Positions 1 to 64,000 of a stretch of DNA of 64,000 nt are shown here, one piece after another (position 1 is the stretch's first letter; every line of letters begins with the position of its first letter). Below the pieces are notes generated by a model. The model was not told the origin of the DNA, ran no database searches, and was given only the letters and a program-made list of their open reading frames with translations. Both the position numbers and the translations under genes were made by a program. This DNA is from Ianthella basta (Eukaryota; Porifera; Demospongiae; Verongiida; Ianthellidae): contig OZ025869.1 in the NCBI GenBank assembly GCA_964019415.1, positions 9,663,714 through 9,727,713 of the forward strand, written 5' to 3'.

Positions 1-73
1 TCCTTCTGTTTCACTACCGAATTTGGTAAGGTGACCCCCAAATGGGGGAGCAAAGCAAAAGAGTCAAGATCTT

Positions 74-3000
74 CTACTGGTCTGGGTTGCAGGAATGGAC
101 TATGAATCCCCCACAACTTTTGAACCACTTCTTACAGGTTGGACACTGTACAGCTCCTTGTTGCTCATGAACTGGTTTGCGTTATTCAGCCACACATTTG
201 TGCCTCTTCATATCACTTTCTCGGCAAAATGTCCTCAAGCATTCTGGGCATTGTACCTAATTGTCAGTTTGTCCTCTGTGTTGCTCTGTGTAGGTGATAT
301 CTACACAAGTCTTTCTGTAGGTATCACGTCACTCTTCCCTTGATGTTGTTGCCTTTGCATACCACGTGTCTTCTGGGATTTGCATGTCCTTCAGATCACT
401 GCGTATCACATCTCTTCAGCGTTTCAGTGGGCCTCCTTGTGGTAGAGGTTCAGGTAGCCAGCTGAACAGACAGACCTTGGGTGTACGTTTGTCAGGCATT
501 CGAGCAAGATGTCCAAGCCATTCCAGACGGCGTTTGGAGACTTTATCTGACACTGTTTCCATGTCTCCCCATTGCTGCCTGATGCTCTGAGATGTAATGT
601 GGTTGTCCCACTGCTGTTGGTTTGTGATGCCTAAGGTACTGTGAATGCATCTATGATGGAAGGAATCTAGCCTCTTCAGGTCCTTTCTCAGTGGTGTCCA
701 ACATTCAGCTCCATAGAGTAGGATGGACAGGATGCAGGCTTGGTACACCTTACGTTTGGTCTCCACCCTCAGATCTCTGTTGTTGAACACTGGTTGACGA
801 AGTGCTCCAAAAGCTCGTGAGGCTTGAGCTATCCTCTTGTCAATGTCTGGCAGCACTCTTCCTGATGATGAAATCACTGAGCCTCAGTACGATAACTCGT
901 TCACACTCTTAACCTGTTTATCTCCTGCTGCAATGGGAGCTTTGTCTTTAGCAGTAGCCTCCCTACCGCTCACCAACAGCTTCGTCTTTGGCACACTGAC
1001 TGTCAATCCAAAGTCACTGGCTACTTCCATGTACTTCTGAATAGCCACCTCAGCACCTTCACTGGTTCTGGCAAGTAGGGCCGCATCGTCTGCAAACTGA
1101 AGCTCAGTAAGTTTGGTTTCTTCTGCATTGCGGGTATACCTCCTAAACAGCTTCTGATCATGCTTGTACTTTAGGCTCACCCCAACTCCATCTGAACTCT
1201 CAACTCCTGCTAGCCAGCGCTCCACAAAGACACATGCATAAAGGTTGAAAAGCACCGGTGCCATGCAGCACCCCTGTCGCGTCCATTGTCAACATCAATT
1301 GGTTCCAAAGTCTGTCCATCCAGCTGTATAGTGGCTTGCATGTCTTGATGGAATGCTTTGATTAGCTGGATGGTTGGATCAGGTATTCCCAACTTGGCAA
1401 GAACCTGCCACAGTGCCTCACGTGGAACCGAGTCATATGCCTTTCTGAGATTGATAAAAAGGAAGAATGTCTTTGACCGGTGCTCCCACAATTTCTCCAC
1501 TAGTTGGCATACGGCAAATATCATGTCTGAGCACCCTCTACCTTTGCAGAAACCGCACTGGGACTCGGGCAGTTCTTCCTCTGCAAGTTGTTGTAGACGG
1601 TCCTGTAGGATCCTGGCTATCACTTAGCCAACCACCTCAAGCAGGGAAATACCCCTCCAATTGTCACAGTTGGACAGGTCTCCTTTCTTAGGGAGGGATC
1701 AGTACCGCATCCGTCCAGTCCTTGGGAACTGACTGCTCTTTCCAGGTTGTGTGCACAAGATCAAGCAGTCGATCCATAAAACCTGGGCTTTGGCAAGCTA
1801 CTTTCAGCATTTCAGGCCGAATCCCTGAGCTTCCCCCAGCTTTCCCATTCTTGAGCTTGCCAACAGCCCCACTAGCTCTTCCATTGATGGTATCTCAGCT
1901 AACTGTGGTCTCATTGGTCGCTGCCTTATCCTGTCCAGCTCTTCATGGTTGAACTGACTCTCAACATTCAGGATGCTAGTGAAATGTTGTCTCCAGCACT
2001 GTTGTTTAACATCCACTGAGGTGCAAGGTTGTCCTTCTTCGTCTTTAATGATACCAGTTCTCTGTGGTATCAGCTCTCAGCAGGCCCGCTGCATGTCACG
2101 TATGGATCGCCACACTTCCTTCCCTCCAAACCTTCGTTGCTGTGCTACATCTGCCTTACTATGGAACCAAGCATTCTTTGCACTCCTCACGGCTTTGTGT
2201 GCATCCTGGCGTGCCTTTACACACTTCTGACGATCACTCACTCTACCACTGCCAAGCCTTTTCGCATACAGTAAGTTGCTTTGTTGAAAAAGTGGCTCCA
2301 GAACGTCTGCACTGTCTCTAAACCAGTCAGGTTGCCGTCGTGCTTCATGACCCAGAGTTTGACTAAGCCTGACTGTGTAGCTGACCACTTCTCTTCCACA
2401 CTGCCCTCATTGACCCATGCTTCTGTTGTCCTTCTGTAAACAAGCTCTCTGTAGAGCTGTCTGCCTGTTTCATCTCTGCCTGTGTGCTGTGAAACGTCAA
2501 ACCTCTTATGCTTCTTAGTCCTGAGATAGTGGTATCCCCCCTTTCCTGCCACCTTTATCTTATGCGGAGGAGTTGGTGGTCGGTGTTGCACTCCGCACCT
2601 CGCTTCACGCATGCATCAAGGCACCTCCTTCTATCTCTTTGCCACATAATGGCAAAATCAATGCAGTGCCATTTCTTCGTCTTGGGTTGTTTCCAGGTCT
2701 GCTTGTGAATGTCTTTTTTTGTAGAACCATGTGTTGCACAAAGATGCCTCATTGATGGATAAGAAATCTAGAAGTTCTCGCCCAGACTCATTCATCTCCC
2801 CCAGTCCATGAGGGCCACGAACACTTGCCCACATATCTCCTTCACCTTGCCTAGAACCAACACGAGCATTGAAGTATCCCATGACAACATAGCACTCACT
2901 TGGTGGTATGGAATTAAGAGCCAGCTGAACTTCATTCTGGAACTTCTCCTTGTCTGCTCTGCTTGCTGAGAATGTTGGTGCATAGCAAGATAGAATATGA

Positions 3001-3360
3001 ATGCGGTCTGATGTGAGCTCCTAGCCTTCCATTGTTTTCCACCTGCCTCCCATGCTTGCACTGCTGGCCCACTGAGTACAACTGCTACTCCCTCTCCCCT
3101 TTGTCTAGTCTCACCAACAGGTGGTGTTGGCCTACCTGCTGCAATTACAATACTCTCCCCAACCTTATACACTGCATCATTAAGCCACTTAGTCTCCTGC
3201 AGAGCAGCAACAGAAATTTTGTACCTCTCCAGTTCTTTCACTACTTGATCTATTCTACGGTCATCAAATTGTCCTGTCTCAGCATACTGTCTTGCTGTCT
3301 CCACTGAACCATCATACTCCAGTAAAGTCCTTACGTTCCATTAGCCCAAGAACCAAGTTG
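74..3360 (-). mobile_element. Degenerate APE-type non-LTR retrotransposon (LINE)
   Basis: Read on the minus strand, the pieces occur in the order of an APE-class LINE ORF2. A 5' endonuclease is at about 3350-2660 (TWNVRTLL-type start, VAALQETKW, RGEGVAVVLSG). Reverse transcriptase follows at about 1950-890, with GFCKGRGCSDMIFAV, INLRKAYDSVPREALW and the catalytic LQFADDAALLA block. A thumb/C-terminal part lies at about 880-416 (LLYGAECWT, RRLEWLGHLARM). Two zinc-finger-like stretches end it at about 260-74: CPECLRTFCRESDMKRHKC, an in-frame TAA, then CPTCKKWFKSCGGF and TAG at 76-74. The reading frame is broken many times and the usual MGDFNAR motif reads MGYFNARVG at about 2880, so one metal-binding Asp is lost. 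The copy is dead. It stops just before the hairpin element that starts at 3399, so its 5' end is probably cut there. Superfamily placement beyond 'APE-type LINE' is inference. Confidence 0.88.
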
Positions 3361-3398
3361 AGCCCTTTCGCCTTGCTCTCTGTGCAGTCTGTGTTTTT

Positions 3399-4487
3399 AG
3401 GGGCTGCCACAGGCAGCCCCTATATTGTTTCTGTTTTGACATTTTGTTGTATGGTTTCATGTTCCACTTCCGGTGGTGTATATGTCGGTATGTTTATATA
3501 ATATGTTAACTGCGGCAGTATAACTGTACTTGCATTTATATAATAATGTATCTACGGATGTATTGAAGATAGAGAATTTATATTGTTGGCCTTTTGCTTT
3601 GCCTTTCTCGCACCGGAAAGACCGAGGGAAGGACTTTGAAGCCGGCTTCCAAATGTCGTTCTGCGCGGAGCATCGGCGTCTTCTGTCTCCGAAAGTTGTA
3701 GAACAGGCAACCACACCACCTCTAGTCTGAAGACATACAGAAAGCAGTGGGATAACACCCAGCAGTTTGGCGACTTGCTTCACACAATGCTTTCAATCAT
3801 GGCCGCCCCGTTGAAGGACTTCGTTCCCTGTCTTAGAAAAGTGACAGGAGCGATGTAGAACTTGGTGAGCTCCACGAATTCTGTACGCAAATGTTTGCTA
3901 ACGGTCTATGGCGTTTAAAGCTTAAGCGCGAACAGTTACCCTTTGAAATTTCCTCCAGATGGTGTGCGTAGTGCGGTCGAGCACTGCCTTCTGCCACAAC
4001 AGAATCCTAGCCGCTGCAATGACTACGGGTGTGCTGTATAGCACTTGCAGGTATCTGTGTGCCCTCCATCAATGTCCGTCTCCTCTCATCCATGTTTATA
4101 CAGAGCAGAGTGCTATAAAACTATATAGTACTATAGAACTATGTGCACGCATGCAACACTGCTATTCTATAGCAGTGTTGCGTATGTGCGTGCGTGCATG
4201 TGTGTAATTGATTGCAACTCTGAGAATGTGCAAAGTGTGTATCAGTTATGTACGTTAATGTAATGTGCCGTTGTGCAAATGTGTGTCAAAATATTTTTGA
4301 CTCTATTCATGTCCACTTTCAATCATTTCTGTTCATTCTTGCCTATGAAGTGTGTTCATAAGTGTGTTGAATTGCACAAAATTAGTTGCAATAGCTACTG
4401 TATATTGATAACACAGCAGCGATCGGAGGGAGCAAGTATTTTGAGTTGGGGTGGCAGCCCCACGAGTTTTTTAACTCGAAATACTTG
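3399..4487 (+). mobile_element. Short non-coding element, hairpin ends, family A copy 1
   Basis: The left end has a perfect 9-bp stem, GGGGCTGCC, loop ACA, GGCAGCCCC (3400-3420), followed by TATATTGTTT and a tract ending TATGGTTTCATGTTCC. The right end (4433-4487) is an outer imperfect stem, CAAGTATTTTGAGTT against AACTCGAAATACTTG. It encloses GGGGTGGCAGCCCC and then the hairpin CGAGTTTTTTAACTCG. The GGCAGCCCC half of the left stem recurs in the right end. No convincing coding sequence lies inside. The left 270 bp resemble 13457-13690. The layout recalls Helitron2/Helentron non-autonomous elements; that assignment is inference. Confidence 0.6.
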
Positions 4488-4959
4488 TTCCGGGAGTGCT
4501 GCAAGTTCTCCATGGATTGATACGCAGGGGAAGGTCCAGGTGACGCCATCGAGCTCACGAACCTTGTAGGCTAGTGCAGTTAGTCAATGAGGCTGTGCAC
4601 TCAGCATGGATTAGTATTTAAAGACACTGCTGTCCTATTAGAAGGCTGGACAGTTAGTGTGACATTCATTGTGACATCACGTAAGCATCACCTCCAAGAG
4701 CAAGATAGGAAGCACCCTCAAAACCCTACATGCCCAAGGACACATAGAAGCACAACTGCTGTACTGATTAGAAATACTGTACCATGGTAAGCGCACGTAG
4801 TGTGCACCTACCTGCAGGCTACGTGTGGGTGCGCGCGGGTACACGCAAATTTAGCACAAAGATGTCGTCACAATGGTGTAAAATGGCTGCTGATATACAC
4901 GTAAACAAAATAAACAAAGTGTGAAATCCCACCTTATATCGAACGAAAGTGAGAGAACT

Positions 4960-5980
4960 ATGTCGAGTCATCTATCATCCTATCTGAGGGAACGAATCGT
5001 TGCTTTGTGGGAAGAAGGGAAGAAAGCTTCGGAAATTGTGACGACTTTGGAATCCGAAGGGAAAAGAACTTTGCATGCTACTGTCCGGAGATGGGTGTTT
5101 CGCTGGAGAACCAATCGTGGTTTGAGGGATAGACATTGTTCTGGACGACTATCGAAGATCACCGCTGAAATAGGCGCTTTTGTGGAGGCAAAACTACAAG
5201 AAGACGATGAAATAACCTCTGTGGAACTGCAGAGGTTAATATCCAGGAAGTTCTCTATCAACATTAGTGCACCCACTATTCGAAGACATATAAGGATGCA
5301 CCTGAAGTGAGTAGTTGTACGCACAAGGTTTGGCCCAACGATTTCAGATAAAAACAAGGCCAAAAGAAGTACATTTGCTCAGATGTGCCTGGACACAGAA
5401 GATTCATTTGATAATGTCATCTGGACAGATGAAAGTTCAGTGCAACTGACACGCCACAGCCAGACGATGAGAGTGAAGATGGGGAAAGAGTGTGTACTGA
5501 AGCCTGCTGCAAAACATGCTGTCAAGGTGCATGTGTGGGCTGGAATATCAAAGAGAGGTGCCACAAATATGTGTTTTTGATCAGATAATGGATGGTGGAT
5601 TGTACACTCAAATTTTGGACCAGTATCTGTTGCCGTTTCGGGAGAAACATTTTCCTGGCACAGAATATTGTTTTATGCAAGACAACGATCCCAAACACAC
5701 CAGTCGCATTGCCAAAGATTATTACCAGGAAAAAGGCATCAGTTGGTGGCCAACACCTGCCAGCAGTGCGGATTTCAATCCCATTGAATGTGTTTGGAGA
5801 GAACTAAAGCACTTCATTGCCCGGCATGTGAAGCCCTTGAACAAGAAGGAACTCGTTGATGAAATTTGCTTGTTCTGGAAAGAGAGGATGTCACCGGCTA
5901 AATGTATCAAGTACATCAATCACACTCACACTGTCTCGCCAAAAATTGTGGCAAAAGAGAGAGGCATTACAGGAGAATGA
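4960..5980 (+). pseudogene. Tc1-like transposase, DD34E, inactivated
   Basis: The start ATG at 4960 precedes a helix-turn-helix region (RERIVALWEEGKKASEIV). The catalytic core follows. The first Asp is in VIWTDESS (codon at 5428), the second in MQDNDPKHT (5681), and the Glu in FNPIECVWRELK (5786). Exactly 34 residues separate the second Asp from the Glu, so this is DD34E, the Tc1 signature. The family cuts and pastes DNA at TA sites. Two lesions inactivate the copy: an in-frame TGA at 5308-5310, and a one-base frameshift around the T run at 5574-5578. The catalytic residues themselves are intact. I could not find convincing terminal inverted repeats, so the element borders are not given. Confidence 0.93.
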
Positions 5981-6324
5981 CATTATAACTCTTTATTATT
6001 CAGGTCGATTTTATTCAAGCCACAATGACATATGTACCTATATATATATATACTGTGTTTATGCATGTGCATGCCTGAATACCATAAAGAACAAAAGTAA
6101 TACAGTTACCCAAATGAAATAAATAAATAATAATATATAAGCTGCTAAATTCTTCCTACAGTAGATCTGCACTAAAACATGCATGCAAAATTGGGGCACA
6201 GTCTCCTGTGCTCACATGCAAGTCATAGTAAAATGTAATTAAGAATTGAAATCATTTAAATCAAATTGATTGTCCTTGATTGTGCTCAATCGTCGATTTT
6301 ATCTGTAAAATGTTTGACTATAAC

Positions 6325-6760
6325 AGACTTACAATACAATAAGTAGTATATAATTATGACAAAGATACAATATGTCGTATGTACGTATTTATATGAGATA
6401 CAATAAGTAGTATAGCAATATGTCATATGTACGTACTTATATAAGATTAACCAGTAAGCCCGTCTTTGGCGGGCTCACCCACTATGGCGAAGGAGTGATA
6501 ATTAAAAATGGTGTCCCTTTGCAAATGTTAACTCCTGAAAATGGTAAGATGGTTGATTACAATGTGCGGAATATAAGCCCAGGTGTGTTCTTCATATTCC
6601 CTGAGAGTTTGGCTACGCTCTGTGCAGTAGTTTTTGCCTGATTCGTGAACATCCAAATGAACAAAGATACAATAAGTAGTATAACAAAGATACAATATGT
6701 TGTATGTACGTATTTATATAAGATACAATAAGTAGTATAGAAAAAGATACAATAAGTCGT
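6325..6760. repeat. AT-rich short direct repeats around a 220-bp spacer
   Basis: The phrase GATACAATAAGTAGTATA and the related GATACAATATGTCGTATG, followed by TACGTATTTATAT, recur on both sides (6330-6445 and 6660-6765). Between them lies a unique stretch of about 220 bp containing a small hairpin, CCCGTCTTTGGCGGG, near 6460. No gene is visible. It could be the two ends of a small insertion or a degenerate tandem array. Confidence 0.6.
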
Positions 6761-6799
6761 ATGACATGCATAGTAATGAGTGTTTATTTAGTTTACAGT

Positions 6800-7743
6800 T
6801 TAAAGTTGGTAAAACACAGTTCTTCTTGTGTACCTGCTGAGTTGGCGACAACTGCTGTCGACAGATTGCCTGTACTCTCTCCACACTACCTTCTCAGTCT
6901 GGCCTGGCCTTACAGGGTAAATAGAGTAGACAGCATTTTTGACTGCTGCCATTCGCTTTGGTGAAAGCTGCCTTTTCCCAATCCCTGCACAATTGGATGT
7001 GGCTCTTTCAAACTTTGTGAAACACTTTTTCACCAATTGTACTGCCAGATTGTTCTCAGAATTAGCAGCTTTGTAACATTCAGCAATCACATCCTGTCTG
7101 ATCTTCAGTGGCGATGACGAGCCATCCTCAAAGACTGCTCCATAATCAATGGTATCATCTTCATGTGGTCTGAGCTCAGTCTGATGGAATGATGACTGTG
7201 ACTCATGTGGGGTGTGTTGATGCAGTGGGTGCTGAAATGGTCCAGGTGGGTAAGATGAGTAAGGTGTGCTGGGGTGCACTGGCTCAGGTGGGTAGGACGT
7301 GTGAGGGGTGTTTGGGGTGCACTGGCCCAGGTGGGTAGGACGTGTGAGGGGTGTGTGGGTGCACTGGCCCAGGTGGGTAGGATGTGTGAGGGGTGTTGGG
7401 GTGCATTGGCCCAGGTGGGTAGGACGTGTGAGGGGTGTTTGGGTGCGCTGGCCGAGGTGGGTAGGATGAGTAAGGTGTGTGGGGGTGCACTGGCCAAGGT
7501 GGGTAGGCTGAGTAAGGTGTGTTGGGGTGCATTGGCCCAGGTGGGTAGGACGTGTGAGGGGTGTGTGAGTGCATTGGCCCAGGTGGGTAGGACGTGTGAG
7601 GGGTGTGTGAGTGCACTGGCCCAGGTGGGTAGGACGTGTGAGGGGTGTGTGGGTGCACTGGCCCAGGTTGGGTAGGACATGTGAGGGGTGTGTGGGTGCA
7701 CTGGCCCAGGTGGGTAGGACATGTGAGGGGTGTGTGGGTGCAC
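6800..7743 (-). pseudogene. BEN-domain-like protein, C-terminal exon with repeat-coding region
   Basis: On the minus strand, the last about 110 codons before the stop at 6800 read like the C-terminal half of a BEN domain: an AECYKAANSENNLAVQLVKK helix, then CFTKFERATSNCAG, KRQLSPKRMAAVK and a final helix with VVWREYRQSV. BEN domains bind DNA or chromatin proteins. Upstream, a 42-bp minisatellite (about 7745-7284) encodes a 14-residue Pro/His unit of the type HPHTPHTSYPPGPV. Single-base length changes in some units (near 7302 and 7666) shift the frame, so the coding sequence is not continuous here. It may be a pseudogene, a polymorphic allele or a base-call error. No upstream exon was found; the next sequence is a Penelope-like fragment on the other strand. 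Confidence 0.55.
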
Positions 7744-7745
7744 TG
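7284..7745. repeat. 42-bp minisatellite, about 11 units
   Basis: Plus-strand units have the form GTGGGTAGGACGTGTGAGG followed by GGTGTKTGGGTGCACTGGCCCAG. They differ by point changes (some carry GATGAGTAAGG), and a few have one extra or one missing base. In the minus frame each unit adds 14 residues rich in Pro, His and Tyr. Confidence 0.9.
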
Positions 7746-7819
7746 GCCGTGCTAATAACTGCGTTTGATGTGAGTTTTCATGGTACAGTATTTCTAATCA
7801 CTACTGTATGTGATTTCCT

Positions 7820-8640
7820 AACACCCCGCTACTCAACTCCTCCACAGATGTATGGCCTACCCAAAATTCACAAAGAATGTACCCCCATGCGACCCATTGT
7901 GTCAACCATCAAGTCACTAGCCTACAAGCTCGCCAAAGAACTGACACGCATCCTCACCCCACTAGCTGGGCACACTGCATACATATTCATGAACTCCACC
8001 ACAATTGTGAGCAGGATACAAGACATACAGATGACACCAGAAGACAGACTTGTCAGCTTCGGTGTCAAGAGCCTCTTCACGGAAGTCCCAGTTGAAGCTG
8101 CACTAAAAGTGATCGAAGAAAAGCTGACCAATGATCAGTCCCTGGCAGAGAGAACCAGCATCCCAACTGACAACCTTGTTGAACTGACAAGCCTCTGCCT
8201 CAGGACCACCTACTTTCAGCTAGGAGAGGAGTTCTACAAGCAACTGGACGGAGCAGCGATGGGTTCACCCTTGTCCCCAGTGATTGCCAACCTGTACTTG
8301 GAGCACCTGGAGGAGACAGCTCTACAATCAGCACCTCTCAAACCTAACCTATGGGTTAGGTATGTGGACGACACGTTTGTCAACTGGCCCCATGGACCAG
8401 AGGAACTCAGGTCATTCCACCAACTCCTTAATGCACAGCACCCTAAGGATCCAGTTCACGGTTGAGGAGGAGAAGGAGGACAGGCTTCCTTTCCTGGATG
8501 TCATGGTCACCAAGGAAGGGGAGAAGCTGGTGACACTCAGTTTACCGCAAGCCTACCCACACGGAGAGGTACATCCCCCACCACTCCCACCACCATCCAA
8601 GAACCACAACTGGAGTCCTATGATGCATGAAGCACAGGGT
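7820..8640 (+). pseudogene. Penelope-like element reverse transcriptase fragment
   Basis: The protein reads YGLPKIHK, then RPIVSTIKSLAYKLAKEL, LVSFGVKSLFTEVPV, GAAMGSPLSPVIANLYLEHLE and WVRYVDDTFV. This motif order is typical of Penelope-like RTs; YVDD holds the catalytic Asp pair at about 8367-8372, and SFGVKSLF replaces the usual SFDVKSLF, losing a core Asp. A frameshift near 8455 moves the next block (EDRLPFLDVMVTKEGEKL) into another frame. Homology then fades by about 8640. No GIY-YIG endonuclease follows, so this is truncated at both ends and inactive. The left end abuts the coding minisatellite. Confidence 0.88.
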
Positions 8641-8659
8641 ACACAACATTTGCGTTTTG

Positions 8660-9666
8660 TCGTCTCTCAATTGAATGAAATGCGTTCCAGAACATGTATT
8701 AATAGAATGATACTAATAAAAAGCTTAACTAAAGATTCTTCTGTGAGATGAAGCTCCAATTATCTCAGACAGATATTGTAAAATGGCTGCGCTCGACACT
8801 CTTTGCTTAATAAGCTCACAATAATCTTTCTTCATATTTTGTGTTTCTTCATGAAGCGAAACTGACATCTCAATTTCAGGTGAATTGTCTGAAAGTTAGA
8901 ATCATAAGACACCACAAAGAATGTGGTAGAGGCTGTTGGGGAAATGGCATGCCATCCTTCTTTCGCACTTCGAATACAAAGCAAAAAATGCAGCGCTAGA
9001 GAACTTCCGCATTCGTAGTAAGAATATCTGGGACTTTGTCTGTTTTGCTACTCCTCTAGTCACTCCATTCTTGCCATGTAGCAATGCACCACGTTGTATG
9101 TTTCTGTGCTGCTGCAGGGATGGCAGCTTGCTTTGCTTTTTCTACATATGTGTCCCGTAATCGTTGCCCCAACCTGGAAGAGCTACTGTGAACGCTTCAA
9201 GTGACTTTGCTTCCATTTGGGATCTGTTTCTACCAATGCTTGTTGCTATATAGAAACAAAGAACCAATGGTTTTAGCATTGACGTGGTTTAAAGTAGCAT
9301 AGGATATGCCTGTGCTATGATTATTTCATTTCTATAGCAATACAGTGGTTGCTATCATAGTCTAAACAGCTGTTGGTGTCTACGGGATTTAGAACACCTT
9401 GGAAATCTTGTGCTTTGCACACAGGCATCTATAAGAATTGATTTCTGCGGTGTTCGAAATCCTGTAGGCACCTCGTATCTTGGTCTAACCTATGTTTGCA
9501 CTGTATTAACTGTGAATTGCTTTAGTGCTCAGCGTCTAGGAGAATGGCGGTACAACACAAGAGAGAAGAAGGCCTCGGCTTCTGTAACAAGAATAGTGTA
9601 ATAGTAGTAGCTGTATTTTGAGTTTTGGGGTGCAGGCGCCTCACATGTATTTAAACTCTGAATACC
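8660..9666 (+). mobile_element. Right part of a family A hairpin element (5'-truncated)
   Basis: Positions about 8690-8850 align with 20950-21120, sharing the phrases GATACTAATAAAAAGC, AGCTCCAATTATC and ATTGTAAAATGGC. The right end (9611-9666) has the family A plan in decayed form: TGTATTTTGAGTT, then GGGGTGCAGGCGCC, a weak hairpin and CTCTGAATACC. No left end is present before 8660. The stretch holds no recognisable gene. Confidence 0.5.
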
Positions 9667-9742
9667 AGTTTCAATCAAATACCTTTTGGCCTGAAATATC
9701 AGTGTAACTGAGAATATTCATTTATTGTTTATCTGTATGCAG

Positions 9743-12084
9743 GGTTTACTGAAAAGGATTGCCTGGAGCTGTACCAGAAAGCAATCGCCAAGGAGCTTAC
9801 CATCAACCTTCATGTTGCCAAAGCTATGACTATTGGCTCTCCTCGAGTTGGCAAGACCTGGTTACGATACCTTCTCCTGCGCCTGCCACCGCCTTCAGTC
9901 AGTGCAAGTACAACTATGATGGAAACACCAACAACAATTGGCGTTCTTTCCTCATCTGAACCAGATGTAGACAGAGATCTAGCTCAGAGATGCGGTGAAA
10001 AGGGACGTGTCAAAACTGACTTGTTTCACCTTACTTCTGAAAGAGGCAAAGACAAATGGGTTGTTGTGAATGAAGCCAGTAGTTTGCATGGCTTGCTGAG
10101 TTTATTAAAAGAGGACTTTAATGTACACAGTCGTGCTACATTAGGGCTAGGGGTAACGAGTAGCAGAGAGATCTACGAAAGGATGGCATTTAATGACATG
10201 CAGATCACCTCACCGGCAATTGTTCCCACGATTCCTCCAGCTCCTGATATAAAGAATACAATACAGCTAGTCTCAGATGAAAGGGCACTCGGCATGCAGA
10301 AAAACTTACAGGAAGATGCTCCTTTGGTTGTTCAAGATTACCCAAACCCTGTACCACAAGATGGTACCGCCATAGCACAGCAGATTCTTCAGTTCTTGGA
10401 GCACTCTGATGTGCAAGACATTACTCTGCGTGATGCAAAGCTCTTACTCTTTATGGACTGTGGAGGGCAGCTGGCATACCATGATATTCTCCCCCTCTTC
10501 ATCAGTAGTCCGTCAATTTACCTGCACGTGTTTAACCTTGCAGAAGACTTAAATGAATGCCCTACAGACAGAATTCAGGATAAGGAAAGGGAATTTTACT
10601 ACAAAGCAAGATCCCCAGTTACTACTGCTCAAATGATTTGTCGTTCAATGATGACGATCAAGTCTGTATCTTGTAAGAATGCTAACCTTCCTGAAGATAT
10701 CATGACTTCGCCTTTTGAGCCTATTGTCATGCTGGTAGGTACACACCTTGATGTAGTAGAAAAGAAGTGCAAAGAAAGTGCACAGACAGAGAAGAGACTT
10801 AAGGAAGTAAATGATACACTTTCGGAAACGCTGACTTCAAAAACTCATGGTTTGGAAGAGATGATACAGAGAATTCGTACACCTCCTCTACCATCCATGT
10901 TCTTTCCTGTTAACAATATGCTCTATGCTGAGGAAAGTGAGGGTCAGTGTTCAGAGCTTGGTGTGCTTGCCATTGACTGCCTTAGAAAAAAAGTGAGTGA
11001 TTTAATTTCTCGTGTGGAAGTGAAAGTCCCTGTGAAATGGTATGTGTTTCAACTGTTAGAGACGAGCCAGGCAAGGAAGGGGAGCAAGCCTGTGTATAGG
11101 TACAGTGAGCTGTACCAGTCCTGCTGTGAATTGCTGGCTGTTGGTGATCTCGGAGAATTTCACACCATGGTCACCTACTTCAATGCTTTGGGTCTCTTTG
11201 TTCATCTGTGTGGAGAAGATGTTAGGCACACAGAGGACAGTGACTGTTTTATTTTTACTATTCCTACATACCTCTCTGAAATCATTTCTAAGCTATATCA
11301 AGTCCAATTTCTGGAAGAGGATAGGTGTGGGGGTGGCCTAATAAGTCTCAAACAACAAGGAATACTGACTATTAAATCACTTCAAGATCTGCACGTGCTT
11401 GAACATCACCTTCAGCATAAGGACTTAATGGAAATTTTAGTCCAGCTTTTCATTGGAGCGGAAATTTTGGACACTGGAATTGGAGACAAAGGCATGGTGC
11501 TTTTTATACCATCGGTGCTGATGCAGCCAGCTGGAGGTCATTCAGGTGCACTTAATTCAGCTCTGCGAGAATCTCAGCTACACTTCGTTCTTACATTCAA
11601 GGACTTATCATTTATACCATGTGGTGTATTTGCTGGAGTAATCACCCGTCTGCAATCCACAAAGGCGTGGGAGATATGTCGGGAGCGCCTTTATCGTTTT
11701 CACATGCGTTTTGCTGTAGGAGTACAAGATTTTGTTAGCCTCTTTGACTGTGCCACCCACATCATTGTAGTGATGGAAGTCAAAGATGAGCTAAAAGCAC
11801 AGGTGTACCGGGACACCATTCTGAATGCAGCTGCAGATTCAAATTGCTTCCTTTACCATGGTAAGACTGGCAAGGTTCTTCAAAGTGCATCATCCCGGAG
11901 CTGCTGCAACAATGCATTGCTAGTTCTTGGACTAATATGCTATGCTTGTGCGTCTGAAGCTAACCACATTGCAGTGCTACATGTGGAAAATAGTATTCCG
12001 ATGACAGTTCGCTGCCAGAAGACAAAAGCTGTAGTTGTTCTTGATGCCAAGCAACAATTGCTGTTTCAGAACATAAAGCATCAT
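9743..12084 (+). CDS. ROCO-type GTPase: large Roc-COR-like exon
   Basis: One open exon of 2,342 bp, entered after a good acceptor (TTTATCTGTATGCAG at 9728-9742, phase 1) and left at GTAAGT (12085). Counting from the internal Met at 9826, the P-loop is GSPRVGKT (residues 4-11), the Walker B/G3 motif is MDCGGQ (near 210) and the G4-like motif is MLVGTHLD (near 302). The gap of about 200 residues between P-loop and G3 is far longer than in a standard Roc domain. It includes STTMMETPTTIGVL, which may hold the switch I Thr. After the GTPase come a COR-A-like winged-helix stretch (VPVKWYVFQLLETSQ onward, about 405-570) and a COR-B-like stretch (FIPCGVFAGVITRLQ onward, about 600-750). ROCO proteins act as GTP-regulated signalling scaffolds. 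Upstream exons are not visible, since repeats fill 7.8-9.67 kb. Downstream exons were not identified. Family assignment is good; pathway role is unknown. Confidence 0.78.
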
Positions 12085-12111
12085 GTAAGTTTAGGTAGGA
12101 AGGGAGCTTAG

Positions 12112-13440
12112 TGTAGCCTCTCAGAACGTTTTGAGCAATGTTTTATACTCTGCACTATTGAACCTTCTGAAAATATGAACAAGTGTTTATAGAAAGTGCT
12201 TACACAGCTCCAAACACCCCTGTGAACCCCACTTAGCATTTGTGAGAGTCGCCAGTAGAATTTGCACCTTGCTGCATTTGGCCAATTTTGACATTCATCA
12301 TTTCGATAATCACAAATGCCTTTAAAAGTCCAGCAAGTGGATCCATACATCTGTCGGTGAGAAATCATTAAATCAGGTGAATCGAGCCCCCTTGCCATGT
12401 CCAATGCAAGTATTCTTGCTGCAGTCTACTTCTATGCCAGTAAGGTCATGCAACAGATGGCTGGCTTATATGCTAAACATAATGTGCATTGGTTCACAAT
12501 AATCATGTAAGGCATGCATAAGTGCATATGTATTCTCTGATAATAAGTGCTGATGCACATAACAAGACAGGTCAATGATAGTTAAGGAAGAAGTAGTTAA
12601 TGTATGCACTCATGTTCTGTGTCAATGAGAGAGAGTTTGACAATTGCAAATATTGCAACAGAGTTTGTTTATTGCTTCAAGTTCAAGGGAGGCTCCTGTG
12701 CCATGTAGGCTACACCTTGTCTGCCTAACACCTGGTTGGACTTACTTCATAGTATGCACCCAAAGAGGGCATTTCTGATGCCAGTGTTCCAACGACTGTC
12801 CTTTTCAATGCCAGTGAGTCACACAACAGAAGGCAGACTCTCAGGCTGCACCTTGGCTGCCTAGCATCTGATGCACCTCCTGTGTACCAGATTCTAGCCA
12901 GGCAAGGTGCAGCTGGGTGCCTGGTGAGCATCTGATGCCCAGGAGCACAGGTGTCATGCTCCTGGTCCATAGAGGTACTTGCTACAGAGTAGGCTCCTGT
13001 ATTTATTTGCACTTGGGATGGACCTTGAGTGTATTAGTTGACGATATTCAGGAGCAGAGTACTAGGCTGCAATATTGCTGGACCAGGTCTCAGAACGATC
13101 CTGCATAGTTGCAACAACACCTAAACCTCAATTATGCGGGACCCTCTGTGTCCAGTGCCACACTACCTGGATCTTGGCTTGTGTGCACAGGTTTTTGAAC
13201 AACGTTTTACACAATGGTCTTCCTTTTGCTGTGCATTGATGGTCTGACATGTGAAGGAGCTGTAATCCTGCTCTCAGCATTGCAGTATAGGACTGTACCC
13301 AGAAATCCGTATACTTCCTCTGTAGATCCAAGATGGCTATCTGTCGGTTAAAGGATTTTTGCCATGCGCTCCTTGGCAGCAGCTTTAATCTAGCATGCCA
13401 ACCCCTAAGCTACGTTTGGTGTAGCTGACAAACACTGAGA
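12112..13440. other. No gene seen; possible ROCO intron
   Basis: After the ROCO donor site I see no convincing exon. Two loosely similar stretches around 12660-12760 and 12770-12930 share CCTTGTCTGCCTAACACC-like and AATGCCAGTRAGTCA-like phrases and may be an old duplication. Confidence 0.4.
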
Positions 13441-13456
13441 AAGATTGGTGGTTTTA

Positions 13457-13700
13457 GATGCTGCCACAGGCAGCCCCTCTATATTGTTTTCAATTTGAGA
13501 TTTTGTTGTATGGCTTCATGTTACGAATATATATATACTACATGAACCTACAGTTGTACTCCAATACTTACTTTATATTGAATGTATTGGGTGAAGTATT
13601 GGTTATAGGAATTTATATTGTATGCCATTTCATTCGGCCTTAAGTGGACCGTGTGTAAGACCAAGAGACTTTCAAAACCGGCTTCCAAACGTCGTAGTGA
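13457..13700 (+). mobile_element. Left end of a family A hairpin element
   Basis: The stem GCTGCC, loop ACA, GGCAGC (13460-13474) is followed by CCCTCTATATTGTTTTC and GTATGGCTTCATGTTACG, closely matching the left end at 3399. The match goes on to CCGGCTTCCAAACGTCGT near 13680 (compare 3640). The 5' GGGG of the stem has decayed to AGAT. I found no right end carrying the same stem sequence downstream. Confidence 0.6.
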
Positions 13701-15100
13701 ACTTTGGACATCCTCTTCCACCACTACTCCTGGAACAGACTATAGCACTTTTGGTCAACAGGCACAGAGACAGCTTCAGGACAGTGCCCAATAGATCATT
13801 GACTTATCCCTGCGTCTTCTTTGACAATGGCAGCCTGCCGCAGTGGCCTTCACTCTGCTGCCTGAAACACATGACTGGATTAACATAAAAACTGATAAGT
13901 GCCATGATTTGTACACGCTAGCTAGTGTTGAAAAGCTTAGCATGCATAGTTGCTCTTCTAATAATTATTTATTAAGCATTTATAAATATTATGAATGCTC
14001 TCAGAACCTTGCCCACGCATGCTGCACTGTAGCACTGTAGCTGTCTGGCGACTGTGGGTTCCTTGGTACATTATGTTTCTGTAAGCAGTCATGTGCCTGT
14101 CTGGACTGGAGCTTTCTCTGTGCATGTGTGTGCGTGTGTGCATGTGTATGTGAGTGTACATGTTTAAATTACATTTGTGTGTGTCTGTCTGTGTGTGTGC
14201 GCGTGCGTGTGTGTGTGTGTGTGTGTTCATGCGTGTGTGTGTGTGAGTGTGAGTGTGATGTTTGTGTGTGTGTGTACATGTGTGTGCGACCGCAGCAAAC
14301 AAGATGGTGATGAAAGTTGTTGTTCGCAAGCTATAAGTCTTTTCTCAGAGCCAAATGGCCAGCCAAAAGAAAGAATTACTTGACACAGCTAAACAACAAG
14401 AATAAGCAACGGTACTGTGTCTTCTGAAGCCTCTGCATGCAGATTTTGGGCTCAAGCTACTCGAGAAAGACAGTACATAAGTTTGTGTGTCTTTGACAGA
14501 TATTTGTGCACCTCGGGCATGGGCAGGAGACCAGAAGAAGTTGTCAATAGAGGCTCTGTCACTGATTCAGGTGTTCTGAAGTTGATGTTTCCACTGAAGT
14601 CTTGTACTCTGATAAATATACCCATAGTTAACACCAATTGTCAGGATGCATAAAGTTGTCATCCCTGCTTATCCGCATAATAACTTATGATGACTTTATG
14701 CGTCATCTGCAGCTAAAGGGTTAAATGCACTCCTGTGCTAGCGAGGGAAAACAAATTGGCTGACAGGTGCACTAGTAGCATTGAAGTGAATTCTGTAGCT
14801 TTGCGAAGAGGCTGTTTTACTAAAAAGCGCTTGTTTTAATTGAATCTTTTGCAGCACTGAGGCGATCCATAGGTCTTCTTGTCCGATTTGTTACAGTATG
14901 GAAAAGTTGAACGCAAACACACATACACACACACCAACTACTGTAACCTTGCTGAGGGTTAATCAGACTTTTCTGGTCCCTACATTCAAGGATGATGATA
15001 TTCAGTGCTATGTTCTTGCATGTAGGGACCACGGTTAATGCTCCACTGTGTAACAGCCTTCACCTGTTTCTGTCCTTTTTATGCCATTCCTACATCCTTC
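13700..15100. other. No gene seen; GT microsatellite inside
   Basis: This stretch has no recognisable coding region. A (GT)n-rich tract covers about 14115-14290. An imperfect stem of GCATAAAGT against ACTTTATGC lies at 14645-14705. Confidence 0.5.
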
Positions 15101-15182
15101 TTATTGGGGCGCCGAAGGCGCCCCTATATTGTTTTCAGATTTAGGTCTTCGTATGGCTTCATGTTCGTATATATATATATAT

Positions 15183-16889
15183 ATTGCAGCCACCACCACC
15201 TGTGCCAGTAGAGTACCTGTGCTAGTTGGTCATAGAAAAAAAGCACCACCAGTGCAAGTTACAGTAGCCACCACCACATGTGTCAGTAGAGTATCTGCGC
15301 TAGTTGGTCATAGAAAAAGACCACCAGTGCAAGTTACAGTGGCACCAGCACCATTCGCACCACCACATGTGCCAGAAAGTATATGCGCTCAATGGCTGAA
15401 GAAAAAGACCACCAGCGCAAGTTACAGCCGGTCAGAACCTGCACCGCCGCCATTGGAGTGCACGCTGCAGCAAGCAAATGTAAGCTTGCCTAAGGGCATG
15501 CCATTGAATTGGGGTGCATGGGAAGAAATTCAATGGCATGCCCTTAGGCAAGTTACATTTGCTTGCTGCAGCGTGCACTCCAATGGCGGCGGTGCAGGTT
15601 CTGACCGGCTGTAACTTGCGCTGGTGGTCTTTTTCTTCAGCCATTGAGCGCATATACTTTCTGGCACATGTGGTGGTGCGAATGGTGCTGGTGCCACTGT
15701 AACTTGCACTGGTGGTCTTTTTCTATGACCAACTAGCGCAGATACTCTACTGACACATGTGGTGGTGGCTACTGTAACTTGCACTGGTGGTGCTTTTTTT
15801 CTATGACCAACTAGCACAGGTACTCTACTGGCACAGGTGGCGGTGGCTGCGATATTGTAACTTGCACTGTGTGGTGGTGGTGGTGGTGTTTTTTCTAGAG
15901 CAATGGCGGATATACTGAATGCATGCATTGTACTGGCACCATGTGGTGGTGGTGGTGGTGGTGGTCATTTTCATCTAGGAATGCATGTGGTGGCCGTAAT
16001 ATTGTAACTTGCACTGTGTGGAGGTGGTAGTAGTATGTGGTAACAGCGCCTGATGTGGTGGTCTGTTTCCTTGCAGCTCTAGCGCATAATATTATACTGG
16101 TGTGCTCATTGCAACTTCCACTGTGGTGGTGGTGATGGCGGTTGTATTTATCTATGTGGTGGTGTAGTAGCTGGATATTATGGCTGGATAGTTGTGAGCA
16201 AGTGTACATGCTGGTGCTGCTCTGCTCCAGCATAGCGGCAAATGCCTACAAATTGGTGTCAAAATGTGATTGTTCAAAACATAGCCTCCATTTTGTGACT
16301 AATTAAGCAATACTGCTAATGACATGAGGAAATTGGTCATCTAACTACATCCACTTAGTATCATGACTTAGCAGGGCTGGGTTGGTAAGATATGCAATGA
16401 ACCTCATTTTCCTCGGCCATTTTGCAACAAATTAAGAAATCCTGCTAATGACATGAACAGTTGGATTATCTGGCTAGGTCCACCAAGTGTCATGACTGAG
16501 CGGGCTGGGCTGGTTAAATACATCATACACCTCACATATGTCAGCCATTTTGAGACTAATTAAGAAATCCCGCTAATAACATAGGAAGGTGGACCACTTG
16601 GATGTGTCCACCAAGTTTCACGTCTCAACGAGCCCAGTTGCATTAATATACAAGATAACACTATGCATCAATATAAATGCACCATACATTAAGTGTTATG
16701 CTATGAACATTTATATTAGAATTTTGCGGGCTGCTTGTAGAAGAACGAAGGCCTAATTAAAAATTCTGCCTCATTTAAAAGTCTTAAAATCTCCCATACT
16801 TCAAAGGCACACCTATCACATGTTCATGAGGGGTGCCTAACCCCCCGGGAATTATATTATATTATATTATATTATATTATATTATATTA
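15183..16889. mobile_element. Foldback unit 1
   Basis: Two near-perfect inverted arms of about 328 bp (15183-15510 and 15527-15855) face each other across a 16-bp spacer. Each arm carries repeated modules containing TGTAACTTGCACTG or its complement, spaced about 70-140 bp. After the right arm come more single modules (15858-16230), a degenerate 128-bp triplet (from 16288) and a (TATAT)-type tail at about 16850-16889. Apparent His- or Pro-rich frames here come from CCACCA/TGGTGG runs and I do not regard them as coding. Confidence 0.85.
16288..16665. repeat. Degenerate tandem triplet, period 128-129 bp
   Basis: CCATTTTG starts at 16288, 16417 and 16545. It is followed each time by ACTAATTAAG-like, CTGCTAATGACATG-like and TCATGACTNAGC-like phrases. 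The same three-repeat block sits at equivalent positions in the other foldback units (near 18298, 20142 and 37378). The three repeats in a block are far more diverged than the blocks are from each other, so the triplication is older than the spread of the unit. Confidence 0.8.
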
Positions 16890-18955
16890 ACACCACCACA
16901 TAGATAAATACAACCGCCATCACCACCACCACAGTGGAAGTTGCAATGAGCACACCAGTATAATATTATGTGCTAGAGCTGCAAGAAAACAGACCACCAC
17001 ATCAGGCGCTGCTACTATATACTACTACTACCACCACCACACAGTGCAAGTTACAATATTACGGCCACCACATGCATTCCTAAATGAAAATGACCACCAC
17101 CACCACCACATGGTGCCAGTACAATGGATGCATTCAGTATATGTGCCATTGCTCTAGAAAAAACACCGCCACCACCACCACACAGTGCAAGTTACAATAT
17201 CGCAGCCACCACCACCTGTGCCAGTAAAGTATCTGTGCTAGTTGGTCATAGAGAAAAAGACCACCAGTGCAAGTTACAGTAGCCACCACCACATGTGCCA
17301 GTAGAGTATCTGCACTAGTTGGTCATAGAAAAAGACCACCAGTGCAAGTTACAGTGGCACCAGCACCATTCGCACCACCACATGTGCCAGAAAGTGAATG
17401 CGCTCAATGGCTGAAGAAAAAGACCACCAGCGCAAGTTACAGCCGGTCAGAACCTGCACCGCCGCCATTGGAGTGCACGCTGCAGCAAGCAAAAGTAAGC
17501 TTGCCTAAGGGCATGCCATTGAATTGGGGTGCATGGGAAGAAATTCAATGGCATGCCCTTAGGCAAGTTACAATTGCTTGCTGCAGCGTGCACTCCAATG
17601 GCGGCGGTGCAGGTTCTGACCAGCTGTAACTTGCGCTGGTGGTCTTTTTCTTCAGCCATTGAGCGCATTCACTTTCTGGCACATGTGGTGGTGCGAATGG
17701 TGCTGGTGCCACTGTAACTTGCACTGGTGGTCTTTTTCTATGACCAACTAGTGCAGATACTCTACTGGCACATGTGGTGGTGGCTACTGTAACTTGCACT
17801 GGTGGTCTTTTTCTCTATGACCAACTAGCACAGATACTTTACTGGCACAGGTGGTGGTGGCTGCGATATTGTAACTTGCACTGTGTGGTGGTGGTGGCGG
17901 TGTTTTTTCTAGAGCAATGGCACATATACTGAATGCATCCATTGTACTGGCACCATGTGGTGGTGGTGGTGGTCATTTTCATTTAGGAATGCATGTGGTG
18001 GCCGTAATATTGTAACTTGCACTGTGTGGTGGTGGTAGTAGTAGTATATAGTAGCAGCGCCTGATGTGGTGGTCTGTTTTCTTGCAGCTCTAGCACATAA
18101 TATTATACTGGTGTGCTCATTGCAACTTCCACTGTGGTGGTGGTGATGGCGGTTGTATTTATCTATGTGGTGGTGTAGTAGCTGGATATTGTGGCTGGAT
18201 AGTTGTGAGCAAGTGTACATGTTGGTGCTGCTCTGCTCCAGCATAGCGGCAAATGCCTACAAATTGGTTTCAAAATGTGATTGTTCAAAACATCGCCTCC
18301 ATTTTGTGACTAATTAAGCAATACTGCTAATGACATGAGGAAATTGGTCATCTAACTTCATCCACTTAGTATCATGACTTAGCAGGGCTGGGTTGGTAAG
18401 ATATGCAATGAACCTCATTTTCCTCGGCCATTTTGCCACTAATTAAGAAATCCTGCTAATGACATGAACAGTTGCATTATCTGGCTAGGTCCATCAAGTG
18501 TCATGACTGAGCGGGCCGGGCTGGTTGAATACATCATACACATCACATATGTCGGCCATTTTGAGACTAATTAAGAAATCCCGCTAATAACATAGGAAGG
18601 TGGACCACTTGGATGTGTCCACCAAGTTTCACGTCTCAACGAGCCAAGTTGCATTCATATACAAGATACCACTATGCATCAATATAAATGCACCATACAT
18701 TAAGTGTTATGCTATGCACATTTATATTAGGATTTGGCGGGCTGCTTGTAGAAGAACGAAGACCTAATTAAAAATTCTGCCTCATTTAAAAGTCTTAAAA
18801 TCTCCCATACTTCAAAGGCACACCTATCACATGTTCGTGAGGGGTGCCTAACCCCCCGGGAATTATATTATATTATATTATATTTTATATTATATTATAT
18901 TATATTATATTATATTATATTATATTATATTATATTATATTATATTATTTACTTT
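16889..18955. mobile_element. Foldback unit 2, longest arms
   Basis: The inverted arms run about 16890-17525 and 17542-18177, roughly 635 bp each and nearly identical, with a 16-bp spacer (GGGGTGCATGGGAAGA). The right flank (18178-18880) repeats the unit 1 flank, including the 128-bp triplet. It ends in a long (ATATT)n tract at about 18863-18947. The arms are twice as long as in unit 1 because they also include the modules that unit 1 has on its right side only. Confidence 0.87.
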
Positions 18956-18959
18956 AGAT

Positions 18960-20757
18960 TAGTGGTGTATATTGTAACTTGCACTGTATCCACACAGTGC
19001 AAGTTACAATATTGCAGCCACCACCACCTGTGCCAGTAGAGTATCTGTGCTAGTTGGTCATAGAAAAAGACCACCACCAGTGCAAGTTACAGTAGCCACC
19101 ACCACATGTGTCAGTAGAGTGTCTGCGCTAGCTTGTCATGGAAAAAGAACACCAGTGCAAGTTACAGTAGCCACCACCACATGTGCCAGTAGAATATCTG
19201 CGCTAGTTGGTAATTGAAAAAGACCACCAGTGCAAGTTACAGTGGCTCCGGGCCAGCACATGCAAGTTACAGCTGGTCAGAACCTGCACTGCTGCCATTG
19301 TAATGCACGCTGCAGCAAGCAATTGTAAGCTTGCCTAAGGGCATGCCATTGAATTGAGGGTGCATGGGAAGAAATTCAATGGCATGCCCTTAGGCAAGTT
19401 ACAATTGCTTGCTGCAGCGTGCATTACAATGGCAGCAGTGCAGGTTCTGACCAGCTGTAACTTGCATGTGCTGGCCCGGAGCCACTGTAACTTGCACTGG
19501 TGGTCTTTTTCAATTACCAACTAGCGCAGATATTCTACTGGCACATGTGGTGGTGGCTACTGTAACTTGCACTGGTGTTCTTTTTCCATGACAAGCTAGC
19601 GCAGACACTCTACTGACACATGTGGTGGTGGCTACTGTAACTTGCACTGGTGGTGGTCTTTTTCTATGACCAACTAGCACAGATACTCTACTGGCACAGG
19701 TGGTGGTGGCTGCAATATTGTAACTTGCACTGTGTGGTGGTGGTGGTGGTGTTTTTTCTAGAGCAATGGCGCATATACTGAATGCATGCATTGTACTGGC
19801 ACCATGTGGTGGTGGTGGTGGTGGTCATTTTCATCTAGGAATGCATGTGGTGGCCGTAATATTGTAACTTGCACTGTGTGGTGGTGGTGGTAGTAGTATG
19901 TGGTAGCAGCACCTGATGTGGTGGTCTGTTTCCTTGCAGCTCTGGCACATAATATTATACTGGTGTGCTCATTGCAACTTCCGCTGTGGTGGTGATGATG
20001 GCGGTTGTATTTATCTATGTGGTGGTGAATAGCTGGATATTGTGGCTGGATAGTTGTGAGCAAGTGTTGGTGCTGCTCTGCTCCAGCATAGCGGCAAATG
20101 CCTACAAATTGATGTCAAAATGTGATTGTTCAAAACATTGCCTCCATTTTGTGACTAATTAAGCAATACTGCTAATGACATGAGGAAATTGGTCATCTAA
20201 CTTCATCCACTTAGTATCATGACTTAGCAGGGCTGGGTCGGTAAGATATGCAATGAACCTCATTTTTCTCAGCCATTTTGCAACTAATTAAGAAATCCTG
20301 CTAATGACATGAACAGTTGGATTATCTGGCTAGGTCCACCAAGTGTCATGACTGAGCGGGCCGGGCTGGTTGAATACATCATACACCTCACATATGTCGG
20401 CCATTTTGAGACTAATTAAGAAATCCCGCTAATAACATAGGAAGGTGGACCACTTGGATGTGTCCACCAAGTTTCACGTCTCAACGAGCCCAGTTGCATT
20501 AATATACAAGATAACACTATGCATCAATATAAATGCACCATACATTAAGTGTTATGCTATGAACATTTATATTAGAATTTTGCGGGCTGCTTGTAGAAGA
20601 ACGAAGGCCTAATTAAAAATTCTGCCTCATTTAAAAGTCTTAAAATCTCCCATACTTCAAAAGCACACCTATCACATGTTCGTGAGGGGTGCCTAACCCC
20701 CCGGGAATTATATTATATTATATTATATTATATTATATTATATTATATTATATTATT
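18960..20757. mobile_element. Foldback unit 3
   Basis: The inverted arms run about 18993-19355 and 19373-19736. The arm sequence differs from units 1 and 2 in the middle: the segment containing GGCTCCGGGCCAGCACATG replaces the GGCACCAGCACC segment, on both arms alike. The outer tip reads CAGTGCAAGTTACAATATT. The right flank again carries the triplet and a terminal (ATATT)n tract at 20706-20755. Confidence 0.85.
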
Positions 20758-20850
20758 TACTTTAGATTAGTGGTGTATATTGTAACTTGCACTGTATATA
20801 TTATTTACTTTAGATTAGTGGTGTATATTGTAACTTGCACTGTATATATA
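20757..20850. repeat. Two direct copies of a 49-bp foldback tip
   Basis: The phrase TTTACTTTAGATTAGTGG, then TGTATATTGTAACTTGCAC and TGTATAT, occurs twice in a row. A single copy sits at 18950-18990, and a related GTTACTTGCACTGTATAG at 42806-42830. These look like outer ends of the foldback family. Confidence 0.75.
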
Positions 20851-21730
20851 TATTTCTGTCATTTTGCAAATGGCGGCGCTCACGTCGTTCTTTACAAAGC
20901 TTTAAATCCTCTCTAATGACGTTTCGCCGTGTTTGAATCGAACGAAATGTGGTCATAAACATGTGTTAATAGAGTGATACTAATAAAAAGCCTAAGGAAC
21001 GTCTCTTCTGCGAGATACAGCTCCAATTATCACTGACGGACATTGTAAAATGGCCGCGCGCTCGACGCTTTCTGTTTGCTAGGCTCAAAACCATTCTCTT
21101 TAGATTTCGCCGTGTATCCAAAGAACGCAAAGTGTTTCTAGAACATGTTTAAGTAATATTATTGTGGTAGGAAGCTTACTTAACTGTTTTCCTGCGAGGT
21201 ACAGCCCTAAATACAACAGAAGTCTAGTGACCCGTAGGCCAATAATGGAGGACCAGCGAGTCATGACACATAATTATAGCCATGATTCGCTCATATAGTC
21301 ATCATAGGGTAGCCTTTTAGCCAGCACACTCCTCCTCCAGGCACAAAGTAACAATTGCTCATTTAGAATGTCATATAGATCAAAAAGCAGTAGGCAAACA
21401 TTTGACAGTTTGGTCGGGATGCTTTCACTGGATATGACTGGCTGCTCTGGAGACTTGAAACTCTTGCAAACCCAACGGTCTAGTGTGTCTTGATGTATCT
21501 TTCAGGCCAACAACAATACTGTACCCCCAACTATCTGATTTACTGAACGTACATAGGAAAATTGCTAGCAAGTAGTTCGAGGTTCAGGGGCACCCTGGCG
21601 CCCCACGAGTTTTTTAACTCGAAATACTTGTTTTTGTTGAAGCTTTATTATTGTGAGTTTCTGCACTTATTATGGAGCATGAGCTAAAATACATGATTGC
21701 CTTGGCAGCAAATGATACAATAAGCTCAAT

Positions 21731-21753
21731 GGGGGGGGGGGGGGGGGGGGGGG
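21731..21753. repeat. Poly-G tract, 23 bases
   Basis: An uninterrupted run of 23 G. A 20-base G run also occurs at 56342-56361. Runs of this length are prone to miscounting. Confidence 0.9.
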
Positions 21754-22180
21754 CAAGTGTAGCGAGAAACGGCTCACAAATGAATGAAGAAACTTGGACA
21801 AATGTCTGAACAAAAAGAGCTGGGATAGCAGAGCCCCAAAAGCAAGCTTACATTGACTGTGTATAGTACGTTAAGTGCACCGATGAGGCTGTGAGTTAAT
21901 TGCTGAGTGGTAGAGCAAGCCAAAGAATCCCACTTGGGTGCAATGCAGAACATTGGGAAGAGTCTCCGGACACTTTGCACAGCTGCTCACAATGGTGCAG
22001 ACGCTGGTTTTATCTGGTTATATTACATCATTTGATATTGGCGTCAGTCCCCCTTGGCCATGCACTATGACGGGAGTCTTGGGAAGCGCCATCTTCTGTA
22101 ATAAATTATGTCACCTTCTAACCTGCAATATTGTGCAAGAAGTATTCTCCTGGTCCCTTCGGTTCATGCACTATGGCTAT

Positions 22181-22275
22181 CAAAGAAGAAGAAGAAGAAG
22201 AACAATAAGAAGAAGAAGAAGAAGAAGAGGAAGAGGAAGAAGAAGAGGAAGAAGAGGAAGAAGAGGAAGACGAAA
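22181..22275. repeat. GAA/GGA purine microsatellite
   Basis: Imperfect (GAA)n with GAG interruptions, all purine on the plus strand over most of about 90 bases. Frames through it give only Lys/Glu/Arg or Ser runs. Confidence 0.9.
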
Positions 22276-22279
22276 CATG

Positions 22280-24460
22280 GGAATAGTTGAGGGCGCTCTC
22301 TACATGCAGGTGCACTTTCATTCAGAAGCAAGGTTAGCTAGATGCACTTTTCAGTCCCCACTTCTTCATGGGAAGCTTTGTTTGCTGTTTTTTGTTTGTA
22401 TTACAGCGTACAAGCAACCATTGTCATACTACTTTGATGTCTGATAGCAATAATGAACCCATCAAAAGGTTGATAATGATTTTTCCACACCCAAAAGTGT
22501 AGTCAGCATGAGTGGACCTACAAAATACAAAGTCAAGGATGAAGTTTATTAGCAAAAGGCTAAAGTATGCTTTAAATTATGTAAATGGCATGCATAATCA
22601 TTGCACATTTGTTCAAAACATACTAATGTGGAATGCCACTTTTTCTTCTTCAAAGTTGCTGATTTTCACTTACTGTTATGGTATTTTGCACTAAGGTGTG
22701 ATTTCTACTGGCAATGCTCACATTTGCAAATGCATTTCTGGGAATGCACTCCATACATAAGAGTCCAGGTAGCCGGCAGATATTAGCCCGCTTTACTCTT
22801 ACAATCAATCAGTTGCCTGTTCGCTGCTGTCACATACAGTGGTTGGCAAGTGCTTCCTTGCATGTTTCTTAACATTTACAGCTTACTATGTATCACTTAA
22901 CCACACTTGACGGAATATCCCATTAATGTGTGCATTGCTAATTTGTTGTACATAGGCAGTGGATCATGAACAACATACTGGGATAAGGACTGTGCACAAT
23001 TTGCCGAGTTCAGATTCTTATCAGGAAAACACGCCAGAAGAGGCTGGTCCGAGAGAGAGAAGGATTTATCAGGGTAAAGAAGGTTTGTTGATGAGTATGT
23101 AAGGGCAGTTACAGACGTACAGCCAGTATATTGGTATCCCATGTGCGAATGCACATGAGGTTAAGGCATGTGGGGAGTTTAAGATGATAAAGATGACTCC
23201 GTCAGAAAAGTATCCGAAATGTCAGCAGAGTACAAGCAATGTTCTTCAAAATTGTTGTGTGTACCTCTGTCAAACTACTACATATGTAGCAACTTGCAAC
23301 TGGCTAAGGGACATGCCGCAGTAGCTAAATTTTGTATGAATTATGCTGCAACCATAGGGCCCCTTCGCAGAATATGCTATGATCAATTTCCCTTTCATGC
23401 TTGAACTTCATGGTAAGCGTCATATTTCTCAAAGGGTGTGCTATGGAATTGTGGTTTCATAGGTTAGGTTAGGTTAGGTGAGGTAATCGTATTTGAAGTG
23501 GGACAGCTGCTAGCCAGAGGCTACTCCAAAGGTACCCACAAAGTATAAGGAGATAAGGGTGGGATTAGGTAAATGAAAAAGATGGGAAAAGATATGCAGA
23601 GTTAAGTTAGATATATCAGTTAGCTGTTAGGTTGAAAAGAATAAAATTTAATGTTAAACAGTCATCAATACATGCGAAAAGGGCAGATATATGTACGGTA
23701 TGCAACACAGATAACTTATTTCGCAGCCGTCCACGAAGGAAATTGGCAGATGGTCGCTTGGCACATAGCGGGCAGCCGCGCAGCAAATCATGGCTCTTCT
23801 GTGGCGGATGTCTACGATGCCGACGATAACCACCTACTGCCAAAGCTAACGATTTATGCAAGAACGTCTTCACGTTTGGCGAAAGAAAACCCCTTGTAGC
23901 ACAGCGACTGCTGAGCTAGAGTAGTTTGGCCTGCTATCCCCTACTTCGTTCTCCCAGTTGCGTATATCGGGGCACGAAGTAGGGAATAATACTAAGCTTG
24001 TGGTGTTCCCTTGCACAAACATATACTGCCTTTTAGCCTAGATGTGTTTGCATCTTCACACAATTTGGCCATTGTTGATCAGCTTCTGCTTAGCTACCGC
24101 CATTTTCTTTAAACTGTATAAACATTATAGCTAGGGTCGACTCATATGGAGTAACCGTGATTTTCCTTAGGGGTAACTGCATATACCAGCAACGGACAGG
24201 TGCGGATGCCCTGGGAAAAAGTTATCCGTGTCATGTACCGTTTACTGGGTTCATAGGTCATGCACCACACAGTTTACAGAAAGTAGGAATGTCTTTGCAA
24301 ACTTGAACATTGCTTGGTAAGGATCGCCACGCCAAAGCACCTGCAAAGCTTAAAGCTTTTTAGCTAAAGGAAGAACGGGTCACAGGTAGGTTCAGTTGCT
24401 TTGTGGTTGATGCACATGTGTTGTGGTGGGTTCATTGATGTGCTAGGTACAGTGGAGACA
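22280..24460. other. No gene seen
   Basis: No coding homology recognised on either strand. The only local features are four GGTTA units at about 23462-23480 and the phrases CCCCTACTTCG and CGAAGTAGGG (23939-23985), which can form a stem of about 11 bp. Confidence 0.4.
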
Positions 24461-24466
24461 GGGAGT

Positions 24467-26030
24467 TCAAACTTTGTGAACTTTGTGGTACATTGTTTGG
24501 CACATGTAGAATTTTCTTCTGTCGCTTAACATAGTAAGATGAAGCTCCTGTCTGGTGGGAGAGGCAACATAAAGGTGAGACTTGTGAAGAACAAGATGAC
24601 AAGCATAATTGAATAGAGTATCAAGATTCTTAGCTCCAGCAGTGGCACAGTTGGACCACACAAAATCACAATAGTCAAAGGTCGGAATAACATAGAACTT
24701 GAAGTAGAGCAAAAGAGGGGATTTAGGAAGAAACCATGATGGACATCAGAATAAGTTCAAACTGCAAGAGACTTTTGTGCAGATGTGGGCAATGTGGTCA
24801 CCCCAGGTCAAGGTGTCATTTATGAGTACGCCAAGTAACTTCATTACTTGAACCTCCAGGTTGCTATCAACTTCCGTCTGGGATGAGTGGATCAGCATGC
24901 ACTTCGATTTCAGAGCATTTAGCTTCAGACCATTTGTCAGCATCCAAAAGTTGGCTAAGTTGAGGCAGAGTTGAAGAGAAGAATTCAAGGAAAGAAGATA
25001 ATCGCTAATAATGTATCATTAGTGAAAAGGACAGTAGAATCTGGGGGAAGTTGCTCAGAAAGGTCATAAATAAATGCAATGAGGTAGGACCTAGAACTGA
25101 ACCTTGTGGGATACCAGAGAAAAGGAAGCCAAGTGAAGAGAAGCTGTCACCAACACGTGTCACCTGAGATCTATTATAAAGATAAGACCGAAACCAAGAA
25201 ACCGTAGAGGAAGACAGGCCAAGATCAGAGAGTTTGGCAAAGAGAAGATCATGGTTAACAGAATTAATGGCTTTGGAGATATCAAGGAAAACAACACCAA
25301 TGAACTGTTTCTGTCTGGGGCCTTGTACCAGGAGTCAGTGCAGGAAAAGTGAAGAAGTGTTTTAATTGAGTGCTGAGGGTGAAAGCCTGATTGAAGAGGG
25401 AAGACAAGATTGTTTGAATGCAGGTGAGAAGTCAGTTGTTCATATACACATCTTTCGAACAGTTTGCTGCAAGCATGAAGAAGAGAGATGGGCCGATAGT
25501 TAGAAGGTGTAGCACAGTCCCCACCTTTGTGCAGAGGCTTGATCGAGGCACACTTTTAAGATTAAGGGAAGACAGAAGAGGAGATGGAGGAGTTCAGAAT
25601 AGAGCACAAGTGATAGCAGGTAACTGTCTTGGCAGCAATTAAGGTGGATGATGGTATCTTGTCAAGGCGAGTAGCGCATTGTGGTTTGAAAGAAGAAAGA
25701 GTTACTTTGCACCATGCAGGAGTAGTTGGAGAGAGATTTAGGACAGAGTCTAAAGTAGCATTTGTAGAAGAGGTCAGAGTGGTGGGTGGAAGTGAGGCCT
25801 TGGAACTGACCGAGACAAAGTAGTCATTCTACGCATTGGCAGAAGACTGGGTCTTGGTGGAAATGAGGCAAAGGAAGTACTCCTTTTTAGCTTGTGTCTG
25901 TAAGGAGTCCGCATGGTTTCTCTGCATTGAACTGAGCCCACTGAAGAGAGGATGGATTTCAGTGGTGGAGTTTGGGAAGTCTGTTTCAATTGTTCATCTC
26001 ATCCTGGATCAATTTCGAGATCCATGGGGC
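24467..26030 (-). mobile_element. LINE fragment, CR1/Jockey-like reverse transcriptase
   Basis: Minus-strand frames give, in order, a pre-RT stretch (SSTLIAAKTVTCYHLCSILN), then HKGGDCATPSNYRPISLLHA, FLDISKAINSVNHDLL, SGIPQGSVLGP and the catalytic loop. The loop reads LFTNDTLL instead of the usual FADDT (about 25015-25000). A thumb follows, with GLKLNALKSKCMLIHSS, LGVLINDTLTWGDHI and FKFYVIPTFDYCDFVWSN. Frameshifts and stops separate the blocks. The changed catalytic pair alone would abolish polymerase activity. The endonuclease part is missing, so this is a 5'-truncated, dead copy. Confidence 0.87.
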
Positions 26031-26214
26031 ACCTAGCTTGGTTGTGTATTTCAGTGTTGGGCCATTCTTCTTCATCAGTTCAAGCACAGTATGATCACAC
26101 ACATTTGCCATTCTGGATCACTGTGTCTAATACTGCCAGCTCCTCACTGTCGTCTATTGGCTCATCCAGTACATTGCATGTGTGTATGTGTTTGCACCAC
26201 GTTGTCAAGATGGC

Positions 26215-26540
26215 GGTTGGGAGGCTACACTTAAGGTTGTAATTGTTAAATGCTGCCCAAGTGGTGTCAGCTGGAATTCGAAGCATGAAGCTCGAGGGCG
26301 CAAACACCTGAATGCTTAGTGTCTAAATCCTCACAGACACTGATTGGGTGGCATTTAACTATTGTAGACCTAAACTGTTTCACCGAATCAAAATTGTCTC
26401 TGCTTCTCCTCTTGATGATGTCCATATCATTGGTAACCGACGACAATATGGGAATCCCAGTAGAAGAATTCTCCAGCACACATTAGCCTTCTCATTGCAC
26501 TCCTTCGCCAGCTGCCCTTACTAATACTTTGTAGGGTAGC
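26215..26540. repeat. Dispersed repeat, copy 1 of 3
   Basis: Matches 46405-46725 and 62945-63215. Shared phrases are TTAAATGCTGCCCAAG, GATTGGGYGGCATTT, AATCAAAATTGTCTC, GATGATGTCCAT and AGAAGAAYTMTCCGGCAC. On the minus strand the conserved frame reads like a terminal coding stretch (KCHPISVCEDLD, TWAAFNNY). Confidence 0.75.
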
Positions 26541-26579
26541 CATCCGCCGAAAACTCAAGGAATACTTCTCAGTGAGCTG

Positions 26580-26860
26580 TATAAAGTTGTATTATGACAT
26601 AGTACAAACGCACTCTGCACGTATGGTACGTGTCACAAATAATACACTTGAGTCCACCTATTTCCACTGACACTCTGCGCAGGACTCTTGAAATCACCGT
26701 GCTGCTTGCTGTGAAATGTCTGTGCCCTGTCCACAGCGCATCTGAACCCTGTCTGCAGAACGTCTGCAAAGTGATTAGCATACGAAAGCACTTAATGGTG
26801 GCAACAAAATGCTGTCGTATATATGTAAATACACATAGCACTTGAATCGGATGATTCTTC
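26580..26860. repeat. Repeat shared with 62210-62360
   Basis: Phrases such as AAATGTCTGT, CAGYGCRTCTGAAC and GTCTGCAAAGWG, plus GGTAACAAAAT-like and CACTTGAATCGG/TACTTGAGATGAATTGG, line up in the same order at 62220-62360. There the match lies just inside a family B left end (61997), so this copy may be a fragment of the same element type. Confidence 0.55.
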
Positions 26861-26989
26861 TCCATGATCTGGTTAGTTTGGAGGATGGTATACAAGACTA
26901 GCAAGTGATGGCTTGTTATCATATGTTTGTCAGATTGGGATAGTATTTCATCGATGCTATCAGGAATAAAGACCAACTCCTCTGATTAC

Positions 26990-27640
26990 ACCTCAGTAGT
27001 TTTGTAACGAGATCCGTTTTAAGCTTGTTTACATTAAAACATTTTCATTCATACATGGAGCAATTTTGTTCCATATTCACAACGTTTACACTAGTACGGG
27101 TTCACTGGAATACAAGGGGGAGAAAGTGGCGGAAAATGCTACAACACTGGAGCGAGGGTGTAAGAACACAGAAATAGTCTTTCTTGCTTCAGTTAGCAAC
27201 ATTCTGACAAGCCTCGAAGACAACTGAAGCTGAAAAGAACAGTTTTCACCTGTTTACACACATACGATACGACACCGCTTTCAAACAGCTCCACTTAGGT
27301 CTCCATTTCGAAAACTCCATTTTCCAATCATTTTCATCATTTGCATGTAAACAGACAGTGCAAGTGCAGCGGAATTGCTATGGATGCGGGCGAAAACATC
27401 TTAATGTAAACAGGCCTTTAGGCTATAGATTGTGTGTAATGGAGGTGTGTGTGTGTACACTGATCGGCTCACTACTGCTGTTGGGTCACCATACAGGATT
27501 AGAGTAATTGTAATATGTTTTGGACTACATCTACCATTGTACTGTGTAGCCATGTGATGATACTTACTGGTAATCCAGCTCAAGTGAATGAGGGTGGCCC
27601 TACAGGTATCATTGGATTTACCCAAATTCTCCCTTTCTGT
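26990..27640. other. No gene seen before the CARD-like exon
   Basis: The stretch has no recognised coding homology. It includes short phrases on 'ATGTAAACA' (27345-27412) that recur in near-inverted form. Its last about 30 bases form the polypyrimidine tract of the next exon. Confidence 0.35.
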
Positions 27641-27644
27641 GCAG

Positions 27645-27923
27645 CTGAACAAACTCTTCAGCACTTTCGGGGTCGGTTCATTAAAGAAGTGGATGCTAGT
27701 GCCATTGTATTTGACCTGAAAGACAAGGATATCATTTCGGACGGTGATACAACAACTATCACAAGGAACCCTCATCCAAGGCAACAGAATCAGTTCCTCC
27801 TTGCATGCCTAGAGAAAGTGTGCACCAGGGAAGCCTTGATGACAGTCTGTAATGTCATCAGTGATGTGCCAGGCAACCCAAAGATGAAAAGATTAGGGAA
27901 GGACATGAAGAGCATGCTGCAGG
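27645..27923 (+). CDS. CARD-like death-fold exon
   Basis: The exon follows a strong acceptor, CCAAATTCTCCCTTTCTGTG then CAG (27644), and ends at GTAAGT (27924). It is 279 bp and phase 1 at both ends. The 93 residues read as six amphipathic helices: LQHFRGRFIKEVD, AIVFDLKDKDIIS, the DTTTITRN turn, RQQNQFLLACLEKV, EALMTVCNVISDV and MKRLGKDMKSML. This is the pattern of a CARD, which makes CARD-CARD contacts in apoptotic and immune complexes. The phase 1-1 borders match the CARD-like exon at 55702-56016, so both may be copies of one mobile exon type. Other exons of this gene were not found. CARD versus another death-fold member is not settled. Confidence 0.6.
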
Positions 27924-28369
27924 GTAAGTGTAGTGTGTGTGTAGCTCAGCATTATGTGGAAACAACTGTATACTGGTAAATAGAGCTCAGATACAAGGAA
28001 AGTGACGTGGTGTCAGTACACAGAAACAATTTTATTGGCTTAAGTTTTGAATTCACATGTTTCATAAGCCCTGGTATTACTTTCTCAATGTATTACACCA
28101 AACGTATGTTATGACCATCCCTACATATACAGCACTACTGTGCTGTTTGATTAAGTATTGCTTTTACAGTGCACACCACATGTACCCACAGCCCTTTACC
28201 CCATGTTGCGATTGCTTTGATGTCTACTTCATTGTCTGCAGGTCCTTTAGTAGGTGTTCCACCTATGTGAGTGACATATTGAGTTTCATTGATTTTCACC
28301 AGTCAATAGTTTGCGAGTTTAAGTGTGTACATTTACTCTTACTTTTGCATACTATACAGTTTTGTAAAA

Positions 28370-28850
28370 CACATACATTACTTTACATACGAACGCATGT
28401 TTTAGGGTTAGAGCTGTTCCATTCAGCAGTATGCATGCAGATAGGAACAAAGTTCAATGGTCACTGAGTTTGTGTACATACCACTTTCATATTCACTGTT
28501 TAAACTGAGTGTTTGATTTATTTGTAAGCTGAGTTGTTTAGAATTGGCTATGTCATGTGTATATTTCATATGCATGCATGCGCATGTACTGTACATGCAC
28601 TGTACATGCATGTGTCTTGGCTAGAGGTACAATGACTGCTACACTCAACAGAAATGACCATAAGGTTTGTATATCTATACATGAATTCAAATACACATAC
28701 GAATGCCTACCATCATGCATAAAATGCTGTACAACCTAATACATTACTTTTAGATACAAACACATGTTTTGAGTTATATCTACCATTCAGCAGTATGCAT
28801 GCAGGTAGGAACAAAATTTAATTAATGATCACTGAGTTTGTGCACTGTTT
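28370..28850. repeat. Tandem duplication, spacing about 360 bp
   Basis: CATACATTACTTTACATACG to CACTGAGTTTGTG (about 28370-28480) recurs as ACATTACTTTTAGATACAAA to CACTGAGTTTGTG (about 28740-28845). The phrase CATTCAGCAGTATGCATGCA is common to both. A block from between the copies (28520-28680: GAATTGGCTATG, CTGCTACACTCA, CAGAAATGAC) occurs again at 30190-30370. Confidence 0.7.
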
Positions 28851-28879
28851 ACACCAAGTGCATAATTGAAAAGTAACAA

Positions 28880-30060
28880 TAATTTATATATTTGTATGCT
28901 TCCATGTCCCATCACGGCAGCTGTGTTCTCCCTTTGCACGGCTACAGCAATCCTCTGTTGCAGGCAAAGGGGAGGGCCAGTGCATGCAAAGAGGGGGGCC
29001 CAGCAGCCTGTCCACGCAAAACCCAAATCATTAACATTTGCTGACTTTGAATACATTTGCACCATCCCTACATCTGGCAACATTTTGCTGTGCTTGCGGT
29101 CTTGTTACCATCCCCTATTTCTTCGCCTGCATATTGTTATGCAATTGTAAGTGTGCAAGAACAAGCTTAACGGCTACTACATGCGACTAAAATTGCATGC
29201 CTATTCCAGCTATGCATTTTCCCATGTACACATCACCAAGCTGCATGCATACACCCATGTACATGACTACAGCACTGATGAGGAAAGGCTGTACAATTAT
29301 GAATGCATGCATGTGGAGAAGAGTGCTATGATGCACATGAGGAAGAAGAGAGTGGACAGATGTGCAGCTACCTTCAAGATTGGTATGAATGAAATCCCTT
29401 GGGTTTCCTCCTATAAGTGCGATAGATGAGTTCCTAGACTGTTCTGAGATGGTAGAGCATAGGGTGAAGCTAGGTTCACAGGCTTTGGGCGCATGGCTGC
29501 GGAGCTGCCGTGAGTCAGTTGGAGAGGTGAATGGCAGATCCTTTCTACAGTTGTTGCAGTCTTTGGCGGAATCTGTGTTAATGGAGCTGAGGTTTGGGGC
29601 TACCACCACAAGTTAGAGGGATTGAGCCAGATCCAGCTACGAGCTTTGCGCATCTTTTTTGGTGTTGGATCACGTCACCCTAAGGCATCGTTTCTGATGG
29701 AAGCAGATGCTATGCTAGTTGCAAATGGGACTGGGGCTCTCCCGTCTTCACTCGCAAGTGGCGTCCGAACTCTTGGATGAAGGAGAGTGCCTCCTGTCCG
29801 AACACTCCGGATGTTTCAATCGCCACTGGAACAAAGTGATGACTTGCTTGAAGGTCAGCATACTTAGCACCCTTCCTCACTTCAGCCTGCTCTGCAACGG
29901 CGCCAGCTTTGCTTGTGGCCAACCTCAGATGGGAGGGAGCAAAGGTGTCAGGGCATGTGACATCCAATGCTAGGGCACGACCGCACCTCCAGGGCATCAC
30001 CGTGGACCCATCATGTCTATGACTTCTCATATTATTGCCTGTTTTCCTTGCATGGATGCA
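28880..30060 (-). pseudogene. Retrotransposon RT-ORF C-terminal fragment, split by an insertion
   Basis: The minus strand reads GSTVMPWRCGRALALDVTCP, then TFAPSHLRLATSKAGAVAEQ, KYADLQASHHFVPVAIETSG and FIQEFGRHL, up to SHLQ at about 29723. After a 755-bp gap it resumes with QRIAVAVQRENTAAVMG at about 28956-28905. This block is the C-terminal tail common to one family of metazoan retrotransposon polyproteins. Removing 28963-29717 with one copy of GTTGCA rejoins the frame without loss. No upstream RT part is present, so the fragment was already truncated. Confidence 0.78.
28963..29717 (+). mobile_element. 755-bp insertion carrying a LINE fragment
   Basis: The insertion is flanked by GTTGCA on both sides (28957-28962 and 29718-29723) and splits the RT tail described at 28880-30060. 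Its 3' half encodes, on the plus strand, a decayed LINE thumb (QIQLRALRIFFGVG, HPKASFLMEADAM). A nearly identical copy lies inverted at 34682-35433. The insertion starts GGCAAAGGGGAGGGCC and has no poly-A tail or terminal inverted repeats. The inverted copy also has AGTTGC at the right-hand junction, so GTTGC there may be microhomology and not a true target duplication. Confidence 0.75.
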
Positions 30061-31330
30061 CATGCACATGCGTGTGCCAGTAGCTATATTGACTGACATG
30101 ATGTAATTTTTACTTTCTTTATTGTAAATTAGCCTTGTAGGGTTTCTGTATTACCAGGTGCTTATCTTCACCTTTTTGTATGCTGAATTTTTTGGAATTG
30201 GCTATGCCACATGTATATATAGCATGCATGCACATGTCATGCATATGTATATACATGTGCTGTACATGCATACATGTGTGTTGGACATTGAGAGAGCCAC
30301 CAGATCTCAAGGTACTGTATAGTATATAACTGCTACACTCATCAGAAATGACTCTAAGCTTAAGGTTCGTATAATTGTACAATGCATATGGATGCATGTA
30401 CGAATGCAGACCATGAGCCATATACATTGATATCACAGAAACACGTATCAAAGATCGAGGAGAAGAATGTTTAAATTGTTTCTCCTTGATCTGTGACCCT
30501 ACCAATATAACCAGACCAAGTGGCAGCCAGAAGTGGGCTTGGGACGAGACTAATTTTACATTGGCTCTGCCTCTTCATTGATCACTTGAAATCATAGGAA
30601 CATTTTGTGATTATCTGACTAGAAAACATCCACTGTCAACCCTAGCCACTAATTCAACTAAGCTATTGTAGGATGGTCCAAGGCTGTTAGTTGTTACTCC
30701 ACGTGCATATATGCAGAGGGCTTGAGCAATCTTTTGTGTCTGTCTGCTTGTCTCAATGACAGTCAGCCTGTCAAATTTGCCTCTTAACCCTCACATGTGG
30801 TCTACATAATGCCATACACGACTTGGCTCCCAATAGTTACTGAGAGAATGGCATTCAGGAGTGTCTTTGTATCTGCATGGTCCCAATGAACATGGCTGGT
30901 ATGCTGAGAAATTCTTGGTAGTGTCTTTATAGCTGATGGGTGTGTTTCTATGCTGAAAGTACGTACAACATGTGTGTGTTTGCGTGTATGTGGTGTGTGG
31001 TGTGTGTATGGTACTGTGTGTGCTACGTACTGTGTATATTTGTACATTGTATGTATATGTATGTTTGTGTGTACAACTTGTTTCACAGTTAGCTACTATG
31101 TTCAGCATGCACACCTAAACTGAAATGAATTGAGCTTGTAATGACAGAGATGTTGGCTGAAGTTTGACAGTGATCAAAAATAGTGGGTAGGGTAACTTCG
31201 TGAAATGGCATCTATAGCTACTGTGTATAGTGCGCAAAGATCCGAATGGCAAACATATTGGTTTGAATGAATGATATATAAATCTTCCTATAGCTTTGGG
31301 AGACTTTGTTAAGCCTTAATGTATGTATAA
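30060..31330. other. No gene seen; repeat block and GT tract
   Basis: Positions 30130-30420 repeat 28510-28720 in diverged form. Around 30505-30560 the phrase GAAGTGGGCTTGGGACGAGA resembles GAAGTGGGCTGGGGACGAGC at 43962 and, inverted, 50640-50670. A TG-rich tract lies at 30960-31075. Confidence 0.5.
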
Positions 31331-31580
31331 TGTTGGTGCTAGTTGGTCATAGAAAAAGACCACCAGTGCAAGTTACAGTGGCCCCAGGCCAGTACACACA
31401 CCATTCGCACCACCACATGCGCCAGAAAGTAAATGCACTCAATGGCTGAAGAAAAAGACCACCAGCGCAAGTTACAGCCGGTCAGAACCTGCACCACCAC
31501 CATTGGAGTGCACGCTGTGCCAAGCAAATGTAACTTGCCTAAGGGCATGCCATTGAATTTCTTCCCATGCACCCTCAATT
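31331..31580. repeat. Half of a foldback arm
   Basis: Matches the left arm of unit 1: AGTTGGTCATAGAAAAAGAC, CCAGTGCAAGTTACAG twice, GGTCAGAACCTGCACC, and CTAAGGGCATGCCATTGAAT just before the position of the spacer. There is no facing arm; unrelated sequence begins after CCATGCACCCTCAATTC. Confidence 0.85.
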
Positions 31581-32274
31581 CATATATACAAACGCGAGAT
31601 GACTCAGCGCCGAGATTACTTGCCTCGCATTTTGGCTCGGCAATTATCAAGAACATACATGCACACATGTACAATTGCAATCAGGGTATTGGTTGTAATA
31701 CAATAGTCACTAATGTATGTGATTGTAACATTATGCAAGATACGATGATGTATGTGAGCATGAACGTGCATGCATGCACATGCATGAATGCAAGGCGTGT
31801 GTAGTCAGATGTGTACAGTGAAGGTGGCTGCATGCATGATGTATAGCTAGGTGGAAGAAAGCAGTAGACAGCATTCTTGTGGTCATGGGTGAGGATGGTC
31901 CAGATGTTTGCTCTGTAATGGTACAACCCCTTGAGCAATAGGGTACCCCTGTTCTTGCCACTCATCTACCTGTGGGGTACTTGGACATTTGCCTGGGGAA
32001 TGATTTTGCTGAGAACAATTTTTGCTGTTGAAAACTCATCTGCACTATTTTTGCAGTTGAAAACTCATCTGCGAAATCCACAAAAATTGTGCTCCTCGAA
32101 CATTTGGCACCATACTATATCCTCCATTGAATAAACTAAGCTGTGTATACATCTTGCTCGGAATTGTACCCTTGTACATGTCCTGTCCATTGCATGACAC
32201 AGCCACTATTCCCTGTCATATCATGTATATATATTCTCGTTTAATACGCATATATAGGAGCTGGTCAAGTTTCA

Positions 32275-32625
32275 CCAATCATCAACTGGCAATCTGTTAC
32301 TCTGTTGCCATCTCTCAGCCTTGCCCATGCCATCAGCTGTCAATCCATCCCTGTCACTAAAGCATGATGAAGCATCACTATCAGTGTTACTAGCCACTTT
32401 GGGCTGTGATTTAGGCCTACCTCCATATGGATCATCTACAGACAGTTGTTGGTGGACCACAGCGGATGGCGGCAACATCCTATAGTTATCACGCTCCACT
32501 GCAACTGGCAAAGAAGACTGCTTCAAATACAGATGTTGAGTGCCATTAGCTATCTCAGAACTATCTGTGAACACCTGTTCCTCTAGGACTGTATCACTTG
32601 CTTAAGGTACTCTGCTCCAGCTGAG
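32275..32625 (-). pseudogene. Broken paralogue of a death-fold gene exon
   Basis: The minus strand aligns almost end to end with the exon at 56567-56965. Shared protein phrases are HLYLKQSS, PPSAVVHQQLS and SNTDSDASS followed by DRDGLTADG. The nucleotide match starts at TCTTCATCACTCAGC and includes the flanking GGAGCAGAGTACCT. The CAA codon after RVP in the working gene is TAA here, so the copy carries a nonsense mutation. The 3' portion loses the homologous donor region. It lies on the strand opposite to both CARD-like exons. Confidence 0.82.
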
Positions 32626-32629
32626 TGAT

Positions 32630-34000
32630 GAAGAACGTTTTGCCTCACATACCAATCAATCTCAGTTACAACAACTACCAATCAATCACTTAGCTATATT
32701 CCATTCTAACTGTATTATTTCTATACTGCCTTTTTGTACTGTTTGTTTGTTTTGTTTTCTGGGTGCCACTAAAAGTAGCCATTGGCTAATGGGTCCCCAG
32801 GTTACATATGATTTCCCAAGTTGCAATCTGTGCATGTAGTACATGCACCAGTGCTTCTATCAACAAGGCCACCAGTGCAAGTTGCCGAGGGTACCTACAC
32901 CGAGTGCAATAATAGTGTTTGTGCTAGTTGATGGAAGGAAAAACACCACCAGTGCAAGTTGGGGACTGGGCACCAGCATCAATCAACACTATTAATGCAA
33001 GTACAGTGTTGGTGCTAGTCGAACAGCACAAGTTGGAGCAGGATGCAGCAACAGGTATGCAAGTTGCAAAGCTCTTGCTGCATCTGGTGGTTGTATATAA
33101 TATTATTACATGACATTATAGGTGTATGGTGATTTTGGCTGTATTTGTATGTGGCAGTCAGTGCTGGCAGTTGTGCACTTGCACGTTAGCTTGCCTTTGG
33201 CAGGATAGTGTACAAATGTACTATCACCATTTGTCTCTCCATAATGTGAATGTAGCAGTCAGTGGTGGTGGTGGAGCACTTGTAAGAAAGCTTGTCTTCA
33301 GTGGTGGATGTGCCACTGGGTTAGTGAAGAAATGCAAGGTGCACACACACTGGAACTGTGTGTGGTCTCAATGGCTATAGCTATGCATGTGAAATGCAAC
33401 CATAGCTATGGCTCAATACACACTACAGAAAGCTGTAGTGTACTGGCAGATTCACAGTGAGCTGGGAGTTTATTTCTTCTACTGAAGCAGGCAAGCACAG
33501 CACAGCATTAACCCAGAAGAGCCTTTATCCAGTCGAGTGCACTGATTCGCGGTAAACCACTAAGCTCAGCTGCAGTGTCAATGCTTACCATAGCTCTTCA
33601 CTACATCGCTGCCTGCAAACCACCACACCCATGTTCATGCCCACATTGTATAGCTCTAGGCCAGCACAAACACTGTACACTTCACTGCCAACATTTGTGA
33701 AGTTCAACCTTCGTATACACATATCCATGGCTAGGTAGCTAGTGTCTTGCAGTATATCAGAACACACCTGTACATATGCATGTGCCACGGTGTACCAGAT
33801 TCTGCGATTGCTATATTATTACTATTATTATTATTATTATTATTATACCACATGCCCTCAGGCACTAGGGCCAAACTGCCCTGTGAGGCAAAAAGAAGCA
33901 ACAAAGTAAACATCATAATAAGCATAATTATAATCATGTCAGTATTGTCAATTAATCAGTTCAACAGCAATCAGTCTGGACAGGTACTTGAACGTGGGCA
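32630..34000. other. No gene seen; decayed foldback modules and TTA tract
   Basis: Around 32865-33080 diverged copies of CCACCAGTGCAAGTT occur with other foldback-like phrases, including GTGCTAGTTGATGGAAGG. A (TTA)n microsatellite lies at 33814-33846. No coding homology recognised. Confidence 0.5.
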
Positions 34001-34004
34001 TTAG

Positions 34005-35433
34005 CTAATAGAATCGGGCACTCCACATCTTCATAATGGCTTTCAATATTGATGTGTGCTTGCATCCCCTGTCCAATACACAAACCAACTTGTCATCCTC
34101 CTCGAGATTATCGAAATCATTGATTACTTGCCTCATGCACTGCAGGAGAGCTTGTCGTTCTGTACCCCATGCATGACACTCCAACAACCAATGGGGCACA
34201 TCCTCAATCTTCCCTGATTGACACTCCCGACACCTTCTCTCCTCTCTCGGCAGCCCTCGCCATTGTCCACTTTCATTCATAAGGGGGGCTGTCCCACCTC
34301 TCAACATCATCATCATCCGTCTCAGAGACTTACTAGCTACTTCCAAGCATTGCAATTCACTACCCTTTTCTTTCAGTAGCCGCAATGTTGCCAACTTAGG
34401 TTTGGTACTAAGCTCACATGTCCATTCATCCTCAATCGACCTCTTTGCACAAGTTTCTAACATAACTTTGATTTCTGCACTGGATAGGCCTCGTACCTCC
34501 TCAGCTCCAACACCATCCCACCCAAATGACTTAAGACAATCCTGTAGTTACATCATCCATGACCCTCCACACACCATAGCTTCTACTGCAGCTACTCTCA
34601 AAATCCTGCCTTCATACAAGGGGTTAGACAGTATTCTAAACCAGAATGCAGCACATCTGACCCTAGCTAACCAAGCAACTGGCATAGCATCTGCTTCCAT
34701 CAGAAATGATGCCTTAGGGTGACGTGGTCCAACACCAAAAAAGATGCGCAAAGCTCGTAGCTGGATCTGGCTCAATCCCTCTAACTTGTGGTGGTAGCCC
34801 CAAACCTCAGCTCCATTAACACAGATTCCGCCAAAGACTGCAACAACTGTAGAAAGGATCTGCCATTCACCTCTCCAACTGACTCACGGCAGCTCCGCAG
34901 CCATGCGCCCAAAGCCTGTGAACCTAGCTTCACCCTATGCTCTACCATCTCAGAACAGTCTAGGAACTCATCTATCGCACTTATAGGAGGAAACCCAAGG
35001 GATTTCATTCATACCAATCTTGAAGGTAGCTGCACATCTGTCCACTCTCTTCTTCCTCATGTGCATCATAGCACTCTTCTCCACATGCATGCATTCATAA
35101 TTGTACAGCCTTTCCTCATCAGTGCTGTAGTCATGTACATGGGTGTATGCATGCAGCTTGGTGATGTGTACATGGGAAAATGCATAGCTGGAATAGGCAT
35201 GCAATTTTAGTCGCATGTAGTAGCCGTTAAGCTTGTTCTTGCACACTTACAATTGCATAACAATATGCAGGCGAAGAAATAGGGGATGGTAACAAGACCG
35301 CAAGCACAGCAAAATGTTGCCAGATGTAGGGATGGTGCAAATGTATTCAAAGTCAGCAAATGTTAATGATTTGGGTTTTGCGTGGACAGGCTGCTGGGCC
35401 CCCCTCTTTGCATGCACTGGCCCTCCCCTTTGT
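34005..35433 (-). pseudogene. LINE RT C-terminal fragment, partner of 28963-29717
   Basis: The minus strand reads RSFLQLLQSLAESVLM, then QIQLRALRIFFGVGPRHPKA, ARVRCAAFWFRILSNPLYEG and finally the Cys/His stretch RRCRECQSGKIEDVPHWLLE near 34250. The last motif is a zinc-knuckle-like end seen after the RT thumb of many LINEs. Frame breaks occur near 34470-34550 and 34780. The outer 752 bp (34682-35433) are nearly identical to the insertion at 28963-29717 in inverted orientation. This copy extends about 680 bp further toward the LINE 3' end, so it is closer to the source. Confidence 0.82.
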
Positions 35434-36637
35434 TCCTACGGTTTTCCACCAGGTGGTTTGCCATGCCCTTCAGAGACACACTGCACGCCACCATCCCTAC
35501 GTCTGCCCTTGTTTTTGAAGGAAACATTTTACACACCCTTGTTTCTCGATTTTTTATGGATGCAAATTGCACACGGGCAATGGCTAAGGTTTCCAAACAA
35601 CAGTGCCCATGGCAACAAAAGAATGTGCCTTGAATGCATGTCAACTTATGTAGCACATTATGGGATGTGGCTGGGTGGGCAACCAGGGGTAGGCTGTGGT
35701 GGGTGGGTGCAAGATGTATTACTTCTGTTTGGATAGGCTATCATGTTGCAGAGTTAGCTGTGATAAGGCTAGGATGGCAAAACAGGGGTGCTAGGGGGCT
35801 GTAGCCCCCCCCCCCCCCAAATTACTTAATCCAGGGAATCATGGCAGTAGGCAAGACTGGCTTGATCACGGAGTAACTCCCACAATCCTAATCATATTTT
35901 GCTGCCACTCTGACTCACTTTCTGAAGGGATGTGATGTCTAGATGAGGAGATGATCTGGTGGTCTAGAGATGGTCTTGATGTACAGCCCCTACATGCATA
36001 CAAAAGAGCTGCACTATACCTACACCCTTGAATGCAGGATGATTATGGAGTGGAACCGGAAGTGACAGCTAGCTTTGCACCACCAAATATACAGGAAAAT
36101 GGCGGCTAGAAGCAACCGCGCAGTAAGTGAAAATGGCTGCAAATGGCACGACCGTGGATAACCTCCGAAACGGCATGGGCAATTGTTGGTTGGAGCATGT
36201 CTCTTTCCCCCCTGGGAACATCTTACTGCGTTGTGGAACTAATGATTGAAACACAACTGAAAGGATTAGGCAGCCGGAGAAACAAACAATGCAGGCCGCT
36301 TGCAACCGTTCACCAATTACGTTATGGGGAAATGGTGGATGGCTCATAGCTATGTAGTCTGGGGAACAGCCCCTCCACCTCGCGGAAGGAGGGTCTGGCT
36401 TCACTTGTATAACGTTTTCGTGCATAGTGGGTGGAGTAAATGCATATAACACGTTGATTAACGCACTCTACTCATGCCAGGTAATGCGATAATATGCAAC
36501 TGATGACTGAAGCCAGCTCTCTTTTGCAGCGACATATTTTCTGCCATGTCTGCACCATCCCTCTGTCGTGGCCATCAGTTGTACGCTCCGTCGGACTGGT
36601 ATAATAAATTCAGAGTCGTGACGTAATGTGTTTTGCA
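35434..36637. other. No gene seen; repeat end near 36370
   Basis: Positions 36366-36420 (AGCCCCTCCACCTCG, AAGGAGGGTCTGGCTTCACT) match 60362-60412 in inverted form. Some frames are open around 35310-35740 but show no family signature. A C run lies at 35807-35818. Confidence 0.4.
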
Positions 36638-36850
36638 TACAGTGCTTTCGAGGTTCCTTGTCCCGATCGCGATTTGTCTGCACTCGATCACGTGGCACGT
36701 GATAAATGAGCGTCACGATTCGTCATTTCGTATTCGAAATTCGAATTTCAAATACCAAATGACGATTCGTGACGCTTATTTATCACGTGCCACGTGATCG
36801 AGTGCAGACTTCAAATCGCGATCGGGACAAGGAACCTCGAAAGCACTGTA
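36638..36850. repeat. 213-bp long palindrome
   Basis: The arms run TACAGTGCTTTCGAGGTTCC inward to GACGAATCGTGA-type sequence, and they meet in an AT-rich centre at about 36738-36752 (GTATTCGAAATTCGAATTTC). The arms are about 100 bp each with very few mismatches. One is a 3-base insertion, GACTTCAAATCG against CGATTTGTC. Both arms hold ATCACGTGGCACGTGAT, itself a smaller palindrome with two CACGTG E-boxes. Confidence 0.9.
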
Positions 36851-36854
36851 TAAG

Positions 36855-36940
36855 TTATGTTTACAGTTTACACGTGTTCTGCAATCTGATTGGTCCAACC
36901 GGTGGGTCACGAAAGTCAGATTCTGCACAAAAACGTTGTA
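36855..36940. repeat. Repeat shared with 60285-60365
   Basis: TGTTTACAGTTT, TTCTGCAATCTGATTGGTCC, AACCGG and CGAAAGTCAGAT occur in the same order at both places. At 60 kb the match is followed directly by the block that is found inverted at 36366-36420, so the palindrome at 36638-36850 separates two pieces of one repeat. Confidence 0.75.
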
Positions 36941-36964
36941 TCGCGATTTGCAATTCGCTTGTCG

Positions 36965-37955
36965 GTGCACACTGGTGGTGGTGGTGTTTTTTCTAGAGCA
37001 ATGGTGCATATACTGAATGCATGCATTGTAACTTGCACCGTGTGGTGGTGGTGGTGGCGGTCATTTTCATCTAGGAATGCATGTGGTGGCCGTAATATTG
37101 TAACTTGTACTGTGTGGTGGTGGTGGTAGTATGTGGTAGCAGTGCCCGATGTGGTGGTCTGTTTTCTTGCAGCTCTAGCACATAATATACTGGTGTGCTC
37201 ATTGCAACTTCCACTGTGGTGGTGGTGATGGTGGTTGTATTTATCTATGCGGCAGTATAGTAGCTGGATATTGTGGCTGGATAGTTGTGAGCAAGTGTAC
37301 ATGTGGGTGCTGCTCTGCTTCAGCATAGCAGCAAATGCCTACAAATTGGTGTCAAAATGTGATTGTTCAAAACATTGCCTCTATTTTCTGACTTATTAAG
37401 CAATCCTGCTAACGACATGAGCAAATGGGCCATTTAATTATGTCCACTTAGTATCACGACTTAGCGGGGCCGAGTTGGTGGGATATGCAATGAACCTCAT
37501 TTCTCTTGGCCATTTTGCGACTAATTAAGAAATCCTGCTAATGACATGAACAGTTGGATTATCTGGCTAGGTCCACCAAGTGTCATGACTGAGCGGCCCT
37601 GGCAGGTTGAATACATCATACAACTCACATATGTCGGTCATTTTGAGACTAATTATGAAATCCCGCTAATAACATAGGAAGGTGGACGACTTGGACATGT
37701 CCACCAAGTTTTACGTCTCAACGAGCTCAGTTGCATTAATATATAAGATACCACTAGGCATCAATATAAATGCACCATACATTAAGTGTTCTGCTATGCA
37801 CATTTATATTAGCATTTTGCGGGCTGCTTGTAGAAGAATGAAGACCTAATTAAAAATTCGGTCTCATTTAAAAGTCTTAAAATCTCCCATACTTTAAAGG
37901 CACACCTATCACATATTCACGAGGGGTACCAAACCCCCTGGGAATTATATTATAT
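36965..37955. mobile_element. Foldback unit 4, right half only
   Basis: Begins at CACACTGGTGGTGGTGGTG, equivalent to about 15870 in unit 1, and carries the modules TGTAACTTGCACCGTG and TGTAACTTGTACTGTG. The 128-bp triplet follows from about 37378. It ends with GAATTATATTATATTACAT. There is no left arm. Sequence is more diverged than units 1-3. Confidence 0.83.
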
Positions 37956-38421
37956 TACATTATGTGAATTATTGGGGCGAGCCTGAGCGAGCCCCACTCT
38001 GGCGTGGAGTGTAGGCGGAAGTCTCTGTTTTATTATTATTATTATTATTATTATTATATGCAATTGTACAATACAGTAGTGATAAAACATAATGTGTGAA
38101 GGGTCACTTTATTATAATAGTAATAATAAATGATAATAATGATAATTATTATTATAAGACAAAGAGACACAGATACGCATTACAATAATTGAACAATCAT
38201 ACTGATAAATTAAATCAAATAAAATTAATCAAATCAATTCAATTCAATTAATCAAATCAATTCAATTAAATCAATCAATCAATCAATAGACTGGAGTCCT
38301 GGCAGCTCCAAAGTGCTCTGCACAGAGGCAGAGTTCCCCATCTGGATAGCCACGGATTATTATTATTGGGGCGAGCCTGAGCGAGCCCCACTCTGGCGTG
38401 GAGTGTAGGCGGAAGTCTCTG

Positions 38422-38478
<57 letters not shown>

Positions 38479-38814
38479 TATTATTTTTATCATTATGTAT
38501 AGATGGTACGTCCGTTTTGGCCCCCGGGACCGATTTCGTCTAGGTCATAACCCCAAGCATAAGACGTCTATATATGTCCCAAGCCGAGTCTCTTCGCCGT
38601 GTAGAAGAACACAGCTGTATGCCGTTCGCTTGCCAGCCGCGCAAACTCCGAAACAAAGGCGCCTTACCAACCGTGCAGACTGCGGATGCCTTGGCAACTG
38701 CACACACCCCGTTGGAACGTCGCTTGCACTCACGACGCTATGTCAAGGACGCTCTCCCCTACCTTTGTTGTTGTAGCTATGGGAAAGCAGCGGGTCCCCA
38801 CGTCGGCTAGGATG

Positions 38815-39003
38815 CCGATTTTTGATGCACGGCTTTTGCGTGAACTTCATGCTCAGGCGACTACAGTCAACGTTTCACTGGAAGGACAGCGCGCTCCAGC
38901 CATTGTTCTAGCCAGGGACCAGATTCTTCAGCGATCAAAGTTGACTGCAGCGAGTTCCCTTCAAGCAGGCTGCTCATCTAGTGCATACATGCTGATGCAA
39001 TGA
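38815..39003 (+). other. Small open frame repeated in three module copies
   Basis: A 63-codon frame starting MPIFDARLLRELHAQA recurs at 38815-39003, 39874-40065 and, broken by a frameshift, from 41005. Most differences among the copies change the amino acid, which argues against selection on a protein. I list it only because the frame is shared; I do not call it a gene. Confidence 0.3.
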
Positions 39004-39058
39004 CGTTGTCAGTATATCTGTGGGCATGGGTAAGTGGTCCGTCTGCCCCACTTCATGA

Positions 39059-39091
<33 letters not shown>

Positions 39092-39168
39092 TATGTATAG
39101 ATGGTACGTCCGTTTTGGCCCCCGGGGCCGATTTCGTCTAGGTCATAGCCCCAAGCATGAGACGTCTA

Positions 39169-39535
39169 TATCAATCAATCAATCAATCAATATTTGAGTG
39201 CATCATGCCATACAGCACTAGGGCCCAGGCTGGCCCAAAGCAGCACTATATATACAAACATTTACATAAAACTGTTTAGATGATGTCCTTCACATATACA
39301 ATATACAAATCAGTTAAGGGCCTGCAGGGTATAGGGAATTCATTCTGGCCTATGTGCCAAAACGCGCCTTCCACATGGTGTGGATATCTGCTGCTATCTT
39401 GTGGTTGTGGCAAGCCAGGCACAGGAGTCTTGCTGTGGTATCTTCATCAGAATTGGAGGAATGATCATGACATTGTTTCAAAAGTGCCTCACGATGTCCA
39501 ATCCAGGCTGGGCACCTGATCAGCCAATGATATAT
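39169..39535 (-). mobile_element. LINE or SINE fragment with (TTGA)n tail
   Basis: Compared with the intact module copies (GACGTCTATGCCCC at 40750, GACGTCTATATATGTCCC at 38563), this copy is interrupted after GACGTCTATAT. About 365 bp follow before the module resumes at ATATGCCCCAAGCC. Read on the minus strand the insert ends in five TTGA units, a tail style of some LINEs. ATAT may be a short target duplication. A similar ATCA-rich tail is at 38262-38285. Confidence 0.65.
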
Positions 39536-39759
39536 GCCCCAAGCCGAGTCTCTTCGCCGATGTAGAAGAACACGGCTGCATGCCGTTCGCTTGCCAGCCG
39601 CGCACACTCCGAAACAAAGACGCCTTACCAACCGTGCAGACTTCGAAACAAAGATGCCTTAGACACCGCACACACCCCGTTGGAACGTCGCTCGCACTCA
39701 CGACGCTACGTCAAGGACGCTCTCCCCTACCTTTGTTGTTGTAGCTATGGGCAAGCAGC

Positions 39760-39849
39760 GGGGTAGAATAATAAATTATTAGTAGGGTAGTAGTGAATGC
39801 AGCTGTTGACTAAGCAGAAACAGATCGCTCCGCAGTTGATCTCTACCCC
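39760..39849. mobile_element. 90-bp MITE-like insertion
   Basis: Interrupts the module between GCAAGCAGC and ACACGTCGGCTAGG (compare GCAGCGGGTCCCCACGTCGG at 38788). Its ends are GGGGTAGA and TCTACCCC, perfect 8-bp inverted repeats. Confidence 0.55.
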
Positions 39850-40595
39850 CAGTAACTCCACACGTCGGCTAGGATGCCGATTTTTGATGCACGGCTTTTG
39901 CGTGAACTTCATGCTCAGGCGGCTACAGTCAACGTTTCACTGAAAGGACAGCACGCTCCAGCCATTGTTCTAGCCAGGGACCAGATTCTTCAGCGATCAA
40001 GGTTGGCTGCAGCGAGTTCCCTTCGAGCAGGCTGCTCATCTAGTGGATACATGCTGATGCAGTGACGTTGTCAGTATATTTGTGGGCATGGGTATAAGTT
40101 GTCCATCTGCCCCACTCCATGATATCACCATGTCTAGCACATTATGCTGAGGAAGACAGTCAGAGAGTCACCATCTTGCCCACCATTTTACATTGAAGTT
40201 AATAATGCGAAATAATTATGTCAAAACAAGTGAAATATAATGCACAATACAATTAAGAACATGCCATTGTGACTCAACACAGTCATGGTGCAGCAATCAG
40301 AATGCACAATCAGAATGCAGTGACATGACAGATTAGTCCAGTTGTCCAGGGTGTACCCATTCACATACTACAGATAAACTGGTATCAATGCAGTAACTTG
40401 CTGTCTTATGCTCTGCATTTGGTACTCATGTGCATGGAGGTGTGTCCACATTTCCTACAACCTGTTTCATTCACCTACACCCATCATGCATGTGTGCTCC
40501 ATTCCTGTCATCGCCCACTCTCTAGGCCACGATCACTGCAAGAGTACGTGACGCTCGCTCAGGCTCGCCCCACAATGCTTGCATTCGCCTAGTAT

Positions 40596-42792
40596 TTGGG
40601 GCGAGCCTAAGCGAGCCCCACTCTGGCGTGGAGTGTAGGCGGAAGTCTCTGTTTTATTATTATCATTATTATTATTATTATTATGTATAGATGGTACGAC
40701 CGTTTTAGCCCCCGGGGCCGATTTCGTCTAGGTCATAGCCCCAAGCATAAGACGTCTATGCCCCAAGCCGAGTCTCTTCGCCGGTGTAGAAGAACACGGC
40801 TGCATGCCGTTCGCTTGCCAGCCGCGCACACTCCGAAACAAAGACGCCTTACCAACCTTGCAGACTTCGAAACAAAGATGCCTTAGCAACCGCACACATC
40901 CCATTGGAACGTCGCTTGCACTCACGACGCTATGTCAAGGACGCTCTCCCCTATCTTTGTTGTTGTAGCTATGGGAAAGCAGCGGGTCCCCGCGTCGGCT
41001 AGGATGCCGATTTTTGATGCAAGGCTTTTGCGTGAACTTCATGCTCAGGCGGCTACAGTCAACGTTTCACTGGAAGGACAGCGCGCTCCAGCTATAGTTC
41101 TAGCCAGGGTCCAGATCTCTTCAGCCATCAAAGTTGACTGCAGCGAGTTCCCTTCAAGCAGGCTGCTCATCTAGTGCATTCATGCTGATGCAATGACGTT
41201 GTCAGTATATTTATGGGTATAAGTTGTCCATCTGCCCCACTCCATAATATCACCTTGCATGTTGCCATGGTGTCTAGTACATTATGCTGAGAAAACAGTC
41301 AGAGAGTCACCATCTTGCCCACCATTTTACATTGAAGTTTATAATGCGAAATGATTAGAGTGCGGAATCACATTTCGGCCGGCATCATATTTCGGCCACT
41401 CGTTCTCCACAGCCAAACGCATCCAGGGCTTTAAACTTGGTACATATGGAGGGCACACCAGTGTAACCTGGGGCTGAAAAGAAAAAGCCTACAGCTGTCT
41501 TCAATGTCACGCTAGACTGTAGAGAACGAAGTGGCCGAAGTAATATTACTTCGGCCGGAAGGCATCTTACTTCGGCCACCGTCTGTATCTCCACCGAAAG
41601 CCATTCGTTTTGGATTTGGATTTCACTGGTGTGGAGCTACATCCTTGCCCTACTCACAGTAGCATGCAGAGTATAGAGCGTTCGACGGTCGCGCTGTGGT
41701 GCTTCGCTATATTGACCCTAGTGGAGGGATCATACTTCGGCCACCCTGTATGGAGGTCACCATTTCACGGCCGGCATCCGTCTCCGCAAAACGCCTTCAT
41801 TTCGGAGTTGGATTTCACTGACATCTGGCCACATCATTGCCCTGCTCACATAGGCATCTAGGAGTGAGAGGGCTCTTCGATGGCGCGGTAATCCTTCGTG
41901 ATATGGGGCCGGGTGGAGGGATCACGTTTCGGCCGGAAAGCATAATAATTGGTCTAGCGTCTATATCTCCATTGAATCGCCTTCGTTCTGGATTGGGAGT
42001 GCACTGATACAAAGCCAAGTCATCGCAGTACTGACAAGAGCTTGTAGAGGCAATCCAGAACGAAGGCGACCACAGCGCGACCGTCGAACGCTCTATACTC
42101 TGCATGCTACTGTGAGTAGGGCAAGGATGTAGCTCCACACCAGTGAAATCCAAATCCAAAACGAATGGCTTTCGGTGGAGATACAGACGGTGGCCGAAGT
42201 AAGATGCCTTCCGGCCGAAGTAATATTACTTCGGCCACTTCGTTCTCTACAGTCTAGCGTGACATTGAAGACAGCTGTAGGCTTTTTCTTTTCAGCCCCA
42301 GGTTACACTGGTGTGCCCTCCATATGTACCAAGTTTAAAGCCCTGGATGCGTTTGGCTGTGGAGAACGAGTGGCCGAAATATGATGCCGGCCGAAATGTG
42401 ATTCCGCACTCTATGTCAAAACAAGTGAAATATAATGCACAATACAAGAACATGCCATTCTGACTCAACATAATCATGGTGCAGCAATCAGAACGCAGTA
42501 ACATGACAGATTAGTCCAGTTGTCCAGGGTGTACCCATTAACATACTAGAGGTAAACTGCATGGTATCAATGCAGTAACTTGCTGTCTTATGCTCTGCAT
42601 TTGGTACTCATGTGGAGGTGTGTCCGTCCTCAGTAGGCCTATCCACATTTCCTAACCTGTTTCATTCACCTACACCCATCATGCATGTGTGCTCCATTCC
42701 TGTCATCGCCCACTCTCTATAGGCCGCAATCACTGCAAGAGTACGTGACGCTCGCTCAGGCTCGCCCCACAATGCTTGCATTCGCCTAGTAT
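40596..42792 (+). mobile_element. Family B Helitron/Helentron-like element, copy 2
   Basis: The left end starts 3 bases after the CTAGTAT of copy 1: GGGGCGAGC...GCGAGCCCC at 40598-40619, with CTAAG instead of CTGAG in the loop. The right end (42751-42792) has CTCGCTCAGGCTCGCCCC, the hairpin AATGCTTGCATT and CGCCTAGTAT. The body carries one module (40683-41350). A 1,054-bp foldback element at 41358-42411 interrupts it, after which it continues with sequence matching 40219-40595. Without that insert the element would be about 1.14 kb. Confidence 0.68.
41358..42411. mobile_element. Foldback DNA transposon with TA target duplication
   Basis: The terminal inverted repeats start GAGTGCGGAATCACATTTCG and extend about 340 bp inward (41358-41700 and 42070-42411), nearly identical, around a 370-bp middle. 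The same host sequence without the insert is present in copy 1: AATAATTATGTCAAAAC (40211-40227) against ATGATTA|insert|TATGTCAAAAC here. The duplication is therefore TA. The arms hold repeated TTCGGCC phrases, in both directions. No transposase is encoded, so it depends on another element, perhaps of the Tc1/mariner type given the TA. Confidence 0.85.
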
Positions 42793-43043
42793 ACTACTGC
42801 AATATATTGTTACTTGCACTGTATAGATTAGTGGTAGTCAACTCGCGACACTCGCGCAATGGCCGCGTATGCGCTCTGCAGCGCTTGCGCAATACACTCC
42901 TATGTTTAAGACTGTTCCTCAGACGCGCTTGCTCTAGGCTTGCGCAAGCACGCGGCCAAAATGTGTCTCCCGGGACCACATGCCTGGAGCTTGCGCAAAT
43001 CCTCATATGCAGGCTTCCTACTACCTGTAGCCATTCTTCGCTT

Positions 43044-43345
43044 GGCTACAGCCACACGTACAGGCATCCTACATTGCAATTGGACTTCCATTGCGAACGA
43101 AGAAGCAGAATGACTTCGATTTCGGCCGATAGCGAATGGTTTTCTGAGAGGGGGGCCGTTTCCGGAAGAGAGGGGATTGCCTACGGACATCCATTGCGAA
43201 CGAAGAAGCTAGTGTGGCTACAGCCACACGTACAGGCACCCTACATTGCAATTGGACTTCCATTGCGAACGAAGAAGCAGAATGACTTCGATTTCGGCCG
43301 ATAGCGAATGCTTTTCTGAGAGGGGGACCGTTTCCGGACGAGGGG
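43044..43345. repeat. 172-bp tandem duplication
   Basis: GGCTACAGCCACACGTACAG starts at 43044 and 43216. Both copies run on through CTACATTGCAATTGGACTTC, GAAGAAGCAGAATGACTTCG and TTTCCGGA. About 1.7 units in total. Confidence 0.85.
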
Positions 43346-43863
43346 GATAGCCTACGGCAGCGTTCTGGTCGCCGGTAACGGATCCCGGGGATCGAAAACG
43401 GCAAGAAACGTTGCCGACAACGATCCGGGGGGTCCGTTTTCGGGGGGTGACATTCCCCAGGCCATCGCACGGCCTACATCAACTCACGGGATGTTATTTG
43501 CTCGACACATGCCCCTACAGTTAACCTGGGCCAGTGGGTACGCCAGTTTTTTGCATCGCGGCGCCGGGTAGTCTCGTTCCCAGCCCCCCAAAAGGTGGTC
43601 TGGCACATTTGCTCAATATTCTGATTAATTAAAAACTTTCGGTATGTTGCGTCACCTGCATGCAAGAAGCACAATGATTGGGGCGCTTGCTAGAATCGCC
43701 TCAAAGGGCGGTAACGGACATTGAGAAACTGTACCAGGCCACCCTTAAAAATTGTGAAAGCAGTAAAATTGGGTACCGTTTGATCTCATTTGATAGAATA
43801 CCTAAATATGACTCACGTAAGTGAGCGAATGAAGCTGCTAAATTGCGTATCGCAAGACATGGA

Positions 43864-43891
43864 GGCGCTTGCCAAAATTTTGGCAAGCGCC
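43864..43891. repeat. 28-bp perfect palindrome
   Basis: GGCGCTTGCC, AAAATTTT, GGCAAGCGCC. The phrase ATTGGGGCGCTTGC occurs 185 bp upstream (43677), and GGCAAGCGCCCC closes this palindrome, so the two may be the ends of a very short hairpin-ended element. Confidence 0.8.
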
Positions 43892-44789
43892 CCAAGGGCG
43901 GTATCAAAATATCGAGCAAATGTGCCAGACCACCTTTCGGGCCATTGCAAAATGGCGGCCGGAAGTGGGCTGGGGACGAGCAGGGGGGTCGGTCAAGGTC
44001 ACGTGTGTCCGCAAATGGCCGACGCGGCTGCTCTTTACTGTGTATTTTACCTATACTAGCTAAGAGCAGACATAATTCGATAAACACGTCTCATCGCTTG
44101 TTTCTTTGCTTCTGAGCACACAGTTGGACAAGGGCTATCAGAAAATGGACCCTTCCCCGCCCTTCCCCAGCATCTAGGTAGGTTTTGCGAGCATTTTCCA
44201 ACACCGGTGTACGAGTGTTCGCTGCTGCTGGCTACGAGGCAGATGGGGCATAATCTGGAGTACTGAGCAAGTGCTCCTGTGGAAGTGACTCTTTAGAAGC
44301 TGGTAGCGAGTCCTCACTGATCACTTCAGGACTGCAAGACTGATAGGTTGACTGCTTCTGCAATGGGAGTGCAATCGGCAGCCACGTCCTTGCAATCGTC
44401 TTGGCTCTGCACACGATTTGTTAATTCGACAGTAGGGATGCTAGAAATGGCTTAAGCGAGCTGGTAATCCTCAAGAAACGCTGTGACAACTTGCAAAACT
44501 AAATCGTGAAAGCGGTCAGACAATTAAGCCCAATCCACCGTATGGCTCCTTGGCTACGTACGTACGGGTCATACCAGGGGCGCGAATGCAGTACAAGGCC
44601 CTGCCTAAGCTCAGGGTATGCACATTCGGCCTTGAAGCACAGTCAGCTAACATATGGATACGCGATTGGAATGTCAGGAATGCAATTATTGAGGTGCTGG
44701 TATTGCGCAATCTCAGGATCTTGTCCGACCCCCCCTGGGGGACGAGACTAGGCGCCGGGCGGCTTGAGCGGCCATCTTAATGACGTCAT

Positions 44790-44839
44790 TAGCGGCCGCC
44801 TCAGCGGGAGGCCTATTGCATTCTTATGTATGCCCTAGT
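44790..44839 (+). repeat. Right end of a family C hairpin element
   Basis: CGGCCGCCTCAGCGGGAGGC, then CTATTGCATTCTTATGTATG and CCCTAGTAAT. The same end is found on the minus strand at 57530-57580. It resembles the family B right end in its order: GC-rich inverted repeat, a GCAT...ATGC stem, CCTAGTA. Confidence 0.55.
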
Positions 44840-44874
44840 AATAATAAGACCATTTAGAACAAAAACAAACTTCG

Positions 44875-44910
44875 CGTTCGCCCCCACAATGCCTTGCATT
44901 CGACTAGTAT
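44875..44910 (+). repeat. Solitary family B right end
   Basis: CGTTCGCCCCCACAATGCC, then TTGCATTCGACTAGTATAG. It has the same hairpin and CTAG-T ending as at 40595 and 42792, but with a different upstream repeat (GTTCGCCCC). No left end with the matching GGGGCGAAC was seen upstream in this window. Confidence 0.6.
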
Positions 44911-45094
44911 AGCTATTATAGCTAAGTAGTGTGTATTGCTTAGAATTGTATCCTAGACTTGTTCCATGGTCACACTCGCTGTTAGGCAAACACAGGTTTA
45001 CATAACCAGCTTGCCTTACATATTGCAACTAGCTACATTGACATTCACAAATTTGAACCCATGTGATGTACACCCAACATCGTGAAAAAATGTG

Positions 45095-45174
45095 GGTAGT
45101 CATTACCTAGGTTACAAACTGAAACTGTACACAACTATTTAGTGGCGCAGTTTGTAACCTAGGTAATGACTACC
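45095..45174. repeat. Perfect 27-bp inverted repeat at the stop codon of the RAMAC-like gene
   Basis: GGTAGTCATTACCTAGGTTA (45095 on) and its complement ending at 45174 are perfect 27-bp arms around 26 bp. The TAG stop (45172-45170 on the minus strand) lies inside the right arm. The transcript would fold into a strong hairpin beginning at its stop codon. It may be a tiny MITE that supplied the present stop. Confidence 0.85.
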
Positions 45175-48100
45175 AATGGTTTAGGTACTGTTTGCAAGAT
45201 TGCATAAATCCGCTGTAACATTCACGAATTTGATTCCATGCTTGCATGTGGGAAGCCTCATTAACAGGTTCCTCTTGGTCTTTCTTCTTATCTTTCTTCT
45301 TTTTCTTTCGCTTCTTTGCAGATGGATGAAATGCCCGTTTGGATGTCATAGAACTAGTAAGGGAGCTGGGCCCTGAAGAACCCGTGTGGAATCCCGAGTC
45401 CAAACTTGACTTGCTTGTCAGCTCTGACTGAGATGCTGGTAAGTTGGAAACAGAGATAGAGACGGGTAAAATGCTCGAGGTATCATCCGTTAAAGTGTCT
45501 ACATCCACTTCTTCCGAATCATCGCCCGATGACACGGGTCGGCTGCGTTCGTACCTCCCCGATGCAACGATCAGACCTGCTGAGGCAGATTTCATAGCCG
45601 ACTCTAAGCTTTCATTTAGGATCGATGACGTTGGAATGTTCTTTAATCGAGATGTTGTGGATGGGCGGCTGCTTACATGATCTTTGGCACCTGCTAATCT
45701 CTGCTCTTTGACTTCACATTTAACTCTTGTCTTTTCTTCCTTCCACTTCTTCTTGCGCAAATCTGCAGCCTTTTGAACAGACACAGTGGCACTACTGCTG
45801 CTGTGGGCTTGACTCAGAATGGCCTGCACATCGTCCTGTGATGGAGCACCACTGACAGCACGTTCAACTGGAGTAAAGGCCGGTGCCATAACATCAAACA
45901 TTTCAGCTTTTATCCTGGTGTCTCCTCCAGAAGATGACATGGATGGAAAATTAGCAACCCCGCTTACATCTTCCATTACTGTCTGCCTTTCGCTCTTCAC
46001 CGCTTCACAGGGTGGAGGCACGTCGTACACAGCCTCTGCTGGAGCTGGTGCTTGTGGGTAGAGGTCAGTAGGCTCCTCGGCACTAGGTGAGGCACTTGGA
46101 GTCTTTGGTAGAGGGACGTCTGACGCAGGTGGATCCCAGAGCTCCCGTGGTGAGCGCCTTGTGCGTGGAAAGTCATCTATGGGATTCAAGCTGTACTCGT
46201 CTCTCTTCCTTTGAGACCTTCCATAAGGAGACAGTCGACCCCTCTTCTCCCTTGGGTGATATCTACAACATGCAACAGGGAATACAAGAGTCAGAAGCAT
46301 GGTTGTTGGTAGACCTTAGTATTAATTATAAACAGCTGCCAAAACATCAATCTATTAGGTGTGCATGTACATTTGTGTTGTGTGTCTACCTGGTGTTAGT
46401 ATGTAATAGTTAAATGCTGCCCAAGATGTGACTGTGGGATTTAGAGGATGAAGCTCGAGGGCAAGAAGCACCTGAGTGTGTAGTGGTCTAAATCCTTGCA
46501 GACACCGATTGGGCGGCATTTTAGTAATAGAGGTCCAAAGACTGTTCTTTAATCCAATCAAAATTGTCTCTCTATCTCCTCTAGATGACGTCCATGTCAC
46601 TGCCAACCGCCGACGATGCAGGAGCCCAATAGAAGAACTATCCGGCACCCGTGAACTTTCCCGGGAACCTACTCACTGCACTCTTTTGCTGGCTACCCTT
46701 AATCCTACTTCGTAAGCAGGCCATACACCAAGAAAAGAAGGAATAGTTCGCAGCGACAAGCACAAATTACAGCAGATACAAAATGGCTGTGATGGTGTCG
46801 TATAAACTCATGCACAATCTGCCCGCAGTGTACGTATATGGGATTTATTGTCACTCACACTCAGCCCACCACGTACGTCTACAGGATTTAGAACCACACG
46901 TAAAGACATTAGAATGCTTCTATGAGAATAAGAATCATTGGTTACTATGGCAACAGGATCTATGTACGTATGTAGGTGAATGTGCATGTGGTTACACTGG
47001 TGTGTGAAATAAGCTATCTGGCTACAGCAGAGAGCTTGGACAGCTGGTTGGACTGCTTTCATACTAAACTATGATAACAGCAAGCAATTTGAATAATGTG
47101 AAGCCGAACAATGCTGTAATGACACATACGTAACACTGTGACATAGTGAATGAACGCTGGACGTTGACAACCGTACAGGCGTTCTACATTACCACCTGCA
47201 TAGTATTTGACTGACACTGTCATTAGACACTGACTCTCTAGTAAGTTGAAGAATGCATGTATACATACCTGGAACCCCCAGAGTCGTAGTCATCTGGGTA
47301 ATTCCGCTTCCTCGAGCTCTTTGAGTGCCTTGGTGGCCAGGGGGTGATTTTGGGGACAGTATGGTTCCTCACTCGATCAAGGGACACAGTGTGTCTGCAA
47401 ACAAGCAAACGGAATTAAATGATAAGCCATGAATCACAGTAGTACACACATTCACATAATCGCATGTTGGCATGTGTTTTCATGTGTGAAGGTTGATTAC
47501 TTCAATCAGTGGGCAACCTTATAAAGTGATGATCTTCATTACTTTTGCCGAATGAACGCTTTGCACTTCTCTTCCCCTGGGACAGAGCAACATCTTCAGA
47601 AGAACTGATAGCAACATTGCCGACATAGTAACTCGTTGGACACACGATTCGACATCACACGTGTCGGTGTTCAACCTTTTGTTCAAATTGCAAGAAGCCA
47701 GTTATAAAATGTCACCTCATGTGCTCAGCTCAATTACAACCCTAGGGTGCCTCACAGAAGTTCAGGGTCGAGTCTTGAGTTGATTGAAGTTCGCAGTAAC
47801 CCTGAAACTGACAGTGGGTACACACTAGTATTCCGTGTTTTCTTCCTCTTAGAGAGTTAAGAGGTGACATTCCCTACCTCACCACACAGTTCCAGTTTAC
47901 ACGCTATGCCACACTACAGTGCATTGTGCAGTGGAACCTGTGTATTAGGACCATTCACTGAAATGTATACACTGTACATGGGAACCTGTGAATTAGGACC
48001 ATTCACTGAAGTGTATACACATACATGGGAACCTGTGTATTAGGACCATTCACTGAAGTGTATTCACATATATGGGAACCTGTGTATTAGGACATTCACT

Positions 48101-49067
48101 GAAGTGTATACACATATGGGAACCTGTGAATTAGGACCATTCGCTGAAGTGTATACACATACATGGGAACCTGTGAATTACGACCATTCGCTGAAGTGTA
48201 TTCACATACATGGGAACCTGTGTAGTAGGACCATTCACTGAAGTGTATTCACATACATGGGGACCTGTGTATTAGGACCACCCTGAGATAATGACCCGAA
48301 TGGTCTCATATACAGCAGCAGGGTCAGCTTTAAAGAATGGAATAGAAAAGGTCTGAAAAAGTGAAATTTCACTGCGTTATCGAAGGATGATAGCTGGGGG
48401 GCCACCCCATAGTCACAATGACTACAATCTAGAAAATCTATTAAGGGCTGAACAGAACTACACTACGCCACTAAACATAGTCCTGAACCATTCAGCCCAC
48501 TTGTACCATGTACAGTTTCACCACCAGCTCTCCGGTACCCTGAAAGGCTGACGTTAGTGAATACCAGCTCTCTAACAGCTAGGGGTGAGCACTACAAGAC
48601 TCAATAGGCATCTTGAAGAAACAAGTCAGGTTGCAATCAATTGATTCTCAGAAACACATTCACAAAGAGTCATTGACACATGCATGAGGGTCCTTCAAGG
48701 GAATACCAGGTGGTGAGATGGCAAACAACCTTCTTAAGGTAGCATTCAGTAGGGCATAAGCAACCTATTGTTAGGTAAGATTCAGTAATGACTGCATTTA
48801 CAGAACTCCAGTGGATGCCTTCTAACCCCCATGATGAACTACAAACAGAAAAAAACAACTTATGGCATAAGGAGTGATTTCCAGTGATCACAACTATCTT
48901 AGCTTGCCCAGTTTCCATAAAGTACATACGTAGACGCATGCATGTAGTTCGCACACTTACTTGAATTCTGGGTCTTCGTTTGTGTACCTTGCACGGAACT
49001 GCTCCTCATAACGAGAGAGATCTTGTTCCAACGACTCCGCAGTTGGCATGGGGATGTCAACCATCAT
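45170..49067 (-). CDS. RAMAC-like protein with long Ser-rich tail, three coding exons
   Basis: Exons on the minus strand are 49067-48961, 47394-47269 and 46262-45170. All borders are GT/AG and all phases agree, giving 441 residues. The first ATG (49067) opens the first coding exon. Residues about 20-55 read YEEQFRARYTNEDPEFK...VPKITPW. This follows the core of RAMAC (FAM103A1), the small activator of RNMT that methylates mRNA caps: a Y/F-EE-F-x-x-R-F/Y-T-x-x-D motif followed by a Pro-Pro-x-x-W-like site. Human RAMAC is about 118 residues. Here an acidic and Ser/Pro-rich tail of about 360 residues follows, ending in a Lys-rich block (KKRKKKKKDKKKDQEE, possible nuclear signal) and a short helix. 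The match covers only about 40 residues, so the assignment is tentative. The gene is divergent from the death-fold gene at 50813. Confidence 0.62.
46405..46725. repeat. Dispersed repeat, copy 2 of 3
   Basis: Copy in intron 2 of the RAMAC-like gene; see 26215-26540 and 62945-63215. It holds the most complete version, ending CTACCCTTAATCCTACTTCG. Confidence 0.75.
47931..48285. repeat. 47-48-bp minisatellite, about 8 units, in an intron
   Basis: Units begin GGAACCTGTG at about 47933, 47981, 48028, 48075, 48119, 48166 and 48213, with a variant GGGACCTGTG at 48260. Each continues TATTAGGACCATTCACTGAA, then GTGTATACACATACAT. The array lies in intron 1 of the RAMAC-like gene. Confidence 0.9.
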
Positions 49068-50812
49068 CTCTGAATGTAGCAGGGAGTGTGTGGAGAGGAA
49101 GGCTAAGCTTGTAAGTGCAGTGAAGTGATGAAGTAGCTTTCATTCTGACTTATGGCTAACATGCTGATACCAACTTTCAAGCACTGATGTAGCTTAAAGC
49201 ACACACAGACTAATTTACTGTGAGAGTCTTGGGTTAATAGGTGATAATTATTAATTAATTAATCTGTGGCAAATTGACAGATTGGATTGTATCAGAATGT
49301 TCTGTAAGTAGCAATGAGCCTCTACGACTTATGTGAACATGGTATATGTGAAAAACGTCTGTGTGGCTAGTTCTTGCATGCTGGACCAATCAGGGGGACA
49401 CCCTAACCAAAAACAAGACAGGGATACTGGATCACCAGTGAAATGGACTCAATTCACTAATGGAAGTCCTAGATTGAACCGAAGCATCTGAAACCTATCC
49501 AGTGTTTGGTTAGTGTACCCCCGATTGATCCCCTATGATACAACTGTTGATTGCATTGAGCCACAAATCAATTATAAGCCATTCTATTGAACCATTGAAT
49601 GACATTGAAAGTGAAATATTCAACTATTGACTGAAATGCCCCATTTGACAAGAGTTTCAATTAGCACAATGACACACAGTCAGATTGGCAGAGTCAAACA
49701 GCGCAAACATGAAATGATGACCAAGGACGACACAATGTCTCACTGCATAGGCTCTTAAGGATATCAAACAATGCAAGAGACAGACAAACAGTACATTCAT
49801 ACAACATTCTGAGTCCTTTAACCTCCAAATTGTTACCCTCACACTGCACTACACACAGGGCATGCTATCGGCTGCGTACAGCACTTACGGAGAGTAAAGA
49901 CACCAAACTAGCTCTTCCAACACTGTATGCAGAATAGAACCACCTCTCTTACATTCTGCATGCTAATGAAAGTTGGGGCTAGTGGCTAGATTAATGTGTG
50001 GTCAGTTAGTTAGAGACTAGCTGTATAAGAGCTGTATAGAACTTAAAACCATGTTAACGAGACGTTTGGGGTAGCAGCCAGAGTACGTAGATAGCTACTG
50101 GCACTTCCCCCTCATCCGCACATGAGCTCACATAACTCGTTCTACAGCTGTTCGAATCCACTACGTTTCTGCACCATCATGATCTATAGGCATTAAGCTT
50201 CATTTATAAAGGTTCTATCAGTTCGGCATTCCCATGACAACTGTAATGCATAGTAGGGACACATCACCACTGTACCTGCAAAAGGTATCAGTTAACAGGC
50301 TACTTTACATCTGCCATGGCTCTACATTCTACAGCGACATAACATGATCATTTCTGTTCTTACACTGTTTTACTTAATCGGATGCGACAAAGTCGCAAGT
50401 ATGACATGTGACATTATTTGGAGGTTCCAGAACCACTGTAGTGATTAATAGATGCGGGAAGATCTTTCGAACATCTAACGTTACATTGCTATAGAAACCA
50501 GAGTACAGAACACCACGTCCAGCGACCTACCTTAACTTAGTTACTCAAGAGTACAACCTTTAAGCTTTAATGTCTATGCTTAACCATGCTTCAACAGACA
50601 ACAACAAATGTCCTCCATTTTACCTTGGCTCCGCCTCTCGAGCTCTTACGGCTCGTCCCCAGCCCATTTCCGGCCGCCAGTTTTAATTGGGCCAGGAGGA
50701 TTACCTCATTGCATCATGGGTGGTGTCCAAGGGGAACCACCGACCTCTGTACCCCTTAAGGGATCCCTACACGTAAAACCACGGAGAAAGCTGTCTCTCG
50801 CAATCCTTGACT
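49068..50812. promoter_or_regulatory. Region between two divergent start codons
   Basis: The RAMAC-like gene starts at 49067 (-) and the death-fold gene at 50813 (+). A minus-strand donor-like GTAAGT at 49888-49883 suggests a non-coding first exon of the RAMAC-like gene upstream of 49889. The core promoters would then be less than about 900 bp apart. Positions 50630-50700 carry a repeat end (GGCTCGTCCCCAGCCCATTT, GGCCGCCAG) also present at 43950-43985. No TATA box stands out. Shared regulation is inference. Confidence 0.4.
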
Positions 50813-53800
50813 ATGGCTGAGAAGATGGACACTGCTGGGGGCTGTGTGAGCCATGATGAATTTGATGACGAGAAGTGTTCCCTTTATCCGAAAGGTGAGG
50901 TTTGATCATGGCCACTTTTTAGTAAAGTCACGTGGGGTGACTTTGAATTCCAATGGCTGTAACTTCGCCATTGTACCGGCGATCTAGCTGTATTCTGGCA
51001 CACAGCATGCTGACTCTATAGTGAATCATCCACCAGGGCCCTGAGCCGCCGCGCAGCATGCTGAGTCTATATTGAATCATCCACCAGGGCCCTGAGTCGC
51101 TGCGATTCTTCCCTGCTGCGACAGGGGAGCAACTTGCACTCCGGGAAAGGCAAATTCAGCAAAAAAACACTTTAGTTTTAGCTCTATCTCACTCAGCGCA
51201 TGCAAAACTGCAGCAAAACGTTCTTCATCGGTTACAGATAACCTGTGTGTTGACTGCATGACCACAAGTAAGCTAGCTACACACCAAAATGAGCAGCCTC
51301 AGGCTTGATGTTTCTAATAGATGGTACCGCATCAGGTATGCTGTCGAATGACGGTGTTATTAACCGTGTACAAGCTGATTTTGTATTGAATCCACAAGAA
51401 TGTTAGGCCACGGGCTCAGTTTCATCGTCTAGTCTCATTTCCTCTGCAATGAAGCCAATTCCTTCACCGCTCCTCATACATTGCGGTGTAGTGGCCATTT
51501 TCATGTAGTTACCCCACCTTTTTTAAAATTACAACAGAAATGAATGCAAACAGGCACTCATGCGCACTACCTGTGATAAATAATAAGATGGTTATAGGAA
51601 TAACGAAAAAAGTAGCTAACTGTAGCAAAAATTGGAAGTAGCTATGGGTAAACAAATAAAGTAGGAGTCATGTCAATGTCATTATTTTGAAGGCTGGGAC
51701 TCTACCTCAGTGCAGGTCAAGTCAATCACTTCCCACGTTGCTGGCTGTCCTCTTGATGAGCGTGCCCCATGCAGGCATGCGATTGCCGAGCGCATCAGTG
51801 AAAGCTTAGCTGGCACCTCAGCCAAAAAAGGGTTCGGCTGAACGGTTCATCCCGTCTCTCAGCGATTATTGAGGCAAGCCTTCGATATACCACGGTGGCG
51901 ATTGGTCCCATTCCCCCTGAGGTGGAAAACATCAAAGCAGAAAAAGGGCCATGCTCAATCTCTCTAACCCTCTCTTCATACGCCCTCTTCTTCTCCTGTT
52001 TGTTCTTTCTGTAGCACTGGCCAAGGGTAGACTTACTGTGCGCAAATGGGTTGAACACCCTCACATCAAAGAACGTGAATTCTTCTACCTCCCCAAAAGC
52101 CGTCATTTACAATGTCGAGGCGGGCGCCGTCATCCCTGTTTGCAGTGCTGTGGTGAAGTGGCTCATCTGACAGAGGTTGTAGATGAAGTTCTATGCCAAC
52201 TCCATGGCAGACCTCTGTGAGGCACTGGGCCGTGATGTCTCGCAACTCATGCCTCATCGAGGGGAGGCCACCACAAGCACAATTCAGGGTATGTTCCACA
52301 GAGACGTTCTTGCCACATACACAAGTTGTGGGCAAGCCTGAGGGATGCCACCCATAGCATAGGCAGAGCGCATCTCGGAAAGCTCCCTTGTGGTGTGCAA
52401 AACCGGGCTCTGCTATAGGCAGGGTGGAAAGCCAGCTTGATGCTCCTTTCTCACTGGAGACTTGGAGGGCTCTTCTCATGTCATTTGGAATTTTTTTCCA
52501 TGAGCTCCGCTGCGTCTTGCGTCAGCCGCTGCTGCCGAGTCTTGCGAGCATCAAACTTTGCTTGTCTTTGGGTGTCCTTGGATTCAGTGCAGTAGACATT
52601 GGATTGTTGCAGTATGAGAGCAACCAGGGGAGCAGTCACCTTCAGAGATGTGTTGTGATGGTGAGCTGCTTGTTGAGTGGGGTTGGCTATGCCTAGGCCC
52701 CTAGACAGACTGGTAGGGCCATGACGTCCCGTTCAGCATTGCTGAAGGCACTTTGTCCAGTAAGGGATGTTAGGAAGCCATTCCTTATTGCCTCTTCTAG
52801 TGGTATGAGGAGGTCTCCAATGCCCGGTGTTGTCCTGGCCACATAAACCCACCGGCTACTCAGACCATGAGTAAAGGCTGCATAGGCAGCATGGGGAGGA
52901 GAAAGTGCCACTAGGGATAGGCGTTTCACTTCCTGGATCCAGCCTGCAACCTTACTATGGACATATTCCTCTACAAACGTTCTTGTACCCAATGCAGCTC
53001 CAAGGTGCCTTTTCCCTTGTGTGGTGATGTTAATTCCTGTACCTTGAAACATGGCTGTTGCAGCCTGAAGTTTGTCTTCTTTCACTATCAGCCAGGTTTT
53101 AGAGGCATTAGGAAGGTAGCCAAAGTCAGGGCCAATGAGCTGCAGTAGGTCCCAGTAATCTCGTAGTGGAGTGAGTTGGGCTTCTACAGTAGCATCGTCA
53201 GCGAACCACACTTTTTGCACTTGTTCATTTGTCAGCCTGCGGATAAGTGGGATGATGGCAATGCCGTACATTGCCATGGTTAAGGGGTCTCCCTGCATGG
53301 TTCCCTCCTGGGATATTAGCGTTTCCCCATCAATGAAGAGCTGTGCATCGTTGCGATAAGTATTGAGAGCCTTGGCAATTGGGAGATAGAGATGCTGTAT
53401 GTTCCTCAGTGCATTCTCATGGTTAAGTGTATTGAATGCGTTGGTTGCATCAACAAGGATAATAGCATCGGCATCTGGGGATTCAAATACCTGCTTCATA
53501 GCGTGCACGGCAGCTTCACACCCAGCTTCCTGACCTGCACATAGTTGTACAGTACCTGCAGCTGCCTGGATGTCATCCTTGATGATGGAGATGATTGCTC
53601 TGCTGATGATCTTCCGCACTACTTCCCCAATACGATGGGTCTCACTCCCGGACGCTTATCCAAGGCAATCAAACAACAGGCAACAAATGGCTGCAGAGCA
53701 ATGGGGTCAGCGTAGGATGTGCAGATACGTCTGGCTGCTAGAGCTAGGGCATCACAGAGGTTGGCAGAAGCAGATTTGAAAGAACAGCAGAGACGCTTTC

Positions 53801-56800
53801 ACGCAGGTGCATCCAGACCTGAGGGGCCAGTAGCTCCATCAATAGCATCAAACAGGACAGGGTATGGGTTCCAGAGTCGGGCTGTCTGGGGTTGGGATGA
53901 CCTCAGGCACAGGTGGTTTCCTTGGGGCATGCTTGCTCAGCAGTGCATCCTTCATTTCTGCGTTCAATTGCAGGGCACCATTGTTGGGGTTCTGAGTGAT
54001 GAGCCGCAGTGCTGCTCTCATTTTACCTTCAAACATCAGTTTTGCAAAGGTGCGTGCTGTTTGGCTCTCTGATTTAGGGGTGTTGGTATGGGCTACTCTA
54101 CTGAGTTGGCGTTGTATAGTGCGACACTCAGCCATCAAAGCATCTACGTCCCCTTTGGCCCACTATTCAAGGCAACGGGTTAGGTGACTGATGTTGTCCT
54201 TGGCTTTGGACTTGGGATGCGGTTTTTGAAGCATCAGGGAGGGAAGAACCATCAGCATCACAGCAGCGGATTGTGTGTTTAAACAGTTCTTCATCAATTC
54301 TGCTTCACATAAAGTTAGGTGAAGCAGCTAGACTGTATGGTGGTAGGTCACTCACTTTTACCTCATCTCCCTCGATGTCATTGTCGGTGCTCACGTCAGA
54401 ACTCCCTCTCACACTAGATACTGATTTGCTTCTTCTGAGGTAGGATGAGCATTGTCAGCAATTGGCTGGCTGGCTTCTTTCATCTCATTTTTGCACTGTC
54501 CTAGCTTCCCTGGCTGGCAATTCACGCACCTGCGACCTCCCGTTTGACAAAAGCAGTTCCTACTGCAACCGCTCTTGTTACTTCTACAGCACTGAGGCAT
54601 GATGTGGGGCAGTCAGACTCAAGCGATTTCATTGTGTACAGGGATCTTCTTTGATGCTCGACCGTTAGGTCTTCAGATCATCAAACTGACGCTGATTAGA
54701 AGCTTAGATTCTGTCAGAGCTAATTGGACTGAGTCGGGCAGGTGGCCATTTTTTTCACACCTGTTCGCCACTTTTTAACTGTTGGAATTACGCAGCGATA
54801 AAGTAAGTTTTCACGGAGTTACCCCATTTTACCTTAAAGCGCGGAAAATGAGAATTTACAGCATTATTGCCCGAACAGAAGGGGGGTTCCTGGATACTAC
54901 GAATGTAGATGATGATACAGACAGCTTGATGGAAAGGGATCCTGTGGTCCAATCAACTAGTGTTATCATGCCTAATTGTAGACATGAATAGGGGCTGTTA
55001 CTGTCTGTAGACCTTTGAAACAGCAGGGCACGAAAGAAAGGTGGCACTGACGGGAATCAAACCCAGGGCCACTGGCTTAAGCCGTCAGCACGCTCTGCCA
55101 CTGAGCTATGGCGCCCCATGGCAACCACCCCCTTCTGTACCCTTATATTGACTCGCTCAAAGTGATTCGTTACTGGCCTGCCTTTTCAAAGGTCTACGGA
55201 CAGTAACAGCCCCTATTCATATCTACAATTAGACATGATAACTATTAGGTCTTTGGACCACGGGAGCCCCTTCCATCACACTCCTCACTGCTGTGATCTG
55301 CTCATGATTTTACAATAACATTGACCACATAGCTGTACAAAGCAATAACCTGCATCTACTACTTGAACGGTTGTGTGCGAGCAAACCAAGTTGTAGATAT
55401 GATACAGGCTGTTGTACATACACTTGTACAAAGGGCCTAGGGGGAGTGAAAGAAAACCTGAGGAAGTCCATCAGCTGCAGTTTGCACCAAGTAGTTCTAA
55501 TTTGTATGCGTTTTGCTTGTAAACGTCAGAATATGTGGTTAGTTGCCCAAAAGATTGAATAAATGCAGGTAATTTTAGGTGGTTTGCGTTATTGGTAGTC
55601 TCTGTGTGACTTGTTTGTATGATTGTGATTGTATTACCAAATAAGGCAGCTGGTCTGGTAAAGGGTTCCAGTGTAATCAGAATTCCTTCTGTTTATTGCA
55701 GGCTCTCACGTTCCACTGGACATCTGTGAGAAAGTTATAAGCAAGTCAAAGACTGTTAGCAAAATGTTACTAAGCCGTGTCCAACTGGATCCAGAAACAA
55801 TTGTGTCTTTAGTGGCCAGAAGTGTCATTACGGAAGATGACGCTGGTTTGTTAAAGAATGAAACCATCAGTCATAGTAGACGAGTTTTTGAAACTCTTAG
55901 GCCAGCTATTGTGCAGGGTGGTCAGCAGACACTGGAAGCATTTTACCGTACTTTGCTATGCACATCTGAAGGTAGATTGGGTCACAAGGAACTAGCAGAA
56001 GCTATTAAGAGGAGAGGTAAGCTACTTGCGATATTTGAGGATTGTTGTAGACAATTCCATCAACCATGCAGTATATCAATCATTGATTAGTATATATTGA
56101 ATGGATGTTAGAATAGTCACGTACACTTGCTGCCGAGCTTATGCCCTTCATGATTAACAAACTAACCTAAGGTGGTTGGCGCCTTTGCCACTGGACTCCT
56201 TTAGATGAAATGGATTAACATAAATAATGTCTGTATGCACAGAGTTTTATGGAGCGAGTCTATGGATGCTCCCAATTAAAGGGACAGTTCTGATTGATTT
56301 AATGCTCATGTTACGAACCATAGACTGGAAATCCACCCAAAGGGGGGGGGGGGGGGGGGGGATATGCTGCCAGTAATAATTATAAATATGAACTTGCACT
56401 TTATATGCAAATGTGAAGTGACAATGCTTCATGATTAGTTGCCTGGCTATGCTCAGTTATTACTCAATGTATACAATTGTGTGTGCATGTTTTACTGCAT
56501 TCTGATACACATGTAGTTTGCGCCCTGCCCCATTCACTATTCACTTATGTTCTTGATATTATATAGTTGATTGGCATGTGAAGTCAAGAAGGTCTTCATC
56601 ACTCAGCCGGAGCAGAGTACCTCAAGCAAGTGATAGTGCCCCAGAGGAACACATGTTGACAGCCAGTTCTGAGCGATCTGACAAGTTGTATGGCACTAAA
56701 CACCTGTACCTGAAGCAGTCTTCCATGCCAAGTGCAATGGAGCGTGATAATCATAGGAAAATGCCACCATCTGCTGTGGTCCACCGACAAATGTCTGCGG

Positions 56801-59800
56801 ATGGTGAATATGGAGGTAGTCCTAGATCACAGCTGAAAGTGGCTAGTAACACTGATAGTGATTCCTCATCATACTTAAGTGATAAAGATGGATTGTCTGC
56901 GGATGGCACTAGCCGTCCAAAGCAACGGACAAGCGCTGTTAAGTTGCTGACAGCACTGGAAGCAGGTGTGTAATGGACAGGTATTTGTTCATTGTGTCTG
57001 CCACATCCTTTGAGAGGGGTGCCTGTAATGTCTACCTAGCTTTACTTCAGAATCTGTGCATTGTTTGCTGTTGTGTGGAATTCTTTGGTGACTTTTTCAG
57101 TTGAATTCAGCATAATTCTTGTCACCATGATTTTGCTTGTCAGTGCATACCATTGTTGTGCAGATTATGTTCAGAGATTCAAAGCAGAACATGGTGATGT
57201 GAGGATGGCTTTCATTGAGGAACTCAATCATAGTAGGCGTCTGGGGGGCACTGGCTCCACACCAAATTCCTCTTTGCAGCTTGCTGATTTGCTGCTATCA
57301 GCTGAAGACTCAAAGAAGGTTGCTGGCTGTAGTGAACCCCAGATTAGCGATGTTGTTGACCTTTGGATAGGAAGAAAACTGAAGGGTTCTGATCTGTTGT
57401 TCAGAATGGCCACGGTTCTTGCCCGTGTTCAAGGGTTTGGACGTTACATCACTTGTATTGTTCAAAAGACAGGTATGTTCTGTTACTGCATATGGTAGCC
57501 AATTCTGTGTATTTATGACCATCTATATTATAATAGGGCATACATAAGAATGCAATAGGCCTCGCTGAGGTGGCCGCTGATGAAAATGGCGATTTGAACT
57601 ACCTAGGCCATAAATGTAGTCAGTCGAAATGGCGAACTGTAAGCGACTTGTATCAAGGAAAAGTAATCTTCAGCTGATATGGGTAGCATGCCGGAGTAAA
57701 GAAAAGCCTGCAATGTGCCATTTGTTTTCGAAGCTGGCACTGTCTACTTTAACAGTCCATCGGCTTTTCTGCCAATTCCGCAAGGATAGTATGCAGAAAG
57801 AGGCCTTACCTGGTGTGCTGTAGTCCTTTGCTTTGCGCACCTGATTGTCACTAGGACTGCTGTAAGCCAAGTGGCGAAATTGCCTGTGATCGGCACTTGC
57901 TGTGCGAGGCTGGCTCAAGCCATGGTCCTGAAATTGGAACACAGAAACACATGTTGGCGTCTTTGTTGTGCAAGCGTGATGGATGTACATGCACAAGTGT
58001 AGGAGTGTATTGTGCAAGTGCTGAAGAGCGCATATGTGGCAATTGCACAATCAAAGTGTTGCGAATTGACTGTGACAGATTGCATTTGTTGGTTAGAGCT
58101 ACAGCAGCACCATGTCTTTGATACTGACATTGCTGATAAGTCAGACGGGATTGTAGAATTCTGCCCGCTCATTGAGACATGGTGGTGCCGTGTCACCTTG
58201 ACTACTTGGATGTGAATGTGATAGTCGAATGCCTATTTTGACCCGATAAATGCACAAATGTCCTTACTGTGTATTCTCTATAACTTTGCATGCAGGTGCA
58301 TATGAAGGAGATCAGCTGCTTTCTTTCAGAAAGGCCCTAGGTCATGCATGGATACTGTTTGCACAGAAAATTGGCTATGAAGATGATGAACTACAACTTG
58401 AAGGTTCATCGAAGATTTCAAAGAAAGTTTTCTTTTCTCGTATATGGCGAGTGCCAAAGTTTGATAACGATGAAATGAAGGAACTGTTCATTGAGCTACT
58501 GAGCACCACTCAGCTTGAAAATGCTCTGCATAACTTTAGGAATAGGCTGTCTCGAGCTGCAAGTAGACATGGTTTGGCGGGGTTGCCACCATCTGGAGCT
58601 ACAAGCACTGTTACTATGGCTTTATTGAGTAGTTCTGAGTCTACAACTGATACTGACACACCTTCTGAGACTGATGAGGAGCCACAGAGTGAACACTCAG
58701 CTACTGTTGTTGAACGGACCAAGAATTCCCCTGGTGCAGTAGCTGATTCTCCATTAGATTCACACTCTCCAGATCTCAGGAGTCCGTCAAGCACTGGTTC
58801 TGATGTTACAGGTACAGCTGCACTGTTGGCTTCATCTGTACCACCTTCACGTGAGGAATCAGACAACAGCAGTGCCACACTGGTAGGGGATTGGTCGTCG
58901 TCAGATGAAACAGTCATGGTACAGGACTTATCTGATGAGGTGTGTTAGTGGGTAATCATTTCATTTGAGTGGTTGACAGATGGATTGACTATCAGTGAAG
59001 TCAATTGTTTTGAAATGTAAATGTTAATGCAATGAACCTGTTCAGCTCAATTTTCATTTTATTCAGTGAATGCGTGGGTGTAGGCATGGTGCTCACAGTG
59101 CTTGACAATGACTTACGTTGTGTAAAATGCATGCTGTACAGTATACACTCAAGTGAAACATTATTCAGTCAACCTACTTGCATGCATACTTCCATGTGTT
59201 CTGTAGGCTGTCAGTGAAATATCTGAATAACTCATCTATTCCTTTGTACTGTTCCTATGTATACTGACAGGAAGACTACTGTGATGACTCTGCTTTGATG
59301 GTGTACGATCGGTCGGCCATTTTCTTTGGCCCTGACATTGTTCCTCCCCCTATCTCTAAGGTGAAGTATGTATATAGTTTGCAGAAAAAGTGTCTTTATG
59401 TTAAGATGCCTTGTATAGCAATGCTAACATCTGTATACTGTGCACAACAGTTTCTGTTGCTTTGAGTCATTTTGTAATGTTACACGTATGCTGCTGTTCT
59501 TCCACTGCTGTCTTAACTCAGAGGTCTGAGTTTGCAGGTCTGTATGATCTCCTGAAAGCTCAACCTTTTGACCGGGAATTCTTTGAGGTGGTGCTGATGA
59601 GTGAAACCTCACTGGTGAACAGACTCACAAAGGTGTGGTTCTGTTATTGTACTATGGGTGTACAGTTGGTATTGTACCATTGGCAGCTTCATGTGATCAT
59701 CTGTAATCTCCATTGTATACATAATTGCCTAGGAGTACATACATTGGACATGTGTGCAAATGTATAGAAGTGTGTTCCATGATTCCTGCTATTACTTACT

Positions 59801-61924
59801 GATGCTGGACATTTAGGCGTGTCCGTGCAAGTGTCCTCAAGACACTGTCATTACTGAACCTTTGAAACACTTTTGCAGCTTTTCATCAAGTCCTTAGCAT
59901 GGTTGCTGGTAAGGTGGCATCATGCTATGGCGATGATGGCGATAGTACACTCATGTTTTGTTGGTAACACTACATGTTATCTAACATCTCCATTGCCGTG
60001 AGGCTACCATACTGTCATTGTCACTGTGACAATGGCAGTCAGGCGGCAGTGATGGTAGAAGCGAGTGAATTGAGTGCAAATGTAGGTGCCACAATGACAA
60101 CCAGCTAGTGCAGAGTAGCGGGCTGATGTTGAAGGAATATAAGTGTGACGGAGCGTACAACTGATGACTACGACAGAGGGATAGTGAAGATTTTAGCACA
60201 TTGTAAAATCGGTCACTGCGAAGGAGAGAAGGCTGCTTGGTACAGAAACATCAAGAACAGTCACTGCGAATGCGTTTATGCATATAAGTAACGTTTACAG
60301 TTTTGTGCATTCTGCAATCTGATTGGTCCAACCGGAGGTTTGCGAAAGTCAGATCCGGAAACATTATGCAAGTGAAGCCAGACCCTCCGTTCGGGAGGTG
60401 GAGGGGCTAGCCTGCCAGACTAGCACAAAACATGATGTCAGCCCATTTATGCCGTAGGTGTGACTGACTGTTCACATTCCGTAATGTCACTGTGAAGGTC
60501 ACTGCTAATATTGTCGCCATTTGTACTGTAGTATGACTGGCACCCAAGGTAGCAGTTCTGTAGTTGACTGCAGCTTACATATGCTAACCCTTTATGCCTC
60601 ATAGACTGTTTTACTGGTCACATTGTGGAATACACTACAATACGAATGAATTTGCCAGTAATGGCCCTAGAGGTTCACTTCACAAGTGCATACTGAGACC
60701 CAGAATGAGGGTAGGTGCATCATTTCAACTGAATCAGAGAATTTATTAGACGTCACGTTCATGACGTCTATTTAGGAATGTGCCCGATAAAAATGGCTGC
60801 TCCTGTCTTAATGTAATAGTGTGCTTCAGCGAAACTAGCCAAACGGCGGTGGCAAATAATAATTAAAGGCCATGGATAGGATTCTTTGGATGTATTGAAG
60901 ACAGAAGAGCATCCAAAGGCAACCTAGAGTACACGTAAGAGAAAAGTGTCATAGGCTGCTCATACCCCATTTGTTCTTTTCATATTCTTATTCTTATTCT
61001 TCTTCCCGCAGAATTTTTGCGCGCTCCTAGCGCATGATACAGGGTACCTACGAACCCAAGTCGTGTACGAGGACTCGCATACGGACGTGAAGGACAAATA
61101 TCCGAGCGCTGGTAGCAATCCAATATGTACAGCGCTGAAACGAGTAGGAAGTTTGTCCTCCTCGTGTATTAAGATACCCCAATGCTGCCATTTTGTCATG
61201 CTCGCATTAATAACCAATATACGGCATTCGTTTCATCTAGAATGACATAATTGTGCTCCATGTTCTGTGCAATTTTCATCTAATTTAAGGAGGGGTTTTT
61301 AGTCAGCGCAAGTATTAATCTTATGTAGCCATAGTCCTTTGGATATGCAAAATGTGTACAAACTAGTGTCATGCAGAGCAAACTTCATGGAGATGTGGTT
61401 TATCAGGGTGTTGAGTTACTGTTGCTTGTTTCTATGTTTTATCTGCTGGCCATTCCTAAATCACTTTTAATTCTAAATGAATTTTTATACACTAGTTACC
61501 TGCATACGTTTTGCAGTGTATCTAGTGGATACTTCTAACTTTTGGCATTGTTTCCACTATACCTGAACTAGAAGTATCACGAAATGAATGTGACAGTTGT
61601 ACTGACGCTCACCTGATCATCTTATTATGCATTTTTCCTCAAAATTTGCGATTGTAACCTAGTGCTGTTGCATATGTATACACGTTACGTGTCTGAGTAT
61701 GTGTTTGTACATGGGCAATATCCTGATTTTCTTCAGGAAATGCCTGAAGTGTTATCTTCATATAGAGTAGATGCACACATGGTGTACAATTAGATTTTAT
61801 GTTTAAGTCTGTTGTATGCCTGTAGGATGATCGCAGTTTGTTGTTCCTTGCCTGTGAATTGAACAATGCCGAAGCAGCTACAGTATTGTTGAAGTATGGA
61901 GCTAACCCCAATCTTCAGGACAAG
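50813..61924 (+). CDS. Multi-exon death-fold and ankyrin protein, at least eight exons
   Basis: Exons are 50813-50894, 55702-56016, 56567-56965, 57164-57472, 58296-58939, 59271-59360, 59522-59632 and 61826-61924. Every junction is in phase; together they give 683 codons, and the gene continues. The ATG at 50813 starts MAEKMDTAGG; the context GACTATGG is fair. Exon 2 is CARD-like, exon 3 Ser-rich and probably disordered, exon 4 unclassified and helical, exon 5 death-domain-like plus an acidic Ser/Thr-rich linker. Exon 8 is one ankyrin repeat. The first four introns are all phase 1, which suits exon shuffling. Donors GTGTGT, GTGAAG and GTGTGG (exons 3, 5, 6, 7) are weak, so those ends are less sure. 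Such an architecture points to an adaptor in cell-death or innate-immune signalling; the partner is unknown. A dead copy of exon 3 lies at 32275-32625. Confidence 0.75.
50895..51680. other. Start of intron 1, no gene seen
   Basis: A direct duplication lies at 51005-51040 and 51055-51095: GCATGCTGA, GAATCATCCACCAGGGCCCT and GCTGCG-type ends. Otherwise unremarkable intron. Confidence 0.45.
51682..54600 (-). mobile_element. RLE-type non-LTR retrotransposon in intron 1
   Basis: Minus strand, 5' to 3': a Cys-rich N-terminus starting MPQCCRSNKSGCSRNCFC (54600); a linker with AKLMFEGKMRAALRLIT (about 54040); then RT with RKIISRAIISIIK, VDATNAFNTLNHENAL, EGTMQGDPLTMAMYG and the catalytic VWFADDAT (about 53210). 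A block EKGASSWLSTLPI follows, then a CCHC-like finger, CVCGKNVSVEHTLNCACGG (about 52310). Last comes a nuclease-like block with ARLDIVNDGFWG and FFDVRVFNPFA, near 52130-52040. The order RT, CCHC, restriction-like endonuclease matches the R2/R4-type clade. The ORF ends at TAA 51684-51682. A few frame breaks (near 53640-53850, 52690 and 52070) suggest a fairly recent dead copy. Confidence 0.87.
54942..55264. mobile_element. Inverted-repeat element enclosing a tRNA-like sequence
   Basis: Arms of about 70-90 bp face each other (54942-55033 and 55175-55264): GTGGTCCAA near the tips, TTATCATGYCTAATTGTAGA, ATGAATAGGGGCTGTTACTG and GTAGACCTTTGAAA, with few mismatches. The 140-bp middle holds a tRNA-like sequence on the minus strand. 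No transposase. It lies in intron 1 of the death-fold gene. Confidence 0.85.
55043..55115 (-). tRNA. tRNA-like sequence or tRNA pseudogene
   Basis: Minus strand, 73 bases, starting GGCGCCATAGCTCAGTGGCA. The D-arm and A-box region (TAGCTCAGTGGCAGAGCG) is canonical. The T-arm and B-box region (GGGTTTGATTCCCG) is close to consensus. The acceptor pairs in only about five of seven positions, and the anticodon arm (CTGAC, loop GGCTTAA, GCCAG) has one mismatch and no U33. If read as drawn the anticodon would be CTT (Lys), but this is weak. A SINE-like pol III promoter or a pseudogene is more likely than a working tRNA. Confidence 0.6.
55702..56016 (+). CDS. Exon 2 of the death-fold gene: CARD-like domain
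   Basis: Acceptor TTCTGTTTATTGCAG, donor GTAAGC, phase 1-1. The helical pattern is CARD-like: SKMLLSRV, IVSLVARSVITEDDAGLL, the SHSRRVFETLRPAIVQGG helix pair, TLEAFYRTLLCT and HKELAEAIKRR. The run 'SVITEDD' followed by a basic R-R pair and 'LRPAIVQGGQQTLEAFY' is close to the CARD helix 2-5 spacing. Confidence 0.65.
56342..56361. repeat. Poly-G tract, 20 bases
   Basis: Uninterrupted G run in intron 2 of the death-fold gene, similar to the run at 21731-21753. Confidence 0.9.
57530..57580 (-). repeat. Right end of a family C hairpin element, minus strand
   Basis: TATAATAGGGCATACATAAG, AATGCAATAGGCCTCGCTGAG and GTGGCCGC is the complement of the end at 44790-44839, with several changes. Its left end would lie to the right, within intron 4 (57600-58290), but I could not identify it. 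The rest of that intron shows no gene. Confidence 0.55.
58296..58939 (+). CDS. Exon 5 of the death-fold gene: death-like domain and acidic linker
   Basis: Acceptor TTTGCATGCAG. Residues from LLSFRKALGHAWILFAQKIG through ELFIELLSTT to ALHNFRNRLSRAAS follow a death-domain outline, with helix 1 LG-x-x-W and helix 2 A-x-x-IGY. The rest (SSSESTTDTDTPSETDEEPQ onward) is a disordered Ser/Thr/Glu-rich linker. The death-domain call rests on pattern only. Confidence 0.55.
59633..61825. other. Intron 7 of the death-fold gene, repeats, no other gene seen
   Basis: 60285-60420 is a repeat shared with 36366-36420 (inverted) and 36855-36940. It includes GACCCTCCGTTCGGGAGG, a small hairpin. No other coding sequence recognised. 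Confidence 0.5.
61826..61924 (+). CDS. Exon 8 of the death-fold gene: one ankyrin repeat
   Basis: Exactly 33 codons in phase 0, acceptor TTGTATGCCTGTAG, donor GTCAGT. DDRSLLFLACELNN, then AATVLLKYGANPNLQDK, fits the ankyrin consensus (S/TPLHxAxxxGxxxxVxxLLxxGAxxNxxD). One repeat alone does not fold, so further repeat exons should follow downstream. Confidence 0.85.
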
Positions 61925-61996
61925 GTCAGTGTTACTATACACTCTGTAGTCTTCTTTGACTTTTCCTATGTCTATCCATTGTAATTGTTTGTAATT

Positions 61997-62360
61997 GGGG
62001 CGAGCAAAGTGAAGCCCCGCTCTTCTGGATGGTGTGAAACCGGAAGACATGGTACATCACGGAAGTTGTGGTACATCGTGGAAGTTGTGGTACATCGCAT
62101 CTACTGCATATATGGTTGGTACTTTGGACCATTGCACATGCGCAGTCGACCCTGATATTCTGCACTTGACTTGGGGAATTGGTGCACCACTCATTGTGAC
62201 TCATCTGTGCCCAATCCGTAAAATGTCTGTTGCCCTTCTGCAGTGCGTCTGAACTTTGTCAACAGAAAGTCTGCAAAGAGTTTTTAGCACACAAACTAAT
62301 TTTGTGTGTGGTAACAAAATAGTGTCATGCATATGTCTGTAGTACTTGAGATGAATTGGC
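61997..62360 (+). mobile_element. Left end of a family B-related element
   Basis: GGGGCGAGC...GAAGCCCC (61997-62018), then GCTCTTCTGGATGGTGTGAA and ACCGGAAG, parallels the family B left end (ACTCTGGCGTGGAGTGTAGG, GCGGAAG). The inner stem differs: AGCAAAGTGAA in place of AGCCTGAGCGA. Three phrases based on GGTACATCRYGGAAGTTGTG follow in tandem (62050-62098). The part at 62210-62360 also occurs at 26680-26860. No matching right end seen before the window ends. Confidence 0.5.
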
Positions 62361-62842
62361 TAATTTTTCTTGGCCATTTGGCTGATACATTTTGTCAATA
62401 TAGCTGATTCTTCTTGGCGAATGTGCAGATCCTCCTCAGCGAATCTGTGCTCCTTCTTGAGGTGCCCTCGCATTTGCCGCAAAATGTCCTCGTAGGATTC
62501 ACGGCCGATTGTATCTTGCTGTGTGTGTTTGCAGACCACCTACATGGTGGGTCCGCAGAATGCAGTTAATTGCTTGTGGCAAGTACCACATTTAGTTGAG
62601 CAAGAGGATGCATGTAAGCTTACCTAAGCTGCCTGCCTTAGCCCTCGTGCCCCTCGCCTGTGTAGATGGTCCCTTTACATGTCATATATCTGTATCGATT
62701 TTATCTCAAGTTCATAAATTTGTATCAACCTATATTTGTGGTGAAAATGCTCTGCTTTTTTATCCATATTTAGTATGGCAGAGCATGCCTCCACCTGTTG
62801 TCTGTGTACTGGAATGAAACAATTTTGTGGGCACTCCTGCAG

Positions 62843-62875
62843 AATGAGAGCACAGATGTCAATATTGCTACTTTT
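62843..62875 (+). CDS. Possible 33-bp microexon of the death-fold gene
   Basis: CTCCTGCAG precedes and GTAAGT follows an 11-codon, phase 0 block (NESTDVNIATF). DVNIATF resembles the end of one ankyrin repeat loop. Evidence is limited to the splice signals and phase. Confidence 0.3.
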
Positions 62876-62944
62876 GTAAGTTGACAGTTTTGCAAGTGTG
62901 TCCTATGTAATGTGTGTACACGTCTGCAATAGGTGATGTGGTAA

Positions 62945-63215
62945 GTACGTAATAGTTAAATGCTGCCCAAGAGCACCTGAGTGCTGAGTAGTTTAAATCC
63001 TTGCAGACACCGATTGGGTGGCATTTAAGTAGTATACATCCAAAAACTGTTCTCTAATCCTATCAAAATAATTTCCCCTGTCTCCTCTTGATGATGTCCA
63101 TGTCACTGACAACCAATGATGATGTGGGAGTCCAATAGAAGAACTCTCCGGCACCCGTGAACCTTCTCGTTACACTCCTTCGTTATCTGTCCTTTTAATC
63201 CTACTTCATAGGGAG
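62945..63215. repeat. Dispersed repeat, copy 3 of 3
   Basis: Shares TAGTTAAATGCTGCCCAAGA, AAATCCTTGCAGACACCGAT and AATAGAAGAACTCTCCGGCA with copy 2. It has a deletion of about 40 bp after CTGCCCAAGA. Confidence 0.78.
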
Positions 63216-63309
63216 GACATGAAGGAATAGTTTGCAGTGATGGGAGTTTGTAGCCTGGTTAGGCTTAAGATCAAAGGGTCTGTCTAGTTGAGATATCCTG
63301 TATCCAACT

Positions 63310-63369
63310 ACATCCTGGGTGTTATTCTTCATAACACCTAGGTGTTATGAAGAATAACACCCAGGATGT
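63310..63369. repeat. Perfect 60-bp palindrome
   Basis: ACATCCTGGGTGTTATTCTT, CATAACACCTAGGTGTTATG, AAGAATAACACCCAGGATGT. Every base pairs with its mirror and there is no spacer; the centre is CCTAGG. Confidence 0.97.
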
Positions 63370-63426
63370 GGTCACTGAACAACTGTCACCCCACTAATTG
63401 AAACAACATTCTCTATTATATGCTTG

Positions 63427-63475
63427 TGTGTGTGTGTGTGTCGCGCGCGCGCGTGTGCGTGTGCACGCGTCGATA
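63427..63475. repeat. TG and CG dinucleotide tract
   Basis: (TG)n followed by CGCGCGCGCG and GTGTGCGTGTGC. It can take up alternating purine-pyrimidine (Z-DNA-prone) form. Confidence 0.85.
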
Positions 63476-63559
63476 TGTGTTACTGTCTGCAGTGGCATGT
63501 AGCCTGCTGTTTCATGTGAATGCTGAGTACACGGTGCAATATGTATGTCAGTTAGACAG

Positions 63560-63840
63560 TGATATTGAACTTCCAGAGCTCCTTCTCGGTCCATGAAGTT
63601 GGGGCCACGTCGATCGCAATTTTTGGCGAAAGCCCAGACAATTGGCGATTGTGGTAGGCGGATACGGATCTCCTTCCGCTCTCCTAGCCTCTACTACAAA
63701 ACGAGCAAGCCACAGATTCAGCAGCAGGACGCTCAAGGAGGCCTGAGGGTACCTTTCGCTGTGGCGCTTGTTACGTTCTTCCCGCCACTCGTCCAGAGCG
63801 CGAACTGCTCAGTTGGTCGCTCTCACTGTGGTCGGCGGAA
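63560..63840 (-). pseudogene. Crypton/ZMYM-like recombinase N-terminal fragment
   Basis: The minus strand reads VPPTTVRATN, a TGA (63811-63809), AVRALDEWREERNKRH, then LSVLLLNLWLARFVVEARRA and GDPYPPTTIANCLGFRQKLR. This follows the core-binding region of Crypton-derived tyrosine recombinases and related ZMYM/QRICH1-type host proteins (T-x-x-x-x-x-W...W-x-x-x-R, then L-x-x-F-x-x-E-x-R-x-x-x-G-x-x-Y-P-P-x-T). The TGA stands where the family has Trp. No catalytic C-terminal part follows, so this is a fragment. Confidence 0.62.
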
Positions 63841-64000
63841 CGTAGCCGTTACAAATCTCAGACATCTTGCCTGGCAACAGTGGAGGGGCAAAGCGTGTCG
63901 TTGGCTGTTCTGGAAAGCTGTAGATTTATTTTTCTTCTTCGAAATCCGGGCCCGAATCATCACGCGAATGTTGTCTATATAGGATAGGCTACAAATAGAT

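Follow-up and report, generated by a model that had tools for sequence, protein, structure and literature searches.

Two lineages of Helitron2/Helentron-like elements with matching terminal hairpins in the sponge Ianthella basta

The matching hairpin ends analysed here very probably belong to non-autonomous Helitron2/Helentron-type (HINE-like) rolling-circle transposons of two sister lineages, A and B, whose ends would be matched to each other through pairing of their asymmetric terminal inverted repeats (ATIRs). The two lineages, the anatomy of their ends, the agreement of the stem sequences (codes) at left and right ends and the empty insertion sites were observed directly in the I. basta genome. 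An apparently new feature is that the left hairpin has its three-base loop in either of two orientations. The ends were first seen in a stretch of 64,000 nucleotides, referred to as the window.

Anatomy, copy number and insertion sites

The four end sequences that an earlier note on this DNA had described were found at 3400-3420, 4433-4487, 15106-15124 and 21569-21630, and the features of the window are listed in Table 1. In both window elements the arm of the left hairpin was found again, inverted, 26 nt before the right end, and the same terminus, ACGAGTTTTTTAACTCGAAATACTTG, closes both right ends. The A element showed 80.8% and 83.6% identity to another A copy (L044) over 720 and 317 bp. 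The B element showed 99.2% identity to L031 over 788 bp, and a 9.7-kb B element (L143) was filled by the same repeats as the window copy. The loop ACA of the window's left hairpin A is probably a CpG-decayed GCA; the family's GCA form gave a DNA fold with 10 pairs and -12.5 kcal/mol, and the left hairpin of B folded with -11.2 kcal/mol. The right end of A, in the family form with GGGGCGG, folded with -19 kcal/mol (z -9.1), and the right end of B was folded in the family form with GGGGCGCC. No exact lineage A right end followed the decayed A-type left end within the window.

Table 1. Features of the two lineages in the window
Feature	Position	Strand	Description
Non-autonomous Helitron2-type element, lineage A	3399..4487	+	1.09 kb
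Left-terminal hairpin A	3399..3421	+	AGGGGCTGCC-ACA-GGCAGCCCCT; within it, at 3400-3420, GGGGCTGCC-ACA-GGCAGCCCC; first arm is the 5'-ATIR
Right end A	4433..4487	+	Outer stem, core GGGGTGGCAGCCCC, 3' hairpin, terminus; 3'-ATIR GGCAGCCCC at 4453-4461
Decayed lineage A left end (third A-type left end)	about 13457..13489	+	No exact A right end after it in the window
Lineage B element	15106..21630	+	0.84-kb B element expanded by ~5.7 kb of repeats
Left-terminal hairpin B	15106..15124	+	GGGGCGCC-GAA-GGCGCCCC; first arm is the 5'-ATIR
Three quasi-palindromic repeat units inside the B element	15181..20845	+	~1.7-2.1 kb each
Right end B	21569..21630	+	Outer stem, core GGGGCACC-CT-GGCGCCCC, 3' hairpin, terminus; 3'-ATIR GGCGCCCC at 21597-21604

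The end sequences recur throughout the 209-Mb genome. The 17-nt right terminus was present in 967 copies (control 0), a 26-nt right end in 311 copies (reversed-pattern control 0) and TATATTGTTTT in 1331 copies (control 207); with these counts, the recurrence is not due to chance.

Empty sites were sought with the joined flanks of 3399-4487 as the query, in which the junction lies at position 98. Seven places matched over query positions 1-161, through the junction, with 83-89% identity, and an eighth matched over positions 70-161; there were 12 matches in all, two of which were the window itself. These empty sites lie in related repeats, and five of the seven were read. The A element at 3399-4487 is accordingly one mobile unit flanked by its two ends, as the earlier note had proposed. 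Compared with the empty paralogues, about two Ts at the insertion point can be assigned to neither element nor flank (one site read). TT followed 29 of 30 right ends that had been picked regardless of their flank, TT preceded GGGG in 46 of 47 exact-stem B left ends, and a T-rich sequence followed by A preceded all 53 exact-stem A left ends.

The Helitron2/Helentron class that the earlier note had named proved to be the right kind by anatomy, with ATIRs, a 5' hairpin, a 3' hairpin and a T-rich target. In published Helitron2 elements the ATIRs measure 8-15 bp; the 5'-ATIR belongs to the 5' hairpin and is separated from the 5' end by 0-2 bp, the 3'-ATIR precedes the 3' hairpin at ~20-30 bp from the 3' end, and insertion is between TTTT and T or C (PMC3627910). 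Here the ATIRs measure 9-10 bp in A and 8 bp in B. The 5'-ATIR lies inside the 5' hairpin, 0-2 bp from the 5' end, a distance that would be larger if the flanking T-run belonged to the element, and the 3'-ATIR stands directly upstream of the 3' hairpin CGAGTT-TTTT-AACTCG. The target is T-rich, as it is for Helitron2/Helentron elements in general (TTTT before T, or TT, usually without target duplication). The canonical Helitron1 features (5'-TC, CTRR-3' and no 5' hairpin) were not found at these ends, which have a 5' hairpin starting with GGGG or AGGGG and end in ATACTTG.

Agreement of left and right codes

The pairing sample comprised the 100 left ends listed on C1 and the first 86 of the 100 right ends listed, up to the position at which the left list stops. 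Ends were paired when they lay on the same strand, left then right, within 16 kb, which gave 59 pairs among the matches listed; 4 of these, with duplicated flanks, were left out of the agreement count. Among the matches listed, the codes agreed in 42 of 42 pairs less than 4.5 kb apart (in 4 of them the left stem was gone, and the class was taken from the sequence next to it), in 9 of 10 pairs at 4.5-12.6 kb (the discordant one was classed in the same way) and in 1 of 3 pairs more than 12.6 kb apart. The stem sequences therefore match within elements, as had been predicted, in 51 of the 52 listed C1 pairs up to 12.6 kb; the discordant long-distance pairs are probably neighbours that were wrongly paired.

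The core difference between A and B is a single-nucleotide indel that occurs at three places, namely the left 5' arm, the left 3' arm and the right arm. The surrounding end sequences, which the earlier note had taken to stay constant, do so only in part: the sequence immediately internal to the left hairpin is different in A and B, and so is the outer stem of the right end. Nor were the codes found to be specific to single elements: two codes were found in numbers, and each marks a lineage whose adjoining end sequence is also distinct. Because the codes belong to lineages, the agreement across many copies is largely one historical change recounted. A candidate third code, GACAGCCCC, was rejected as a case of independent covariation, with 4 exact left ends genome-wide, of which 3 share the same flank, and one right end in the C1 sample.

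Of 38 pairs that span at most 12.6 kb and whose left stem is exact, 33 had an exact right arm and the other 5 an uncompensated right-arm change (C1 matches listed, duplicates included). Among the 18 pairs in which the left stem was altered or missing, one position was altered on both sides in a single pair (left end C1:5214151; by eye). Changes in single copies are thus almost never compensated, and within the lineages no sign of copying or compensation was found that would bear out the suggestion of ends being copied from one another in each copy. The lack of compensation is what an origin of these changes after insertion would lead one to expect, and it gives no positive support for end pairing.

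Because only two lineages exist, the covariation amounts to a single historical event and cannot prove pairing on its own. The agreement might reflect pure common descent, in which A and B diverged once and the codes drifted with their lineages, with no functional matching. The existence of only two lineages, the other end positions at which A and B differ and the five uncompensated right arms are all consistent with this explanation, but we consider it unlikely, as drift alone would hardly yield an identical one-nucleotide indel in three separate arms. Furthermore, the left arms have the full code in common with the 3' arm of the right end, but the 5' arm of the A right end does not share it, and matching ATIRs have been kept in Helitron2 families elsewhere (PMC5148889, PMC3627910).

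The left end begins with a hairpin that is stable in the single strand and in which the 5'-ATIR forms the 5' arm. If the ends are matched through ATIR pairing, as we favor, pairing of the 5'-ATIR with its own partner arm would form this hairpin, and pairing with the 3'-ATIR would open it and join the two ends. Because the 5'-ATIR would have these two alternative partners, a lineage-wide change of code would need three matching edits. Following Bao & Jurka, the pairing of 5'-ATIR and 3'-ATIR may signal the end of rolling-circle replication, with a RepHel protein, which combines an HUH nuclease with a PIF1 helicase, presumably acting in trans. The repeated inversion of the left hairpin in single copies probably comes from a palindrome copied in folded form. 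Matching hairpin ends, covariation between related elements and the idea of end pairing are already known, since compensatory end changes between two related Culex elements have been reported and ATIR pairing proposed (Bao & Jurka 2013, PMC3627910).

Two orientations of the left hairpin loop

In lineage B the left loops were GAA/AAA or, flipped, TTC/TTT (flipped in 26 of 310 copies), and in lineage A they were GCA/ACA or, flipped, TGC/TGT (71 of 271), giving 97 flipped left ends among 581; these genome-wide counts cover exact-stem copies and include segmental duplicates. Among the matches listed, 198 of 200 loops were one of two sequences, a CpG-decayed form or an exact reverse complement. The right-end B core shares its 8-bp arms with the B left end and has a shorter spacer; it was inverted in no copy and standard in 237 (compared with the B left end, Fisher p about 4e-7), so that both orientations of a terminal hairpin were found at the left end only. 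In exact-arm right B cores the arms enclosed CT (26), CC (3) or TG (1), never GAA or TTC, and conversion from the right end was rejected as the source of the left flips; 8 of 92 right-end rows had been left out because in them the palindromic A right end was matched on the reverse strand.

The flips are scattered over the trees of both lineages. In lineage A, 17 of 48 rows were flipped and 16 changes were needed, at least 9 of them forced, and in lineage B 11 of 35 rows were flipped and 8 changes were needed, at least 5 of them forced; both trees include long rows with expanded or differently built bodies. Shuffled labels needed 9.5 changes in lineage B, and 89 of 500 shuffles were as low as the observed 8, so that the B flips are slightly, not significantly, more clustered. 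In trees limited to rows that align to one main body, A needed 7 changes (at least 5 of them forced) for 8 flipped rows out of 24, and B needed 4 (at least 1 of them forced) for 4 out of 22; shuffled labels required just as many in each lineage. Neither loop CpG decay (A 7/19 vs 21/80, B 4/29 vs 8/70) nor nearest-relative identity nor end divergence showed the flipped copies to be clearly older, although the power of these tests is low.

The flips could be caused by replication template switching or by a transposition-linked, parvovirus-like fold-back. We give an even chance to spacer inversion by template switching between the short inverted repeats, after insertion and unrelated to transposition. 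In yeast, inverted repeats with arms of >9 bp and spacers of 2-5 bp have been shown to undergo spacer inversion, GAA to TTC among others (PMC8604942), and A, with 10-bp arms that include an A-T pair, is flipped more often than B, with 8 bp. The constant orientation of the right B core, in spite of its equal arms and shorter spacer, argues against template switching, as does, with little power, the lack of a clearly greater age of the flipped copies. An assembly artefact is less likely, given the zero inversions at the right core and the agreement in loop of duplicated insertions (four flank groups, 11 copies, by eye; the loop of one group is shortened).

Fold-back at transposition, to which we attach a somewhat lower probability than an even one, would have the bottom-strand 3' end at the left terminus fold back and prime synthesis and Rep cut at the hairpin base, with the inverted hairpin as the new left end. 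The near-restriction of the loops to two sequences and their reverse complements, the specificity for the left end, the scattered origin in both trees and the lack of a clear age trend are consistent with it, and the priming would yield a flipped top strand in one step. However, no intermediate and no enzyme were seen, the B flips are slightly clustered and flips need not arise at transposition; the joined-end, probably circular forms reported for Fusarium Helitron2 would also leave no free left 3' end (PMC5148889). A fuller analogy, which we regard as doubtful, would be a left hairpin that flip-flops during transposition through fold-back, self-priming and a Rep cut, with flipped copies, their GNA triloop lost on the transferred strand, rarely serving as parents.

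RepHel candidates, significance and comparison with known systems

No RepHel gene linked to A or B ends was found in the C1 pairs or at the C4:6801127 and C1:4809293 loci. RepHel-type genes are present in the genome, in which Helitron_like_N (PF14214) had 49 matches, some of them pieces of one gene, and none was seen inside the 59 C1 pairs (by eye, among the matches listed). One frame, not linked to A/B ends, combined Helitron_like_N, PIF1 and OTU domains, with no match at E 0.001 to an endonuclease family, the kind of domain that Helentrons in the narrow sense have fused to RepHel. The 19.7 kb around the frame at C4:6801127 held no searched end motif, and inverted repeats around this C4 RepHel gave many short, chance-like matches but no convincing ends. 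Near the frame at C1:4809293, the + strand carries a B-type right end 3.4 kb upstream and the - strand a decayed left end of B type ~13 kb downstream; because they lie on opposite strands, these do not bound one element. The two Rep genes there were rejected as a partner, as the DNA between also does not align end to end; about 4 kb of the intervening DNA was read only in part. The 9.7-kb B element contained no ORF of 150 aa.

To our knowledge, the end processing of Helitron2/Helentron elements is not settled. Hundreds of copies in two coded lineages make a good natural set for testing matched ATIRs as a signal that ends replication, and the flipped left hairpin, as the trace of some copying step, could reveal how the elements copy themselves. 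If flips form at transposition, the left end would go through a state that is both folded and end-open, and Helitrons would be linked to parvovirus-type replication by related HUH nucleases; were the flip-flop reading true, it would imply that Helentron transposition includes a step that is non-circular or end-open, and that the triloop is functional and strand-specific. If they form later by template switching, they offer a clean measure of it at a palindrome present in many copies, and the other end of the same elements serves as the control.

Parvoviruses replicate with a HUH nuclease and carry a terminal palindrome in two orientations (flip/flop). The elements described here share the two orientations, but only their left end flips, the hairpin has 19-23 nt and no virus or free linear genome is known. 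Helentron, HINE and DINE-1 elements resemble them in palindromic subTIRs, a 3' stem loop, a TT target, T-runs at the borders, central repeats and high-copy non-autonomous derivatives; DINE-1 is described as the most abundant repeat in Drosophila melanogaster (PMC4067079). Their subTIRs measure 12-15 bp in mite HINEs and 13 bp in DINE-1, compared with 8-10 here, where no autonomous partner is linked to A/B (PMC4067079). FoHeli1 and FoHeli2 of Fusarium oxysporum likewise have 5' hairpins around GAA, with stem arms found again in a 3' hairpin that lies 38-51 bp from the end, and form two related subgroups with different matched stems, as A and B do (PMC5148889). They differ in their full elements of ~5-6 kb and in insertion between TNAT and T, and the available part of that report does not mention flipped loops, which are present here (PMC5148889). 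The Helitron2 elements of Bao & Jurka (2013) share the ATIRs, the 5' and 3' hairpins, the target and the compensatory changes (PMC3627910). Their reported 5' T contrasts with the GGGG or AGGGG start found here, unless the flanking Ts are counted in, and loop orientation is not mentioned in the available part of that paper (PMC3627910), whereas the I. basta loops stand in both orientations.

Element ends, mobility and insertion target

Judged by their anatomy, the A element (element 1) and the B element (element 2) of the window are non-autonomous elements of the Helitron2/Helentron type, and the end anatomy upholds this family assignment of the earlier note. The four end sequences it named were all located where it had placed them, and the right ends of both A and B terminate in ACGAGTTTTTTAACTCGAAATACTTG. 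In the 209-Mb genome, where the window occupies C2:9663714-9727713, the right-end 26-mer occurred 311 times (0 for the reversed pattern) and the last 15 nt of the right end followed by TT 967 times (0 for the control); the left motif TATATTGTTTT occurred 1331 times against 207 for its control.

Features of the A and B elements and related loci (bare coordinates are window positions; C and L numbers denote contigs and fetched genomic stretches)
Feature	Position	Sequence or remark
Element 1 (A), left end	3399-3421	AGGGGCTGCC-ACA-GGCAGCCCCT, then TATATTGTTT
Element 1 (A), right end	4433-4487	
Element 2 (B), left end	15106-15124	GGGGCGCC-GAA-GGCGCCCC, then TATATTGTTTT
Element 2 (B), right end	21569-21630	
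Third A-type left end	~13457-13489	decayed
Left flank of A element	1-3398	by eye, resembles an antisense reverse-transcriptase element; related repeats provide the empty sites
Just downstream of A element	~4920-5980	by eye, resembles a mariner/Tc1-type transposase remnant
Quasi-palindromic units in B element	15181-20845	three units, ~1.7-2.1 kb each
Left end with enlarged loop	C1:2510062 (L043)	GGGGCTGCC-GCAGGCACA-GGCAGCCCC
Right end, then left motif	C1:799166-799200 (L008); C1:5172531-5172557 (L078); C1:7514040-7514071 (L122)	TATATTGTTTT within 1-9 nt
Tail-to-tail B right ends	C3:10318722/10320063; C3:10437892/10439233; C1:13032003/13033414; C3:7537428/7538424	1.0-1.4 kb apart
RepHel-type open frame	C4:6797599-6805140 (L144, L145)	2514 codons

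The 100 left motifs listed for contig C1 and the first 86 of its 100 listed right ends (to the end of the left list) gave, among these matches, 59 left-to-right pairs on the same strand and at most 16 kb apart. The joined flanks of the A element in the window matched seven other places through the junction with 83-89% identity, and an eighth partly; the five of these places inspected in full sequence all lacked the A element. These empty sites support, for this element, the proposal that the two ends bound one mobile unit. The insertion target is T-rich. TT directly followed 29 of 30 right ends chosen irrespective of their flank and preceded the left end in 46 of 47 B copies with unaltered left-hairpin arms (exact-stem copies), and T-rich DNA with a final A preceded the left end in all 53 exact-stem A copies. 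This A pairs with the T just after the hairpin in the DNA fold, and lineage A probably begins with it. The occupied A site had about two more Ts than its empty paralogues, and these may belong to the element.

The B element of the window is filled by three quasi-palindromic units rich in GTGCAAGTTACA and GGT repeats, which look like HINE-like central repeats enlarged by duplication. These repeats also make up almost the whole of another, 9.7-kb B element (L143), in which no ORFs of 150 aa were found. At three places on C1 a right end runs into a left end that bears the left motif without a hairpin, an arrangement that looks like a later element attached to the end of an earlier one. B right ends also occur tail-to-tail, with exactly equal spacing in two of the four pairs. 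RepHel-type genes are present in the genome (49 matches to PF14214); none linked to A or B ends was found among the C1 pairs and the regions around the RepHel frames. One open frame on C4 combines DUF6570, Helitron_like_N, PIF1 helicase and OTU protease domains, and a search around this locus found no element ends for it.

Agreement between the two ends

The agreement between left and right ends in their code, the hairpin-arm sequence common to both, is real. The end letters of all 59 C1 pairs were inspected, and four pairs with duplicated flanks were excluded from the count. The codes agreed in 42 of 42 pairs below 4.5 kb (in four, the hairpin was lost and the sequence adjoining it on the inner side decided the class), in 9 of 10 pairs of 4.5-12.6 kb, the tenth having lost its left stem, and in 1 of 3 pairs above 12.6 kb. 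The only codes found in quantity were A (GGCAGCCCC) and B (GGCGCCCC); the lineages also have different sequences beside the left hairpin and in the outer stem of the right end. As the two codes mark two lineages, the many agreeing copies report one change, not many. The claim that the codes change together at the two ends therefore stands for agreement within elements, but as a difference between lineages with two codes only. The A/B difference is the same single-nucleotide indel in both arms of the left hairpin (5' and 3') and in the right arm, and this occurrence in three arms is what makes the change notable.

Among pairs of up to 12.6 kb with an exact left stem, duplicates kept, the right arm was exact in 33 of 38 and carried an uncompensated change in 5; by eye, one position was altered on both sides in 1 of 18 pairs with an inexact left stem. 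These counts leave the idea that one end is copied from the other in each element unsupported, and such arm changes within a lineage are what decay after insertion gives. One left end on C1 has an enlarged loop, which looks like the product of a duplication that took in the loop together with a portion of the stem.

Inversion of the left hairpin

Nearly all loops of exact-stem left ends were one of two triplets, a CpG-decayed form of these, or the reverse complement of any of them, here called a flip. Counted by eye, the first 100 of 310 B loops comprised GAA (62), AAA (25), TTC (8), TTT (4) and TAA (1), and the first 100 of 271 A loops GCA (59), ACA (12), TGC (21), TGT (7) and ACC (1). AAA, ACA, TTT and TGT are the CpG-decay products of GAA, GCA, TTC and TGC, respectively. 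A path from GAA to TTC by point changes needs intermediates, and the single TAA is the most that was seen among the 200 loops listed. The remaining loops are explained if the whole hairpin was inverted in one piece, a change visible only in the loop, because the arms are palindromic. Over the whole genome, flipped hairpins made up 26 of the 310 exact-stem left ends of B and 71 of the 271 of A.

The flips are recurrent. In trees of the element bodies, where change counts do not separate gains from losses, 17 of 48 A rows were flipped and needed 16 changes, at least 9 of them forced by supported branches (label shuffles averaged 14); for B, with 11 flipped among 35 rows, the tree required 8 changes, no fewer than 5 of them forced (mean of the shuffles 9.5; a count this low in 89 of 500). 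Restricted to rows aligning to one main body, 8 of 24 A rows were flipped (7 changes, at least 5 forced) and 4 of 22 B rows (4 changes, at least 1 forced). A relative aligned over at least 450 bp was available for 19 flipped copies; for 15 of them the closest one in the set was unflipped, and the other four formed two mutual pairs. Flipping is also a left-end-specific feature. In the B right core, GGGGCGCC-CT-GGCGCCCC, arms identical to the 8-bp ones of the B left hairpin enclose a shorter spacer; the standard form of this core occurred 237 times and the inverse never, against 26 flips among 310 at the left (Fisher p ~4e-7). None of 84 distinct right ends had an inverted 3' hairpin.

Origin of the flips and relation to known systems

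Ordinary template switching, which inverts the spacer between short inverted repeats, stands as a plain explanation, given that it is known in yeast for arms >9 bp, including a change of GAA to TTC (PMC8604942), and that A, with the longer arms, is flipped more often than B. The main point against it is the restriction of the flips to the left end. Accumulation after insertion predicts more flips among older copies. CpG decay of the loop went with no clear excess of flips, which were found in 7 of 19 CpG-decayed versus 21 of 80 undecayed A loops (p 0.40) and in 4 of 29 versus 8 of 70 B loops (p 0.74). The identity of flipped copies with their closest relative was no lower (p 0.46 and 0.24), and their left ends were no more diverged (means 2.76 vs 2.39, p 0.79; 1.82 vs 1.28, p 0.84). 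The power of all these comparisons is low, and three show a weak tendency toward an age effect.

Fold-back priming followed by a cut may instead be the source of the flips. Read on the strand that has the left end of the element as its 5' end, the two lineages share a GNA triloop under a closing C-G pair, GAA for B and GCA for A, and both loop orientations had equal energy in the folding program used. Mini-hairpins of DNA that combine a GNA loop with G-C pairs are described as extraordinarily stable (PMC4686876). With a free end of the complementary strand at the left terminus, the 3' arm of that strand could fold back and prime synthesis; once cut at the hairpin base, the newly made strand would start with the inverted hairpin. 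Terminal resolution in parvoviruses, whose Rep, like that of Helitrons, is an HUH nuclease, follows the same logic of fold-back, priming and a cut at the hairpin base. No earlier description of the left-hairpin flip was found among the titles and abstract openings listed from the open-licence literature, which is weak evidence of novelty, and the recurrent inversion is the part worth following.

The matched ends have close published parallels. Helitron2 elements are defined by asymmetric terminal inverted repeats (ATIRs) of 8-15 bp, with the 5'-ATIR lying in the 5' hairpin at a distance of 0-2 bp from the end, and the 3'-ATIR ~20-30 bp from the 3' end, ahead of the hairpin (PMC3627910, Bao and Jurka, 2013). 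The same authors described insertion of Chlamydomonas Helitron2 elements between TTTT and T/C and, for two related elements of Culex, compensatory changes. They suggested that the 5'-ATIR, by pairing with the 3'-ATIR, breaks up the 5' hairpin and determines where replication ends. In Fusarium, FoHeli1 and FoHeli2 have matched hairpin stems that differ per subgroup, and their GAA loop is that of lineage B (PMC5148889). Helentrons and DINE-1/HINE elements share subTIRs, a 3' stem loop and a TT target with the A and B elements (PMC4067079). Given these features, the covariation of the ends, a lineage-level one, is known in kind.
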